Shown here: piece after piece, positions 1 through 48,912 of the stretch
Layout of the letters: every line of letters begins with the position of its first letter
How positions within the stretch are numbered: the stretch's first letter is position 1
From: Pseudomonadota bacterium
GTDB lineage: Bacteria > Pseudomonadota > Alphaproteobacteria > Acetobacterales > Acetobacteraceae
DNA length: 48,912 nt
NCBI GenBank assembly: GCA_021846225.1
Contig: JAJZCG010000006.1
Coordinates: 1 to 48,912, forward strand
Direction of reading: 5' to 3'
The notes under the pieces: generated by a model
What the model saw: the letters and a program-made list of their open reading frames with translations, nothing else
Database searches by the model: none
What the model was told of the DNA's origin: nothing
Made by a program: the position numbers and the translations under genes

Positions 1-369
1 CCGAGGGCGACGCGCGCGGGGGTCGTGGGGATGCTGACTAGCCTGACCGGCCGCACGCCGTTGGTTTTTGAGCCGTTGAATGCAAGCGACACCGGCGGGT
101 ATAATGTAAATCTTGGCTATAATACAACCGGAGGGTATGGCAGCATGAGCTTGCCGTACCAGTTTTTTGTAACCGTCTACCAGCCGAATGATTTGCCCAT
201 TAGTAATGCGGGTGGTTATGGAACCGGGCCTGGCGGATATAACGATGCGCCGATGTTCTATGCCGCGGCCACCGAGTTTTCGGGCACGGTGAGTGATGCT
301 GAAATCTACGCTGCCGTGGCCGCGGTGATACCGACTTCCAGCATTGCCTGGACGCAAATTTCCAACTGA
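1..369 (+). CDS. Phage tail-associated protein, 5' end outside the window
   Basis: The frame is open from base 1 to the TGA at 367-369, so the gene probably begins upstream; a GTG at 25 is the first in-window start candidate but has no convincing ribosome-binding site. The visible 122 residues are rich in Gly, Tyr and Asn, with repeated GGY/GYG steps (TGGYN, TTGGYG, GGYGTGPGGYN), and end in a compact alpha/beta-looking segment (VSDAEIYAAVAAVIP). I associate this style with phage tail proteins that precede fibre genes, and the next genes are fibres. No enzymatic motif is visible. The precise role, perhaps baseplate or tail tip, is inferred from position only. Confidence 0.55.
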   Translation, partial: PRATRAGVVGMLTSLTGRTPLVFEPLNASDTGGYNVNLGYNTTGGYGSMSLPYQFFVTVYQPNDLPISNAGGYGTGPGGYNDAPMFYAAATEFSGTVSDAEIYAAVAAVIPTSSIAWTQISN

Positions 370-378
370 GGATCGTAC

Positions 379-735
379 ATGGATCGTAATATTGTTTATC
401 CCGGGAGCATCCCGCTGGATACGGATATTTTGACGTTTAACCGCAATGCCATGGTGGGTATTTCGGCGCTGACCGCGGCGGTGATCGGGAGTAATACGGT
501 GGTCGACGGGTTGGCGTGTTCCCCGACTTTGCCAGCGTCTTTGACGGTGAATGTGGGGCCTGGAAGCATTACCTTGCTGACGGCGCTCGATGCCAGCGCT
601 TATGGATCTTTGGCGGCGGATATTGCCGATCAGATTGTTAAAACCGGTATTAATCTGCAGACGACGAGTTTTGCTCTGACAGCGCCGGTAAATTCTGGAC
701 AGTCGATAAACTATCTTATTGAGGCGGCATTTTAG
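379..735 (+). CDS. Phage tail fibre protein, N-terminal part ended by an in-frame amber codon
   Basis: ATG at 379 follows GAGGAT with good spacing, 9 bases after the previous stop. It encodes 118 residues beginning MDRNIVYPGSIPLDTD and ending YLIEAAF before TAG. The frame continues without a shift after the TAG as EIDANPVVLPYVNAAN and so on up to 1425. From memory of this tail-protein family, the segment YLIEA(A/S)F runs straight into a xxDxNPVVLPYYNA segment in one protein, so this ORF looks like the front half of a roughly 348-codon gene. A truncated product would lack the glycine-rich tip. Whether the codon is read through, suppressed, a mutation or a sequencing error cannot be told from the sequence. 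Confidence 0.6.
   Translation: MDRNIVYPGSIPLDTDILTFNRNAMVGISALTAAVIGSNTVVDGLACSPTLPASLTVNVGPGSITLLTALDASAYGSLAADIADQIVKTGINLQTTSFALTAPVNSGQSINYLIEAAF
733..735 (+). other. In-frame TAG codon interrupting the tail fibre gene
   Basis: TAG lies between a TTT codon and a GAG codon in one otherwise continuous frame (379-1425). A single C-to-T change from CAG (Gln), or a change from TCG/TGG/GAG, would create it. The codon overlaps an AGGAG string (734-738), but the only close ATG after it (743) is in another frame and stops after a few codons. Reinitiation of the downstream half is therefore not obviously supported. Confidence 0.7.
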
Positions 736-756
736 GAGATTGATGCGAATCCGGTT

Positions 757-1425
757 GTGCTGCCTTATGTGAATGCGGCAAATACCAGCCTACCGTATTC
801 GGGGCCGAACAACTCCGGGACGGCGCAGAATACGAGGCGAGTGCAGCGTGTGCAGCTGCAGGTGAAGCCGGGCGCGGCGGCGCCGGCGGGAACGCAGATG
901 ACGCCTGCAGTGGATAGCGGCTGGGTTGGCTTGTATATCATCACGGTTAACTATGGGCAGTCCGCGATTACGGCAGCCAATATTAGCGTTGCGCCGGGCG
1001 CGCCGTTTCTGGGATATAAATTGCCGTCGTTACGGCCTGGATTTTCTGCGATGCAGGTGTTCACGGCGTCTGGCGGTTTTACGGTGCCAAATGGTGTGAC
1101 GGCGGCTCGCGTGACGGTTTTGGGCGCCGGCGGCGGTGGCGGGTACCATGCCTCGATGCCAAGCGGCGGCGGCGGCGCGGGGGGACGGGCGGTTGGGATT
1201 GTCGGCAATCTGATGCCTGGGTCGGTGATTGCCGTAACAGTGGGCGCAGGAGGAAATGCGCCGGCGAGTCCGGGAAATGGAACCAACGGCGGGCAATCGA
1301 GCTTTGGCGGCTATATGACCGCAAATGGCGGTGGCGGCGGCGGCGGCGGTACCTCCACGGGGGCCGGCCCGGTTGGCTATGCGGGAGGTGCTGGGGCGCC
1401 GGGCCTTGTGATGGTTGAATATTAG
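757..1425 (+). CDS. Phage tail fibre protein, C-terminal part with glycine-rich tip (downstream of the amber codon)
   Basis: This is the continuation, in the same frame, of the gene starting at 379; the first start-type codon after the amber is GTG 757, which has no ribosome-binding site at a usable distance. Residues of the downstream part carry the LPYVNAAN...PYSGPNNSGTAQ stretch, a middle segment (GWVGLYIITVNYGQ), then a C-terminal glycine-rich domain. That domain opens with VFTASGGFTVPNGVTAARV and contains several poly-Gly runs. Glycine-rich C-terminal domains of this kind form the distal receptor-contacting tip of many phage fibres and are a known site of rapid change. Without read-through it is probably not made, so the locus may be a pseudogene. 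Confidence 0.55.
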   Translation: MLPYVNAANTSLPYSGPNNSGTAQNTRRVQRVQLQVKPGAAAPAGTQMTPAVDSGWVGLYIITVNYGQSAITAANISVAPGAPFLGYKLPSLRPGFSAMQVFTASGGFTVPNGVTAARVTVLGAGGGGGYHASMPSGGGGAGGRAVGIVGNLMPGSVIAVTVGAGGNAPASPGNGTNGGQSSFGGYMTANGGGGGGGGTSTGAGPVGYAGGAGAPGLVMVEY

Positions 1426-1436
1426 GGGGAATGCTG

Positions 1437-1919
1437 ATGAGTACACCAGCCAACCATATATGGCGCCCATCTAACGCGCGGTATGTACAAATTGACGGCT
1501 TTGTTCCTATGCCGCGCGGGCCGCAGATTCCACCGCCCGTGGCGTTGGCCTGGCCGGTGAAAGACCCTGGGGACACGTTGGATTATGTGTTTGACGTGGC
1601 CCCTGCGCTGACCGCCAATCCGGGTGATGCGATCAGCATGCTTGATGTGCAGATAAGCCCGGCCAACCCAGGGGATTTGACGCTTGTTTCAGCCGCAGCG
1701 GACGGGCCGCGCGCGGTATTGTGGCTAACCTCCGGTCAGGCGTTGACGACCTACACGGTGACCGTGACGATTACGACCAGCGGTGGTCGCGCGCTTGCAC
1801 GCAGTATTGCGCTGCCGGTTGTCTCATTGGCAAGCGTGCCCGCGCCGGTGAATGCGTTGACCACACCTTCGGGCCAGGCCTTGACTGACCCGTCCGGCAC
1901 CCCTCTGACAACTCTTTAA
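1437..1919 (+). CDS. Phage fibre-tail adaptor-like protein
   Basis: The protein is 160 residues when started at ATG 1437, which sits six bases after GGGGA (1426-1430); an in-frame ATG at 1431 would abut that motif directly. The N-terminus (MSTPANHIWRPSN) is followed by a DPGDTLDYVFDVAPAL stretch and a beta-rich, Ig-like middle (YTVTVTITTSGGRALARSI). It ends in a Thr/Pro/Ser-rich repeat-like tail (LTTPSGQALTDPSGTPLTTL). Small beta proteins of this form, placed directly before long fibre genes, are annotated as adaptors joining fibre to tail. That role is inferred from order and fold impression; there is no catalytic motif. Confidence 0.5.
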   Translation: MSTPANHIWRPSNARYVQIDGFVPMPRGPQIPPPVALAWPVKDPGDTLDYVFDVAPALTANPGDAISMLDVQISPANPGDLTLVSAAADGPRAVLWLTSGQALTTYTVTVTITTSGGRALARSIALPVVSLASVPAPVNALTTPSGQALTDPSGTPLTTL

Positions 1920-1930
1920 GGTTTTGCAAT

Positions 1931-4489
1931 ATGCCGACAATTGGACAATTGCCTCCCGCGACGTCTGTCTCCGATACTGATGAGCTTGCGATTTTCCAGA
2001 ATGGGCAGACGCTGTCCGCCACGCGGGCGCAGTTGCTTGCGGGTGTGCAGACCGCGCTGACATTGCCGCAAAATAGCTTGCTGGGCGGCGTTGGGCCTGG
2101 AACGGCGGTGCCTGTGCCGATTACGATCGGCGCAAATCTGGCGCTGGCGGGAACGACTTTGTCGGCGACAGCAACGCCTTTTGAGATTCCCGCGTTGGCC
2201 TCCGGTTTGCCGCCAGGGGCAGGGGATTTGGTGCCGCTTGGCCAGGCGGGTGCGAATGTGGGGGTTTCCTACGCAAATTTCATGGGTGCCATGGGTGGCG
2301 TGCCGGGTTTGCCCGGAGGCGCGCTGGTGGCCATGGCGAGTGGCGCCACCACGGCGCGTACGATTGCGGCGCTGGCCGCCAATGCTGTTGCAATCGAGGA
2401 TTTTGGCGCCAAGGGGGATGGCGTGACTGATGACAGCGCCGCTCTGCTCGCGGCCGTTGCCAGCGGCGCGGCGGTGCGCCTGGGGGCGAAGACATATGCG
2501 ATTGCGGGCGAGTGCGATATTACGGGCGCGGCCTGTACGTTGCTGGGCGTGCCGGGGCTAACAATCGTGACGCGGCCGGCGCAGTCAAGGCTTGGGTCGT
2601 CAGCGGCGGCGGCCTGGATTAATATCGCGACGGCGGCGTTGTATATTGATGGGATCATTTTTGATGCCAACGCGGCGTTGACCACCAATACCTTCTCGGT
2701 TCTTGTGCAGCCGGGTTGTATAAAATCAATCGTCACGCGTTGTGTTTTTAAAAATGCTAAGGGTCAGGGCAATGGCTCGGGGCTGTGCTATCTGGCGAGC
2801 GATCCGGCGATTACCCAGCATCATATCAGCGATTGCGAGTTCGCCGCGAACGCGGTGCATGGGCTCTACATTCAGGCGGTGGATGCGCTGAACGTCACCA
2901 ATTGCCGGGGCCATGATAATGGCGGCAACGGCATTCATGTTGATAGTCAGGATCCATCATTTACCTTGAAAATTCGGGGTGTGCAGATCCTGGGGAATAC
3001 GTGTTGGAACAATACATGCGGGATCACGGTTGGAAATTTCAATGCCACCAACATACCGATTGTGCCGTTCACGTACGGAAATTCGAATCCGGATGTTCTG
3101 GGCGCCGTGGTGTCGGGCAATAATTGTTATGCGAACAGGGGGTACGGCATTTTCATGTCGGGCCGCAATATTTTGATTGCGGGAAATTTATGCGCCAATA
3201 ACAGCTCGATTACCGGCGGTGGTGCCGGGATTTTGTGTGATACCGGCTATTGTAAGATCACGGGCAATATGGTGACCGGCGCTTCCAGTTTTGGGATTGA
3301 TTGTGGCGGGGCGATTTATACCGAAGTTGACAGCAACTATATCAACGGTGCGTTGAACGGTTTGAATATCGGCGGCGGGCTGAATTGCATGGCGCGCAGC
3401 AACTTCATCCAGGACTGCACGGGAAGTTCGATTTCCGTTCAGAATGTTGAGAGCAACGGCAATGGAGATAATTTCGGGCTGGCGTGTACGGGGCTTTCGA
3501 TTATTGGAAACTGGATCAATTACAGTGGCGGTGCCATTGGTATATTAATCCGCGATGGCGCGCAGAACACGTTGGTGGCAGATAATATAATCGTGGGGGA
3601 CGCTGGCGCCAATCTGACGAATGCGCTCTCGGCTTACACGGATTCGTTGACCCTGCGCGGAAATCTGCTGAATTTTACTCCGCGTTGGCCGGTTAACCCC
3701 GCGCTGGTGGGCGGCGTGTACACGCTTACCGTGCCCGACATTGTGGATGCGGTGAGCATTTCGCAATCCTCTCAGCCGGTTGGCGGCATCCTCACCGCGC
3801 AGGCGGGTTTGGCGGCGGGGCAGGTGACGTTTATCAAAATGCTGGATACGGGGATCGGTTACACCACGGCGGCGGTGACGATCAACGGAACGGGTACGGG
3901 CGCGGCGGCGTTTGCGTGGATTTCCAACGGCCGGATCATCGGCGTTCAGATGACCAGCTTTGGATCGGGGTATGGTCCGGGAACGACGGTAAGCATTACG
4001 GGAAATGGCGGTGGCGCGACGGCCGCCGCGCAGGTTGGCTTGCCGGTTTTACAGAATAGAGAGCTCGCGATCGACTGTCTGGCGCCGGTGACTTTTGCCG
4101 CCGCCGGAGCGGCACCAACGCAAAGCAACTGGACGGGGGCGCCCATCAGTATCCCCGCCGGTGCGAGCATCGATTGGGTTGGTAATAATGGCGGCTGGCG
4201 GGCAGCCAGGTTTTCGCAGAGCGACTATGTTTCACCCAACGGCGATGGCAGCCTGACGCTCAAGACGCAGGCCGGGGATATTTCGTTGCATCCGGCTGGG
4301 GCGGGCAGGGTGCGGATTATCTCGGACACTGAAGCCACCGGCGCCCTTGAGCTCATCGGCCGTGGTTCACCACAAAACTCGGTTTCCGCGCCTGCGGGCT
4401 CCACATTCCGCAACCTCAACGGCGGTGTTGGCAGCACGTTCTGGGTAAGCCAAGCGGCGGGGGCAGCCAACTGGGTTGCCGTTGCCTGA
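1931..4489 (+). CDS. Phage tail spike with pectate-lyase-like right-handed beta-helix
   Basis: The protein has 852 residues, with TAAGG upstream of ATG 1931. Residues 1-80 form an attachment module (GQLPPATSVSDTDELAIFQ) that is also present at the start of the next gene, and a second, shorter copy lies near residues 88-120 (GLPPGAGDLVPLGQAG). At 157-168 is DFGAKGDGVTDD, the hallmark entry motif of pectate-lyase-superfamily spikes. It is followed by a long run of beta-helix coils rich in N-x-(I/V/C)-x-G-N steps to about residue 560. The C-terminal 250 residues are beta-rich and Gly/Thr-rich. Such spikes bind, and often cleave, host surface polysaccharide. The substrate and catalytic residues are not identifiable by eye. 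Confidence 0.75.
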   Translation: MPTIGQLPPATSVSDTDELAIFQNGQTLSATRAQLLAGVQTALTLPQNSLLGGVGPGTAVPVPITIGANLALAGTTLSATATPFEIPALASGLPPGAGDLVPLGQAGANVGVSYANFMGAMGGVPGLPGGALVAMASGATTARTIAALAANAVAIEDFGAKGDGVTDDSAALLAAVASGAAVRLGAKTYAIAGECDITGAACTLLGVPGLTIVTRPAQSRLGSSAAAAWINIATAALYIDGIIFDANAALTTNTFSVLVQPGCIKSIVTRCVFKNAKGQGNGSGLCYLASDPAITQHHISDCEFAANAVHGLYIQAVDALNVTNCRGHDNGGNGIHVDSQDPSFTLKIRGVQILGNTCWNNTCGITVGNFNATNIPIVPFTYGNSNPDVLGAVVSGNNCYANRGYGIFMSGRNILIAGNLCANNSSITGGGAGILCDTGYCKITGNMVTGASSFGIDCGGAIYTEVDSNYINGALNGLNIGGGLNCMARSNFIQDCTGSSISVQNVESNGNGDNFGLACTGLSIIGNWINYSGGAIGILIRDGAQNTLVADNIIVGDAGANLTNALSAYTDSLTLRGNLLNFTPRWPVNPALVGGVYTLTVPDIVDAVSISQSSQPVGGILTAQAGLAAGQVTFIKMLDTGIGYTTAAVTINGTGTGAAAFAWISNGRIIGVQMTSFGSGYGPGTTVSITGNGGGATAAAQVGLPVLQNRELAIDCLAPVTFAAAGAAPTQSNWTGAPISIPAGASIDWVGNNGGWRAARFSQSDYVSPNGDGSLTLKTQAGDISLHPAGAGRVRIISDTEATGALELIGRGSPQNSVSAPAGSTFRNLNGGVGSTFWVSQAAGAANWVAVA

Positions 4490-4544
4490 GGTTTGTTTCC
4501 GTTTCGCCAGCGCATTCTGTGCTTAAAATGAAAGTTTGTGTGCA

Positions 4545-6128
4545 ATGACAACGATTGCCCAATTGCCGCCGGTTACTTCTGCCGGGGCTGGCGACCTGCT
4601 GCCGCTTTCGCAAGCGGGACTGCTTTATTCAGTGAGCGTGGCGCAGTTGACGGCGAATACGCAGCCCGTGATCAATGTGCCGGCCGGTGTTCTGCTGGGC
4701 CGTTACAGCATTGGCGCCGGGGGGCCGGAGAGCATCACGGCGGGCGCTGGCCTTGCGATGAACGCCGGGGCGCTGGTGGCCACCGGGGCGGATCATGCCG
4801 GGTTTCCCGTGCAGGGTGTGATGTCGCTGTCAGATGATATTGTGATCAGCGCGGGCGGCGCGCCGGGTTTGTTGCCGGTGACGGCCTTGCGCGGGCTTTT
4901 TTCGGCGGGCGCGGGTGTTGCCATTGATGGTAACGGCGTTATCACCCTCACCGCAACCTACCTCACCGGCCCGGCTGGTCCACAGGGGCCAAGCGGCCCG
5001 GCCGGCCCGGCGGGGCCTGCTGGCGCCGTGGGACCGGCAGGCTCCGGGCTTGGCGGGCCTGCGGCGGGCAATTCCGTGAGTTCTGTTGGTGCCTCGGATT
5101 ATGTGGCGCTCTGGCAGAATGGCACGCTGGCATGGATGCCTTACGGCCAGTTCCTCGGCGGGCAGACCATTGACCAGCTCCCTGCGGCGGGTCCTGCGGC
5201 CGATAGTGATGAGCTGCTGGTGGCGCAGGGAAGCAACATGCTCAGCACGCAGAGCTTTGGCGCGATCTGGACCTATGTGCAGAACAAGCTGCCCGTTGTG
5301 CAGCGGGGTGTTGTGGAGCTTACGAGCAACACGGTGCTGGATGCGGCGCAGCATAATAATCGGATTCTGATCGCTAGCGCCCCGATTACGCTTTCGGCGA
5401 ATTTTGCCGGATTGGGAGCGGGATTTTCCTGCACTCTGATCAATCTGGCGCCAGGGGCCGTTACCATGGGCACCGGCATTACCGCTGGTTCGGGGGTGAC
5501 AATTTTGCCGCCCGGCGCGGCAACGGAGTTGTTTGGCCTCAGCTATTCGGGGGGATCGCTGGTCTGGTGGAGCGGTGTGGTGCCCAATGGGCCAACCCTG
5601 ACCGTCGGCTCGATTTCAGCGCCCGCGCCGGACGCGGCCTTTGTCGTTGCTGGGGGTGTGTTCAACGATGCGCCGCTGGCGCTTGATTATTCCACCAATG
5701 GTGGCTCCACCTGGATCGCGGCGCCGAGTCCGGTGATCACCGCGAATGCCTATAGCTTCACCGCCGCGGGGCTCAGCCCGGGGGCCTATGCGATCCAGGT
5801 GCGCGACCATGGGAATGCCGCGGTTATTGGTGTGTCCAACAGTTTTGTGGTGGTTGCACCGGGCATTACGATGGCGGCACCGCCGGGCACGGCGGCGGCG
5901 GGTGCGATCGTCGCACTTTCCGGCACTGTTTCTCCGGTAAGCGCCGCGGTGCAGGTTGGGTTTTCCGCGAGTGCCACGGCAGCGCCGGGTGCGTGGGTGA
6001 ATGCCGTGGTCAGCAATGGCGGCTGGACGGCGGATCTGCTGCTTAACGTTGCTGGGACATATTACATCTGGGCGCGGAACGCCGCGGCCGGGCTCAATGC
6101 GGTTTCATCCGCTGTCACGGTTAGCTGA
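4545..6128 (+). CDS. Phage tail fibre with collagen-like segment and Ig-like C-terminus
   Basis: The protein has 527 residues from ATG 4545 (TTG 4536 is in frame, but the ATG aligns with the start of the preceding spike). Residues 1-80 repeat the spike's attachment module (IAQLPPVTSAGAGDLLPLSQ). Residues 142-168 are a collagen-like GPA/GPQ/GPS triplet series, a usual trimerising stalk of fibres. A third QLP...DSDELLVAQ module lies at 209-230. Residues 350-527 hold two beta-sandwich, Ig-like repeats (STNGGSTWIAAPSPVITANA). The shared N-terminal module suggests this fibre docks at the same type of site as the spike before it. Only 55 bases separate the two genes, and the ribosome-binding site is weak. 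Confidence 0.7.
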   Translation: MTTIAQLPPVTSAGAGDLLPLSQAGLLYSVSVAQLTANTQPVINVPAGVLLGRYSIGAGGPESITAGAGLAMNAGALVATGADHAGFPVQGVMSLSDDIVISAGGAPGLLPVTALRGLFSAGAGVAIDGNGVITLTATYLTGPAGPQGPSGPAGPAGPAGAVGPAGSGLGGPAAGNSVSSVGASDYVALWQNGTLAWMPYGQFLGGQTIDQLPAAGPAADSDELLVAQGSNMLSTQSFGAIWTYVQNKLPVVQRGVVELTSNTVLDAAQHNNRILIASAPITLSANFAGLGAGFSCTLINLAPGAVTMGTGITAGSGVTILPPGAATELFGLSYSGGSLVWWSGVVPNGPTLTVGSISAPAPDAAFVVAGGVFNDAPLALDYSTNGGSTWIAAPSPVITANAYSFTAAGLSPGAYAIQVRDHGNAAVIGVSNSFVVVAPGITMAAPPGTAAAGAIVALSGTVSPVSAAVQVGFSASATAAPGAWVNAVVSNGGWTADLLLNVAGTYYIWARNAAAGLNAVSSAVTVS

Positions 6129-6131
6129 AGC

Positions 6132-8276
6132 ATGACAATCCTGTGCAACTATCCAGGTTCGCTGCTGGCGGCCGGGCAGGGGAGGCGCGCGCTGGCGCGG
6201 CCGCTTCCCGCAGGCAGCAATCCGCCCGCAGGCGCGTTCACCGGCCCATATCCGGCCGCGATCAGCGGTATTTCCGGCTGGTGGGATGCGGGGCTGCTGG
6301 GCGGCCTGCGGGATGTTACCGGCGCACCGCTGACCCTCAGCAATGCGCCGGTTGGCGTTGTTGTTGATAAATCAGGTAACGCGAACAGCCTTACGCTGTT
6401 TCATGCCGGTGTTGGCACGCTGCCCGCCGCCACCATCGCGGTGCCGCGCGTTAATGGGTATCTGGGCGCAATTGGCGCGCCGGATGCCGGGATTTTCAAC
6501 AACGGTCCGGTGCTCGATGCTGATTGGGGCTTGCTGCATCCGGGGGTGGAGCTGGGCGCCGGGGCGGGGTGGACATGCTATCTGGTCTGGACCCGGCCAA
6601 ACTGGCGCCAGGGCGCGCTTGACAGCAACAGCGCGCCGATCGCGTTGATTCATACGCTTTTCAGCACTGGCGTGACCATTCTGCAGGCGGACAGCAGCGG
6701 CGGTGCAAACCTTACGCTTTTTCCCGGCACCGCGAGCCAGATCGTGCTTTCCGCCACGCTGGCGCGCAGGCATAGCCATGCGATCATCCTGCGCAATACG
6801 CCGGGTGTTGGCGTGGATGCGTGGCTCGATGGCGCGCAGGTTGCCACCGGCATTGCCAACCCGCTGCCCACGCGCGCCAGTGCGCCGGTGCTGCTGCTGC
6901 ATGACGGGAGTGTGCAAGGCTCGGCACAGTGCTGGTTCCATGAAGCCGCAACCTGGGAGCGTGCGCTCAGCGTGCTGGAGATCAGCACGTTGATCAGCGC
7001 GCAGGGACGATGGGTTCTGGGCGCGCGCCGGGGCGTTAATCTGCTGCTCATGGGTCAATCCAACGCGGCCGGGTTCATGAATGCGGGGGGCGCGCTTGCC
7101 CTGGCGCGGGGCATTGCCTGGTATCTCGGCGCGGCGGCTTATGCGTACACGGCGCAAATGCCGGTGGCGTATATCGCCCCCAACCGTTATTCGGTGATCG
7201 CGGGTCACCCGGTCTCCAACTCTTCGCCGCCGTTGTTTCCGCCGGGAAGCGGCGCGGGGACGTTCCTCACCAATCCGGGCGACGGGTCTGACCCCTCGAC
7301 CTGGAGCGCCGGGCCGGATTTCGCGGCGCTGAGCGCTTATTTGACGGGCGGTTCAGCGCTCGTTGCGGCGGTTGATGAAGCCGATATCGCGTTCCTGGTC
7401 TGGCCATGGTCGGAGCAGGACAGCACCATGCCTTATGCCAACAAGGCGCTCTACAAGGCCTCGGTGCTGCGGCTGCTGGCGCTCACCCGCGGCCTGCTTG
7501 GGCGCACCGCGGCCAATCTGCCGCTGCTGGCGTGGAACGCCATCCCTTACGAAACCAATGATGGTGTGCAGATGGTGCGTGAGTCCATTGCCGATCTGGC
7601 GGCGGTGAGCGCCAACAACATCGTTGTCTTTGCCGCACAGACGGCTGATTCCAACCCGTTGGATGCCGCCTATGACCCCACCACGGGGTTGTTTACGGGG
7701 GGCGAGCCGCAATACCGCGACGCGCCGGATCTGCTGCGTTACGGGCGCATCGGCGCGCATGCGGCCGGACATGCGGCCATGGCGCAAGGGCTTGCCGACA
7801 CGATACAGCCTGCGGCGCTCCCTTTGAGCGGGCTGCCGGTAAAAGGCGGGCCGCAGATCACGCATGTTTACAGAGCTTCGAACACGGAGCTGGTTCTCAC
7901 CATCGCGCATGATGCGGGGAACGATCTGATCGTGCCGTTGCAGGCGGCGAACGGCGCTGGTTTTGCGGTGATGGATGGCGGCAGCGTTGCCACGCCAGGC
8001 GTTATCATCACCGCGGCCGCGGCGGCGCGGATTGATGCCACGCATGTGTCCGTGACACTGGCGGCCGCTCTCACCAATATCTCGTCCAGCGTGCTGTTTT
8101 TCTACCCCTATGGAAGCATGCAGATCGGCCGTGGCGATGCCGTGACCGATAATGCGGCGAGCCTGCCGCCGCCGCCGAACTGGAATATCGGCAACGACCT
8201 CGGCACCGCATGGAACCTGAATTTTCCTCTGCAGGCCACGGCCTATCCCATCACCCTGTCTGACACACCTGCCTGA
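6132..8276 (+). CDS. Phage tail fibre with concanavalin-like and SGNH esterase domains
   Basis: The protein has 714 residues, with ATG four bases after the preceding stop. Residues about 40-290 look like a LamG/concanavalin-type carbohydrate-binding sandwich (SGWWDAG, SHAIILRNTPG, DGAQVATG, WERALS). Residues 300-560 are an SGNH-type hydrolase: LLLMGQSNAAG with the candidate nucleophile Ser310, a WPWSEQDS block near 425-432, and a C-terminal GAHAAGHAAM block near 541-550 with candidate catalytic His543 or His547. The GQSN form is typical of carbohydrate O-acetyl esterases, so the likely job is removing acetyl groups from host surface glycan during adsorption. Residues 570-714 are beta-rich and of unknown role. 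Substrate and host are unknown. Confidence 0.72.
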   Translation: MTILCNYPGSLLAAGQGRRALARPLPAGSNPPAGAFTGPYPAAISGISGWWDAGLLGGLRDVTGAPLTLSNAPVGVVVDKSGNANSLTLFHAGVGTLPAATIAVPRVNGYLGAIGAPDAGIFNNGPVLDADWGLLHPGVELGAGAGWTCYLVWTRPNWRQGALDSNSAPIALIHTLFSTGVTILQADSSGGANLTLFPGTASQIVLSATLARRHSHAIILRNTPGVGVDAWLDGAQVATGIANPLPTRASAPVLLLHDGSVQGSAQCWFHEAATWERALSVLEISTLISAQGRWVLGARRGVNLLLMGQSNAAGFMNAGGALALARGIAWYLGAAAYAYTAQMPVAYIAPNRYSVIAGHPVSNSSPPLFPPGSGAGTFLTNPGDGSDPSTWSAGPDFAALSAYLTGGSALVAAVDEADIAFLVWPWSEQDSTMPYANKALYKASVLRLLALTRGLLGRTAANLPLLAWNAIPYETNDGVQMVRESIADLAAVSANNIVVFAAQTADSNPLDAAYDPTTGLFTGGEPQYRDAPDLLRYGRIGAHAAGHAAMAQGLADTIQPAALPLSGLPVKGGPQITHVYRASNTELVLTIAHDAGNDLIVPLQAANGAGFAVMDGGSVATPGVIITAAAAARIDATHVSVTLAAALTNISSSVLFFYPYGSMQIGRGDAVTDNAASLPPPPNWNIGNDLGTAWNLNFPLQATAYPITLSDTPA

Positions 8277-8285
8277 GGGACACTC

Positions 8286-8612
8286 ATGGATACAGATTCT
8301 GTCGCTGTTTTGCGTTTGGATATCGCTGGCTTGCGTAATGATGTGAACGGTATCCGCCAGGATATCGGCGTTTTGGAGGCGAAGGCGGATTCATTGGAAG
8401 CCTGGCGGGTTCGCTACCTGGCGCAGGAGGATCAGGTCATCGGCAAGCTGTTCAACAAGGTTGATGAGCTGGTCATGGGCTTGAGTGACATGCGGGCGGA
8501 TATTGCGCGTATCCGTGGCGAGCGTGACGCCGAGCGCCGCATGAGCGTTGCCATCATCAGCCTGTTGTCCGCCGCTTGCGGCGGGCTGATTGCGAGTCTG
8601 CTGCATGGATAA
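8286..8612 (+). CDS. Coiled-coil protein with C-terminal membrane helix, XhlA-like, lysis block
   Basis: The protein has 108 residues. Residues 5-60 are a heptad-rich coil (VLRLDIAGLRNDVNGIRQDI...VLEAKADSLE), and the last 23 (MSVAIISLLSAACGGLIAS) form one hydrophobic helix ending LLHG. This coil-then-anchor layout is that of XhlA-type proteins that accompany holins and endolysins. The stop overlaps the start of the muramidase gene by eight bases, so the two are likely translationally coupled. Assignment as a holin accessory is inferred from layout and neighbours; no family-specific residue is visible. Confidence 0.5.
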   Translation: MDTDSVAVLRLDIAGLRNDVNGIRQDIGVLEAKADSLEAWRVRYLAQEDQVIGKLFNKVDELVMGLSDMRADIARIRGERDAERRMSVAIISLLSAACGGLIASLLHG

Positions 8613-9117
8613 TTTCGCGCGCTGCCTGGCTTTTACACTGCGCTCCGAGGGGGGCTTCACCGATAATCGGGCCGACCCCGGCAACTGGACCGGCGGCCAG
8701 GTTGGTGCTGGCGAGCTGCGGGGGACGAATTTTGGTATCAGCGCGGCCGCTTATCCACAGCTCGACATCGCCAATCTGACCGCGGCGATGGCGGGGGAGA
8801 TCTACCGCAGGGATTACTGGGCGCCGTTGCAGGGCGATGCGCTGCCCCTGCCCGTGGCGCTTGCGGCCTTTGATGCCGCGGTGAACGCGGGGCTTCGCCG
8901 CTCGGTCCTCTGGCTGCAACAGGCCGCCGGTGTGCCGGCTGATGGCGTGCTGGGGGCGCAAACGCTGGCGGCCATAAAAGCAGCGAACGCCCTGGCACTG
9001 GCGCGTGAGGCGCTCACCCGCCGGATGGATTTTTACGCCAGCCTGCCCGGCTGGACGAGCTTCGGGCTTGGCTGGTCGCGGCGCGTGATCGCGCTGGCGG
9101 GCGAAATCTCAGTCTGA
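8605..9117 (+). CDS. GH108-type N-acetylmuramidase, phage endolysin
   Basis: The protein has 170 residues from ATG 8605, which overlaps the upstream stop. The N-terminal half has SEGGF (catalytic-type Glu15), DPGNWTGG (25-31) and GTNFGIS (40-46), matching the muramidase signature of glycoside hydrolase family 108. The C-terminal half (from about residue 78) has DAAVNAG...WLQQAAGVPADGVLGAQT, the peptidoglycan-binding domain that usually follows it. No signal peptide is visible, so export would rely on a holin. A good hairpin terminator follows 23 bases after the stop. Cleavage of the MurNAc-GlcNAc bond is the family reaction. Confidence 0.85.
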   Translation: MDNFARCLAFTLRSEGGFTDNRADPGNWTGGQVGAGELRGTNFGISAAAYPQLDIANLTAAMAGEIYRRDYWAPLQGDALPLPVALAAFDAAVNAGLRRSVLWLQQAAGVPADGVLGAQTLAAIKAANALALAREALTRRMDFYASLPGWTSFGLGWSRRVIALAGEISV

Positions 9118-9140
9118 AGAACGGCGTTTGCTCAACCCGT

Positions 9141-9162
9141 ACGGCGCGGATCGCCGTTTTTT
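9141..9162 (+). terminator. Intrinsic terminator after the endolysin gene
   Basis: ACGGCG (9141-9146), a five-base loop and CGCCGT (9152-9157) run into six T residues (9157-9162). An additional AACGGCG at 9120-9126 can pair with the same right arm, so two alternative stems are possible. The next ORF begins just beyond. Confidence 0.6.
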
Positions 9163-9174
9163 GTGGAGATGATG

Positions 9175-9492
9175 ATGAACGAAACAATCCTGGCGAAGAT
9201 CGAGGGTGACCTGAACATTGCCGCCCATATCGGGGCGGCCCTGGGCGGCCCGGTTGGCGCGATTGCCGATGCTGGTTTGCAGGCCGGCGAGGCTGTTGTG
9301 AACTCCGTGGTAGCCAGCGAGGCGGCGCATGCCACAGCACTTCAGGCCGCCACGGCGGCGGCGGCTTCGCTGGCCACCGCTGCTGCCCCCGTGGTCGCGG
9401 CGCTGCCCGCCGCCGATGCGGCAAAAGCCCAGGCTGGGCTCAGCCTGCTGCAGACCGTGCTGGCTGACCTCAAGTCGATTTTCTCGCTGTAA
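9175..9492 (+). CDS. Small alanine-rich phage protein of unknown function
   Basis: The protein has 105 residues from ATG 9175, six bases after GGAG (9165-9168); ATGs at 9169 and 9172 sit closer to the motif. It is about one-third Ala and probably all-helical: NETILAKIEGDLNIAAHIGA, a Gly/Ala stretch (GAALGGPVGAIADAGL), then long Ala-rich helices ending VLADLKSIFSL. It contains no clear membrane span. Placement directly after an endolysin and before the tail-island boundary suggests a phage gene of the lysis region. I do not recognise a defined function. Confidence 0.5.
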   Translation: MNETILAKIEGDLNIAAHIGAALGGPVGAIADAGLQAGEAVVNSVVASEAAHATALQAATAAAASLATAAAPVVAALPAADAAKAQAGLSLLQTVLADLKSIFSL

Positions 9493-9501
9493 TCAGGCGA
9501 T

Positions 9502-9530
9502 GGCCCGGAGCGATCCGGGCCTTCTCCCTC
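9502..9530. terminator. Hairpin between convergent phage gene and recX
   Basis: GGCCCGGA (9502-9509), GCGA loop, TCCGGGCC (9514-9521) gives an eight-pair GC-rich stem followed by TTCTCCCTC. It lies between the last + strand phage gene and the end of recX on the - strand. There is no long T run, so termination may be weak or factor-assisted. Confidence 0.45.
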
Positions 9531-9560
9531 AAGGCTCCCCGGCTGGCGTGCAAACGAAGG

Positions 9561-10103
9561 CTACGCATGCAGCTCTTTTATCAGCTCCTCGGCTTCCGCG
9601 CGGTCCAGCCGCAGGGCGCGGCGCGTCACTTCCTGGCTGAAGCCGCCGCGTGCCATCGCGGCCATGATCTTGTCCTCCGGCGCCTCGCCAAAAGGCCCCG
9701 CCCGCCGCCGCCGCAGATAAGCGCAGGCCGCCGCCAGCTCGCGCCGCGGATCTTCGGCCAATACCGGCCGGGCTACCCCTTTTGCCGCCAGATGCGCCAG
9801 CGCCGCCCGGCGGGATTTGCCCTGCCGGGTCAGCCGTTTGGCGCGCGCGGCGGCGAAGGCGGCGTCATTGAGCACGCCGGCCTCCCGCAGCCTGGCAATC
9901 ACCCCTGGAATCGCCGCCCTGGCACGCCGCACCTCGGCCGCCACCTCTTCGGCATCGGCATCCTCCCCCGCATACAGCCTGCCCCAGCGCTCCAGCTTGC
10001 GGGCCAGCACCTGCGCCAGCCCGGCCTCGGTCGCGGCAAAGCGCGCCAGATGGTTCAGCGCCGCTTCATATAACTTTGCCGCATCCGGGGGTTTGCTCGC
10101 CAT
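9561..10103 (-). CDS. recX: Regulatory protein RecX
   Basis: The protein has 180 residues from ATG 10103; the frame is open to 10184, but MASKPPDAAKLYEAALNHLA fits the family's start. RecX binds RecA filaments and modulates recombinase activity. Visible family features are the repeated three-helix units: YEAALNHLARFAATEAGLAQVL near the start, then VIARLREAGVLNDAAFAAARA and GKSRRAALAHLAAKGVA, and EEDKIMAAMARGGF-like sequence near the end. It stands alone here, not next to recA. It ends 68 bases from the last phage gene and reads towards it. Confidence 0.85.
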   Translation of the reverse strand: MASKPPDAAKLYEAALNHLARFAATEAGLAQVLARKLERWGRLYAGEDADAEEVAAEVRRARAAIPGVIARLREAGVLNDAAFAAARAKRLTRQGKSRRAALAHLAAKGVARPVLAEDPRRELAAACAYLRRRRAGPFGEAPEDKIMAAMARGGFSQEVTRRALRLDRAEAEELIKELHA

Positions 10104-10165
10104 GTCCCTGAGTTTTGCGCCAATACCGTGGCCTGACAAGCGGGGCGGCGCTGCCTTTTCCACCC

Positions 10166-10194
10166 TTGTCACACTCCCGCGCACCCTCTATAGG
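10166..10194 (+). promoter_or_regulatory. Sigma70-type promoter for rpmI-rplT
   Basis: TTGTCA (10166-10171), 17 bases, TATAGG (10189-10194). Both hexamers are near consensus and the spacing is optimal. Transcription would start near 10200, giving a leader of about 105 bases before rpmI. No other promoter of this quality stands out nearby. Confidence 0.5.
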
Positions 10195-10256
10195 CCGCGC
10201 TTCACCGTAAAACGTGATGCGCGCGCGCTTGGGCCATAGGCATGCCCGGCCGCCGC

Positions 10257-10287
10257 CCCGATGTTCGGGAGCCCTGCTCACCCAGGG
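10257..10287 (+). promoter_or_regulatory. Two small hairpins in the rpmI-rplT leader
   Basis: CCCGA-TGT-TCGGG (10257-10269) and CCCTG-CTCACC-CAGGG (10272-10287) stack back to back, ten bases before the AGGAG of rpmI. Leaders of rpmI-rplT operons are often bound by protein L20 for autogenous control. These hairpins are candidates for that, but I have no direct match to a known L20 leader fold. Confidence 0.35.
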
Positions 10288-10307
10288 ATATGCGATAGGA
10301 GACCAAA

Positions 10308-10511
10308 ATGCCGAAGTTAAAGACCAAGTCATCGGTCAAAAAGCGTTTCAAGATCACCGCCACCGGCAAGGTTCTCGCCGGCCCGGGCAAGAAGCGCCAT
10401 AACCTGATGGCCCGCAGCCAGAAATCCAAACGTTCCAACCGTGGCAGCCAGACCCTCACCCACGCTGACGGCATCACCGTCAAGCAGTGGGCGCCGTACG
10501 GCATCGCATAA
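10308..10511 (+). CDS. rpmI: 50S ribosomal protein L35
   Basis: The protein has 67 residues, full family length, with AGGAG six bases before ATG. It is highly basic, with the family signature [15 protein letters not shown], then [15 protein letters not shown] and the conserved C-terminal basic segment. It is a large-subunit protein. rplT follows after 15 bases, the standard pairing. infC, usually just upstream, is not between recX and this gene. Confidence 0.97.
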
Positions 10512-10526
10512 GGGAGAGGCAGAAAC

Positions 10527-10889
10527 ATGGCACGTGTAAAACGGGGCGTTACCACCCACGCCCGTCACAAAAAAGTTCTTGAGCAGTCGAAGGGCTTTGT
10601 CGGCCGCTCGTCCACCAACTACCGCATCGCGCTGGAACGCCTGGAGAAGGCGCTGCGCTATGCCTATCGTGACCGCCGGGTCAAAAAGCGCGAGTTCCGC
10701 TCGCTCTGGATCCAGCGCATCAACGCCGCCGTGCGCGAGCATGGCCTGACCTACAGCCAGTTCATCTTCGGCCTCAAGCAGGCTGGTTTGGAGCTGGACC
10801 GTAAGGTTCTGGCCGCCATCGCGTTTGACGATGCCGCCGCTTTCGCGGAAATCGTCCAGGCCGTTAAGGCCGTCGGCGCCGCGGAATAA
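10527..10889 (+). CDS. rplT: 50S ribosomal protein L20
   Basis: The protein has 120 residues, normal length. It begins [18 protein letters not shown] and contains [15 protein letters not shown] and [16 protein letters not shown], all characteristic of L20. It binds 23S rRNA early in 50S assembly and in many bacteria represses its own operon. It is co-transcribed with rpmI. pheS, the usual next gene, is replaced by an EcsC-family gene. Confidence 0.97.
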
Positions 10890-10910
10890 TCTTCCGCTCT
10901 TGCCTCATAT

Positions 10911-10936
10911 CCGGCTGGAGCACATGTTCCAGCCGG
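10911..10936 (+). promoter_or_regulatory. Perfect nine-pair hairpin over the start of the EcsC gene
   Basis: CCGGCTGGA (10911-10919), an eight-base loop and TCCAGCCGG (10928-10936). The likely start ATG (10924-10926) lies in the loop, and the GGAG of its ribosome-binding site is partly inside the stem. No T run follows, so a translational switch or a processing site is as likely as a terminator for rplT. Confidence 0.45.
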
Positions 10937-11826
10937 ACATGAAAAATCTACCCCCCCTTCCGGACTCCCTGGCGGACACCACCGCCTTCCTCACCTCGCA
11001 CGAACGTGAAGAGCTTTGGCGCGCCGCCATCATCATGGCGGACTCGCGCGGCCTCCTCATGCGGGTCACCTCCCTGTTCGGCCGCCGTATCGAGGGTTTG
11101 CGCGCCCGCCTCGCCAAAGCCGGCGGCCATTTTGGCGGCGAAGCCTGGGGGGATATCACGCAGCGCGCGCAGGATAGCGTCGAGGAAACGCTCTGGCGCA
11201 GCTACAACCTCGCCACATTCGGGCTGACCAGCACAGCCCGGCCGCACCGCCCCCATGGCAACCGCGCCCACCGCCTGGCCACAGCCGCCTCTGGCGCGGC
11301 CTCCGGCTTCATCGGCCTGCCCGGCGTGTTGTTTGACATTCCCTTCACCACCGCCGCCATCCTGCGCTCCATCGCCCAGGTTGCCCGGGATGCGGGCGAA
11401 GACCTCGCCACCGAGGACACCCGCCGCGCCTGCCTGGAGGTTCTGGCTTTTGGCGGCCCTGGCGCCGCCGATGACGAGTCGGAAACCGGCTACTGGGCCG
11501 CCCGCCTCGGCCTCAGCCATTTATCCCTCAACCTGTTGATAAAATCCGCCGCCGGCCGTTTTGGCGTGGTGTTGTCGGAGAAGCTGCTGGCCCAGGCGGT
11601 GCCTGTCGCGGGCGCCATCACGGGTAGCGCCCTCAACTACGGCTTCACCCGCTATTACCAGAACATGGCGCAGGTGCGGTTTTGCCTGCGCGCGCTGGAC
11701 CGCCGTACCGGCGATCCCGCCGCCGTTCAGCAAGCCTTCACCGCCATGCTGCGCGAAGCGCGGGCCCGCCACCGTATCACCCGCCGGGCCAGCCCAGCGC
11801 CTGATGCGGTTTTTTTGCCGCGCTAA
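10924..11826 (+). CDS. EcsC family protein
   Basis: The protein has 300 residues from ATG 10924 (an in-frame ATG at 10939 is the alternative; a frame extension to 10825 lies inside rplT and is unlikely). EcsC-type features include the helical N-terminus (FLTSHEREELWRAAIIMADS) and a Gly/Ala-rich hydrophobic centre (ATAASGAASGFIGLPGVLFDIPFTTAAILRSIAQVARDAGEDL). The C-terminal part has VPVAGAITGSALNYGFTRYY, a membrane-associating hairpin. The family's molecular role is poorly defined; it is named after the Bacillus ecs locus. The stop overlaps that of the convergent reductase gene by three bases. Confidence 0.8.
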   Translation: MFQPDMKNLPPLPDSLADTTAFLTSHEREELWRAAIIMADSRGLLMRVTSLFGRRIEGLRARLAKAGGHFGGEAWGDITQRAQDSVEETLWRSYNLATFGLTSTARPHRPHGNRAHRLATAASGAASGFIGLPGVLFDIPFTTAAILRSIAQVARDAGEDLATEDTRRACLEVLAFGGPGAADDESETGYWAARLGLSHLSLNLLIKSAAGRFGVVLSEKLLAQAVPVAGAITGSALNYGFTRYYQNMAQVRFCLRALDRRTGDPAAVQQAFTAMLREARARHRITRRASPAPDAVFLPR

Positions 11827-13073
11827 ACTTTTGCCGCGAGCAGTGACTTCATCTCAACCGCCGGGTCAGCCAGCGCCGCCGGGTCCACAATGGTCTTTTC
11901 CGTAACCAGCCGTTTCGCGGCGTTGAATTCGGCGATTGAATTCACGCAATCCGCCGCGATCATCCGCCCGTCCTTCAGATAGAAGGCGACGAACCCTTCC
12001 GGCGTGCGCGCCGGGCGGATCACCACCCGGTCATGCCCATGGCTCAATCCCACTGACTGCAGCTTCAGATTATACTGGTCCGACCAGAACCACGGCACCG
12101 CCGCATAGGCTTTCGGCTGGCCGTTGAGCACCGAGGCCGCGACGCGCGCCTGTTCCACCGCGTTGGGAACCGATTCAAGGCGCACGCGCTGGCCGTCCAG
12201 GAACGGCAGCGGATGCTCCGTGCAGTCGCCGATGGCCAGAATATCCGGGTCCGAGGTCTGGGTGAATTCGTCCACCACAATGCCGTTGCCCATCGCCAGC
12301 CCGGCATCGCGCGCGAGTTCGGCATTCGGCACCAGCCCGACCGCCACCAGCACCAGATCGGCGGGCAGCACCGTGCCATCCGCGCAGCGCACCGCGCCGG
12401 CATGGCCGGGTTTGGCGGGGGAGGGGTCGAACCCCTCAACCCCGGTGGAGAGGCGCAGCTTCACCCCGGCGGCGCGGTGCGCGGCCTCGTAGAAGGCCGA
12501 AAGCTCCGGCCCGGCCACGCGCGCCAGCACGCGCGGCGCGAATTCCACGATTTCCACGTCCAGCCCGTGCTTCACCGCAACCGCCGCCACTTCCAGCCCG
12601 ATATAACCGCCGCCAACAATCACGAGCCGCGCCCCGGCGGCAAACCCCGGCCGCAGCGCGTCCACATCGGCGATGGTGCGTATGTAATGCACCCCCTGCA
12701 GCTCGGAGCCCGGAATGGTGAGCTGGCGCGGCCGCCCGCCGGTGGCGAGCACCAGTTTGCCGTAGCCAAACGCTTCGCCATTGCCCAGGCGCAGGCTGTG
12801 CGCCGTGCGGTCGATTGATTCCACCACGGTGGAGGGGTGCCATTCGATCCCGGCCTTGGTGTAGTTCTCGGGCGAGCGGATCAGCAGTTGTTCCACTGTC
12901 ATTTCGCCCGCGAGAAAAGCCTTGGAGAGCGGCGGGCGCTGATAGGGCAGGTAGGGCTCGGCGCCGAGCAGCGCGATGGTGCCGCCAAAGCCGCCTTGGC
13001 GCAGGCGGGCGGAAATTTCGCCGCCGGCATGGCTGGCGCCGACGATAACGACATCTGCGTGTCTATCACTCAT
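11823..13073 (-). CDS. FAD-dependent ferredoxin/rubredoxin-type reductase
   Basis: The protein has 416 residues, full length for the ThcD/rhodocoxin reductase group. Visible motifs are the N-terminal FAD site VVIVGASHAGGE (8-19), PYQRPPLSK (43-51), ATGGRPR (110-116), the NAD(P)H site LVIVGGGYIGLE (150-161) and the second FAD motif DILAIGDC near residue 280. These enzymes pass electrons from NAD(P)H to a small iron-sulfur partner, often serving a P450 or oxygenase. No such partner gene is adjacent. GGAGG lies 12 bases before ATG, a little far. It is cytosolic, with no signal peptide. The exact redox partner is unknown. Confidence 0.85.
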   Translation of the reverse strand: MSDRHADVVIVGASHAGGEISARLRQGGFGGTIALLGAEPYLPYQRPPLSKAFLAGEMTVEQLLIRSPENYTKAGIEWHPSTVVESIDRTAHSLRLGNGEAFGYGKLVLATGGRPRQLTIPGSELQGVHYIRTIADVDALRPGFAAGARLVIVGGGYIGLEVAAVAVKHGLDVEIVEFAPRVLARVAGPELSAFYEAAHRAAGVKLRLSTGVEGFDPSPAKPGHAGAVRCADGTVLPADLVLVAVGLVPNAELARDAGLAMGNGIVVDEFTQTSDPDILAIGDCTEHPLPFLDGQRVRLESVPNAVEQARVAASVLNGQPKAYAAVPWFWSDQYNLKLQSVGLSHGHDRVVIRPARTPEGFVAFYLKDGRMIAADCVNSIAEFNAAKRLVTEKTIVDPAALADPAVEMKSLLAAKV

Positions 13074-13227
13074 GGTAGAATGTTACCTCCGGTTTTTCCG
13101 TTCCGTAACTGCTGCCGGGCCGTAAAACAAGGCAGCGTGCGGGCTTTCACGATTCATGCCCCGGGGCCATATCATATCCGGGCAACGCGGCCCTCTCCGC
13201 CGCATCCCGGTTCATGGAGTGAAAGCA

Positions 13228-13851
13228 TTGAAACTGGTACAATCCGTCAAGGCGTTCGTGCAAGCCGCGGGCCTTGTGTTTGGCCTGCGCGGGGGCACGG
13301 AAGAACCGGCCTATCGAACCATCGCCACCCTGGGCGAGGTGCAGATCCGCCGCTATGCCCCGCGCCTCGCCGCCAGCGTGAGCGTTGAGGGCGATGAAAT
13401 CGCGGCCCGTTCGGCGGGCTTTCGCCTCCTTGCCGGGTATATCTTCGGCGCCAACACCGCCAGCACGCCGATCAGCATGACCGCCCCGGTCGCCCAGGCG
13501 TCCGCCGCCATCGCGATGACCGCGCCCGTGGCCCAGGCCCAAACCGCCGATGGCACCTGGGTTGTCAGTTTCTTCATGCCCTCGGGCTACACGCTGGCAA
13601 CATTGCCCCGCCCGCTGGACCCGCAAGTCCATCTGCATGCGGTGGCTGAGACCACCGAGGCCGTTTACCGCTTCTCCGGCCTGCCCAAAGCGGCGGCGGT
13701 TGCCCGTGCGCGCGCCATTCTGGCCCGGCAGCTGGCCGGTTCCGCCTGGGTGGCGGCCGGCGAGCCGGTGGCCCAGTTTTACAACCCGCCATGGACCCTC
13801 CCCTGGCTGCGCCGCAACGAGGTCACCGTCGCGGTAACGCCGAAACCCTGA
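13228..13851 (+). CDS. SOUL family haem-binding protein
   Basis: The protein has 207 residues from TTG 13228, eight bases after GGAG; GTG 13219 and upstream codons are also in frame. A hydrophobic N-terminal stretch (LVQSVKAFVQAAGLVFGL) may be a membrane anchor or signal. The SOUL core shows VQIRRYAPRLAASVSVEG, FRLLAGYIFGAN, the repeated ISMTAPV and IAMTAPV segments and VSFFMPSGYTLATLP. It ends in VAQFYNPPWTLPWLRRNEV. Family members bind haem or related tetrapyrroles; the cellular role here is unknown. The doubled xxMTAPVAQA motif is a small internal duplication. A strong terminator follows the stop directly. Confidence 0.88.
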   Translation: MKLVQSVKAFVQAAGLVFGLRGGTEEPAYRTIATLGEVQIRRYAPRLAASVSVEGDEIAARSAGFRLLAGYIFGANTASTPISMTAPVAQASAAIAMTAPVAQAQTADGTWVVSFFMPSGYTLATLPRPLDPQVHLHAVAETTEAVYRFSGLPKAAAVARARAILARQLAGSAWVAAGEPVAQFYNPPWTLPWLRRNEVTVAVTPKP

Positions 13852-13894
13852 GCAAGCCTGATCGCTTTAAGTGCGATCAGGCTTGCCATTTTCT
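13852..13894. terminator. Strong bidirectional terminator
   Basis: GCAAGCCTGATCGC (13852-13865), a seven-base loop and GCGATCAGGCTTGC (13873-13886) form a perfect 14-pair stem followed by CATTTTCT. It sits right after the SOUL gene stop and before the end of flhB on the other strand, so it can serve both convergent units. Confidence 0.85.
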
Positions 13895-13950
13895 GAGGGC
13901 GATTCACGTTTTCGGCTCGCTTGGTTGAGCGAACCTCAAACGATCGCACT

Positions 13951-15060
13951 CTAGCGCCCGCGCGGCACCTCTATCTCTTCCTCCCGCGCCTTTGGCGGCA
14001 CCGGCCGCTGCCCGCCCTGCGCCCGCCAGCGCTGCATCTTCCATACATAGGCCAGCACCTCGGCGGTGGCCCGGTAGAGCGCCACCGGCACCGGCTCGCC
14101 CGGCTCCACATGGCGATACACCGCGCGCGCCAGCGGCGGCGCCTCCACCACCGGAATCCCCAACCCCCGCCCCCGGCTGACAATTTCCGCCGCCAACAGC
14201 CCCACGCCCTTGGCCAGCAACAGCGGTGCGCGGTCCACCCCCCGGCGGTAGCGTATGGCCACCGCATAATGTGTCGGGTTCACCACAATCACCGAGGCTT
14301 CCGGGATTTTCTGCATCTGCCTGGCCCGCGCCAGCTTGCGCGCCAGCATCCTCTGCCGCCCGCGCACCTCAGGGTTGCCCGCCGAGTCCTTCATCTCCTC
14401 GCGCATTTCATTGTCCGACATCCGCAGCTTCTGCCGGTGCAGCCAATATTGCAGCCCCATATCCCCCGCCGCCAACACGGTGATCACGGCGCAGATCGCC
14501 ATGATCACCTGCAGGCAGAGCGCCACCACCGGCCCTGCGCTGGGATGCGGGCTGGCCGCCAGCGCCGCCAGCGCCGGTTCGCGCGCCACGATCATCTGTG
14601 TGCCCACCCCGCCGATGACGATGAACTTCAACAACGCCTTGAAGGTCTCGCTCGTGCCCGATTTGGAGAACAACTGTCCCAACCCGTGCGCCGGCATCAG
14701 CTTGGAGAGATCGGGCCTGAGCAGGCCCAGGCTGAACACCCAGCCGCCGGAAAACACGCTGGCCACCACGGCCACCCCCGCGATCAGCACCAGCAGCGGC
14801 CCGATCTGCGCCCCCATCGTCAGGCTCCAGCCCGCCGCCGCTTGTGGCCGCGCCGTTCCCGCCGCGGCCAGCCAGGCCGCCACATCCCCCTGCAACCGCG
14901 CGCCGATCCCGGCCGCCGCCCCCAGCGCCAGCATGGTCACAATCACCACAACAGCCGCTTTCGGCAAATCCGCCGAGCGGGCGACATCCCCGCGCTCCGC
15001 CGCCTGTTGCAGCCGCCGCTCGGTGGGGCCGTGCTGCTTTTCGCCGCTGCCCTCAGCCAT
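13951..15060 (-). CDS. flhB: Flagellar export switch protein FlhB
   Basis: The protein has 369 residues. N-terminal GEKQHGPTERRLQQAAERGD leads into four membrane segments (about 34-54, 85-107, 143-160, 178-198). The cytosolic domain carries the autocleavage motif NPTH at 261-264, preceded by PEASVIVV and followed by YAVAIRYRRG. Cleavage at N-P switches export from hook to filament substrates. The C-terminal tail is longer and more charged than minimal FlhB. It is the last gene of the leftward flagellar operon; its start overlaps the fliR stop by eight bases. This is a complete gene. Confidence 0.97.
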   Translation of the reverse strand: MAEGSGEKQHGPTERRLQQAAERGDVARSADLPKAAVVVIVTMLALGAAAGIGARLQGDVAAWLAAAGTARPQAAAGWSLTMGAQIGPLLVLIAGVAVVASVFSGGWVFSLGLLRPDLSKLMPAHGLGQLFSKSGTSETFKALLKFIVIGGVGTQMIVAREPALAALAASPHPSAGPVVALCLQVIMAICAVITVLAAGDMGLQYWLHRQKLRMSDNEMREEMKDSAGNPEVRGRQRMLARKLARARQMQKIPEASVIVVNPTHYAVAIRYRRGVDRAPLLLAKGVGLLAAEIVSRGRGLGIPVVEAPPLARAVYRHVEPGEPVPVALYRATAEVLAYVWKMQRWRAQGGQRPVPPKAREEEIEVPRGR

Positions 15061-15823
15061 GGCGGCCGAGCATACCGTTCAACGCGCCGGTGGCCACCCC
15101 CATCAGCTGTTCCAGGTCATGGCCGAGATAAAACACCGACCCCGACAGTACCCACAGCCCCGCCAATATGAGCAGCGGAAAGCCAATGGTCAGCAGATTC
15201 ATCTGCGGCGCGAACACCGAGGTCAGCCCCACAGTCAGGTTCACACATAAGGATACGGCCAGCACCGGCATCGCCAGGACCACCGCGGAGCTCAAAAGTG
15301 TGCCCCCCAACGCCGCCAGCGCGCTCAAACTGCCGATGCCGCCAACCCCCACGCCATGCTCAAATGAATGCGCCACCGCCGCAAACAGCCAAAGCGGCCC
15401 GCCCACCGCCATATACCCCAGCATCCCGGCCCAGAGCATGATATCATAGAGAACCGGCGTCATCCCCGGGGACGCCCGGAACTGCAGCTCCGCGAAACTC
15501 AGCCCCATTGCCAGCCCGGCAATCTCGCCCGCGCCCGCCACGGCGGAAATCACGATCTGCATGACCATGCCGAGCATGGCGCCAAAGGCGATCTGGATAA
15601 GCCCGGTATAAATCGCGCTCAGCGGATCGCCAGGGAAGGGGGGCAACCCCGGCAGCCAAAGCGCCAGCGCCGCCGCCAGCGCCGCCGCCAGTGCCGCCTT
15701 CACCATGCCGGGGATCAGCGGCGAGCCATAAACCGGCGCGGTGAGCAGCAGCCCGGTTATCCGCAGAAAGGGCCACAAAAAATGGCCCAGCCACAGCATC
15801 ACCTGCGCTTCGTTCAGGACCAT
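15053..15823 (-). CDS. fliR: Flagellar export gate protein FliR
   Basis: The protein has 256 residues from ATG 15823 (a longer open frame runs upstream through fliQ and is not used). It is a hydrophobic protein with about six spans: LGHFLWPFLRITGLLLTAPVYG at the start, GLSFAELQFRASPGMTPVLY in the middle, and VFAPQMNLLTIGFPLLI near the end, all typical of FliR. It joins the FliP/FliQ ring that forms the secretion gate. The start overlaps the fliQ stop by ten bases, implying coupled translation. Confidence 0.95.
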   Translation of the reverse strand: MVLNEAQVMLWLGHFLWPFLRITGLLLTAPVYGSPLIPGMVKAALAAALAAALALWLPGLPPFPGDPLSAIYTGLIQIAFGAMLGMVMQIVISAVAGAGEIAGLAMGLSFAELQFRASPGMTPVLYDIMLWAGMLGYMAVGGPLWLFAAVAHSFEHGVGVGGIGSLSALAALGGTLLSSAVVLAMPVLAVSLCVNLTVGLTSVFAPQMNLLTIGFPLLILAGLWVLSGSVFYLGHDLEQLMGVATGALNGMLGRHG

Positions 15824-16089
15824 GTCTGATGCACCAGCCCCGGTGCGTGGGAGATGAGCGTCACGGCAAAATGCTCGAACACGCCCAAGGCGCCAAATCC
15901 ACCAAACAGCCCGATCGCGATCATCGCGAATATTTTTGGCAACAGGCTGAAGGTCGTATCCTCGATCTGGAACGCCGACTGAAAAATCGCCGTCACCAGA
16001 CCAATCGCCAGCAACACCATGACAATCGGCGTTACCGCATCCAGCTCCGCCGCCAGCGCCAGATGCAGCAGCTGCAGATAAAGCGGCAT
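15814..16089 (-). CDS. fliQ: Flagellar export gate protein FliQ, first copy
   Basis: The protein has 91 residues with two membrane helices (about 21-40 and 52-72). The connecting segment AIFQSAFQIEDTTFSLLPKI matches the FliQ signature (Q-A-x-Q-I-x-(D/E)-x-T-x-x-(F/L)-x-P-K). The start shares a base with the fliP stop (TGATG). It stands in the usual fliP-fliQ-fliR order. A second, clearly different FliQ-type gene is present at 33602-33865; this copy has a longer C-terminal tail (SHAPGLVHQTWS). Confidence 0.92.
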   Translation of the reverse strand: MPLYLQLLHLALAAELDAVTPIVMVLLAIGLVTAIFQSAFQIEDTTFSLLPKIFAMIAIGLFGGFGALGVFEHFAVTLISHAPGLVHQTWS

Positions 16090-16844
16090 CAGGGCGGCAG
16101 CACGAAACTGTTCGCCAGCGTGCCCAGCACCAGCACCCAGCCATGAATCGAGACGAACATCAGCAGCTTTAGCGGCAATGAGATCAGCGTCGGCGAAACC
16201 ATGATCATGCCAAGCGACATCAACACCGATGCCACCGCCAGATCGATCAGCACAAAGGGCACATAAATCAGAAAACTGATCTGGAACGCCGTCTCCAGCT
16301 CCGATGTCGCGAACGCCGGCACCAATACCGTCATCGGCACATCCTTCGGCGTTGCATAATGTCCGCCGCTCAAATCCACGAACAAATGCAGCGGCGCCTT
16401 GCGCGTCTGCGCCAGCATGAAATCCTGCTCAGGCCCCTTCGCCGCCGCCACCGCCTGATTGAAACTGATCTGCCCGGCCAGATACGGGTCAATCGCCAGG
16501 GTCTGCTCCTGTTGTATCACTCCGCGCATCACAAACACGGTCAGCGCCAGCGCCAGCGCCGACAACACCATGTTCGGCGGCGTTGTCTGCAATCCCATCG
16601 CCTGGCGCATCACCGATAATACAATGATAATCCGCGTAAAACCGGTCATCAGCAGCAATATGCCCGGCAAGAAGGCCAGGCCGGTAATCACCAGCAGCGT
16701 CTGCACATCCAGCGAGTAGGAGGCGCCGCCGCTGCCCGTCACCTCTTTCATCAGCGTAAGCCCGGCCGGCATTGCCGCATGCGCCGGCGCGGCGGCCAGA
16801 GCGAGGGCCAGAGCGAGGGCCAAGGCGAAGAGCCCTCTATTCAT
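16089..16844 (-). CDS. fliP: Flagellar export gate protein FliP
   Basis: The protein has 251 residues from ATG 16844; a TTG at 16862 would add six residues. It has an N-terminal signal peptide with an unusual Leu-Ala repeat ending PAHAAMPAG, then the FliP core. TLLVITGLAFLPGILLLMTG and FTRIIIVLSVMRQAMGLQ are followed by PPNMVLSALALALT, a periplasmic segment with PEQDFMLAQTRK, and C-terminal DLAVASVLMSLGMIMVSP. It is the ring former of the export gate. The start overlaps fliO by eight bases. The signal-peptide DNA is a 12-base tandem repeat. Confidence 0.96.
   Translation of the reverse strand: MNRGLFALALALALALAAAPAHAAMPAGLTLMKEVTGSGGASYSLDVQTLLVITGLAFLPGILLLMTGFTRIIIVLSVMRQAMGLQTTPPNMVLSALALALTVFVMRGVIQQEQTLAIDPYLAGQISFNQAVAAAKGPEQDFMLAQTRKAPLHLFVDLSGGHYATPKDVPMTVLVPAFATSELETAFQISFLIYVPFVLIDLAVASVLMSLGMIMVSPTLISLPLKLLMFVSIHGWVLVLGTLANSFVLPP
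16794..16829. repeat. 12-base tandem repeat in the FliP signal peptide
   Basis: GGCCAGAGCGAG occurs at 16794-16805 and 16806-16817, with a third, degenerate copy at 16818-16829. On the coding strand each unit adds a Leu-Ala-Leu-Ala block to the hydrophobic core of the signal peptide. Unit gain or loss keeps the frame and changes core length by four residues. Confidence 0.8.
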
Positions 16845-17112
16845 GCCCGTCAATCCGGCCAATGGTCGAGATTCCCCCGCGGCTGACGCCGAGCAGAAAC
16901 CTGTGCCCCTCCACCTCGGCGATCACCAGCGTATTCTGCCCGCCCAGACCACGCACGGCGGCAATATGAATGGGTGACTGCCCCACGGCCCGCCGCCCCC
17001 ACGCCGTGCCGCGCAACCGGCGCAACAGAAACGTGGCGCCCAGCAGCACACCAAAAATCACGCTGATCGAAAGCAGCGATGATGCCACGAGCTGAACACC
17101 AGGACTTTCCAA
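16837..17112 (-). CDS. fliO: Flagellar biosynthesis protein FliO
   Basis: The protein has 91 residues if started at TTG 17112 (four bases after the fliL stop, with AGGG just upstream); GTG 17088 is an alternative. One membrane helix (LVASSLLSISVIFGVLLGATFL) is followed by a short basic stretch (RRLRG) and a cytosolic domain. That domain has IHIAAVRGLGGQNTLVIAEVEGHRFLLGVS-type beta strands, the FliO signature. It assists FliP ring assembly. It is short but complete for the family's minimal form. Confidence 0.88.
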   Translation of the reverse strand: MESPGVQLVASSLLSISVIFGVLLGATFLLRRLRGTAWGRRAVGQSPIHIAAVRGLGGQNTLVIAEVEGHRFLLGVSRGGISTIGRIDGHE

Positions 17113-17116
17113 CGCC

Positions 17117-17587
17117 CTAGTCCTGCACGACAAGGTTAGTGATATACGCGGCAGTGAACGGATTCGCGGGCTTAAAATCCGTGTTTTTTTCGAGCACCTG
17201 ATTTGAGATCGCAAGGCAGTTCGCCGCAAGCTTCGTCCGGGTCGCCGGGTCCTGCAACGTTTTCTGCGTCTCGTTCATCACCAGGTTGATGACATCTGCC
17301 TTGACGATCGGCAGCAGCGAGGTGAAAGCCGTCACCGCGTCAGGGTCGGTGGTCGCGAACTGAATTCCAAACTGCACATAGGAGGTCGCGGGCTGCCCCA
17401 CATCGGCGGGGATGCTCACAACCACATTATCAAGCTCCGCGAACAGAAGCGGCTTGGGTGGCACAACCTGTTTCACGTCAGCCGTCTTGCTCTTTCCGTG
17501 GTGCAGAAAAATCACCGCCCCGCCAATCCCCCCGCCGAGCACCACGAGCGCGATGCCGCCGAAGATCAGAATTTTCTTGAGGTTCAT
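17117..17587 (-). CDS. fliL: Flagellar basal-body protein FliL
   Basis: The protein has 156 residues: a short cytosolic start, one membrane helix (ILIFGGIALVVLGGGIGGAV), then a periplasmic domain. It has the family's VVPPKPLLFAELDNVVVSIP, a SYVQFGIQFATTDP segment and an IVKADVINLVMNE segment. FliL surrounds the stator and supports torque. Its gene is separated from motA/motB here and sits between flgK and fliO, 24 bases after flgK. Confidence 0.93.
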   Translation of the reverse strand: MNLKKILIFGGIALVVLGGGIGGAVIFLHHGKSKTADVKQVVPPKPLLFAELDNVVVSIPADVGQPATSYVQFGIQFATTDPDAVTAFTSLLPIVKADVINLVMNETQKTLQDPATRTKLAANCLAISNQVLEKNTDFKPANPFTAAYITNLVVQD

Positions 17588-17611
17588 GGAATCTCCAGCG
17601 AATATATAAAA

Positions 17612-19540
17612 TTAAACCGCGGTCAGCAGCGATTCGAACATCGTATGCGCGGCGCTGATCGCCTGCGCCGCTGCCTGATACGCCTGTTGGTAATTGGTCA
17701 GCGTCACCGCCTGCTGGTCCGTGCTCACGCCCGCCACCGTCTGCAAATTCGCCGTCGCGGTGGTCACCTGTCCGGCTGTCGCGGTGCTCAGCTGCTGCGC
17801 CGCCTGTGCATTGGCGCCGAGCGAGGTGCCGAACCCCACAACGGCCTGTTGCATTGTGTCTGATGCGGTGGTGCCGGCGGCGGTCCATTGCGCGGCCATG
17901 CGCGTGGCATTGCTGCCGCTGTTGCTGCCCCCTGGCGTTAGCGTGAGCGTATCGCCCGCTGCCGGAGTCCCGCTTATCGGCAATTGCCAATACTGCCCCG
18001 AAGCCGCCCCCGCCGGATACGCGATCGCCAGCACCCTCCCCGTGCTTCCCAGCGTTCCACTGGCAATTGCCGTGCCCGGGCTTGCTGCGGTTGCTACCGT
18101 ATAAGCCGTGGCGGAAGTAAAATTCACCTGCAAGTTCTGCCCGAAATAGCTTGCGGGAATCACTGCGGCGCCGCTCGCGGGCGTGCTGCTTACCGTATCA
18201 ACCCCGGCGCTCACATTGCCGCCATTGCTGTTCAGTATCGCGCCATTGCTCTGCAAAACCCCAGGCGTCGCCGCATACGGGTCCGCCGCGGCAATAGCAT
18301 TCGGGGTGGTGGCGCTCACCGCAATTCCGCTTGCCGCATTCGGCGCGGGGTTGAGTATGAACTTGTCGCCGTTAGCCGGTGTCCCGCTGATCGCAAGCGT
18401 CATCCCGGCAAAACCTGGCGGCGTGCCGGTTGGTGTAAAGCTCTGCCCGCTCGCCTGGTTCGTCGCGGTCCAGGCGCCACCGCTGTAGCTCAGCAAAAAC
18501 GGCCCACCGTCAATCGGCAACGCGCTGGCGTTGCTAATCTGCGCCGTTATGCTGGCGCTGCCCGTATTGGCGGGGTTCGCGGTCACGCTCGGTGCCGGCA
18601 CGGAGAATAACGCGCCTCCCTGCGTGCCCGCCGGGGTCAATCCCTGCGCCTGCGCCACGTTCACCGTATTGGAAAAAATTGCCGCAATGGCGCCGAGGCT
18701 CTGCAACGCCGCGCCACCAGCCTGATACGTATTGAGACTCGCGCCAATCGCGCCATCGGCCGCGTTCGCACTCACCTGGGTATTGCTGTTTCCCGCGGTC
18801 AGGCTTGGAACCGGCGTGCTATTGTTCACTTGAAGATTCTGCGCCCCGCTTTGGTCGAGCAGCACGGTTCCGCCGGTTGTCACAATCACCGAACCATTCG
18901 CCTGCGGCAGCGCATTCACCGAAATCAAGCTGGAGAGCGAGTTCAGCGCCGCCTGCTGCTGGTCAAGCAGGCTGGGGCTGTTGGGAGCGCTGATCAGGCT
19001 TTTGTTGATAACCGCCAACTGCCCCAGCAGATTGTTCGCCGAGGTCACGCTCTGCTGCAACACCGCCCCCGCGCCACTCACCGCACCGTTGATAACCCCG
19101 GCAGCGCTCTGGAAAGATCCAACAACCGTCTGTGCATCGCCCAGAACCGTCTGGCGCTGTGCCGCGCTGGCCGGGCTGGCGGCCAGTGTACTTATATCCT
19201 GAAAAAACTGGTTGATGGATGTCTGCACATTGCCGTTATTGGTCAGCGCGTTGGAAATCGCGGTGAGTGAAGATGCTTGGTTGCTTGCCGCCTGCGAGGC
19301 GCTGTTGGCCGTGCGCAGCAGCCCGGCGGCAAACCCGCTGGCGGCGCGCAATATCTGCGGCGCCTGCACGCCGTTCCCCGGCTGCCCCGGGGTGCTAACA
19401 GAGGTGGTGGAATTTACGGTCTCCGCCGTATACCCTGGGGTCGTCACATTCGCCAGATTGTTGGAAACAGTGCTGATCCCGGCTTCAAATAATTTCAGCC
19501 CGCTCAGCGCCGTGTTCATCGCGCCGGTAATTCCGCTCAT
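17612..19540 (-). CDS. flgK: Hook-filament junction protein FlgK (HAP1)
   Basis: The protein has 642 residues. The N-terminal MNTALSGLKLFEAGISTVSN followed by NLANVTTPGYTAE is the rod/hook/HAP start motif; the C-terminal segment with VSTDQQAVTLTNYQQAYQAA is the matching helix. The large middle is low in charge and rich in Ala, Gly, Ser, Thr and Asn, with repeated FxLNPAPN and LTLTPGGS-like strands. The start overlaps the flgJ stop by four bases. It is exported and caps the hook before FlgL; its partner flgL is on the other arm at 40866. Confidence 0.95.
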   Translation of the reverse strand: MSGITGAMNTALSGLKLFEAGISTVSNNLANVTTPGYTAETVNSTTSVSTPGQPGNGVQAPQILRAASGFAAGLLRTANSASQAASNQASSLTAISNALTNNGNVQTSINQFFQDISTLAASPASAAQRQTVLGDAQTVVGSFQSAAGVINGAVSGAGAVLQQSVTSANNLLGQLAVINKSLISAPNSPSLLDQQQAALNSLSSLISVNALPQANGSVIVTTGGTVLLDQSGAQNLQVNNSTPVPSLTAGNSNTQVSANAADGAIGASLNTYQAGGAALQSLGAIAAIFSNTVNVAQAQGLTPAGTQGGALFSVPAPSVTANPANTGSASITAQISNASALPIDGGPFLLSYSGGAWTATNQASGQSFTPTGTPPGFAGMTLAISGTPANGDKFILNPAPNAASGIAVSATTPNAIAAADPYAATPGVLQSNGAILNSNGGNVSAGVDTVSSTPASGAAVIPASYFGQNLQVNFTSATAYTVATAASPGTAIASGTLGSTGRVLAIAYPAGAASGQYWQLPISGTPAAGDTLTLTPGGSNSGSNATRMAAQWTAAGTTASDTMQQAVVGFGTSLGANAQAAQQLSTATAGQVTTATANLQTVAGVSTDQQAVTLTNYQQAYQAAAQAISAAHTMFESLLTAV

Positions 19541-20427
19541 AACGCACCTGCCTTGCTCTGCTCTGGCGGCGCATTCCCCGCGCCCTGGGTGGCCCCGCCG
19601 ACTGCCTGTAACACCTGCGCCATCAACGGAGATTGCGAAATACTAACGATTTTCGCCGCATAATTCGTATCCGTCGCATAGCCGTCATGTTGCAGCGCCC
19701 CGGCAAATCCGGCCACGGTATTCTGCCCCACCGCAGCCTGAAACCCCGATTGTATCTGGCCGACATAATCCGAAATACTGGCGCTCAGGCTTGGATAATC
19801 ACGAAACGCGGAAGTCTGGGGCACCAGCACGCCGTCCACCATCTCATGCGTCGCCCGGCTGGTTCCCGTCTCGCCGTCCACGGCCTTTATCCCGAACAGA
19901 TTATGCCCCGGCGCGGCCGCCCCCCAGCCGGTTTCCAGCGCGCTCTGCGCCAGCAGCGCCACCGGCGGCACGCCAAGCTGCTGCGCCGCGGCCTGAATCT
20001 GCGGCCATACGGCCTTGGCAAAACTCTTTGCCTGGCTGAGCAAGTCTCCGGCCTGGCGGGTCTGCGCGGGAGCCGCCTGTGCGGCCTCCGGCATCGCCTG
20101 TATGTAGGGTGTGGCGGCTGTCACCGGCAGCGCGGGCATCGTCCCCGGCGCGCTGCTCCCGCCGCCGCCCACCTGGCGCGCCGCCGCCGCCGCCAGCGCG
20201 CTATCATATTTGCCAAAATCATTCTGCGCGACATTCCAAAGAAACATGCTCTGGAAATTATCACCCCCGGTCCCGAGCGTGTCTGCGCTCATTCCGCTCT
20301 TGTTCAATTCCGAGAGCATCTCATACCAAAGCATCCCGGTCATATGCTTCACAGCCGCACTCAGCCCCGGCTTCGGCGTGGTGGTGTTCAGGTTGCTTTG
20401 CCCGAGGTTTGTTACCAGCGCCATCAT
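19537..20427 (-). CDS. flgJ: FlgJ, rod-cap protein fused to a peptidoglycan hydrolase
   Basis: The protein has 296 residues. The N-terminal rod-cap part (about 22-80: AVKHMTGMLWYEMLSELNKS, FQSMFLWNVAQND) is followed by a Pro/Ala linker (90-125). A glucosaminidase-type domain follows from about 130: FAKAVWPQIQAAAQQLGVPP, ALLAQSALETGWG with the candidate catalytic Glu, NLFGIKA, and a SAFRDYPSLSASISDYV segment. Two-domain FlgJ is common in gamma- and betaproteobacteria, whereas many alphaproteobacteria have only the rod-cap part. The start overlaps flgI by four bases. It clears peptidoglycan for rod growth. Confidence 0.93.
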   Translation of the reverse strand: MMALVTNLGQSNLNTTTPKPGLSAAVKHMTGMLWYEMLSELNKSGMSADTLGTGGDNFQSMFLWNVAQNDFGKYDSALAAAAARQVGGGGSSAPGTMPALPVTAATPYIQAMPEAAQAAPAQTRQAGDLLSQAKSFAKAVWPQIQAAAQQLGVPPVALLAQSALETGWGAAAPGHNLFGIKAVDGETGTSRATHEMVDGVLVPQTSAFRDYPSLSASISDYVGQIQSGFQAAVGQNTVAGFAGALQHDGYATDTNYAAKIVSISQSPLMAQVLQAVGGATQGAGNAPPEQSKAGAL

Positions 20428-21533
20428 ATCACCTTGATCGTGCCGTTGATCGCACCGGCCTGCTTGAGCGCCTCGATGATCGCGATCAGATCCGAGGGTG
20501 TTGCCCCCACCGCGTTCAGTGCGGCGGCCACATCCTGCAAGGTCGCCGCGCGCGGCAGGTTGATAACATCGGCCTTCGGCTGCTTGGCGCTCACCGCGGT
20601 ATTCTGCACCGCCACGGTGGAGCCGTTGCTGAGCGGCCCCGGCTGGCTCACTCCGGTGTTGGTCTGGATGTTCACGGTCAAATCGCCATGGCTCACCACT
20701 GCCGGCCCCAGCGTCACCCCGGCATTCATCACAATCGTGCCGCTCTGCGCATCCACGATGATCGTGGGCGCCTGCGCCGGCGGCGTAATCGGCAGTGAGA
20801 GCACCCCGGCCATGAAGCGCATCGGGTCTCGCCCCTGCGCGGCCAGTTCAATCTCTCCCGGCGAGGTTGCATTCGCCGACCCGCTGCCATAGCGGGCGTT
20901 AATCACATCGGTAATCTGCTGCGCGGTCTGGAAACTCGGCGTATCCAGCAGCAGCGCGCTCATGCCGTTAATGTTGTAATTCGCCGGGATTGTATTGGCC
21001 AAAATCGCCCCGCCCGGCAGCGATCCCACCGTCGGCACATTCACGCTGGTCGAGGTTCCCCCCGCGCTGCTGGCAAAACCGCTCACCAGCAATGGCCCCT
21101 GCGCCTGCGCGTAGACAACGCCGTTGCCGCCGCGCATCGGCGTGGGCAACAAAACGCCGCCCGCGAGCGAGGCCGCATTGCCCACCGCTGAAACCGTGAC
21201 ATCAACCCGCTGCCCCGCATGCGCAAACGCTGGCACCTCGGCCGTCACCATCACCGAGGCCACGTCGTTGGGCTGCATGGAGGTCACATTCGGCAAAGAT
21301 ATTCCCATGTTGCGCAGCATGTTGAGGATGGATTGCTGCGTGTAAGGCACCTCCGTTGTCTGGTCGCCCGTTCCTGGCAGCCCCACCACCAGCCCATAGC
21401 CGTAAAGCTGATTGGTCGGTGCGCCCGCAACCGTCACCAACTGGTCAATCGTCGTGCTGTCAGCTCGCGCCACCACCGCGCAAAACAGCGCCAGCATCAG
21501 CCCAAAGCCGAATTTCCGCCCCGCGCGGCTCAA
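20424..21533 (-). CDS. flgI: Flagellar P-ring protein FlgI
   Basis: The protein has 369 residues if started at TTG 21533, which overlaps the flgH stop as TTGA; the frame is open to 21569. The TTG start gives a clean signal peptide (RAGRKFGFGLMLALFCAVV with cleavage after ARA). Conserved FlgI features are YGYGLVVGLPGTGDQ, TQQSILNMLRNMGI, NVASVMVTAEVPAFA-like sequence, the C-terminal half motif LDVIN/ADVINLPRAATLQDVA and VGATPSDLIAIIEALKQAGAI. It forms the periplasmic ring around the rod. FlgA, its chaperone, is encoded on the opposite arm. Confidence 0.94.
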   Translation of the reverse strand: MSRAGRKFGFGLMLALFCAVVARADSTTIDQLVTVAGAPTNQLYGYGLVVGLPGTGDQTTEVPYTQQSILNMLRNMGISLPNVTSMQPNDVASVMVTAEVPAFAHAGQRVDVTVSAVGNAASLAGGVLLPTPMRGGNGVVYAQAQGPLLVSGFASSAGGTSTSVNVPTVGSLPGGAILANTIPANYNINGMSALLLDTPSFQTAQQITDVINARYGSGSANATSPGEIELAAQGRDPMRFMAGVLSLPITPPAQAPTIIVDAQSGTIVMNAGVTLGPAVVSHGDLTVNIQTNTGVSQPGPLSNGSTVAVQNTAVSAKQPKADVINLPRAATLQDVAAALNAVGATPSDLIAIIEALKQAGAINGTIKVI

Positions 21534-22234
21534 AACGGCGAGACCTTGGTGAGAATCTGCTGTAGCCAAGGCACCTGATGCGCGCCATTAATCGGCCCAT
21601 TGCCGACATACTGCACATTCATATCCGCCACGTTATTGGAGCTGATGGTGGTGTTGGCTGCGATATCATCCGGGCTGGCATAGCCGGTCACCACAATACT
21701 GGTGACGTTGCCGTTGATATTCACATTCGTCCGCCCCGCCAGCGCCAGCGTGCCGTTGGGGTCCACATGCGTTATCACCGCCTCAACCTGGCCGGAGATA
21801 TTGTCAGAGGCCGCCGCCGTTCCCGCGCCGGTATATTGCTGGTCAGAGGTCGCGCCGACCGAAGGCGAAAACGCGCTGCCGTTCAAATGCCCGAAGCTGA
21901 GCGGCACACCCATGAAGCTGGTCAGCGCATCGTTCAGCGTCCCAGTGCGCTTTAACGCGGCGTTATCCGTATTATCCGCCGTCGCGCTGGTCACGATGTT
22001 GATCGTCACCAGATCCCCCGGCCGCCAGTCCCGCCGCGGCTCATAGAGCGAGCCGGACGTGGAGGCGGGAAACACCGAACCATCCATGGCCGCCTGCTGC
22101 GGCTCCACATTGATGGGAAACGCCGCCGGCTCCACCAGCGCCGCCGCCGTGGGCGGTTTGGTGGCGCAGCCCGGCAACGCGTACAGCCCCGCCAGCACAA
22201 CGCCCCGCCCGAACATGCCGGCCACCCGCCTCAT
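21530..22234 (-). CDS. flgH: Flagellar L-ring lipoprotein FlgH
   Basis: The protein has 234 residues. It begins with a lipoprotein signal ending LYALPGC (Cys23), then the mature chain with SLYEPRRDWRPGDLVTINIV and SATADNTDNAALKRTG, ending MNVQYVGNGPINGAHQVPWLQQ. These are standard FlgH blocks. It forms the outer-membrane ring around the rod, so the host has an outer membrane. Start and stop both overlap their neighbours (flgG, flgI) by four bases. Confidence 0.95.
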   Translation of the reverse strand: MRRVAGMFGRGVVLAGLYALPGCATKPPTAAALVEPAAFPINVEPQQAAMDGSVFPASTSGSLYEPRRDWRPGDLVTINIVTSATADNTDNAALKRTGTLNDALTSFMGVPLSFGHLNGSAFSPSVGATSDQQYTGAGTAAASDNISGQVEAVITHVDPNGTLALAGRTNVNINGNVTSIVVTGYASPDDIAANTTISSNNVADMNVQYVGNGPINGAHQVPWLQQILTKVSPF

Positions 22235-23025
22235 GCGCCCGCGGCAGCCTGGGCCAGATAGTTGAGCTGGTTGTCAATGGCTGATGCCGCCTGTGTGCCA
22301 AGCTGATAAGCCCGCTCGGCGGAGATCATGTTCACCATCGCCTGCACCACATCCACATTGGAGGACTCCAGATAACTCTGGTTCACCGAGCCCAGCCCGT
22401 TGCTCTGCGGCGCCCCGGCAATCGCCGTGCCGCTTGATGTCGTGTTGGCGAACAAATTTCCGCCCAAAGGCTGCAACCCCTGCGGATTGACAAAAGTTGC
22501 CAGCTGAATCTGCCCGACCTGCGTCGCGGCGGAAGACCCGGGCGTGGTGATGGAAACCGTCCCATCCGTGCCGATGGTCACGCTCGTCGCATTTGCTGGA
22601 ATGGTGACGTTCGGCAGAACCTGATACCCGCTGGAATTCACCAGCTGGCCGTTCTGGTTCAACTGGAACGAGCCATCGCGCGTATATGCCGTCTGGCCAT
22701 TTGGCTGCAAAATCTGAAAATACCCGTTGCCGTTGATCGCCAGATCCAGCGGATTGCCCGTGCTGGTCAGCGTTCCCTGCGTCAGCGTATCCTTGATGGA
22801 CGCCACCTTCACCCCGGTGCCAACTTCCAGCCCGGATGGATAAACCGTCGTCCCGGTGGAATTCGCCCCCGGCTGAATCCCGTCTTGATACAGCAACGAC
22901 TGAAACTCAGGCGTCTCCGACTTGAAGCCGGTGGTATTCACGTTCGAGAGGTTATCCGCGATCGTGTTCATCATCATCTGACTGGCCTGCAGCCCCGTCG
23001 CGATGGTATCGAGTGCATGGTTCAT
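22231..23025 (-). CDS. flgG: Distal rod protein FlgG
   Basis: The protein has 264 residues from ATG 23025 (the open frame to 23115 has poor starts). The N-terminus TIATGLQASQMMMNTIADNL followed by SNVNTTGFKSE is the rod-protein motif. Next come the FlgG signature GTGVKVASIKDTLTQGTL and LDLAINGNGYFQI, and the C-terminal helix VVQAMVNMISAERAYQLG. It is full length. A gap of 67 bases separates it from flgF, the largest within this operon, and could hold an internal signal. Confidence 0.96.
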   Translation of the reverse strand: MNHALDTIATGLQASQMMMNTIADNLSNVNTTGFKSETPEFQSLLYQDGIQPGANSTGTTVYPSGLEVGTGVKVASIKDTLTQGTLTSTGNPLDLAINGNGYFQILQPNGQTAYTRDGSFQLNQNGQLVNSSGYQVLPNVTIPANATSVTIGTDGTVSITTPGSSAATQVGQIQLATFVNPQGLQPLGGNLFANTTSSGTAIAGAPQSNGLGSVNQSYLESSNVDVVQAMVNMISAERAYQLGTQAASAIDNQLNYLAQAAAGA

Positions 23026-23092
23026 CGGTCTGCTCCGCTGGCCTGCCACATAATCATGGCTCCGCCGGTTAAGTGATTTGCCGCCACGGCCC

Positions 23093-23836
23093 TCACCCCT
23101 GCGCCACCAGCGCATTAAGGTCCGACGCGCTGCCGCCCTGGGATTTCATCAGATCCGTCTGCGTCTGATACGAGCGGCTGTCCGCGATCAACTGCATCAT
23201 GCTCTGGATCGAATTGACATTGCTGCCGTTCAGATAGCCCTGATGCAGCGAACCATTGGTGGCGGCGGTCAGCGTCACCCCCGACGGCGGGCTATAAAGC
23301 GTCCCGCTCAGCGGTGTCAGCGTCCCCGCCGGGGTACCCACCAGGTTTATCTGCCCATAAACCTGCGCCGGCCCGCCGGGTGAACTCGCGGGCACGCCCG
23401 AGACAGTACCATCCGTGCCGATTTCCAGCTTGGCCAGGCTCGGCAGGCTAATCGGCTGTCCCCCCACGCCCAACACCGGGTTTCCGGCCGAATCGGTCAA
23501 TATCCCGGCGCTGGAGAGGCTGAGCGAGCCATTGCGCGTTAACGCCGGGCCGCTGCCCGTCTGCACCTCCAGCCATGCATTCCCGCCAAGCGCCACGTTC
23601 ATCGGGTCGCCGGTATGGTGCAAGCTGCCCTGCGTCAGGCTTGGCCCTGGCGTCAGCACCACGGCATCCGCCCCGGTGGGGGCATTGCTGCCCTGGTAAT
23701 TGGCCGCCTCCGTCATCGCCTGCACGGCGGCGTAGCCGGGCGTCTGCTGGTTGGCGAGGTTGGCCGAAAGCGCCTGCATCTGCGCGTTAATCGCCTGCAG
23801 CCCCGCCATGCTGGTGTAGAGAGATGGACCGGCCAT
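23093..23836 (-). CDS. flgF: Proximal rod protein FlgF
   Basis: The protein has 247 residues. The N-terminus SLYTSMAGLQAINAQMQALSANLANQQTPGY matches the rod motif, with NVALGGNAWLEVQ and the C-terminal NVNSIQSMMQLIADSRSYQT. Its order between flgE and flgG fits FlgF. It starts three bases after the flgE stop. It is complete, somewhat degenerate in the middle compared with FlgG. Confidence 0.92.
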   Translation of the reverse strand: MAGPSLYTSMAGLQAINAQMQALSANLANQQTPGYAAVQAMTEAANYQGSNAPTGADAVVLTPGPSLTQGSLHHTGDPMNVALGGNAWLEVQTGSGPALTRNGSLSLSSAGILTDSAGNPVLGVGGQPISLPSLAKLEIGTDGTVSGVPASSPGGPAQVYGQINLVGTPAGTLTPLSGTLYSPPSGVTLTAATNGSLHQGYLNGSNVNSIQSMMQLIADSRSYQTQTDLMKSQGGSASDLNALVAQG

Positions 23837-23839
23837 GGC

Positions 23840-25066
23840 TTAAATCTGCACCAGCCGCTGGCTGTCCTGCTGCTCGGTCTGAATCACCGATGTATTCGCC
23901 TGATACGCCTGCTGGTACTGGATCAGCGACACCAGCAGCGAGGAGGTAGACGCATTGGACGCCTCCAGATTTCCCCCGCTCAGCGTCCCCGCCAGCCCCG
24001 CGCCGGGTGTGCCGACAACCGGCTGCCCGGAGGTTGCCGATGCCGAGAACAGATTCCCCGTAATCGGCGTCAGCCCTTCCTGGTTTATGAAATTCGCCAG
24101 CGCCAGCGAACCGGAGCTTACTGTCTGCCCGTTGGTATAGGTTGACTGCACCGCCCCGTTCGCCGCCAGCGTGGAACCGCTGTAGCTGCCGGGCGCGTAG
24201 CCGTTATTGGTGATCCCGGCCACCGAAAAACTCTGCGCCGCCAGCGTGGTGCCGGTCAGGTTAAAGTTAATCGCCGAGTTCGCCGCGCCATTTCCCCAGC
24301 TCACATTCAGCGTCGCCGGACTGCCGCTGCTCAGCGCCCCGGCCGAGGTAAAATTCAGCGTGGTCAGCGTCTGCGGCGTTCCGGCATTGGTGCCATTGGC
24401 AAGCTGCGGCTGCGCGTACACGGTCCAGCTGGGCACCGCGCCAGCCGTTGCCGCCGGATTTTGTGCGAAATACAGCCCGATCCGGTTGGCATTGCCCAGC
24501 GAGTCATAACTCACCACCGAAGTTGATTGGTCGTAGGAAGCTGTGTTGCTGGCGCTGAAGGCCGTTCCCGCGGGAATCACCGGATCGCCTGAGTTCAAAT
24601 TCAGCGTCAAGCCCAGATTGCTCGTGGGATTCGCCCCCATGGACCCGGTGTTGATCGTAATCGGCCCTAGCGTGCTGCCCAGCGCGCCGCTGGCGGTCTG
24701 CGTATAGCCCAGCACATTCGAGCCGCTGGCGGTTACCAGCTGGCCCGAGGCATTGAGCTGAAACGCGCCGTCGCGGGTATATTGCTGCGAGCCGTTCGAC
24801 TGCACCACGAAATACCCGTTGCCCTGAATCGCCGCGTTCAGCGGATTGCCGGTCGCGGTCAGCGCCCCTTGCGTCAGGTCCGATGATATTCCCTCCAGCG
24901 CCGTGCCGATCCCCGGCACCTTGCCCGCGCCGGCCGGATAAATATCCTGGAACAACGCCGTCTGGCTTTTAAACGCCGTGGTGCTGGCATTGGCCAGATC
25001 GTTGGAGACGGTATTCAGGCCCGTCTGCGCGCCGTTCAGGCCAGATAGGGCGGTTTGCATTGTCAT
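23840..25066 (-). CDS. flgE: Flagellar hook protein FlgE
   Basis: The protein has 408 residues. The start MTMQTALSGLNGAQTGLNTV followed by SNDLANASTTAFKS is canonical, then FQDIYPAGAGKVPGIGTAL, LNAAIQGNGYFVV, a Ser/Thr/Asn-rich exposed domain with YDSLGNANRIGLYF, and the C-terminal SLLVSLIQYQQAYQAN. It polymerises into the hook once FlgD caps the rod. The start overlaps flgD by four bases. Confidence 0.95.
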   Translation of the reverse strand: MTMQTALSGLNGAQTGLNTVSNDLANASTTAFKSQTALFQDIYPAGAGKVPGIGTALEGISSDLTQGALTATGNPLNAAIQGNGYFVVQSNGSQQYTRDGAFQLNASGQLVTASGSNVLGYTQTASGALGSTLGPITINTGSMGANPTSNLGLTLNLNSGDPVIPAGTAFSASNTASYDQSTSVVSYDSLGNANRIGLYFAQNPAATAGAVPSWTVYAQPQLANGTNAGTPQTLTTLNFTSAGALSSGSPATLNVSWGNGAANSAINFNLTGTTLAAQSFSVAGITNNGYAPGSYSGSTLAANGAVQSTYTNGQTVSSGSLALANFINQEGLTPITGNLFSASATSGQPVVGTPGAGLAGTLSGGNLEASNASTSSLLVSLIQYQQAYQANTSVIQTEQQDSQRLVQI

Positions 25067-25764
25067 GAGGCAACTCCAAGCACGGTTTGAACAGATGAAA
25101 CGGGGAGGGTGGTGGCTGAGCCTTGCACGTTCAGCGTCGGCGTGGCGCCGGAAACATTCACACCCTCGACGGTGTAAACACTATAGGGTGTTGTGCTCAC
25201 GGCATTGCCCGCCGCATCGGTGGCGCTCACCGAATAGGTATATTGCGTGCCCGGTGTCGCGTTGGCCCACGCGAAGCTCTGCTGCCCGGCCGCCATCGCC
25301 CCGAGATTCATCGTATCGGCCACCGTCCCGTTCGGGTTCAGAATGCTCACGCTCACCGCCTGCGCCGCATTGGCGAGGTTAAACGCCCCGCTCGCCTTTC
25401 CGGCCGCATTGGCGCTCAACGTATTGCCCGCCACCGCCACCTGCTTGCCCACCAGCGCGGAGGCCTGCGCCATCTGCGCGGCGCCGGTACTGGTCTTCAG
25501 CGCCGCGAGCTGGGTATTCACCTGATTGATTCCGTTAACGGTGGAAATCGCCGCGAACTCCTGCGCCATCTGCGTCGGGTTGGCTGGCGTGGTCGGCGTC
25601 TGGTATTTCAGCTGCGCGGTCAAAAGTTGCAAAAAATCCGCCTGCGTCAGGGCTGATGCCGAGCCAGATGAAGCCGTGGCAACCTTTGCCGCGGTGGTGG
25701 ACGCCGCCACTGCAGCGGCGCTGGCCGCCGCGGTGGCGGAACTGGAAACGGCAAGATTGGTCAT
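25063..25764 (-). CDS. flgD: Hook-cap protein FlgD
   Basis: The protein has 233 residues. After an Ala-rich start comes the conserved ADFLQLLTAQLKYQTPTTPA, then QMAQEFAAISTVNGINQVN, a LVGKQVAVAG segment and a C-terminal Ig/FlgD-like domain (VSVSILNPNGTVADTMNLG). It caps the growing hook and is lost afterwards. The start overlaps flgC by four bases. Confidence 0.94.
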   Translation of the reverse strand: MTNLAVSSSATAAASAAAVAASTTAAKVATASSGSASALTQADFLQLLTAQLKYQTPTTPANPTQMAQEFAAISTVNGINQVNTQLAALKTSTGAAQMAQASALVGKQVAVAGNTLSANAAGKASGAFNLANAAQAVSVSILNPNGTVADTMNLGAMAAGQQSFAWANATPGTQYTYSVSATDAAGNAVSTTPYSVYTVEGVNVSGATPTLNVQGSATTLPVSSVQTVLGVAS

Positions 25765-26189
25765 GGTGCCACCTGAAAGCTGGCAAGCATTTGCTGGTCG
25801 ATCCGGCTGGCTTGCTGCAACACGGCGACAGAGGCGGAATAGCTGCTGGAACTGTCGATCAGATCCACCATTTCGTTCACCTGGCTGACATTCGAGCCGG
25901 TAACGTAACCTTTTGCGTTGGCATAAGGGCTGCCGGGGTCATATTTCTGCACCGGCGGCGCATTGCTCTGCACGGTCCCCGCCACTTGCACACCCATATC
26001 CGCCGAGGCCGCTCCGTCCATCCCCGCCACGGGCGCCGCCGCAAACACAACCTCATGCGCACGGTAAGGTGCCGCACCCGGCGGTGTTATTGAATTCGCA
26101 TTCGCCAGGTTGGAGGCAATGGCCCCCATGCGCGCGTTCTGCGCCGCCAAGGCGCTGCCCACGATGCTAAAAATATCAGAACCGCTCAT
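25761..26189 (-). CDS. flgC: Proximal rod protein FlgC
   Basis: The protein has 142 residues. The N-terminus IFSIVGSALAAQNARMGAIA followed by SNLANANSI, a central HEVVFAAAP, DPGSPYANAKGYV and the C-terminal SNVSQVNEMVDLIDSSSSY are all standard FlgC blocks. It lies 23 bases after flgB. It is complete and forms part of the proximal rod. Confidence 0.95.
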   Translation of the reverse strand: MSGSDIFSIVGSALAAQNARMGAIASNLANANSITPPGAAPYRAHEVVFAAAPVAGMDGAASADMGVQVAGTVQSNAPPVQKYDPGSPYANAKGYVTGSNVSQVNEMVDLIDSSSSYSASVAVLQQASRIDQQMLASFQVAP

Positions 26190-26212
26190 GCCGCAATCCT
26201 TTCATTCTCTGT

Positions 26213-26560
26213 TCAGATACCACCCGGATTCGGCCGCAACGCCGTCACCAGATCAGTCGTCGCCTGATGCAAGAACGCGGTGGCGCCCATCATCTGCTCG
26301 CCATTGGCAGCCGCCTCAACGCGCTCGGCATCCAGCGACACGTCATTGCCGTTCAGCCCCACGGTGCCATCCGCGCGATACATCGGCGCGGCGCTCGCGG
26401 CCGGATCGCCAAGCTGTGCCGCCAGCGCGCTGGAAAAAGGCACATCCGTGGCCTTGTAGTTTGGCGTGTCGGCATTCGCGATGTTATTGGCGATCAGGTC
26501 GGAACGCTGCTGCTGCACATTCAAAAGACCGCCATAAAAATTCAAAAACCCTGTCTGCAT
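26213..26560 (-). CDS. flgB: Proximal rod protein FlgB
   Basis: The protein has 115 residues, with AGGATG upstream of ATG 26560. Its features are LLNVQQQRSDLIANNIANAD then TPNYKATDVPF, a short middle with GNDVSLDAERVEAAAN and a C-terminal amphipathic helix. It is the first gene of the long leftward operon (flgB to flhB), so the 250-base AT-rich stretch before it should hold the main promoter. Confidence 0.94.
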   Translation of the reverse strand: MQTGFLNFYGGLLNVQQQRSDLIANNIANADTPNYKATDVPFSSALAAQLGDPAASAAPMYRADGTVGLNGNDVSLDAERVEAAANGEQMMGATAFLHQATTDLVTALRPNPGGI

Positions 26561-26814
26561 GTCATCCTGCCTTGCACTCAGCCTGCGATTTCACCGGCGC
26601 TTGCCCGGCATCAAACCTGTGCGGAATGGTTCAAAACCGAGATTATTTCCTGATTTAATCTGCCAAAAATAACCCCTCCTCCTCTTACGCCTTCTTCCCT
26701 TAAAATTTCGTAAATTAAAGTCATTGCACAACCGAACTTCACGAGTATTCTGCATTTAAATAAATGCAGCCGAACGCGCGTCCTCCCGCACCGGCATCGC
26801 ATCGCCGGCAAGCA
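26561..26814 (-). promoter_or_regulatory. AT-rich upstream region of flgB with a 20-base palindrome
   Basis: No gene is visible here. The region is clearly more A/T-rich than its surroundings. At 26750-26769 CTGCATTTA and TAAATGCAG face each other across AA, a perfect nine-pair inverted repeat suited to a dimeric regulator. I could not find a convincing sigma54 (GG-N10-GC) or sigma28 element on the - strand, so the promoter class stays open. Confidence 0.4.
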
Positions 26815-26840
26815 AAAACCCCCTGGCAGCAGGGGGTTTT
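26815..26840 (-). terminator. Terminator of the cheY operon
   Basis: AAAACCCCCTG (26815-26825), GCAG loop, CAGGGGGTTTT (26830-26840) is a perfect 11-pair stem with A/T runs on both sides, so it works on either strand. It lies 27 bases after the end of the leftward gene at 26868 and separates the cheY unit from the flgB operon. Confidence 0.85.
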
Positions 26841-26867
26841 CATAAGCGTGCGGGCATCGAGGCTTGT

Positions 26868-27314
26868 TCAGCTGTTCATGCGTTGTACAACCGCATCATG
26901 CAGCTTGCGCTGATCATCGCTAACATATAACGCTGCCAGATCGCCGGAGGAAAAACTGGTCCCGGCAGGCATTTCCGCCACGGCCATGCGCTCCAGCGCG
27001 GTCACCACGCAATCAGCAATCTGGCGCGCGAAATCCTGCCGTTGCGCCTGGCTGAACGCCAGCCGGTCGAGCTCGCCGCGAATCTCGGCCACTTCCGCAA
27101 TCGCCTCGGCCCGCTCGCGCTCCAGCACCGGGTTTGTATTGGCGCTATGGCGGGACAAATCCCCAAGCAGGCCAGAGAGCCAGGAGAGCAGCGCAGTGGT
27201 CCGCCACAGCAGATCAAAAGCCGCGCTGGCATCCATACGGTCGCGCAAAGCCGCCACCTGCTCCGCGAGGATGGCGCACACCAGGCGTTCGTTGGCTTCA
27301 GTCGCGCCAGACAT
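26868..27314 (-). CDS. Helical protein next to cheY with a CheZ-like DxxxQ motif
   Basis: The protein has 148 residues and is predicted almost entirely helical: helices at about 5-55, 62-112 and a shorter C-terminal one. Residues 91-100 read QRQDFARQIA, containing D94-xxx-Q98. CheZ phosphatases use an Asp and a Gln in exactly this DxxxQ spacing within a long helix to hydrolyse CheY-phosphate. The C-terminal stretch ALYVSDDQRKLHDAV could be a partner-binding helix. It starts 12 bases after cheY and shares its terminator. I do not recognise it as a named family, and it is shorter than classical CheZ; the phosphatase role is a hypothesis. Confidence 0.5.
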   Translation of the reverse strand: MSGATEANERLVCAILAEQVAALRDRMDASAAFDLLWRTTALLSWLSGLLGDLSRHSANTNPVLERERAEAIAEVAEIRGELDRLAFSQAQRQDFARQIADCVVTALERMAVAEMPAGTSFSSGDLAALYVSDDQRKLHDAVVQRMNS

Positions 27315-27326
27315 TGCCGCTAGGCC

Positions 27327-27698
27327 CTATTTCGTGGGGCAGAGCTGCTTCACGACTGAAAGCAGCTGGTTTGGTTCCGCCGGCTTGGTCAACCAGCCCG
27401 AGGCCCCGGCCGCACGCGCCTCGTCGCGCTTGCGCCCGCCCGATTCCGTGGTCAGCACGATGATCGGCGTGAACCGCGTCGATGCGATTTTCCGCGCCTC
27501 TTTGATAAAGCCGATCCCATCCAGCTCCGGCATGTTCAAATCCGTGAGAATCACCGAAGGCTTGATCCCTTCGCCCAGCTTGTTGATGCCCTCACGGCCG
27601 TTCATCCCGGTCTCCACCTCATAACCCGCGCCTTTCAGAATATGAGACAGACTCATGACCATGGTGGCCGAGTCATCGAGAACAAGAATTACAGGCAT
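27327..27698 (-). CDS. CheY-like single-domain response regulator
   Basis: The protein has 123 residues, a lone receiver domain. Acidic residues LVLDDSATM (DD at 8-9), the phosphoacceptor VILTDLNMPELDG (Asp53), the switch Thr in IIVLTTES and Lys in WLTKPA are all present. Lack of an output domain and its location in the middle of a flagellar locus fit CheY, which binds the motor switch. No CheA, CheW or receptor gene is in the window, so the input kinase is elsewhere. Transcribed leftward, divergent from fliE. Confidence 0.85.
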   Translation of the reverse strand: MPVILVLDDSATMVMSLSHILKGAGYEVETGMNGREGINKLGEGIKPSVILTDLNMPELDGIGFIKEARKIASTRFTPIIVLTTESGGRKRDEARAAGASGWLTKPAEPNQLLSVVKQLCPTK

Positions 27699-28076
27699 TA
27701 CCTAGGCTCCATTCGGCTGGTTTTCGATCCAGATTTATCTATGTGAACCACTAAGTATTGAAGCCGAGTTAAAAAACGGCGTCCGCCCGCGTTTTCGCCG
27801 CAATTTTCCCGGCATGCAGGTGGGGGTTGGCGCGTACGCATGCCTCCGCTTAACATTTTTGCCCCCCCGTGCCGTTTTTAACATTCCATCAATCTCCCCT
27901 GGCTAATCCAGGCTTCATGCTCATCTCCTCCCCTTTCTTCCGCCTGTTTTCCTGGTTTCCGCGCCGATTATAACGGAGCTTTAAAAGCTCGTTAAGCAAC
28001 GAGTGATAAATGAACCAGCTTTTATTAGCACTTCGTTCTTCTTCCGTCTCATCATTTTGTTAGTGGAATATAAGGT
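27699..28076. promoter_or_regulatory. Divergent cheY / fliE intergenic region
   Basis: These 378 bases have no plausible gene. On the + strand are two overlapping hairpins, GAGCTT-TAA-AAGCTC (27976-27990) and CTCGTT-AAGC-AACGAG (27988-28003). They share CTC and cannot form together. A loose sigma28-like pair (AAAA at 27983, 15 bases, AGTGATAA at 28002-28009) overlaps them. Ribosome binding before fliE looks weak (AAGG directly next to ATG 28077). Confidence 0.35.
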
Positions 28077-28382
28077 ATGTTAACCAACGCGCTTCTGCAA
28101 GTTGCCAGCCCGCTCGCTGCGGCGGCGGGCCCTGCAACCGCAGCTCCCGCCGCCTCGCCGGGTCATTTTTTGGATCTCCTCAACGGCGCATTGCAAAGCG
28201 TCAGCGCCACGCAGGGCGCCGCCGGCGTGGCGCAGGCCAGTTTCGCCGCGGGGGTGCCGGGCGCCACGCTGGGCAAGGCGCTGGTCGCGAACGACCGCGC
28301 CGAGGTCGCCTGGAACGCCACGGTGGCGGTGCGTAACGAGGTTGTCTCGGCGTATCAGTCCATCATGAACATGCAGTTCTGA
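28077..28382 (+). CDS. fliE: MS-ring/rod junction protein FliE
   Basis: The protein has 101 residues. FLDLLNGALQSVSATQGAA in the first half and VAWNATVAVRNEVVSAYQS then IMNMQF at the end are the FliE signature. It is an export-dependent adaptor between the MS ring and the rod. It opens the rightward flagellar operon. Its stop overlaps the fliF start as TGATG. Confidence 0.93.
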   Translation: MLTNALLQVASPLAAAAGPATAAPAASPGHFLDLLNGALQSVSATQGAAGVAQASFAAGVPGATLGKALVANDRAEVAWNATVAVRNEVVSAYQSIMNMQF

Positions 28383-29878
28383 TGCCGTCCGGGCGGGAGC
28401 TTTTCAACCAGATCCGCGCGCGCGCGGCACGTCTGCCCAAAATTTTCTGGGCGGCCGGCGGCGTCATCGCGGTCTCTTTCGCGGTGATGCTGTGGCTGGA
28501 AATGGGCGGCCCGCCTTATGCTGTGCTCGATGAAGGTCTCTCCCCCGCTGATGGCGGCAAGGTCATCGCCCAGCTGCAAAAACTTGGCATCCCTTATCAA
28601 CTGCAAGCCGCCGGCAACATCATCCTGGTGCCAGAACCCCAGCTGGCGCAGGCGCGGCTGCAATTGGGCGAGGCCCAGGTGCCCGGCTCGGATGTCTCCA
28701 CCGCCTGGGCGCAGCTGGAAAATGCGCCGATGACCGCTTCAGACCTGGCGCAATCCACCATGGCGGTGCAGGCGCTCGAGCTTACGCTGCAACAATCCAT
28801 CCAGAGCCTTGATGGCATCCGCGCCGCGCAGGTCTTTCTGGCCATCCCGCCCGAGACTCCCTTCCTCGCGGACCAGCCCAAGCCCACCGGCTCGGTCATC
28901 ATCCAGGCGGATGACGCCACCGCGCAGTCCCAGGGCGAGGCCATCGCCAACCTGGTCGCAGGCGCCGTCCCCGGCCTCGCGGCCAGCCAGGTCACGGTGG
29001 AAACCACCTCCGGCGTCACTGTTTATCCAGCTGGCGGCGCCATGACCGCCGGAAGCCAGTTCGCCACGGTCGCCCAGGTTGAAACCACCGCCGCCGCGCG
29101 CATTGCGGGGCTGCTCATCCCCCTGGTCGGCGCGGGGAATTTCCAGACGGACGTCGCCGCCAACCTGGACTTCACCCAAGAACATATCCGCCAGATCTCT
29201 TACGGCCCTTCGCATCTGGTCGCGCATGAGATCAGCACCCAGTCCAGCCAGACCGGCGCCTCCAGCGCCGCCATCGGCATCCCCGGCGCGCTCTCTAACG
29301 AGCCGCCATCCACCACCACCGCCACGCCGCCCGCCGCCGGTGCCGCCGCCACGCCCGCCGCGCCGGCGCAGCCGGAGCAAACCACCACCAAGCTAGACCA
29401 GACCTACCTCACCGACCGGAGCGAGAGTGACATCACCAACCCTGGGTGGACCGTCAAATCCATCGCCGTCTCGGTGGTGCTGAACAAGGCAGCGCTCGGC
29501 GCGGTCAGCATCAACCAGGTAAAGGCCGCCATCTCCGGTGCCTTCGCCTACCCCAATGTCAAGGTGAACGTGCTCTCCGCCCCGTTCCTTAAACCTGCCA
29601 CCACCCTGTCCTCGGGCGTGCTGGCCCAGCTTGCCGTGCCGCTCACGCACGGGTTGCTGGAAGTCCTGGCCGCCGCCGCCCTGCTGTTTGGCCTGGCGTT
29701 GCCGATCGGCCGGCGCCTGGGCACGCTTAACATCCAGTCCCTGCTGCCGCCGCCGCCGCAACGTCCGCTACCCGTGACGCTTCCGCCGCGGGACTTCTCA
29801 GACCTGCGCGAGCAGGCCGGCGGCAACATCCCCGGCGTCGCCCGTCTCCTGCAAAACTGGGCCGAAGAGAATGAATGA
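28382..29878 (+). CDS. fliF: MS-ring protein FliF
   Basis: The protein has 498 residues, near the short end for FliF. It has one membrane helix near 21-39 (IFWAAGGVIAVSFAVMLWL) and a second near 425-445. The ring-building region has LSPADGGKVIAQLQKLGIPYQ, SQVPGSDVS-like sequence and RAAQVFLAIPPETPF. The periplasmic variable part (about 300-335) is a Thr/Pro/Ala-rich insert. The C-terminal DLREQAGGNIPGVARLLQNW tail is the FliG-binding segment. It overlaps fliG by eight bases. Confidence 0.95.
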   Translation: MPSGRELFNQIRARAARLPKIFWAAGGVIAVSFAVMLWLEMGGPPYAVLDEGLSPADGGKVIAQLQKLGIPYQLQAAGNIILVPEPQLAQARLQLGEAQVPGSDVSTAWAQLENAPMTASDLAQSTMAVQALELTLQQSIQSLDGIRAAQVFLAIPPETPFLADQPKPTGSVIIQADDATAQSQGEAIANLVAGAVPGLAASQVTVETTSGVTVYPAGGAMTAGSQFATVAQVETTAAARIAGLLIPLVGAGNFQTDVAANLDFTQEHIRQISYGPSHLVAHEISTQSSQTGASSAAIGIPGALSNEPPSTTTATPPAAGAAATPAAPAQPEQTTTKLDQTYLTDRSESDITNPGWTVKSIAVSVVLNKAALGAVSINQVKAAISGAFAYPNVKVNVLSAPFLKPATTLSSGVLAQLAVPLTHGLLEVLAAAALLFGLALPIGRRLGTLNIQSLLPPPPQRPLPVTLPPRDFSDLREQAGGNIPGVARLLQNWAEENE

Positions 29879-30908
29879 CACCAACTCCCAACTCCCCGTT
29901 CCCCAGCTTCCCGCCCCGCAGCTGACCGGCGCCGAGCGCGCCGCCCTGGTCCTGCGTGAGCTGGGCGAGGATACCGCCGCGGCCGTGCTGCGTGAAATGG
30001 ACGAGGCCGCCGTCAACCGCATCTCCACCGCGATGACCACGCTGAAATCCACCCCGCCCGCCGTGCGGGAAGACATCATGCTGGCCTTCGCCAACGATCT
30101 TGGCATCACCGGCGTCGGCGGTGACGGCATGAAGTTTCTCAACCGCGTGCTGGTCTCAGCACTCGGTGAAACCCAGGCGCGTGAAATCCTTGACCGTCTC
30201 AGCCGTTCCGAACGCCGTTCCGCCTTTCATCTGCCCGCCAACGCCGACCCGCGGACCCTGGCCATGCAGATGACCCACGAACGCCCGCAGACCATTGCGC
30301 TTCTGCTCGCGCATATCCCGCATGAAATCGGCGCCAACCTGCTCACCTTTCTGCCCGAACCGCTGGCCGCTGAATCCCTCTACCGTTTCTCCACGCTGGA
30401 TGTCGTCTCCCCCAACGCGGTGGTTGAGCTGCGCGACATGCTGGAAGAGCTGATGAGCAACAGCGCCACCGGCGGGCGGCGTGTCGGCAACCTTGGCGGC
30501 GCCAAGCAAACCGCGGACATCCTGAACCATTTCCAAACCGGCATGTCCGACATGGTGCTCAGCGCCATTGACGCGCGGGACAATAAAACCGCCGAGAAAA
30601 TCCGCGAGAACCTGTTCACCTTCATCGATCTCGGCAAGCTCACGGACCGTTCGCTGCAGATCCTGCTGCGCGAGGTTCCTGGCGACAAGCTCGCGCCCGC
30701 CTTGCGCCTGGTCGACGAAACCCTGCGCGGCCGCTTCTTCCAAAATCTTTCCGCCCGTCAGGTCGAAGTCCTCAAGGAGGAGTTGCGCAGCGGTCCGCCG
30801 ATGCGCCGGGCCGATGCCCTGGCCGCCCAGTCCGAGGTGGTGGAAGTCGCCCTGCGTCTCGCCGGCGAAGGCCGCATCACCATCAGCGCGACGGAGGAAA
30901 TGATATGA
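29871..30908 (+). CDS. fliG: Flagellar motor switch protein FliG
   Basis: The protein has 345 residues. The N-terminal domain binds FliF (LTGAERAALVLRELGEDTAA), the middle domain follows with MTHERPQTIALLLAHI (137-140 ERPQ), and the C-terminal torque domain has LLREVPGDKLAPALRLVDE and RQVEVLKEELRSGPP. The middle-domain motif is EHPQ in most FliG proteins; here His is Arg, a change in the FliM-contact motif. The charged torque helix is intact. It overlaps fliK by four bases (ATGA). Confidence 0.96.
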   Translation: MNDTNSQLPVPQLPAPQLTGAERAALVLRELGEDTAAAVLREMDEAAVNRISTAMTTLKSTPPAVREDIMLAFANDLGITGVGGDGMKFLNRVLVSALGETQAREILDRLSRSERRSAFHLPANADPRTLAMQMTHERPQTIALLLAHIPHEIGANLLTFLPEPLAAESLYRFSTLDVVSPNAVVELRDMLEELMSNSATGGRRVGNLGGAKQTADILNHFQTGMSDMVLSAIDARDNKTAEKIRENLFTFIDLGKLTDRSLQILLREVPGDKLAPALRLVDETLRGRFFQNLSARQVEVLKEELRSGPPMRRADALAAQSEVVEVALRLAGEGRITISATEEMI

Positions 30909-32329
30909 GTGTTCCCCCCATTTCCCTCACGCCCGCTGCTCCCGCCACGCATCCGGCGGTTCATCCGTCCGCCGCGCCTTCAACCATTGCCGCCCCGGCG
31001 GCCTGGTCGCATGCGCTGGCCGCGGCGGATGCCGCCGTCCCTCCCGCCAAAGCCGCCTCCGTTCCGGCCAGCAAACATGCCGTTTCTCCGTCACCCGGCC
31101 CCAGCCCCTTCGCCGCCATGCTTCTCAGCGCCGCCGTGCCAGCGAGCCCTGCCGCGAAACCCGCCACGCCAACGGCCCCGGCTCCAGGCGGAGCCGCAAC
31201 CATAAGCAAAATTGCGACTCCCGTGGCTGCCTCCAGCCAGCGCGCGCCTGCCCTTGCGGACGCCGCGGCCCTCCCGGCGTCAGCTTCCGGCCAGGCATCC
31301 GCACCGGCATCTGCACCCGCACCCGCACCGGCATCCGCATCCGCAACGGCGGCGCAAACCTCCGCCACAAATACTTCGCAAGCCTCCTTTAATCCCATCT
31401 CGGGCAGCCCCGCGGCCAAACGCACCATCCCCCCGGCGACTCCATCGCCCACGCCCGCGGCCCCACTCACGCCAGCCCCGCCCACGCCAAGCTCGCCCGC
31501 CTCGAGCCTGCCCGTGCCGAACCCGCCCGTGCCGAACCCGCCTGCGTCGAGCCTGCCCGCGCCGAGCTCACCCACGCCAGCCACGCCCGCGATCGCCATT
31601 GCCGCCGCATCGCCTGAGGCCGATCCCCCGGCCAATGTTCCCAGCGTTACCAAACCCGCAGCGGCCAAACCCGCTGTGGCCAAACCCGCTATGGCTGGAA
31701 TGGCGGGAGCCAAAATCGCCGCCGCCCCGGACGCAACAGCCCAGCCCCCCCGCCTGACCGCGGCAAGCACGGCGCTGGGCACTGTGGAAAAGCCAGCCAC
31801 CGCATCAGCTGTTCCATCCATCCAGGCGCAATCCGCCCCCATCCATCCCGCCTTCGCGGCGCAACCCGCGTCCGCCCCCTTGGCGGCCATCTCCGCCCCT
31901 CCCGCCGCTGCACCCCTTTCCGCGGCTCCCACTCTCACCGCCGCCACCCCGGCCGCCCTGGCCGCCAGCATCACCGCCATGCATCACGCCGGCCAGGGCA
32001 GCGCAGTCCTGCGGCTGGACCCTCCCGGTCTCGGTAATCTTTCCGTCCATGTGGCGCTCGGCCAGGGTGGCCAGGTCAACGTCCTTTTCGTTCCCGCCCT
32101 GGCGCAAACCGCCCAGTTGCTTAACCTTGGCATGGACGGCCTGCGCCACGCCATGGCGGCCACCGGCCTCACCCTTGGCCAGGCCGATGTCAGCGGCGGC
32201 GGCGCGCAAAACCCCGGCCAGAACAGCGCCAACAACCCGCGCGCGGCCTTCACCGCCCCGGAACCGGCCGCCGCTCCGGCCGCCACCCCCGCCACCACGC
32301 CCGCCAGCGGGGTAAGTGCCTATGCTTGA
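30905..32329 (+). CDS. fliK: Flagellar hook-length control protein FliK
   Basis: The protein has 474 residues. The first 350 are extremely rich in Pro, Ala and Ser with short repeats (PAPAPASASA, VPNPPVPNPP, KPAVAKPAMA), the flexible ruler part. The C-terminal domain (about 355-450) has GSAVLRLDPPGLGNLSVHVA, VNVLFVPALAQTAQLL and LRHAMAATGLTLGQADV, the substrate-switch domain that talks to FlhB. Tandem DNA repeats sit inside the ruler part. The stop overlaps the fliM start region by eight bases. Confidence 0.9.
   Translation: MSVPPISLTPAAPATHPAVHPSAAPSTIAAPAAWSHALAAADAAVPPAKAASVPASKHAVSPSPGPSPFAAMLLSAAVPASPAAKPATPTAPAPGGAATISKIATPVAASSQRAPALADAAALPASASGQASAPASAPAPAPASASATAAQTSATNTSQASFNPISGSPAAKRTIPPATPSPTPAAPLTPAPPTPSSPASSLPVPNPPVPNPPASSLPAPSSPTPATPAIAIAAASPEADPPANVPSVTKPAAAKPAVAKPAMAGMAGAKIAAAPDATAQPPRLTAASTALGTVEKPATASAVPSIQAQSAPIHPAFAAQPASAPLAAISAPPAAAPLSAAPTLTAATPAALAASITAMHHAGQGSAVLRLDPPGLGNLSVHVALGQGGQVNVLFVPALAQTAQLLNLGMDGLRHAMAATGLTLGQADVSGGGAQNPGQNSANNPRAAFTAPEPAAAPAATPATTPASGVSAYA
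31295..31348 (+). repeat. Hexamer tandem repeat in fliK
   Basis: Nine consecutive units of the form GCAYCN (GCATCC, GCACCG, GCATCT, GCACCC and variants) encode alternating Ala-Pro/Ser. It is slippage-prone and frame-neutral in steps of two residues. Confidence 0.75.
31511..31540 (+). repeat. Perfect 15-base duplication in fliK
   Basis: CCCGTGCCGAACCCG occurs twice back to back (31511-31525 and 31526-31540), adding five residues per unit to the ruler region. Flanking sequence contains degenerate related units. Confidence 0.8.
31651..31695 (+). repeat. Three 15-base tandem units in fliK
   Basis: CAAACCCGCAGCGGC, CAAACCCGCTGTGGC and CAAACCCGCTATGGC follow each other at 31651, 31666 and 31681. 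They encode the KPAAA/KPAVA/KPAMA series. Confidence 0.8.
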
Positions 32330-33605
32330 GCAGCCGCAGGATGTTGAAACACTCGACCTTCTGGACTCCATGCGCGCGCCGCAATTGCGTTCGCTGCTCA
32401 TGGAGAACCTGTCGGACCGTTTCATGCGCCAAATTGCCTTCGCCTTGTTTCAGCGCATGCGTCACAGTGTGCAACTCCTCAGCTGCATCAACGGCGTCAC
32501 CAGCCATGAGGCGGCAATGTCCCAGCTGCCCGAGGTCATGCTCGCCGGCATCAGCGAGCTCGCCCCCCTGCGCGGGCGCATGCTCCTGGCGATTGACGGC
32601 GACCTCATCGGCGCCGTGGTTGATGCCATGTGCGGCGCCACCACGTCCCACCCGTTTGAGCGTTACGAGCTTTCCGCCCTGGAAACGCGCATCGGCAAGC
32701 AGATGATCAACCTTTCCCTGGCCACCATTCAGGAAACCCTGAGCCCGCTGGCCCAGCTTGATCTCGCCCCCATAGCTTACGAGACCGCCACCGGCATGCT
32801 CGCCATCGCCGACGGTCAGGATTGGATGATCGCCGTCACCGGCATTTTTGAGACCGCTCTTGGCACCGGCACCATCAAGCTCATCGCGCCTTATGCGGGG
32901 TTTGAACCTTTGGAAGCCAAGGTCGCCTCGCAATCGGGCCTGCTTGGCCAGCGCGGCGCGGATACGGGCTGGATCAACGGCATCGAGATGCTCACCGAGG
33001 CCACGCCGATTGACATCACCTTCGAGCTTGCCCGCGTCAACCTGCCCCTCGCCGTGTTCGAGGCGCTCGCCCCCGGCACCGTCCTGCCCTTTACCCTGTC
33101 GCCGGAGGCGATTGCCGTCTCCGGCGGCATTGACCTGTTCTACGCCGATTACGGCCAGAGCGGCGGCTATGTCTGCTGCCGCGTGAAAGCGGACGGCGCC
33201 ACTGAAGGAGACCCATACATGGCTGATCAGATAGACCGTTCTGCCGCCCCTGATGACAAAGCCGCCGGCAAATCACCCCTTGAATATGAACGTGCCGAGC
33301 TTGAGCGCATCCAGCCGCAACCGCGCGGCGCCCCGATACTCACCGGCAAAAAAATGCTGGACCGTGTGCAGGTCTCCCTCACCGTGGAGCTTGGCCGCAC
33401 CCAGATCACCGTGAAAGACCTGCGCCAGCTTCGCCACGGCCAGGTCATCACCCTCGACCAGACGGTCGGCGAACCCCTCACCATCTTCGCCAATGGCCAG
33501 AAGCTCGCTTATGGCGAGGTCGTCGCCGTCGCGAACGACCGTTACGGCGTGCGCGTCACCGCCCTGGTCGAGGACATGGACGCAACGGCCGAGACCGGCG
33601 CATGA
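32322..33605 (+). CDS. fliM: FliM-FliN fusion, motor switch / C-ring protein
   Basis: One frame of 427 residues from ATG 32322 (GTG 32316 is also in frame). Residues 1-299 are FliM: a short N-terminus with a degenerate CheY-docking segment (VETLDLLD), a middle domain (LRGRMLLAIDGDLIGAVVDA, ELSALETRIGKQMINLSL) and a SpoA domain (about 213-290: DITFELARVNLPLAVFEAL, VSGGIDLFYADYG). Residues 300-427 are FliN: a charged linker, then MLDRVQVSLTVELGRTQITV, LRQLRHGQVITLDQ and LTIFANGQKLAYGEVVAV. There is no stop between them. Fused or dual-product switch proteins are known in type III secretion (SctQ) but FliM and FliN are normally separate genes. Overlaps fliK. Confidence 0.85.
   Translation: MLEQPQDVETLDLLDSMRAPQLRSLLMENLSDRFMRQIAFALFQRMRHSVQLLSCINGVTSHEAAMSQLPEVMLAGISELAPLRGRMLLAIDGDLIGAVVDAMCGATTSHPFERYELSALETRIGKQMINLSLATIQETLSPLAQLDLAPIAYETATGMLAIADGQDWMIAVTGIFETALGTGTIKLIAPYAGFEPLEAKVASQSGLLGQRGADTGWINGIEMLTEATPIDITFELARVNLPLAVFEALAPGTVLPFTLSPEAIAVSGGIDLFYADYGQSGGYVCCRVKADGATEGDPYMADQIDRSAAPDDKAAGKSPLEYERAELERIQPQPRGAPILTGKKMLDRVQVSLTVELGRTQITVKDLRQLRHGQVITLDQTVGEPLTIFANGQKLAYGEVVAVANDRYGVRVTALVEDMDATAETGA
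33205..33210 (+). promoter_or_regulatory. Internal ribosome-binding site for FliN
   Basis: AAGGAG with eight-base spacing to ATG 33219. It is as good as or better than the sites before most genes of this operon, which argues that it is a used start rather than chance. Confidence 0.65.
33219..33605 (+). CDS. fliN: FliN from internal translation start within the fliM frame
   Basis: AAGGAG (33205-33210) lies eight bases before ATG 33219, an ideal ribosome-binding site within the fliM-fliN frame. Initiation here gives a 128-residue protein with normal FliN size and sequence (MADQIDRSAAPDDKAAGKSP, SpoA domain to the end). So the locus may yield both a long FliM-FliN and a free FliN, as SctQ genes do. 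A TGA at 33203-33205 in another frame shows that a one-base indel would restore separate genes, so a frameshift or sequencing error is the alternative. The next gene overlaps its stop by four bases. Confidence 0.65.
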   Translation: MADQIDRSAAPDDKAAGKSPLEYERAELERIQPQPRGAPILTGKKMLDRVQVSLTVELGRTQITVKDLRQLRHGQVITLDQTVGEPLTIFANGQKLAYGEVVAVANDRYGVRVTALVEDMDATAETGA

Positions 33606-33865
33606 GCGCAAACGGCGTCAGCATCGGCGCCTGGGTGGCCTTCGCGGAACTCGCGGGGCCGGTGCTCCTGCTCATGCTCATCATCGGCCTGGCCGCGGGC
33701 ATCATGCAAACCGCCACGCAGATTCGTGAAGCCTCCATCCCCTTCGTGCTCAAACTCGTGGGCATGGCGGCGCTCACCACCACGGCGGGGCCGCTGATGC
33801 TGCGCGGCGTCGAGCACTACGCCATCAACCTCTTCCATGCGATTCCTGGGTTGCTTCATGGCTGA
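33602..33865 (+). CDS. fliQ: Flagellar export gate protein FliQ, second copy
   Basis: The protein has 87 residues with two membrane helices (about 19-36 and 49-68). The loop IMQTATQIREASIPFVLKLV matches the FliQ signature Q-x-A-T-Q-I-x-E-x-x-(I/L)-x-F-x-x-K and is closer to canonical FliQ than the copy at 15814. It sits just before flhA, the position of fliQ in several alphaproteobacteria. The two copies differ in almost every position outside the motif, so this is an old duplication or a separate acquisition. Start overlaps fliN by four bases, stop overlaps flhA by eight. Confidence 0.85.
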   Translation: MSANGVSIGAWVAFAELAGPVLLLMLIIGLAAGIMQTATQIREASIPFVLKLVGMAALTTTAGPLMLRGVEHYAINLFHAIPGLLHG

Positions 33866-35954
33866 GGCCGCCATTCTCCCGCGCCCCGGTTCGCTCAGCG
33901 CCACCCAGCTCTCCGGCCCCATCGTCATATTGCTGGTGCTGGCGATGCTCGTGGTGCCGCTGCCGCCGGCCGCCATTTCGTTTCTCTTCGCGCTCAACAT
34001 CTCCGCCGGCCTCGTCATCCTCGGCGCCAGCCTCTACATCCCCTCGCCGTCGGAATTCTCCTCCTTCCCTTCGGTGCTGCTCGCCACCACGCTCATGCGC
34101 CTGGCCCTCAACGTCGCCACCGCGCGCGCTATTTTGCTCAACGGCTACACCGGCCCCGGCGCCGCCGGCCATGTCATCGAATCCTTCGGCCAGTTCGCCG
34201 TCGGCGGCAATTTCGTCGTTGGCGGCATCATCTTCGTCATTCTCATCATCATCAACTTCATGGTCGTCACCAAGGGCGCCTCGCGTGTCGCGGAAGTCTC
34301 CGCCCGCTTCATGCTGGACTCATTGCCCGGCCGCCAGATGGCGATTGACGCCGAGATCAACGCCGGCATCCTCTCCCCCCAGGCCGCCGAGCGCCGCCGC
34401 GACACTCTGCGCCGCGAAGCCGATTTTTTTGGCGCGATGGACGGCGCCTCCAAATTCGTCCGCGGCGATGTCGTCGCCGCCATGATCATCCTGGTCGTCA
34501 ACATGCTGGGCGGCCTCATCATCGGCACCCTGCAGGACGGCCTGCCCCTGGCCGACGCCGCCCGCACCTACACCTTGCTCACGGTGGGTGACGGCCTGGC
34601 GGCCCAAATCCCCTCGCTCACCATCTCGGTCGCCGCCGGCCTCGTCGTCACCCGCGTCGCCACCGGCGAGGACATCGGCCAGCAGATCAAATCCCAGCTC
34701 AGCAAATACCCGCAGGCCCTGGCCATCGCCGCCGCCATCATGGGCGCCATCGGCCTCGTGCCGCAAATGGCGCATATCCCCTTCCTCATGTTCGCCGCCG
34801 CCCTGGGCACCGCCGCCTGGCGCTTGTCGCAGGCCGCCAAGGCGCAGGACGAAGCCGCCGCCGCCGGCACCGCCCCCGCCGCCGCGCAAAACAACGAGGT
34901 CAAACCCGATTCTTTGATCGATGTCACCGGCGTCGATCCCCTGGGCATGAACATCGGCTTCGCCCTGGCGCCGCTGGTCGGGCCGGGGGAGGGGCGTCTG
35001 CTCAACCGCCTCACCGCCGTGCGCCAACGCTACGGCCGCGCCATGGGCTTCCTCGTCCCCGCCGTCCACATCCGTGATTCCTCCGATCTCCCGGCACATG
35101 GCTACCGCTTCACCCTGCGCGGCGCCTCCATCGGCGGCGGGGAGGCTTGGCCCGGCCAGTGGCTCGCCATCGAAGGCCCGATGGTCACCGAAAAGCTTAG
35201 CATCGGCCGCCCCGTGAAGGACCCGGCCTTCGGCCAGGCCGCGGTCTGGATTCCCCAAGGCGGCATCCCCGCCGCCGAGGATCTTGGCTACACGGTGGTT
35301 GACGCACCGAGCGCCATGGCCACCCATTTTGCTGAAATCCTAAAACGCCACGGCGCCGAGCTGCTGGGCCGCCCGCAGGTTGAGGGGTTGATGACCCGCC
35401 TTGCCGAAACCACCCCCCGCCTAGCGGAAGACCTTCGCACCAACCTCTCCATCGGCCTCATTCGCCAGGTGCTCCAGGGCCTGCTGGCCGAGGAAGTGCC
35501 GATCCGCGATTTCGAGCGCATCGGTGAAGCCCTGGTCGAAGCCGCTGACGGTGGCACCAAGGACGTTGATAAACTCCTCGCCGCCGTGCGCCTGCGCCTC
35601 GGCCGTTTCATCGTCACCCAGGTCGCGGGGGCGGATCCCGTCCTGCGTGTTGCCGTGCTGCAACAGCGGCTGGAGGAGCTGGTCGCCAAATCCTTGCGCA
35701 CCGGCCGCGAGAGCGGCATCGGCCCGGAGGTGGAGGCCGAAACCGCGACCTATCTGCGCCAGGCAGCCGAAAGCGCGGCGCGCGCCATGCGCCAGCGCGG
35801 CCTCAAGCCTGTTCTGGTGGTCCAGGGGCTCACCCGCCGCGCCGTTGCGCGCGCCACCGGCGGGCTCATCCCCGTTCTCGCGCTCGAGGAAATCCCCGAG
35901 ACCCTGCCGCTGCAAGTGGTGCACACCGCCGAGCCTGGCCCCGCCAATGGATAA
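33858..35954 (+). CDS. flhA: Flagellar export platform protein FlhA
   Basis: The protein has 698 residues from ATG 33858. The N-terminal half has eight membrane segments; FSSFPSVLLATTLMRLALNV and the cytosolic loop with READFFGAMDGASKFVRGD (about 195-215) are FHIPEP-family hallmarks. The C-terminal cytosolic domain carries MNIGFALAPLVGPGEGRLLN, a VKDPAFGQAAVWI segment, RPQVEGLMTRLAET and the end part. It moves and docks export substrates and chaperones. It is full length. Overlaps the second fliQ at its start and fliA at its end. Confidence 0.97.
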   Translation: MAEAAILPRPGSLSATQLSGPIVILLVLAMLVVPLPPAAISFLFALNISAGLVILGASLYIPSPSEFSSFPSVLLATTLMRLALNVATARAILLNGYTGPGAAGHVIESFGQFAVGGNFVVGGIIFVILIIINFMVVTKGASRVAEVSARFMLDSLPGRQMAIDAEINAGILSPQAAERRRDTLRREADFFGAMDGASKFVRGDVVAAMIILVVNMLGGLIIGTLQDGLPLADAARTYTLLTVGDGLAAQIPSLTISVAAGLVVTRVATGEDIGQQIKSQLSKYPQALAIAAAIMGAIGLVPQMAHIPFLMFAAALGTAAWRLSQAAKAQDEAAAAGTAPAAAQNNEVKPDSLIDVTGVDPLGMNIGFALAPLVGPGEGRLLNRLTAVRQRYGRAMGFLVPAVHIRDSSDLPAHGYRFTLRGASIGGGEAWPGQWLAIEGPMVTEKLSIGRPVKDPAFGQAAVWIPQGGIPAAEDLGYTVVDAPSAMATHFAEILKRHGAELLGRPQVEGLMTRLAETTPRLAEDLRTNLSIGLIRQVLQGLLAEEVPIRDFERIGEALVEAADGGTKDVDKLLAAVRLRLGRFIVTQVAGADPVLRVAVLQQRLEELVAKSLRTGRESGIGPEVEAETATYLRQAAESAARAMRQRGLKPVLVVQGLTRRAVARATGGLIPVLALEEIPETLPLQVVHTAEPGPANG

Positions 35955-36519
35955 CCCGCAACCCGCCTTCAGCCTGGACCAGCCGCATCTCTCCGCGCTT
36001 TACGGGGGCTGGATCAAGCGCACCGCGCTGCTGCTCAAATCGCGCATGCCCTGGGCCGAGCTGGACGAGCTGCTGCAATGGGGCGCCATCGGCATGCTGG
36101 AGGCGATGAGCCGGTTTGATCGCACCCATGGCGTCGCCTTCGAGGTTTTCGCCGCCAGGCGCATCCGTGGCGCCATGATCGACGGTCTGCGCCGTGACGG
36201 CGCACAGCGGCGCGGCGAATTTATGCTCGACGCGGACAAGGTCGACACCGCCGCCTTCATGGACGGCACCAGCCCGGACGATCCGCTGGCCCTGCTGCTG
36301 CGCGCCGATGCCCGCCACCTGCTGGTCGAAGCCCTCAAAACCCTGCCCGCGCTCGAATACCAAGTGCTGGCCCTGCATTTCTACGACGAGATGAACAACC
36401 GGGAAATCGCCGCCATTCTCGACATGAGCGAAGGCTACGCCTCGCGCATCCGCAAACGCGCGCTGGAATCCCTTGCCATCTACATGAACACCGCCTTGAA
36501 GGGAGAGACCGTATCGTGA
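35947..36519 (+). CDS. fliA: Flagellar sigma factor FliA (sigma28), compact form
   Basis: The protein has 190 residues from ATG 35947, overlapping the flhA stop by eight bases. Region 2 (about 12-85) has ELLQWGAIGMLEAMSRFDRT and VFAARRIRGAMIDGLRRDG; region 4 (about 122-178) has TLPALEYQVLALHFYDEMNN and MSEGYASRIRKRALESL. The stretch between them is only about 35 residues, where a usual 230-240-residue FliA has a full region 3 that reads the extended -10. It should direct late flagellar genes such as flagellin. No FlgM anti-sigma gene is in the window. Confidence 0.88.
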   Translation: MDNPQPAFSLDQPHLSALYGGWIKRTALLLKSRMPWAELDELLQWGAIGMLEAMSRFDRTHGVAFEVFAARRIRGAMIDGLRRDGAQRRGEFMLDADKVDTAAFMDGTSPDDPLALLLRADARHLLVEALKTLPALEYQVLALHFYDEMNNREIAAILDMSEGYASRIRKRALESLAIYMNTALKGETVS

Positions 36520-37319
36520 CCAGTCTGATTGGTTTGTTGTGCGGCTTTCTGGTGATCATCGGCGGCGCCCTGTCTGACAGCGACCCGCTGTCCTCCCTGG
36601 TCAGCCTCACCGCCGTCATCATCGTCATCGGCGGCACCTTCGCGGCGCTGCTCACGCAATTTGGCCTTGGCCGCGTGCTCACCGGCATGAAGGGTATCAT
36701 TTGGCTGGTCAAACCGCCCAAGACCGATCTGCGTAAATTCATCGAGCAGGTCGCCGAATGGTCCTCCCTGGCGCGCAGCCAGGGCACGCTGGCGCTGGAG
36801 AACGTGCTGGGCGACGTGAAAGACCCCTTCCAGAAACAGGGTCTGCAAATGATCGTTGACAACACCTCGCCCGATGACATGCCGACGATCCTTGGCATCA
36901 TGGCCGAGAACACCGGCCGCATCCAGGAAACCCCCGCCGAGGTCTGGGAGGCCGCCGGCGGCTACTCGCCCACCATCGGCGTCATGGGCGCCGTGCTCGG
37001 CCTCATCCACGTCATGATGCGCCTGAACCACCCCGAGGAGCTGGGCGGCGGCATCGCCACCGCCTTTGTCGCCACCATTTACGGCGTCGGCTTCGCCAAC
37101 CTCATCGCCCTGCCGCTGGGCAACCGGCTCAAGCAGCTGGCGCAGGAGCTGGAGCGCGAGCGCCATGTCGTCATCCAGGGCTTCATGCTGCTGGCCGCGG
37201 GCAAGCCCGGCATTCTCATCCGCCAGAACCTGCAAAGCTTCCTCACCGACGAAGGTAAAGCCAAACCCAAGCCCGCGGCGGATGAACCCGCCGCCGCCGC
37301 CGCTGAACAGGCCGCCTGA
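36516..37319 (+). CDS. motA: Flagellar stator protein MotA
   Basis: The protein has 267 residues from GTG 36516, overlapping fliA by four bases with GGAGAG upstream. Four membrane segments; the cytosolic loop has SSLARSQGTLALENVLGDVKD with the Arg/Glu pair that faces FliG; the later span GGYSPTIGVMGAVLGLI holds the conserved Pro. The C-terminal tail is Lys/Pro/Ala-rich (KAKPKPAADEPAAAAA). It forms the ion channel stator with MotB. This is a complete gene. Confidence 0.94.
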   Translation: MTSLIGLLCGFLVIIGGALSDSDPLSSLVSLTAVIIVIGGTFAALLTQFGLGRVLTGMKGIIWLVKPPKTDLRKFIEQVAEWSSLARSQGTLALENVLGDVKDPFQKQGLQMIVDNTSPDDMPTILGIMAENTGRIQETPAEVWEAAGGYSPTIGVMGAVLGLIHVMMRLNHPEELGGGIATAFVATIYGVGFANLIALPLGNRLKQLAQELERERHVVIQGFMLLAAGKPGILIRQNLQSFLTDEGKAKPKPAADEPAAAAAEQAA

Positions 37320-37321
37320 CC

Positions 37322-38134
37322 ATGTCTCACGCCGCCCCCCCCGGACCGGGCAAAAAGCCCGAGAAGCCGCCCAATCATGAGCGCTGGGTCATCAGCTACG
37401 CTGATCTGCTGACCCTGCTGCTGGCCACCTTCGTGGTGCTTTATGCCTCCTCCTCGCGCAACAAGTTCAAGGAGCAGGAGGTCGCGGCCAGCTTCATCAC
37501 CGCCTTTCACGGCACGCCGCCCTCGGTGGTCCAGAATTCTGGGGCCAGCCGCGGTATTTTGCAGCACCACACCTCGCCCATCCCCAAGCCCCCCGGCTCG
37601 CCCCAGGTCAACGCCAAAATCCCCAAGGAGATGGCGCATCAGCTCGCGGCCGACATCCTCTCCCTGAAGCAGTTGCAGCTCAAGCTCACCGCGCTGCTGC
37701 AACCTTTGGTCGACAAGCACGAGGTCTCGATCCAGAGCCAGCCGCTCACCCTCACCATCGAGCTGGACGCCTCGGTCCTCTTCGCCTCGGGCGATGCGAC
37801 GCTGAAACCGGCGGCGGTCACCCTGCTCAACCAGGTTGGCGTGGGGCTCAAGAACATGCCGGCCCCCTTCACCATCGTCGTACAGGGCTACACGGACGAT
37901 AAACCAATCTCCACCCAGCAGTTCCCCTCCAACTGGTCGCTCTCGGCTGAACGCGCGGTCAGCGTCGTCAGCCTGTTCGTGAGCAACGGGGTGCCCGGCG
38001 GCCAGCTCTCCGCTCAGGGCTTTGGCCAATTTTCTCCCATTGCCCCCAACACTGACGAGATCGGCCGCGCCCGCAACCGCCGCGTGATGGTGGTGGTGCA
38101 CGCCCCCGATCCCACCGCGAAACCCGCGAAGTAG
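37322..38134 (+). CDS. motB: Flagellar stator protein MotB
   Basis: The protein has 270 residues, two bases after motA. The single span VISYADLLTLLLATFVVLYA carries the ion-binding Asp28. The C-terminal OmpA-like domain binds peptidoglycan: ASVLFASGDATLKPAAVTLL, VVQGYTDDKPIS, NWSLSAERAVSVVSLFV, GQFSPIAPNTDEIGRARNRR. The plug/linker (about 45-110) is Pro- and Lys-rich. The Asp with the Ala before it fits a proton-type stator, though ion choice cannot be settled by eye. Confidence 0.95.
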   Translation: MSHAAPPGPGKKPEKPPNHERWVISYADLLTLLLATFVVLYASSSRNKFKEQEVAASFITAFHGTPPSVVQNSGASRGILQHHTSPIPKPPGSPQVNAKIPKEMAHQLAADILSLKQLQLKLTALLQPLVDKHEVSIQSQPLTLTIELDASVLFASGDATLKPAAVTLLNQVGVGLKNMPAPFTIVVQGYTDDKPISTQQFPSNWSLSAERAVSVVSLFVSNGVPGGQLSAQGFGQFSPIAPNTDEIGRARNRRVMVVVHAPDPTAKPAK

Positions 38135-38143
38135 GAGCCGCCC

Positions 38144-38413
38144 ATGGCCAAATCCCCCGCCGCCAAGCGCGGCAAACCAACCCCCAAGCTGCTCCGGCCC
38201 GGTATGCTGATGCTGGCCGCCGTGTTCATCTGGTCGGCGCGGCACCTGCCTCCGGTTTTCACCCCCGCCAGTCTTTCCGGCTGGGTGCTCGGCGCTGCCA
38301 CGGTTGCCCTGCTCACCCGCGCCGCCCTGGCTTTGGCCGCGCCGGTTCTGGGCGTGTTCGGCGCGATTTTCACCCAGGCGTTGCAGTCCATGCGGCACGG
38401 CGCCGAATCATGA
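38144..38413 (+). CDS. Small two-helix membrane protein in the flagellar operon, function unknown
   Basis: The protein has 89 residues. A basic start (MAKSPAAKRGKPTPKLLRPG) precedes one hydrophobic segment (MLMLAAVFIWSARHLPPVF, about 21-39) and a longer hydrophobic stretch (about 45-80: GWVLGAATVALLTRAALALA), ending QALQSMRHGAES. GGAG lies upstream of ATG 38144, and the stop overlaps the fliH start by four bases, so it is co-translated with the export-ATPase genes. I do not recognise the family. Position between stator and export apparatus suggests a flagellar accessory protein. Confidence 0.65.
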   Translation: MAKSPAAKRGKPTPKLLRPGMLMLAAVFIWSARHLPPVFTPASLSGWVLGAATVALLTRAALALAAPVLGVFGAIFTQALQSMRHGAES

Positions 38414-39066
38414 GCTTCGTCACCGCATCGCGTGGCCGCGCCAAAACCTTCGTTCAGGTTGTCTTGGCGCAGGACACCGCCAACCTCGCGGAAGCCGAGG
38501 CCGAAATCGCGCGGCGCGTCCGCCAGGAGGTCGCCCGCCTGCGTGAAAAGGCCGAGGCCGACGCCCGCGCCGAGGCTGAAGCCCAGATTCGCGCCGCCAT
38601 GGAGCCGCAATCGGCCGCCCTTGCCACCGCCATCGCCGCGCTGGGGGCCGCCTGGGCGCAACTCGCCGCCCCGCTGGCGCAAAAGGAGCGCGACCTGGCA
38701 GATCTCGTCACCGAGCTTTCCTTTTTGCTCGCCCGCCATATCACCGGCGTCGAGTCACAAACCAACCCCGCCAGCCTGCAATCGCTGGTCACACGCCTCA
38801 TCGCGGAGGCCGCCGCCGAGCGTGGCCCGCGCCAGAGCCTGCTGCTGCGCCTCAACCCGGCGGACCACGCGCATCTCCTCCCACTCATCCCCGCCGAGAC
38901 CGCCAGTCTGCTGGCCGACGAAACCGTCGCCCAGGGCGGCGCGCTGGTTGAGATCATCGCCCCGGACGGCGATCCTCTGGACAAAATCGAGTGGGACGCG
39001 AGCCTGGCCAGCCGGCTGGAAACCATCCGCGCCGCCCTGGCGCTCCCCCCTGGTGCGCCCCCATGA
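38410..39066 (+). CDS. fliH: Flagellar export ATPase regulator FliH
   Basis: The protein has 218 residues. A charged coil (about 24-62: AEAEAEIARRVRQEVARLRE, AEADARAEAEAQI) is followed by the C-terminal domain with DLADLVTELSFLLARHITG, LIAEAAAERGPRQSLLLRLN and ADETVAQGGALVEI. This matches FliH, which binds FliI and anchors it to the C-ring. Sequence is divergent, so the call rests on layout, order before fliI and the coil/domain pattern. Stop overlaps fliI as ATGA. Confidence 0.85.
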   Translation: MSFVTASRGRAKTFVQVVLAQDTANLAEAEAEIARRVRQEVARLREKAEADARAEAEAQIRAAMEPQSAALATAIAALGAAWAQLAAPLAQKERDLADLVTELSFLLARHITGVESQTNPASLQSLVTRLIAEAAAERGPRQSLLLRLNPADHAHLLPLIPAETASLLADETVAQGGALVEIIAPDGDPLDKIEWDASLASRLETIRAALALPPGAPP

Positions 39067-40424
39067 ACCCGGATTCCCGCTTGAGCATGGACACCATCCG
39101 CGGCCTGGCGCGCGAACGCCTGCGCGAGGCGCTTTCCCGCGATCCAGTGCGCCGTTTCGGGCGCATCACCCGTTCCAACGGCGAGGTGCTGCACGCCAGC
39201 GGCATCCGCGCGCCGATCGGCTCGCGCTGCCTCATCGCGGCCGAGGGCAGCGCCGATTTTCTCTCCGCCGAGGTTGTCGGCTTCGAGCAGGGCGCCCTGC
39301 TGGTCATGCCCGAACAAGGCACCCGCGGCGTCATGCGCGGGGCGCGCATCCATGTTGAATCACGCGCCCCCGCCCCGCTGATGGGCAGCGCCCTGCTTGG
39401 CCGCATCATTGATGCCCGCGGCCAGCCGCTGGATGGCCAGCCCCCGCCCGATGTCACCCAGCCCTGGCCCCTGCTCGGCGTACCGCTGAACCCGATGGCG
39501 CGCACCCGCATCTTCCAGATGTTCGATGCCGGGGTCGGCGCCATCAACGCCCTCGCCACCATGGGCCGCGGCATGCGCATTGGCCTGTTCGCCGGCAGCG
39601 GCGTTGGCAAAACCACCCTGCTTGGCATGATGGCCCGCCACGCCAGCGCCGATGTCGTCGTCGTCGGCATGATCGGCGAGCGCGGCCGTGAAATCCGCGA
39701 ATTCATCGAGGATCATCTGGGCAGCGCCCGTCCGCGCAGCGTCGTCGTCGCCTCCCCGGCCGATGACACCGCCCTGGGCCGGCTGCACGGCGCCTACCGC
39801 GCGGCGGCCATCGCTGAATACTTCCGCGACCAGGGCAAGCACGTCCTGCTGGTGGTGGACTCTCTCACCCGCCTCGCCATGGCCCTGCGCGAGATCGGCC
39901 TGGCCGTCGGCGAACCCCCCGCCACCAAAGGCTATCCGCCCTCCGTGTTCGGCGCGCTCGCGGCCTATGTGGAGCGCGCCGGCAACGGCACCTCGGCGCA
40001 AGGCTCCATCACCGCCATTTATACAGTGCTGGTCGAGGGCGACGATCATGTAGGCGACCCGGTGGCCGACACCGCCCGTTCCGTGCTGGATGGCCACATC
40101 GTGCTCTCGCGTGCCATGGCTGAGGCCGCGATTTACCCCCCGATTGACATTTCAGCCTCGCTCTCGCGCCCGATGCCCAGCCTCGTCACCCCCGCGCACC
40201 AGAAGCTCGCGGCGCGGTTCCGCTCGTTATGGGCCCGGCGCGCCGAAAAGCAGGACATCATAGACCTCGGCGCCTACACCCCCGGGCGAGACCCCTTGCT
40301 CGACGAAGCCCTGCGCCGCGCCCCGGCGATGGAGGCCGTGCTGCGCCAGGACATGCACGACGGCATCAGCCTCGCCGCCAGCCTCACCGCTCTGCAAGCA
40401 GCCCTGGCGGAGCCCCAGCCATGA
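39063..40424 (+). CDS. fliI: Flagellum-specific ATPase FliI
   Basis: The protein has 453 residues from ATG 39063. Walker A AGSGVGKTT (about 176-184), GMIGERGREIREFIEDHLG and Walker B HVLLVVDSLTRLAMALREI (about 260-278), then PPSVFGALAAYVERAG and the C-terminal part are typical. It unfolds and delivers export substrates in an F1-like hexamer. It is complete, and follows fliH by overlap. Confidence 0.97.
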   Translation: MNPDSRLSMDTIRGLARERLREALSRDPVRRFGRITRSNGEVLHASGIRAPIGSRCLIAAEGSADFLSAEVVGFEQGALLVMPEQGTRGVMRGARIHVESRAPAPLMGSALLGRIIDARGQPLDGQPPPDVTQPWPLLGVPLNPMARTRIFQMFDAGVGAINALATMGRGMRIGLFAGSGVGKTTLLGMMARHASADVVVVGMIGERGREIREFIEDHLGSARPRSVVVASPADDTALGRLHGAYRAAAIAEYFRDQGKHVLLVVDSLTRLAMALREIGLAVGEPPATKGYPPSVFGALAAYVERAGNGTSAQGSITAIYTVLVEGDDHVGDPVADTARSVLDGHIVLSRAMAEAAIYPPIDISASLSRPMPSLVTPAHQKLAARFRSLWARRAEKQDIIDLGAYTPGRDPLLDEALRRAPAMEAVLRQDMHDGISLAASLTALQAALAEPQP

Positions 40425-40434
40425 GGACACCCGC

Positions 40435-40854
40435 ATGAAACCGCGCACCCTCGCCCGGTTGGACATGCTGGCCGCCGAACAGGAAACCCAGGCGCTGGAA
40501 GCCGTGCGCCGCCACAACGTCACGCTGCGCCAGGCGGTGGAGCATCGCGGCCTGCTGGCCGCCTACCGCACCCGCCTCGCGCAAAGCTGGCAGGATGGCA
40601 CGGTGCTCCCCGCCGCCCAGGCCCGGCGCGCCGGCCAGTTCTCCGCCGCCACGCACGGCGCCGAAGGGCAGATTGAGCAAGCCGCCAACCTCGCCGCCGC
40701 ACAGCTTGAATCCGCCATCACCAAACTCGGCCAAGTGCGGGCACAACGCCGCGCCCTGGCCGAAGCCCTGCGCAAGGCCGCCCAGCAGGCCGCGCGCGAA
40801 ACCGAACAACGCGCCGAGCGCGACCGGCCAGCCCCCGGCCGCACCCGGACCTGA
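40435..40854 (+). CDS. fliJ: FliJ-like coiled-coil export protein
   Basis: The protein has 139 residues, nearly all helical with two long coils (about 3-60 and 75-128), rich in Ala, Gln, Arg and Glu, with a Pro/Arg tail. Its position right after fliI, length and antiparallel coil pattern are those of FliJ, the central stalk that activates the FliI ring. Primary sequence conservation is low in this family, so the call leans on context. Confidence 0.7.
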   Translation: MKPRTLARLDMLAAEQETQALEAVRRHNVTLRQAVEHRGLLAAYRTRLAQSWQDGTVLPAAQARRAGQFSAATHGAEGQIEQAANLAAAQLESAITKLGQVRAQRRALAEALRKAAQQAARETEQRAERDRPAPGRTRT

Positions 40855-40865
40855 AGGAGCCCGCC

Positions 40866-42077
40866 ATGAATCTCTCATTCTACACCAGCTTCAATACCAG
40901 CCTGGCGCAGCAGGAAGCCCAGATCAACACGCTGCAACAGCAGATCTCAACCGGCCTGGCCGTGCAGACGCCCGACCAGAACCCCGCCGCCTACCAGGCC
41001 GCGGCGCTCGGCAATGACCAGATCAGCGCCCTGGCCAACAACAGCAACACCCAGGCCGCCATCCAGGTGCAGCTCGGCAGCGTCAGCAACGCCTATCAGG
41101 CCACCAGCAGCCTGCTCAACAGCGTGCAATCCGTGGTCGAGCAGGCCCTCAACGGCACCACCAGCCCGCAAAACCTCAACGCCCTGGCCGGCCAGGTGCA
41201 GTCGGCGGCGCATCAGATGGTAGCGCTGGCCAACACCACCGCCTCCAACGGCACCTATCTGTTCGGCGGCTCGCGCGGCAGCGTCGCCCCGTTCCAAACC
41301 TCGGGCAGCGGCAATATCATCTACATGGGCGACGGCGCGCAGAGCCAAGCCGCCATCACCCCCAACACCAACGCCTCCACCATCGCCAATGGCGAGGTTT
41401 TCGTCTCCGGCCTCGCGGGAGACGGCACGGGCAGCGTCACCGCCGCCGCCAGCAACACCGGCACCGGCCAGCTCATCTCCCAGGGCATCTCCAATGCCGC
41501 CGCGGCGGCCGCATTCCAGTCCGGCTCCTCGGCCATCACCGTCAGCTTCGGCGCGGGCGGCGCCTACACCGCCAGCCAGGGCGGCGCTGCCGTGGCCAGC
41601 GGCACGCTCACCAGCAACACCACCACCGGCACCAACACGGTGCAGCTTGGCGGCGTTGACTACCAGATCACCGGCACCCCCGCCGCGGGCGACAGTTTCA
41701 CCCTCTCGCCCAGCCGCCCGCAATCGGCCTTTGCCTTGCTGCAAACCATCTACAAGGCGCTTTCCTCGGCGGGGAGCACCCCTTCGCAGGTGGCGCAGAC
41801 CAACCAGATACTCAACCAGAGCCTGGCCGGCCTTGCCCAGTATCAACAGAACGTCGTCACCGCGCAGGCGCAAAACGGCGTCACCCTGCAAGCCATCACC
41901 AACGCGGGCACCAGCAACACCAACCAGTCCACCCAGATCCAGACCGCCGTGCAAAACGCCACCGCGGTTAACACCCCGCTCGCCATCACCAATCTGGATC
42001 AGACCCTCACCGCCCTGCAAGCCGCCATGAAGACCTTCGGCACCGTGCAGAGCCTCAGCCTGTTCAACTACGTTTAA
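40866..42077 (+). CDS. flgL: Hook-filament junction protein FlgL (HAP3)
   Basis: The protein has 403 residues, with AAGGAG before ATG 40866. The N-terminus SFYTSFNTSLAQQEAQINTL, QQQISTGLAVQTPDQNPAAY and the NGTYLFGGSRGSVAPF block are FlgL features; the C-terminal helix (TNLDQTLTALQAAMKTFGTV) ends QSLSLFNYV. The middle is a Gly/Ala/Thr-rich exposed domain with SITVSFGAGGAYTASQGG-like strands. It is exported and joins FlgK to flagellin. Its stop TAA overlaps the ribosome-binding site of the next gene. Confidence 0.93.
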   Translation: MNLSFYTSFNTSLAQQEAQINTLQQQISTGLAVQTPDQNPAAYQAAALGNDQISALANNSNTQAAIQVQLGSVSNAYQATSSLLNSVQSVVEQALNGTTSPQNLNALAGQVQSAAHQMVALANTTASNGTYLFGGSRGSVAPFQTSGSGNIIYMGDGAQSQAAITPNTNASTIANGEVFVSGLAGDGTGSVTAAASNTGTGQLISQGISNAAAAAAFQSGSSAITVSFGAGGAYTASQGGAAVASGTLTSNTTTGTNTVQLGGVDYQITGTPAAGDSFTLSPSRPQSAFALLQTIYKALSSAGSTPSQVAQTNQILNQSLAGLAQYQQNVVTAQAQNGVTLQAITNAGTSNTNQSTQIQTAVQNATAVNTPLAITNLDQTLTALQAAMKTFGTVQSLSLFNYV

Positions 42078-42088
42078 GGAGCCGCACC

Positions 42089-45000
42089 GTGTCAGATGCT
42101 ATTTTCATCGTCGGTTACTACCGCAGCGGCACCTCGGCGCTCTCAGGCGCGTTGCAGCGTCTGGGCGTGAAATTTTTCAACGAGGCCGACCCCAACGAGC
42201 ACAACCCGCTCGGCTTCTATGAAATCCCCGAGCTGATCGAATTTGATGTCGACCTCTTCAACCGTCTCGGCGTGGAATGGACCGACGTGCGCGGCCTGCC
42301 CGAAGGCTGGGAGGAGCGCGCCGATCTCGCTTCCTTTCTCTCCCGTCTCGATGAAACCCTGCGCCGCCGCTTTTTGCCGGCGGATAAAGTCTGGGGCCTG
42401 AAGCACCCGCATCTGTGCCGCACCCTGCCGCTCTATGAGCGTGCCGTGCGCCAGGCCGGGCACAACCCGCATGTCATCCACATCTTCCGCGACCCCTGGA
42501 CCGCCGCGGCCAGCCAGGGCCATAAAAACGGGCTGAGCCGCGCGCATGCGCTGCTGCTCTGGCTCAGCTACGTCACCGATGGCGAGCGCCATGCCCGCCA
42601 CCTGCCGCGCAGCTGGCTCACCTATCAGGACCTGCTCGCCAAACCCGCCGCCGAGTTGCGCCGCATCGAACAGGACATCGGCCTTCCCCTTGCCGGCCTC
42701 GTGCCCAACGGCCTGCGTGAGGCGGCGGGCCATCTCACCGGCCAGCTCAACCGCAGCAACCCGCTATCGCATGATGGTCTTTTCCACCCGCTGGACATGC
42801 TGGCCACCCGCGTCTGGGATGCGGTCCAGTCGCGGGACACCTCTGCGGCTCTATGGGACTCCTTCGCCGCCGAGACCCGCGGCATCGTCGAATTCCTCAC
42901 CGAAATCGGCGCCAGCCGCGGCCGTGTGGTCCCGGCCTTCGGCGCGGCTTTCAACCCTGTTCTCGCGGCACCGGCGGATGCCGCCGCCGCCGCCGGCCTG
43001 CGCCCGCCCGAGCGCCTGGATGAAGGCGGCCGGGCCCGGCTGGAAGCTTTGCGCGCTGCCGCCCCGCCGCTGCCGCGCCTTGCCATCCTCATCGTTGCGC
43101 CGCAGGGCCGTGCCTCCGGGGTGAATGACACTGTGCACGCCCTGCGCCAGCAATGGCATGCACCCGAACATATCACCATCCTCGCGGCCGAGCCGGTGGA
43201 AATCCCCGGCATCCCCGCGCACATCATCCCGCCCGAGCCCGCCGCTGCCTCGCGCCTGCTCTGCGATTCTCTGAATGAGGCCGCGGCCGCGGCGGATTAT
43301 GTCGCCATCATCAACGCGGGCGACACGCTCTCCCCTGATGCCTGCCTGCGCTTTGCCCTCACCGCCACCGCCAGCCAGGCGGACATGATCTATTGCGACG
43401 AGATCGTCCCGCGTGAGGGCGGCGCCTGGGTCCGCCAGAAGCCCGCCTGGGACATCACCCGCCTGCGCCAGGCGGCTTATGTGGGAGACTGGGTCTGGTA
43501 CGCCGCCAAAACCTTGCTGCGCCTCGGCGGCTTTGATGCCGCGCGCGCAGGCGCCGAGGAGTATGACTTCCAACTCCGCCTCGCCGAGGCCGGGGCCAAG
43601 GTGGAGCGCCTGCCCGAGGCGCTGTTCACCCGCTGCCCGCAAAGCCGGCGCGACAGCATTCCCGCCACCGAATTCTGCGCCAACGCCGCCCAGGCCATCA
43701 CCGCCCATCTCGCCCGCGCGGGCCTGCCCGCTCAGGTGCAAAACCGCCAGCACCTCGGCCTGTTCCACCATGTCCGCCTGGCGCCTGATCCCGGCACCAC
43801 CTTCATCATGCTGTGCGATGGCGGCGAGGTGGCGCAGCTTGACCAATGGCTCACCGGCCTGCTCAGCGCCAATGAGCTTTCCGGCCCGATCATCCTTGCC
43901 GGTGCGAACCTCAACCCGCAGATGACCACCTACCTGACCGCCGTCGCCCAGCAGACCGAGGCCCTGGAGGGCAAGGTTCTGGCCGTGCCGCCCGTGCCCG
44001 CCCTGCAACCGGCGCAGGCGCTGGCGCAGGCGGTGGCCATGGTGGCCACCCCGCTCACCGCCATCATTGACATCCGCGCCCAGCCCCAGGTGCCGCATTG
44101 GGCCGAGGGTCTGCGCGCCCGCCTGGCCGACCCGGGCGCCGTGCTTGCCGGGGCGCGCACGCTGGTGCCCTTTGGCCCCGCCGCCCGGCAGTTCACGGTC
44201 CAGGGGCCCATCGTCCTCGGCGCCGATACCCGCCTTGGCGTGGGCCATGCCCCCGAAGACCCCGGCCCCGGCGGCTGGCTCACGGTGGATCAGGAGGCCA
44301 GCGCCCTCGCGCCACCGGCGCTGCTGGGCCGCACCGCCGCCCTCAAGGCGCTGCATTTCCCCAACCTCACCGGCGATGCCCTCTGGATCGTGCTTTGCGC
44401 CCAGCTCCGCGCCGAGGGCGCGCGCATCGTCTGGACACCGGACATCTCCTTCATCGCCCCGGCCGAGGCGGTCCAGCCAGATGCCGGAAATACCTGCCGC
44501 GATGGCGCACCGGCGGGCCTCGCCTTGCCCTGGGCAGACCCCTACCACCACCCCGCCCTCTCCCTGCACGGCAATCTGCTCAGCGCCGAGCAACGGCTGG
44601 GTCTGGTGCGCTCCTGCCCGGCGGATCCCTCCTCTCTGCTGATAACCGGCTCCGCCCTGGAGGGTGAAGCCCTGCTCAATGCCGCCCGCGCCTTGCGCAG
44701 CACCGGCGCGCTGGAGGCTGATTGGGCGCAGGAGATGCCCGGCGCGGCCGATCTCGGCCGCCGGGGCGCCGCCGTCTGGGCGCGCATCAACCCGCAACAG
44801 TGCCCCCAACCCCACAGCCCGGCTTATAGCGCCGTGTTCACCGCCCCTCCGGCAGCTGATGCCAAGCCGGTCATCGCCGGTGCCGCGCGGCTTTTCGCCA
44901 CCTCGCCCGGCCTGGTGCAGCGCGTGCGCAAACTGGCCCACCCGCGCCAGCCGGTCACTCTCTGGCGGCCCACGCTCTCCGCGCCCATCTGGTCCACCTT

Positions 45001-45535
45001 AAAAATCGGCACCGGGCTGAACACCAAGCCCCGCGTCTTATGGGTCGACGAAGGCATCGCCCCGCCCTGGCTGGGGGATATCATCAATGAGACGCTGGAA
45101 TCCGTGGCCTGGATCGTGGTCGAGCGCGAGGGCGCCCAATACGCGGGCTCCATCGCGCGCATTGCGCCGCAACCCTCGGAATATGCCTGGGCGCAGGCCA
45201 TGGCCGAGCTGGCGCCGCAAATCCTCATCCGCCCGGCGGAGCGCGAGACGGACGCGGACCATTACCGTATCCTTCTCGCCGCCGCCGCCGGTTGCCATTT
45301 GCTGGTGGACGAGCGGATGGACGTTCCCCCCTCACTGGGCGCGCTCCTTCTGCCAAACCGCCTCGCCGCCTGGCAGCGTGCTCTCAAACACGCGGTGAGC
45401 GAGCTGAGTGCAACCCTGGCGCAAGGCCAGGCCGCCCGCGCCGCCGCCCTGGCGCTGCCCTCCACCGAGGCCGCGCCCCCGCCCTGGGCCGTGGCCGATC
45501 CGGCGGCATCCGCCTTGCAAAGCGCCGCTGAATGA
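42089..45535 (+). CDS. Sulfotransferase-glycosyltransferase fusion protein in the flagellar operon
   Basis: The protein has 1148 residues from GTG 42089, with AAGGAG upstream. Residues 1-280 are a sulfotransferase-type domain: FIVGYYRSGTSALSGAL (6-22, phosphosulfate-binding loop) and VIHIFRDPWTAAASQG (129-144, second PAPS site). Residues about 330-560 are GT2-like: IINAGDTLSPD (407-417), ADMIYCDE (431-438), YVGDWVWY and EEYDFQLRLAEAG (490-502, the catalytic ED-type motif). Residues about 570-820 look like a second GT-A-like unit with weaker motifs, and 850-1130 a further Rossmann-like part. It has no signal peptide. Place between flgL and flgA, near flagellin, suggests flagellin glycan assembly and sulfation. 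Substrate unproven. Confidence 0.7.
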   Translation: MSDAIFIVGYYRSGTSALSGALQRLGVKFFNEADPNEHNPLGFYEIPELIEFDVDLFNRLGVEWTDVRGLPEGWEERADLASFLSRLDETLRRRFLPADKVWGLKHPHLCRTLPLYERAVRQAGHNPHVIHIFRDPWTAAASQGHKNGLSRAHALLLWLSYVTDGERHARHLPRSWLTYQDLLAKPAAELRRIEQDIGLPLAGLVPNGLREAAGHLTGQLNRSNPLSHDGLFHPLDMLATRVWDAVQSRDTSAALWDSFAAETRGIVEFLTEIGASRGRVVPAFGAAFNPVLAAPADAAAAAGLRPPERLDEGGRARLEALRAAAPPLPRLAILIVAPQGRASGVNDTVHALRQQWHAPEHITILAAEPVEIPGIPAHIIPPEPAAASRLLCDSLNEAAAAADYVAIINAGDTLSPDACLRFALTATASQADMIYCDEIVPREGGAWVRQKPAWDITRLRQAAYVGDWVWYAAKTLLRLGGFDAARAGAEEYDFQLRLAEAGAKVERLPEALFTRCPQSRRDSIPATEFCANAAQAITAHLARAGLPAQVQNRQHLGLFHHVRLAPDPGTTFIMLCDGGEVAQLDQWLTGLLSANELSGPIILAGANLNPQMTTYLTAVAQQTEALEGKVLAVPPVPALQPAQALAQAVAMVATPLTAIIDIRAQPQVPHWAEGLRARLADPGAVLAGARTLVPFGPAARQFTVQGPIVLGADTRLGVGHAPEDPGPGGWLTVDQEASALAPPALLGRTAALKALHFPNLTGDALWIVLCAQLRAEGARIVWTPDISFIAPAEAVQPDAGNTCRDGAPAGLALPWADPYHHPALSLHGNLLSAEQRLGLVRSCPADPSSLLITGSALEGEALLNAARALRSTGALEADWAQEMPGAADLGRRGAAVWARINPQQCPQPHSPAYSAVFTAPPAADAKPVIAGAARLFATSPGLVQRVRKLAHPRQPVTLWRPTLSAPIWSTLKIGTGLNTKPRVLWVDEGIAPPWLGDIINETLESVAWIVVEREGAQYAGSIARIAPQPSEYAWAQAMAELAPQILIRPAERETDADHYRILLAAAAGCHLLVDERMDVPPSLGALLLPNRLAAWQRALKHAVSELSATLAQGQAARAAALALPSTEAAPPPWAVADPAASALQSAAE

Positions 45536-46206
45536 GACTGCTGCCCGGCATCATCGGCGCGCTGGCGCTGGCGGCCCCCGCGGCCGCCGCGCCGCAGAGT
45601 CAGCAGGCGGTGGCGCAGGCCATCACCCAGGCGGCCCGGGCCATCGCCCCGCCGGACGCCAGCCTCACCCTCGGCCCGGTGGCCGGCGCGCAATACATGC
45701 AGGCTTGCACCCTCCCGCTCAGCGTCAGCATCAGCGGCACCGCCCCCTACGAACAAGCGGCGGCGCATTGCCCGTCCCCGGCCTGGACTCTCTACGTCAC
45801 AGTCACAGTGGCGCAGACCGAGAACGTCGTCATCGCCGCGCGCCCCATCGCCGCCGGGCAAACGCTGAGCCAGGGAGACATCACCCTGGCCCGCGAACCC
45901 GTCTCCCTTTATGCCGGGCGGCAGGTTTATTATAATCCCGCCCAGCTTCTCGGCGCCACCGCCATCATGTCGGTCTCGGCGGGCGGCATTCTCAACCCGG
46001 CGGACGTTGCCGAGCCTGTCATGGTCAAATCCGGGCAGACCGTCGCGGTCGAGGTCATCAGCGGCGGGGTCACGCTCTCGCTCAACGCCGTCGCTACCGA
46101 GACCGGGCGCATCGGCGACACGATCCTTTTCACCAATCCCTCCAGCGGCCGCCGTTTCTCAGCCCAAATCACCGCCACCGGTCCGGTGCTCAACCTCCAG
46201 CCATGA
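45532..46206 (+). CDS. flgA: P-ring assembly chaperone FlgA
   Basis: The protein has 224 residues, ATGA overlap with the preceding gene. A signal peptide (MRLLPGIIGALALAAPAAAA) leads to a SAF-type domain: VVIAARPIAAGQTLSQGDIT, then ATAIMSVSAGGILNPADV and VKSGQTVAVEVISGGVTLS, ending TGRIGDTILFTNPSSGRRFSA-like strands. These blocks are typical of FlgA, the periplasmic chaperone of FlgI. Usually flgA lies beside flgB or flgG/H; here it is about 24 kb away, on the other arm, just before flagellin. Confidence 0.92.
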   Translation: MRLLPGIIGALALAAPAAAAPQSQQAVAQAITQAARAIAPPDASLTLGPVAGAQYMQACTLPLSVSISGTAPYEQAAAHCPSPAWTLYVTVTVAQTENVVIAARPIAAGQTLSQGDITLAREPVSLYAGRQVYYNPAQLLGATAIMSVSAGGILNPADVAEPVMVKSGQTVAVEVISGGVTLSLNAVATETGRIGDTILFTNPSSGRRFSAQITATGPVLNLQP

Positions 46207-46246
46207 ATATTTTCCCCGTCAAAAAACTTAAAGTTGCACGGACAGG

Positions 46247-46273
46247 AAAACTTCTCTTCCCACCCCCGAATAA
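46247..46273 (+). promoter_or_regulatory. Candidate sigma28 promoter of flagellin
   Basis: AAAACTTC (46247-46254), 11 bases, CCGAATAA (46266-46273). Each half matches the sigma28 consensus (TAAAGTTT-N11-GCCGATAA) at five of eight positions with exact spacing, and ATG follows 36 bases on. A TAAAGTT at 46229-46235 is a better -35 but has no -10 at the right distance. Confidence 0.35.
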
Positions 46274-46309
46274 ATGGGTACGGCAACCGCAACCCAAGGA
46301 GTTTTCAAT

Positions 46310-47794
46310 ATGTCGGCCGTAGGTTCTATCATGACGAATACCGGGGCGCTCCAAGCGCTCAACTCTATCTCCGCCACTTCCGCAAACACCAACAATCTGC
46401 AGACCCAGCTTTCCAGCGGTCTGTCGATCAGCTCACCGTCGAACAATCCGGCCGGCTACATCACCGCCCAGGGCTTCACCTCGCAGTTGAACGGCATCAC
46501 CCAGGCGATCTCCAACGCCAACCAGGGCGTCTCCCTGCTGCAAACCGCCCAGGGCGCCATTTCGCAGCAGATTGGCATCACCCAGCAGCTCAACTCCATC
46601 GCCGTGCAGGCCGCCAACGGCACGCAGACCTCCTCTGAATCCCAGTCGCTGCAAAACCTCGTCGGCCAGCTCACCGGCCAGGTCTCCACCATCGCCAACC
46701 AGACCCAGTTCAACAACATCAGCCTGCTCAACGGCACTTTCTCCGGTGTGCAGTTCCAGGTCGGCGCCAACGAGGGCCAGACCCAGAGCCTCTCCATCAG
46801 CAAGATGACCGCCAGCGCCATCGGCATGAACGCCTCGGTCGCCTCCGCGGCCGTTTTCAAATCGGGCAATGCCGCCGCGGGCAGCGGCCAGATGACGGTC
46901 GGCGCCACCAACCCCGCCACCGTCGGCGCCTATACCGCAGGCACCGCGAAGATCATCGGCAACAACGGCGGCAGCGCCTCCATTGTCTCCACCACGGGTG
47001 AATCCGCCGCCAACATCGCCACCGCGGTGAACAACCTCTCCGGCACCACCGGCGTGCAGGCGCAGGCAACCAACTCGGTCGTCCTCGCGGCCACCTTCGT
47101 CGCGGGCAAGTCGCTCAACTTCTCCATCCAGGCCGGCAGCGGCCTCACCGGCACCATCGGCACGGCGCAGAACATCGCGGCCTCCAGCGCCAACGCCCTG
47201 GTCTCCCAGATCAACGGCGGCACCTCCACGAGCGGCATCAGCGCCTCGCTGAACAAATCCGGCAATGTGGTTCTCTCGCAGTCCGCGGGCCAGAACATGA
47301 TCCTGAACTACACCGGCGCCGCCGCGTCCGGCAGCCTCGCCTCGGTTGGCGGCACGGCAACGACCTTCAGCTCCACCAACAAAAACGCGGTGATCCAGGG
47401 CCAGGCGCAGCTCCAGTCCAGCGGCGCCTTCTCTGTCACCAACGGCACGGCCATCGGCGTCAAATCCAGCTCCACGCTGGATTCCTTGTCCGCCATCAAC
47501 GTCAGCACCACCTCGGGCGCCAACCAGGCGATCAACGTGGTGAAATACGCGCTGGCGGCGCTGAACAACCAGGGTGGCCAGCTTGGCGCCACCCAGCAGG
47601 CGATGACCGCCAACATCAACAACCTCAACACCACCAGCCAGAATGTCACCACCGCGCTTGGTGTGGTGCAGGATGCCAACATCCCCGCCGTCAGCAACCA
47701 GCTGACCCAGGCGCAGATCCAGGCGCAGGCCGGCGTTGCGGCGCTCAAATCCTCCACCCAGTTGCAGCAGTCCTACCTCTCCCTGCTGCCGTAA
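46310..47794 (+). CDS. fliC: Flagellin
   Basis: The protein has 494 residues from ATG 46310 with AAGGAG eight bases upstream; the open frame to 46274 includes the promoter and is not used. Conserved N-terminal helices (ALQALNSISATSANTNNLQ, LSSGLSISSPSNNPAGY, TQFNNISLLNG) and C-terminal helix (ALGVVQDANIPAVSNQLTQA, QLQQSYLSLLP) enclose a Ser/Thr/Asn/Gly-rich surface domain (about 170-400). No Cys or Trp is evident. The high Ser/Thr content would suit glycosylation by the enzyme encoded upstream. It has its own terminator and likely sigma28 promoter. Confidence 0.96.
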   Translation: MSAVGSIMTNTGALQALNSISATSANTNNLQTQLSSGLSISSPSNNPAGYITAQGFTSQLNGITQAISNANQGVSLLQTAQGAISQQIGITQQLNSIAVQAANGTQTSSESQSLQNLVGQLTGQVSTIANQTQFNNISLLNGTFSGVQFQVGANEGQTQSLSISKMTASAIGMNASVASAAVFKSGNAAAGSGQMTVGATNPATVGAYTAGTAKIIGNNGGSASIVSTTGESAANIATAVNNLSGTTGVQAQATNSVVLAATFVAGKSLNFSIQAGSGLTGTIGTAQNIAASSANALVSQINGGTSTSGISASLNKSGNVVLSQSAGQNMILNYTGAAASGSLASVGGTATTFSSTNKNAVIQGQAQLQSSGAFSVTNGTAIGVKSSSTLDSLSAINVSTTSGANQAINVVKYALAALNNQGGQLGATQQAMTANINNLNTTSQNVTTALGVVQDANIPAVSNQLTQAQIQAQAGVAALKSSTQLQQSYLSLLP

Positions 47795-47806
47795 GTCTGA
47801 AACCGG

Positions 47807-47841
47807 CGGGCCGGGGCCTCGCGCCCCGGCCCGTGCCTTTC
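47807..47841 (+). terminator. Terminator after flagellin
   Basis: CGGGCCGGGGC (47807-47817), a five-base loop and GCCCCGGCCCG (47823-47833) form an 11-pair GC-rich stem followed by TGCCTTTCC. Termination could be partial, letting some reading continue into fliD. Confidence 0.65.
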
Positions 47842-47874
47842 CCGTAACATTCGTAGCAATTTCAGGGGTGCGCC

Positions 47875-48912
47875 ATGACCACCGTAAGCAGTCTCGGCTC
47901 CAGCCAGGTCTCCAGTCAGATCGCACAGGTGCAAGCACGCTTGCAGGCCCCCATCACCGCCATGCAAACCCAGGTCACGACCGACAAAGCCACCATCTCC
48001 GCCTGGGGCACGATCAGCGGCGCAATGTCCACCCTTTCCAAATCCCTGGCGGGCATCAAGAGTGTCGCCACCATCAACAGCCGCTCGGCCAACAGCACGA
48101 GCACCAGCGTGGCCACCGCCACCACCAGCAGCACCGCCGCCACCGGCACCTATAATTTAACCGGCGTCACCCTGGCCAAAACCCAGGAGATTTATTCCTC
48201 CTTGCTGGGTTCCGGCGCGGCCTCGCTCACCGGCGGGGCCGGCTCGCTCAATTTCACCCTCAACAACGGCAAGACCGAAAAAGTCTCCGTCGGCTCCGGC
48301 AGCCTCACCCTCAACGGCGTCGCCGCCGCCATCAACAAGGTTGCGGGCGGGGTGCAGGCGAGCGTTGTGGGTACAGCCGCTGGCGCGCGCCTGGTGCTGC
48401 AAAGCAGCGGCACCGGCAGTTCCCAGGCTTTTTCCGTCGCGGGCACCGGCGCCCTGACCCAGTTTTCCTACAGCACCGCCACCCCCGGCACTGAAACCCT
48501 GGCCCAAACCGCGAGCGACGCCAAGCTCTCGCTCAACGGCGTGCCGGTTACCAGCAAAACCAACAGCCTCAGCAGTGCGGTCGCGGGGCTCAACATCTCC
48601 CTGGTTGGCTCGGGCAACACCACGGTCACGGTCAGCTCCTCGCCCACCACCCTCTCCAGCGCCGTATCCTCAGTCGCCACCAGCCTGAACGCCGCGCTCT
48701 CCGCCATCGCCAAGCAAACCAAATATGTGCCCCCCAACTCGTCGGGCACCTCCTCGGCCAGCGCCGCCAAGTCCGGCCCGCTGCTTGGCAATTTCACCGC
48801 CACCAACCTGAGCAATCAGCTCCTCAAAACGGTGAGCGGCGCCGCCGCCAGCGGCATTAGCGCCAACGCCATCGGCCTTACGGTGAGCAGCGCCGGCGCG
48901 GTCTCCTTCAAC
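47875..48912 (+). CDS. fliD: Filament cap protein FliD (HAP2), 3' end outside the window
   Basis: ATG 47875 follows AGGGG; the frame stays open for 346 codons to the window end, so the C-terminus is missing. The N-terminal coiled segment (SSQVSSQIAQVQARLQAPI, TAMQTQVTTDKATISAWGTI, SGAMSTLSKSLAGIKS) is the FliD N-terminus that contacts the filament. The exposed part (GTYNLTGVTLAKTQEIYSS, LNFTLNNGKTEKVSV, LNGVAAAINKVAGGVQASV) matches the FliD domain pattern. It caps the growing filament and folds flagellin. Order flagellin-fliD is the usual one; fliS would be expected next. Confidence 0.92.
   Translation, partial: MTTVSSLGSSQVSSQIAQVQARLQAPITAMQTQVTTDKATISAWGTISGAMSTLSKSLAGIKSVATINSRSANSTSTSVATATTSSTAATGTYNLTGVTLAKTQEIYSSLLGSGAASLTGGAGSLNFTLNNGKTEKVSVGSGSLTLNGVAAAINKVAGGVQASVVGTAAGARLVLQSSGTGSSQAFSVAGTGALTQFSYSTATPGTETLAQTASDAKLSLNGVPVTSKTNSLSSAVAGLNISLVGSGNTTVTVSSSPTTLSSAVSSVATSLNAALSAIAKQTKYVPPNSSGTSSASAAKSGPLLGNFTATNLSNQLLKTVSGAAASGISANAIGLTVSSAGAVSFN

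Follow-up and report, generated by a model that had tools for sequence, protein, structure and literature searches.

A natural FliM-FliN fusion with a conserved internal start, the probable source of two flagellar C-ring proteins in Acidocella and its relatives

The window analyzed here, a stretch of 48,912 nucleotides from a bacterium of the Acetobacteraceae (contig JAJZCG010000006.1), contains a gene that, judged from its sequence and from comparison with relatives, very probably provides a true flagellum with two proteins of its C-ring, a FliM-FliN fusion and a free FliN, as a consequence of the loss of a stop codon. In the mechanism that we propose, translation from position 32322 would yield the fusion of 427 aa, whose two SpoA domains could pair within one chain, and a second initiation at an internal Shine-Dalgarno (SD) sequence and ATG (33205-33221) would yield a free FliN of 128 aa. 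The latter would complete the FliM1:FliN3 unit of the C-ring, with FliM and one FliN coming from the fusion and the remaining two FliN from the internal product; since the unit has this composition, about two free FliN would be expected for each fusion (a ratio of 1:2). In one clade the fusion lies outside the operon and no longer has this start, and a plain fliN remains in the operon.

The fused gene and its flagellar surroundings

The original prediction had noted the absence of a stop between FliM and FliN, and this holds: 32322-33605 is one open frame, of which residues 1-299 are FliM and residues 300-427 are FliN (table 1). The profile of the FliM middle domain (PF02154) exceeds its cut-off (63.5 versus 27 bits), as does FliMN_C on residues 300-427 (82.1 versus 23.8 bits). 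The NCBIfam models stay under their cut-offs: the FliM equivalog TIGR01397 reaches 131.5 bits for a cut-off of 219.6, TIGR02480 (FliN) falls just short (82.7 versus 84.05) and TIGR02551 (SctQ) is also below (87.9 versus 100.8). The protein is under the cut-offs of all three alike and the FliM model is the best of them (131.5 versus 87.9 bits for SctQ), so that by these profiles it is a divergent flagellar FliM-FliN. FliM proteins have a CheY-binding motif of the EIDxLL type at the N-terminus; by eye, only a degenerate ETLDLLD-like stretch was seen here, at residues 9-15. A FliMN_C search of the window's own genome gave no match besides the fused gene. The best solved match to its profile is an engineered FliM-FliN construct (4yxb), which aligns in one stretch across both SpoA domains; the predicted pairing of these domains relies on this match, because the AlphaFold model of the fusion, built from 21 sequences, had a pLDDT of 36, too low for use.

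Table 1. Features of the fused gene and of the flagellar locus around it (positions in the window)
Feature	Position	Strand	Basis
fliE	28077..28382	+	profile match
fliF (MS ring)	28382..29878	+	profile match
fliG	29871..30908	+	three FliG domains
fliK	30905..32329	+	PF02120; stop overlaps the fused gene's start
fliM-fliN fused ORF	32322..33605	+	427 aa, ATG 32322 to TGA 33605; orthologues in relatives
FliM domain PF02154 (residues 21-200)	32382..32921	+	Pfam, E 3.3e-17
first SpoA (FliMN_C) domain, FliM part (residues 227-289)	33000..33188	+	E 3.6e-7, FliM half alone
internal Shine-Dalgarno AAGGAGA	33205..33211	+	sequence; conservation and anti-SD energy
internal ATG, start codon of the predicted free FliN (Met300)	33219..33221	+	ATG in 28/28 type-A junctions plus a 29th
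predicted free FliN, 128 aa (residues 300-427)	33219..33605	+	PF01052, E 2.8e-23
second SpoA (FliMN_C) domain, FliN part (residues 345-416)	33354..33569	+	Pfam
fliQ	33602..33865	+	PF01313; its start shares ATGA with the stop of the fused gene
flhA	33837..35954	+	PF00771, E 3.8e-222
motA	36516..37319	+	PF01618
motB	37322..38134	+	PF13677
fliH	38410..39066	+	PF02108
fliI (ATPase)	38991..40424	+	profile match

The order of the genes is fliE-fliF-fliG-fliK-[fliM-fliN]-fliQ-flhA-(sigma factor)-motA-motB-...-fliH-fliI, and other genes nearby have flgB, flgD, flgE, flgI, flgK, fliR, flhB, flgA and flagellins as their best matches (for fliR and flhB the scores lie below the cut-offs of the NCBIfam models). 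By this gene content the locus is that of a flagellum and not of an injectisome. An identity of the fused gene with the injectisome component SctQ was rejected on the presence at the locus of fliG, motA/B, flgD, flgE, flgI, flgK and flagellin, together with the higher score of the FliM model.

Distribution of the fusion and conservation of its internal start

A FliMN_C search of 38 Acidocella genomes placed 27 of them with the fusion of the window (type A, in the operon and with the internal start) and 4 with a second kind of fusion (type B, treated below), and gave no match in 5. The count for type A includes G025, in which the gene is split by contig ends. Of the other two genomes, G028 has the FliM and FliN of a different flagellum as ordinary separate proteins, and G020 shows only an ordinary FliM-type frame of 334 aa. 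Identity of the type-A proteins to that of the window runs from 98% down to 46%, and the named isolates that have the fusion, whose records partly overlap with our genome set, include A. aquatica, A. aromatica, A. aminolytica and A. facilis. In all 28 type-A ORFs examined the fused frame is intact and free of internal stops. Directly downstream of 26 type-A loci lie fliQ and flhA (26 of 26); upstream there is fliK in 21 and only fliG in 4, and the remaining locus (L002) starts at a contig end. The two second copies of type A also sit between fliK and fliQ. The host of the window is an acid-loving bacterium, and the presence of the rotor-ring pair in a single gene is common to its relatives.

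Beyond the genus, near-full-length in-frame matches were present, among the matches listed for two samples of the family (200 and 397 genomes), only in Acidocella and genus g78, and those listed for samples of the class (289 genomes) and the phylum (398) held no further fusion; these samples overlap, the matches listed were limited in number or by E-value, and a very divergent fusion could escape them. Eleven FliN matches in other genera lie in open frames of 308-465 aa, each of which showed one FliMN_C and no FliM domain in a scan that left out stretches L176 and L177 (a twelfth frame is short, 108 aa). A plasmid source for the gene was considered and rejected, as all 57 records matched by tblastn were below 60% identity. 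The 15 plasmid matches listed have 26-31% identity and are split into two pieces; where they are annotated, fliM and fliN are separate genes.

Exactly where FliN begins, AAGGAG (33205-33210) is followed by eight bases and then the ATG, an arrangement that had been pointed out in the original prediction and that the relatives confirm. In the window ORF the anti-SD energy of this site (-9.2) ranks first among 26 internal ATG, GTG and TTG codons. Among the 1283 other internal codons of 34 ORFs, ~5% reach an energy of -9.1, so that a single SD-ATG is weak evidence; it is its retention across relatives that makes it more than chance. We compared 29 type-A junctions, of which 28 come from 26 genomes (two have a second copy) and one from G025. 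The internal ATG is present in every one (26 of 26 by alignment, the two second copies and G025 by inspection). An in-frame GGA glycine codon stands at most five codons upstream of the ATG in 27 of the 29 junctions, being absent in G245, which carries GAGGAGGAG, and in G004b; elsewhere in 26 of these ORFs GGA accounts for 67 of 838 glycine codons (8%). When 23 non-redundant junctions of the 28 were aligned on the ATG, positions -14 to -8 (AAGGAGA) had 0.8-1.7 bits; among the 29 remaining positions between -36 and -1, 27 had 0.03-0.52 bits and two had 0.79 and 0.88. Several bases from +4 to +14 past the ATG are also rather conserved, as are the first residues of FliN, so that a part of the conservation signal is at the level of the protein. 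The SD ranks sixth or better in 25 of the 28 type-A copies, the weak ones being G004a (-5.8, rank 20 of 52), G004b (-5.8, 14 of 43) and G245b (-5.3, 8 of 25). In 26 ORFs the internal start site is on average less structured than 92% of the 50-nt windows of its own ORF (range 57-100%), and 16-27 residues, with the frame kept, lie between the YGQ in the SpoA domain of FliM and the internal ATG. As the close relatives among these genomes are not independent, no p-value is given.

Fusions outside the operon and alternative explanations

Type B comprises six fusions, four in Acidocella (G006, G010, G018 and G031) and two in another genus of the same family (G113 and G237). Their fused ORF lies outside the operon, adjoining the gene of a response-regulator receiver protein, and none of their linkers has the conserved SD-ATG. 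In five of the six genomes the place between fliK and fliQ is taken exactly by a free fliN, whose stop-to-stop frames measure 119-183 aa; in the assembly of G031 no match to flhA was found either, and hence its operon is lost or missing from the assembly. Every type-B fusion keeps some ATG in the stretch searched, with an SD of -0.3 to -4.0 in five of them; the residual ATG of G113 has an SD of -6.6 (rank 4 of 38), so that in this genome the loss of the start is not clean. Since the two types of locus differ in this manner, free FliN appears to come either from an internal start or from a separate gene, and the type-B genomes, as natural controls, support the view that the internal start of type A is a working one.

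The FliN domains themselves differ between the two types. An ERVELE-like segment near the start of FliN occurs, with variation, in most type-A proteins, in the free FliN of type B and, as VEVEPL, in two outgroup FliN; it is not recognizable in five of the six type-B fused domains, and GERASM in G113 may be a remnant of it. In a chosen set of FliN sequences (10 of the 28 type-A, 5 free and 2 outgroup rows) 17 columns are invariant, and the six type-B fused domains keep 70 of the corresponding 102 cells. These domains also stand on very long branches in trees of the FliN part, which, with their long branches and a bootstrap that had not converged, serve as a hint only. Such differences, which we take as a sign that the FliN part may serve two roles, hint that the constraint on the fused FliN of type B may have been relaxed or changed once a separate gene supplied free FliN.

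A one-base indel or an assembly error could in principle hide a normal stop between fliM and fliN, and this had been raised in the original prediction on account of a TGA in another frame. That TGA is where it was said to be, at 33203-33205, overlapping the SD (acTGAAGGAG). However, it occurs at the same place in only 8 of 26 junctions and is absent there in 18, and therefore looks like a by-product of a T before GAAGGAG. The fused frame, moreover, is kept across the Acidocella relatives in separate assemblies and in cultured, named strains, and a comparison of fliM-fliN among relatives revealed no conserved stop within the type-A ORFs, separate genes being found in the outgroups. This conservation of the frame excludes the indel, and leaves to an artifact practically no chance.

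The fusion might instead be real and its internal start idle, the fusion alone building the C-ring and the SD-like codons being kept for the sake of a Glu-Gly-Asp linker. E-G-D/E residues are indeed common in the linker of type-A junctions, and the conserved bases past the ATG and the weakness of some SDs would also fit such a view. Yet the conservation of AAGGAGA extends to every codon position, the third-base A of a rare glycine codon among them, the ATG is retained throughout, and it is the type-B fusions, nearly all accompanied by a separate fliN, that drop the SD-ATG segment and in which the RVELE-like segment is mostly no longer recognizable; an idle start is on these grounds improbable. 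We regard as less probable still the proposal that the full-length fusion is a neutral by-product and that working FliM and FliN are made from it by processing: there is no stop or frameshift in the linker of the 34 fused ORFs of both types, and type B retains its fusion despite having a free fliN, for which reasons the fusion itself looks selected. Initiation at both starts of an intact fused gene thus remains the reading that we prefer.

Origin of the fusion and its likeness to SctQ

The nearest relatives that we found to have separate genes point to a likely path. Two genomes of another family of the class (G825 and G853) have the same kind of operon, in which fliM, a frame of 296 aa, and fliN do not share a frame; the candidate ATG of fliN lies 17 bases before the stop of fliM. 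In two genomes of the same family as the window (G935 and G905, genus g83; completeness 77% and 87%), fliM and fliN are adjacent and in the same frame with one stop between them, an ATG directly after that stop and a second ATG 13 codons on. With ~24% identity to the window in FliM and 46% in FliN, these are distant relatives. The loss of the single stop in a state like theirs would produce a fusion that keeps the start of fliN, and it is probably in this way, from adjacent same-frame genes, that the fusion arose. Other outgroup loci (G044, G382 and others) have a different gene order around fliN and contributed little. When the FliM tree is rooted on G825 and G853, the minimum of three changes is enough for the four states; type B forms one clade (100/93), which clusters with both type-A copies of G004 (96/91). 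Type A likely preceded type B, an order to which the tree lends moderate support because its outgroup branch is very long (8.6).

FliY consists of a CheC-like domain and a FliN domain. Like it, the present protein is a longer switch protein that ends in a FliN domain, and FliY models match it at the FliN end only (e.g., residues 310-420); its N-terminal part, however, is FliM. From ordinary adjacent fliM and fliN genes, with which it shares operon position and domains, the gene differs in the missing stop. Studies of the Salmonella flagellum describe a repeating unit of one FliM and three FliN SpoA domains (PMC11087270) and, as cited in PMC4832279, a FliM-FliN fusion mutant (Kihara 1996). The order of parts is the same in that mutant and in the FliM(SPOA)::FliN construct 4yxb; these are, however, a laboratory mutant and an engineered piece, whereas the fusion described here is natural, conserved in a genus and equipped with its own internal FliN start. 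In the open PMC texts we found no published case of a natural flagellar FliM-FliN fusion with an internal start.

The closest parallel is SctQ of type III secretion (Spa33, YscQ, SpaO, HrcQ), for which several articles describe an internal start that gives a C-terminal fragment, SctQ-C (PMC4832279, PMC8553256, PMC4443714). In both cases one gene combines a FliM-like part with a FliN-like SpoA domain and has an internal start for a C-terminal product, which in the present gene is the putative start marked by the conserved SD-ATG. Unlike SctQ, the present gene stands in a flagellar locus (FliG, MotA/B, hook, flagellin) and has outgroups in which fliM and fliN are separate genes of the same type of operon. 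These comparisons support a likeness in the way of working, not membership. The suggestion that a flagellar locus had reached an SctQ-like solution is hence backed by sequence and comparison, the SD-ATG being kept and a separate fliN being present in five of the six cases where it is lost; what we see is probably a convergent, flagellar version of the SctQ design. It seems likely, if somewhat less firmly so than the production of two proteins from one gene, that a flagellar motor arrived independently at the C-ring design of injectisomes, with one gene and two products, and that living relatives still show the likely stages: genes that overlap but are separate, genes in one frame parted by a single stop, a fusion with an internal start, and a fusion without it plus a separate fliN.

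McDowell and colleagues view SctQ as in effect a FliM-FliN fusion and SctQ-C as a free FliN (PMC4832279). A natural flagellum that does likewise would be an independent test of their model and of the FliM1:FliN3 unit. If our reading is true, FliM and one FliN are locked together at 1:1 in these bacteria, and the exchange of FliN and the remodelling of the C-ring would become testable. The relatives with type-A and type-B loci, for their part, amount to a natural experiment on the need for free FliN.

Duplicated and alternative flagellar systems

Two genomes, G004 (loci L079 and L118) and G245 (L080 and L121), each carry two flagellar operons of the window type, and fliM and fliN are fused in both operons of each genome; the internal Shine–Dalgarno sequence is weak in three of these four copies. 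G028, which belongs to the same genus as the window, has an ordinary and distant flagellar system (L088, L089) in place of the window-type one, with FliM and FliN separate and with matches of about 24–49% identity, plus one short match at 61%.

The fusion outside the operon

The type-B fusion, located outside the flagellar operon, is adjoined in all six genomes that have it by a homologue of the window's receiver protein. G031 retains such a fusion (L087, contig C13), and flhA was not found in its assembly; this combination reflects either a relic or an assembly gap.

FliM N-terminus and a sulfotransferase-domain protein

FliM binds CheY through an EIDxLL motif. No clear copy was found in FliM at 32322-32385, where the sole resemblance, judged by eye, is a degenerate ETLDLLD-like stretch.

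Additional features of the window
Feature	Position	Strand	Remark
Response-regulator receiver protein	27327-27698	-	near fliE in type A (fusion inside the operon)
Protein with N-terminal sulfotransferase domain	42089-45535		1148 aa

A flagellin-domain (flgL-like) gene and flgA flank the sulfotransferase-domain gene, and G237, G004 and G014 carry homologues of it in this neighbourhood as well. The gene product possibly has a role in flagellin modification.
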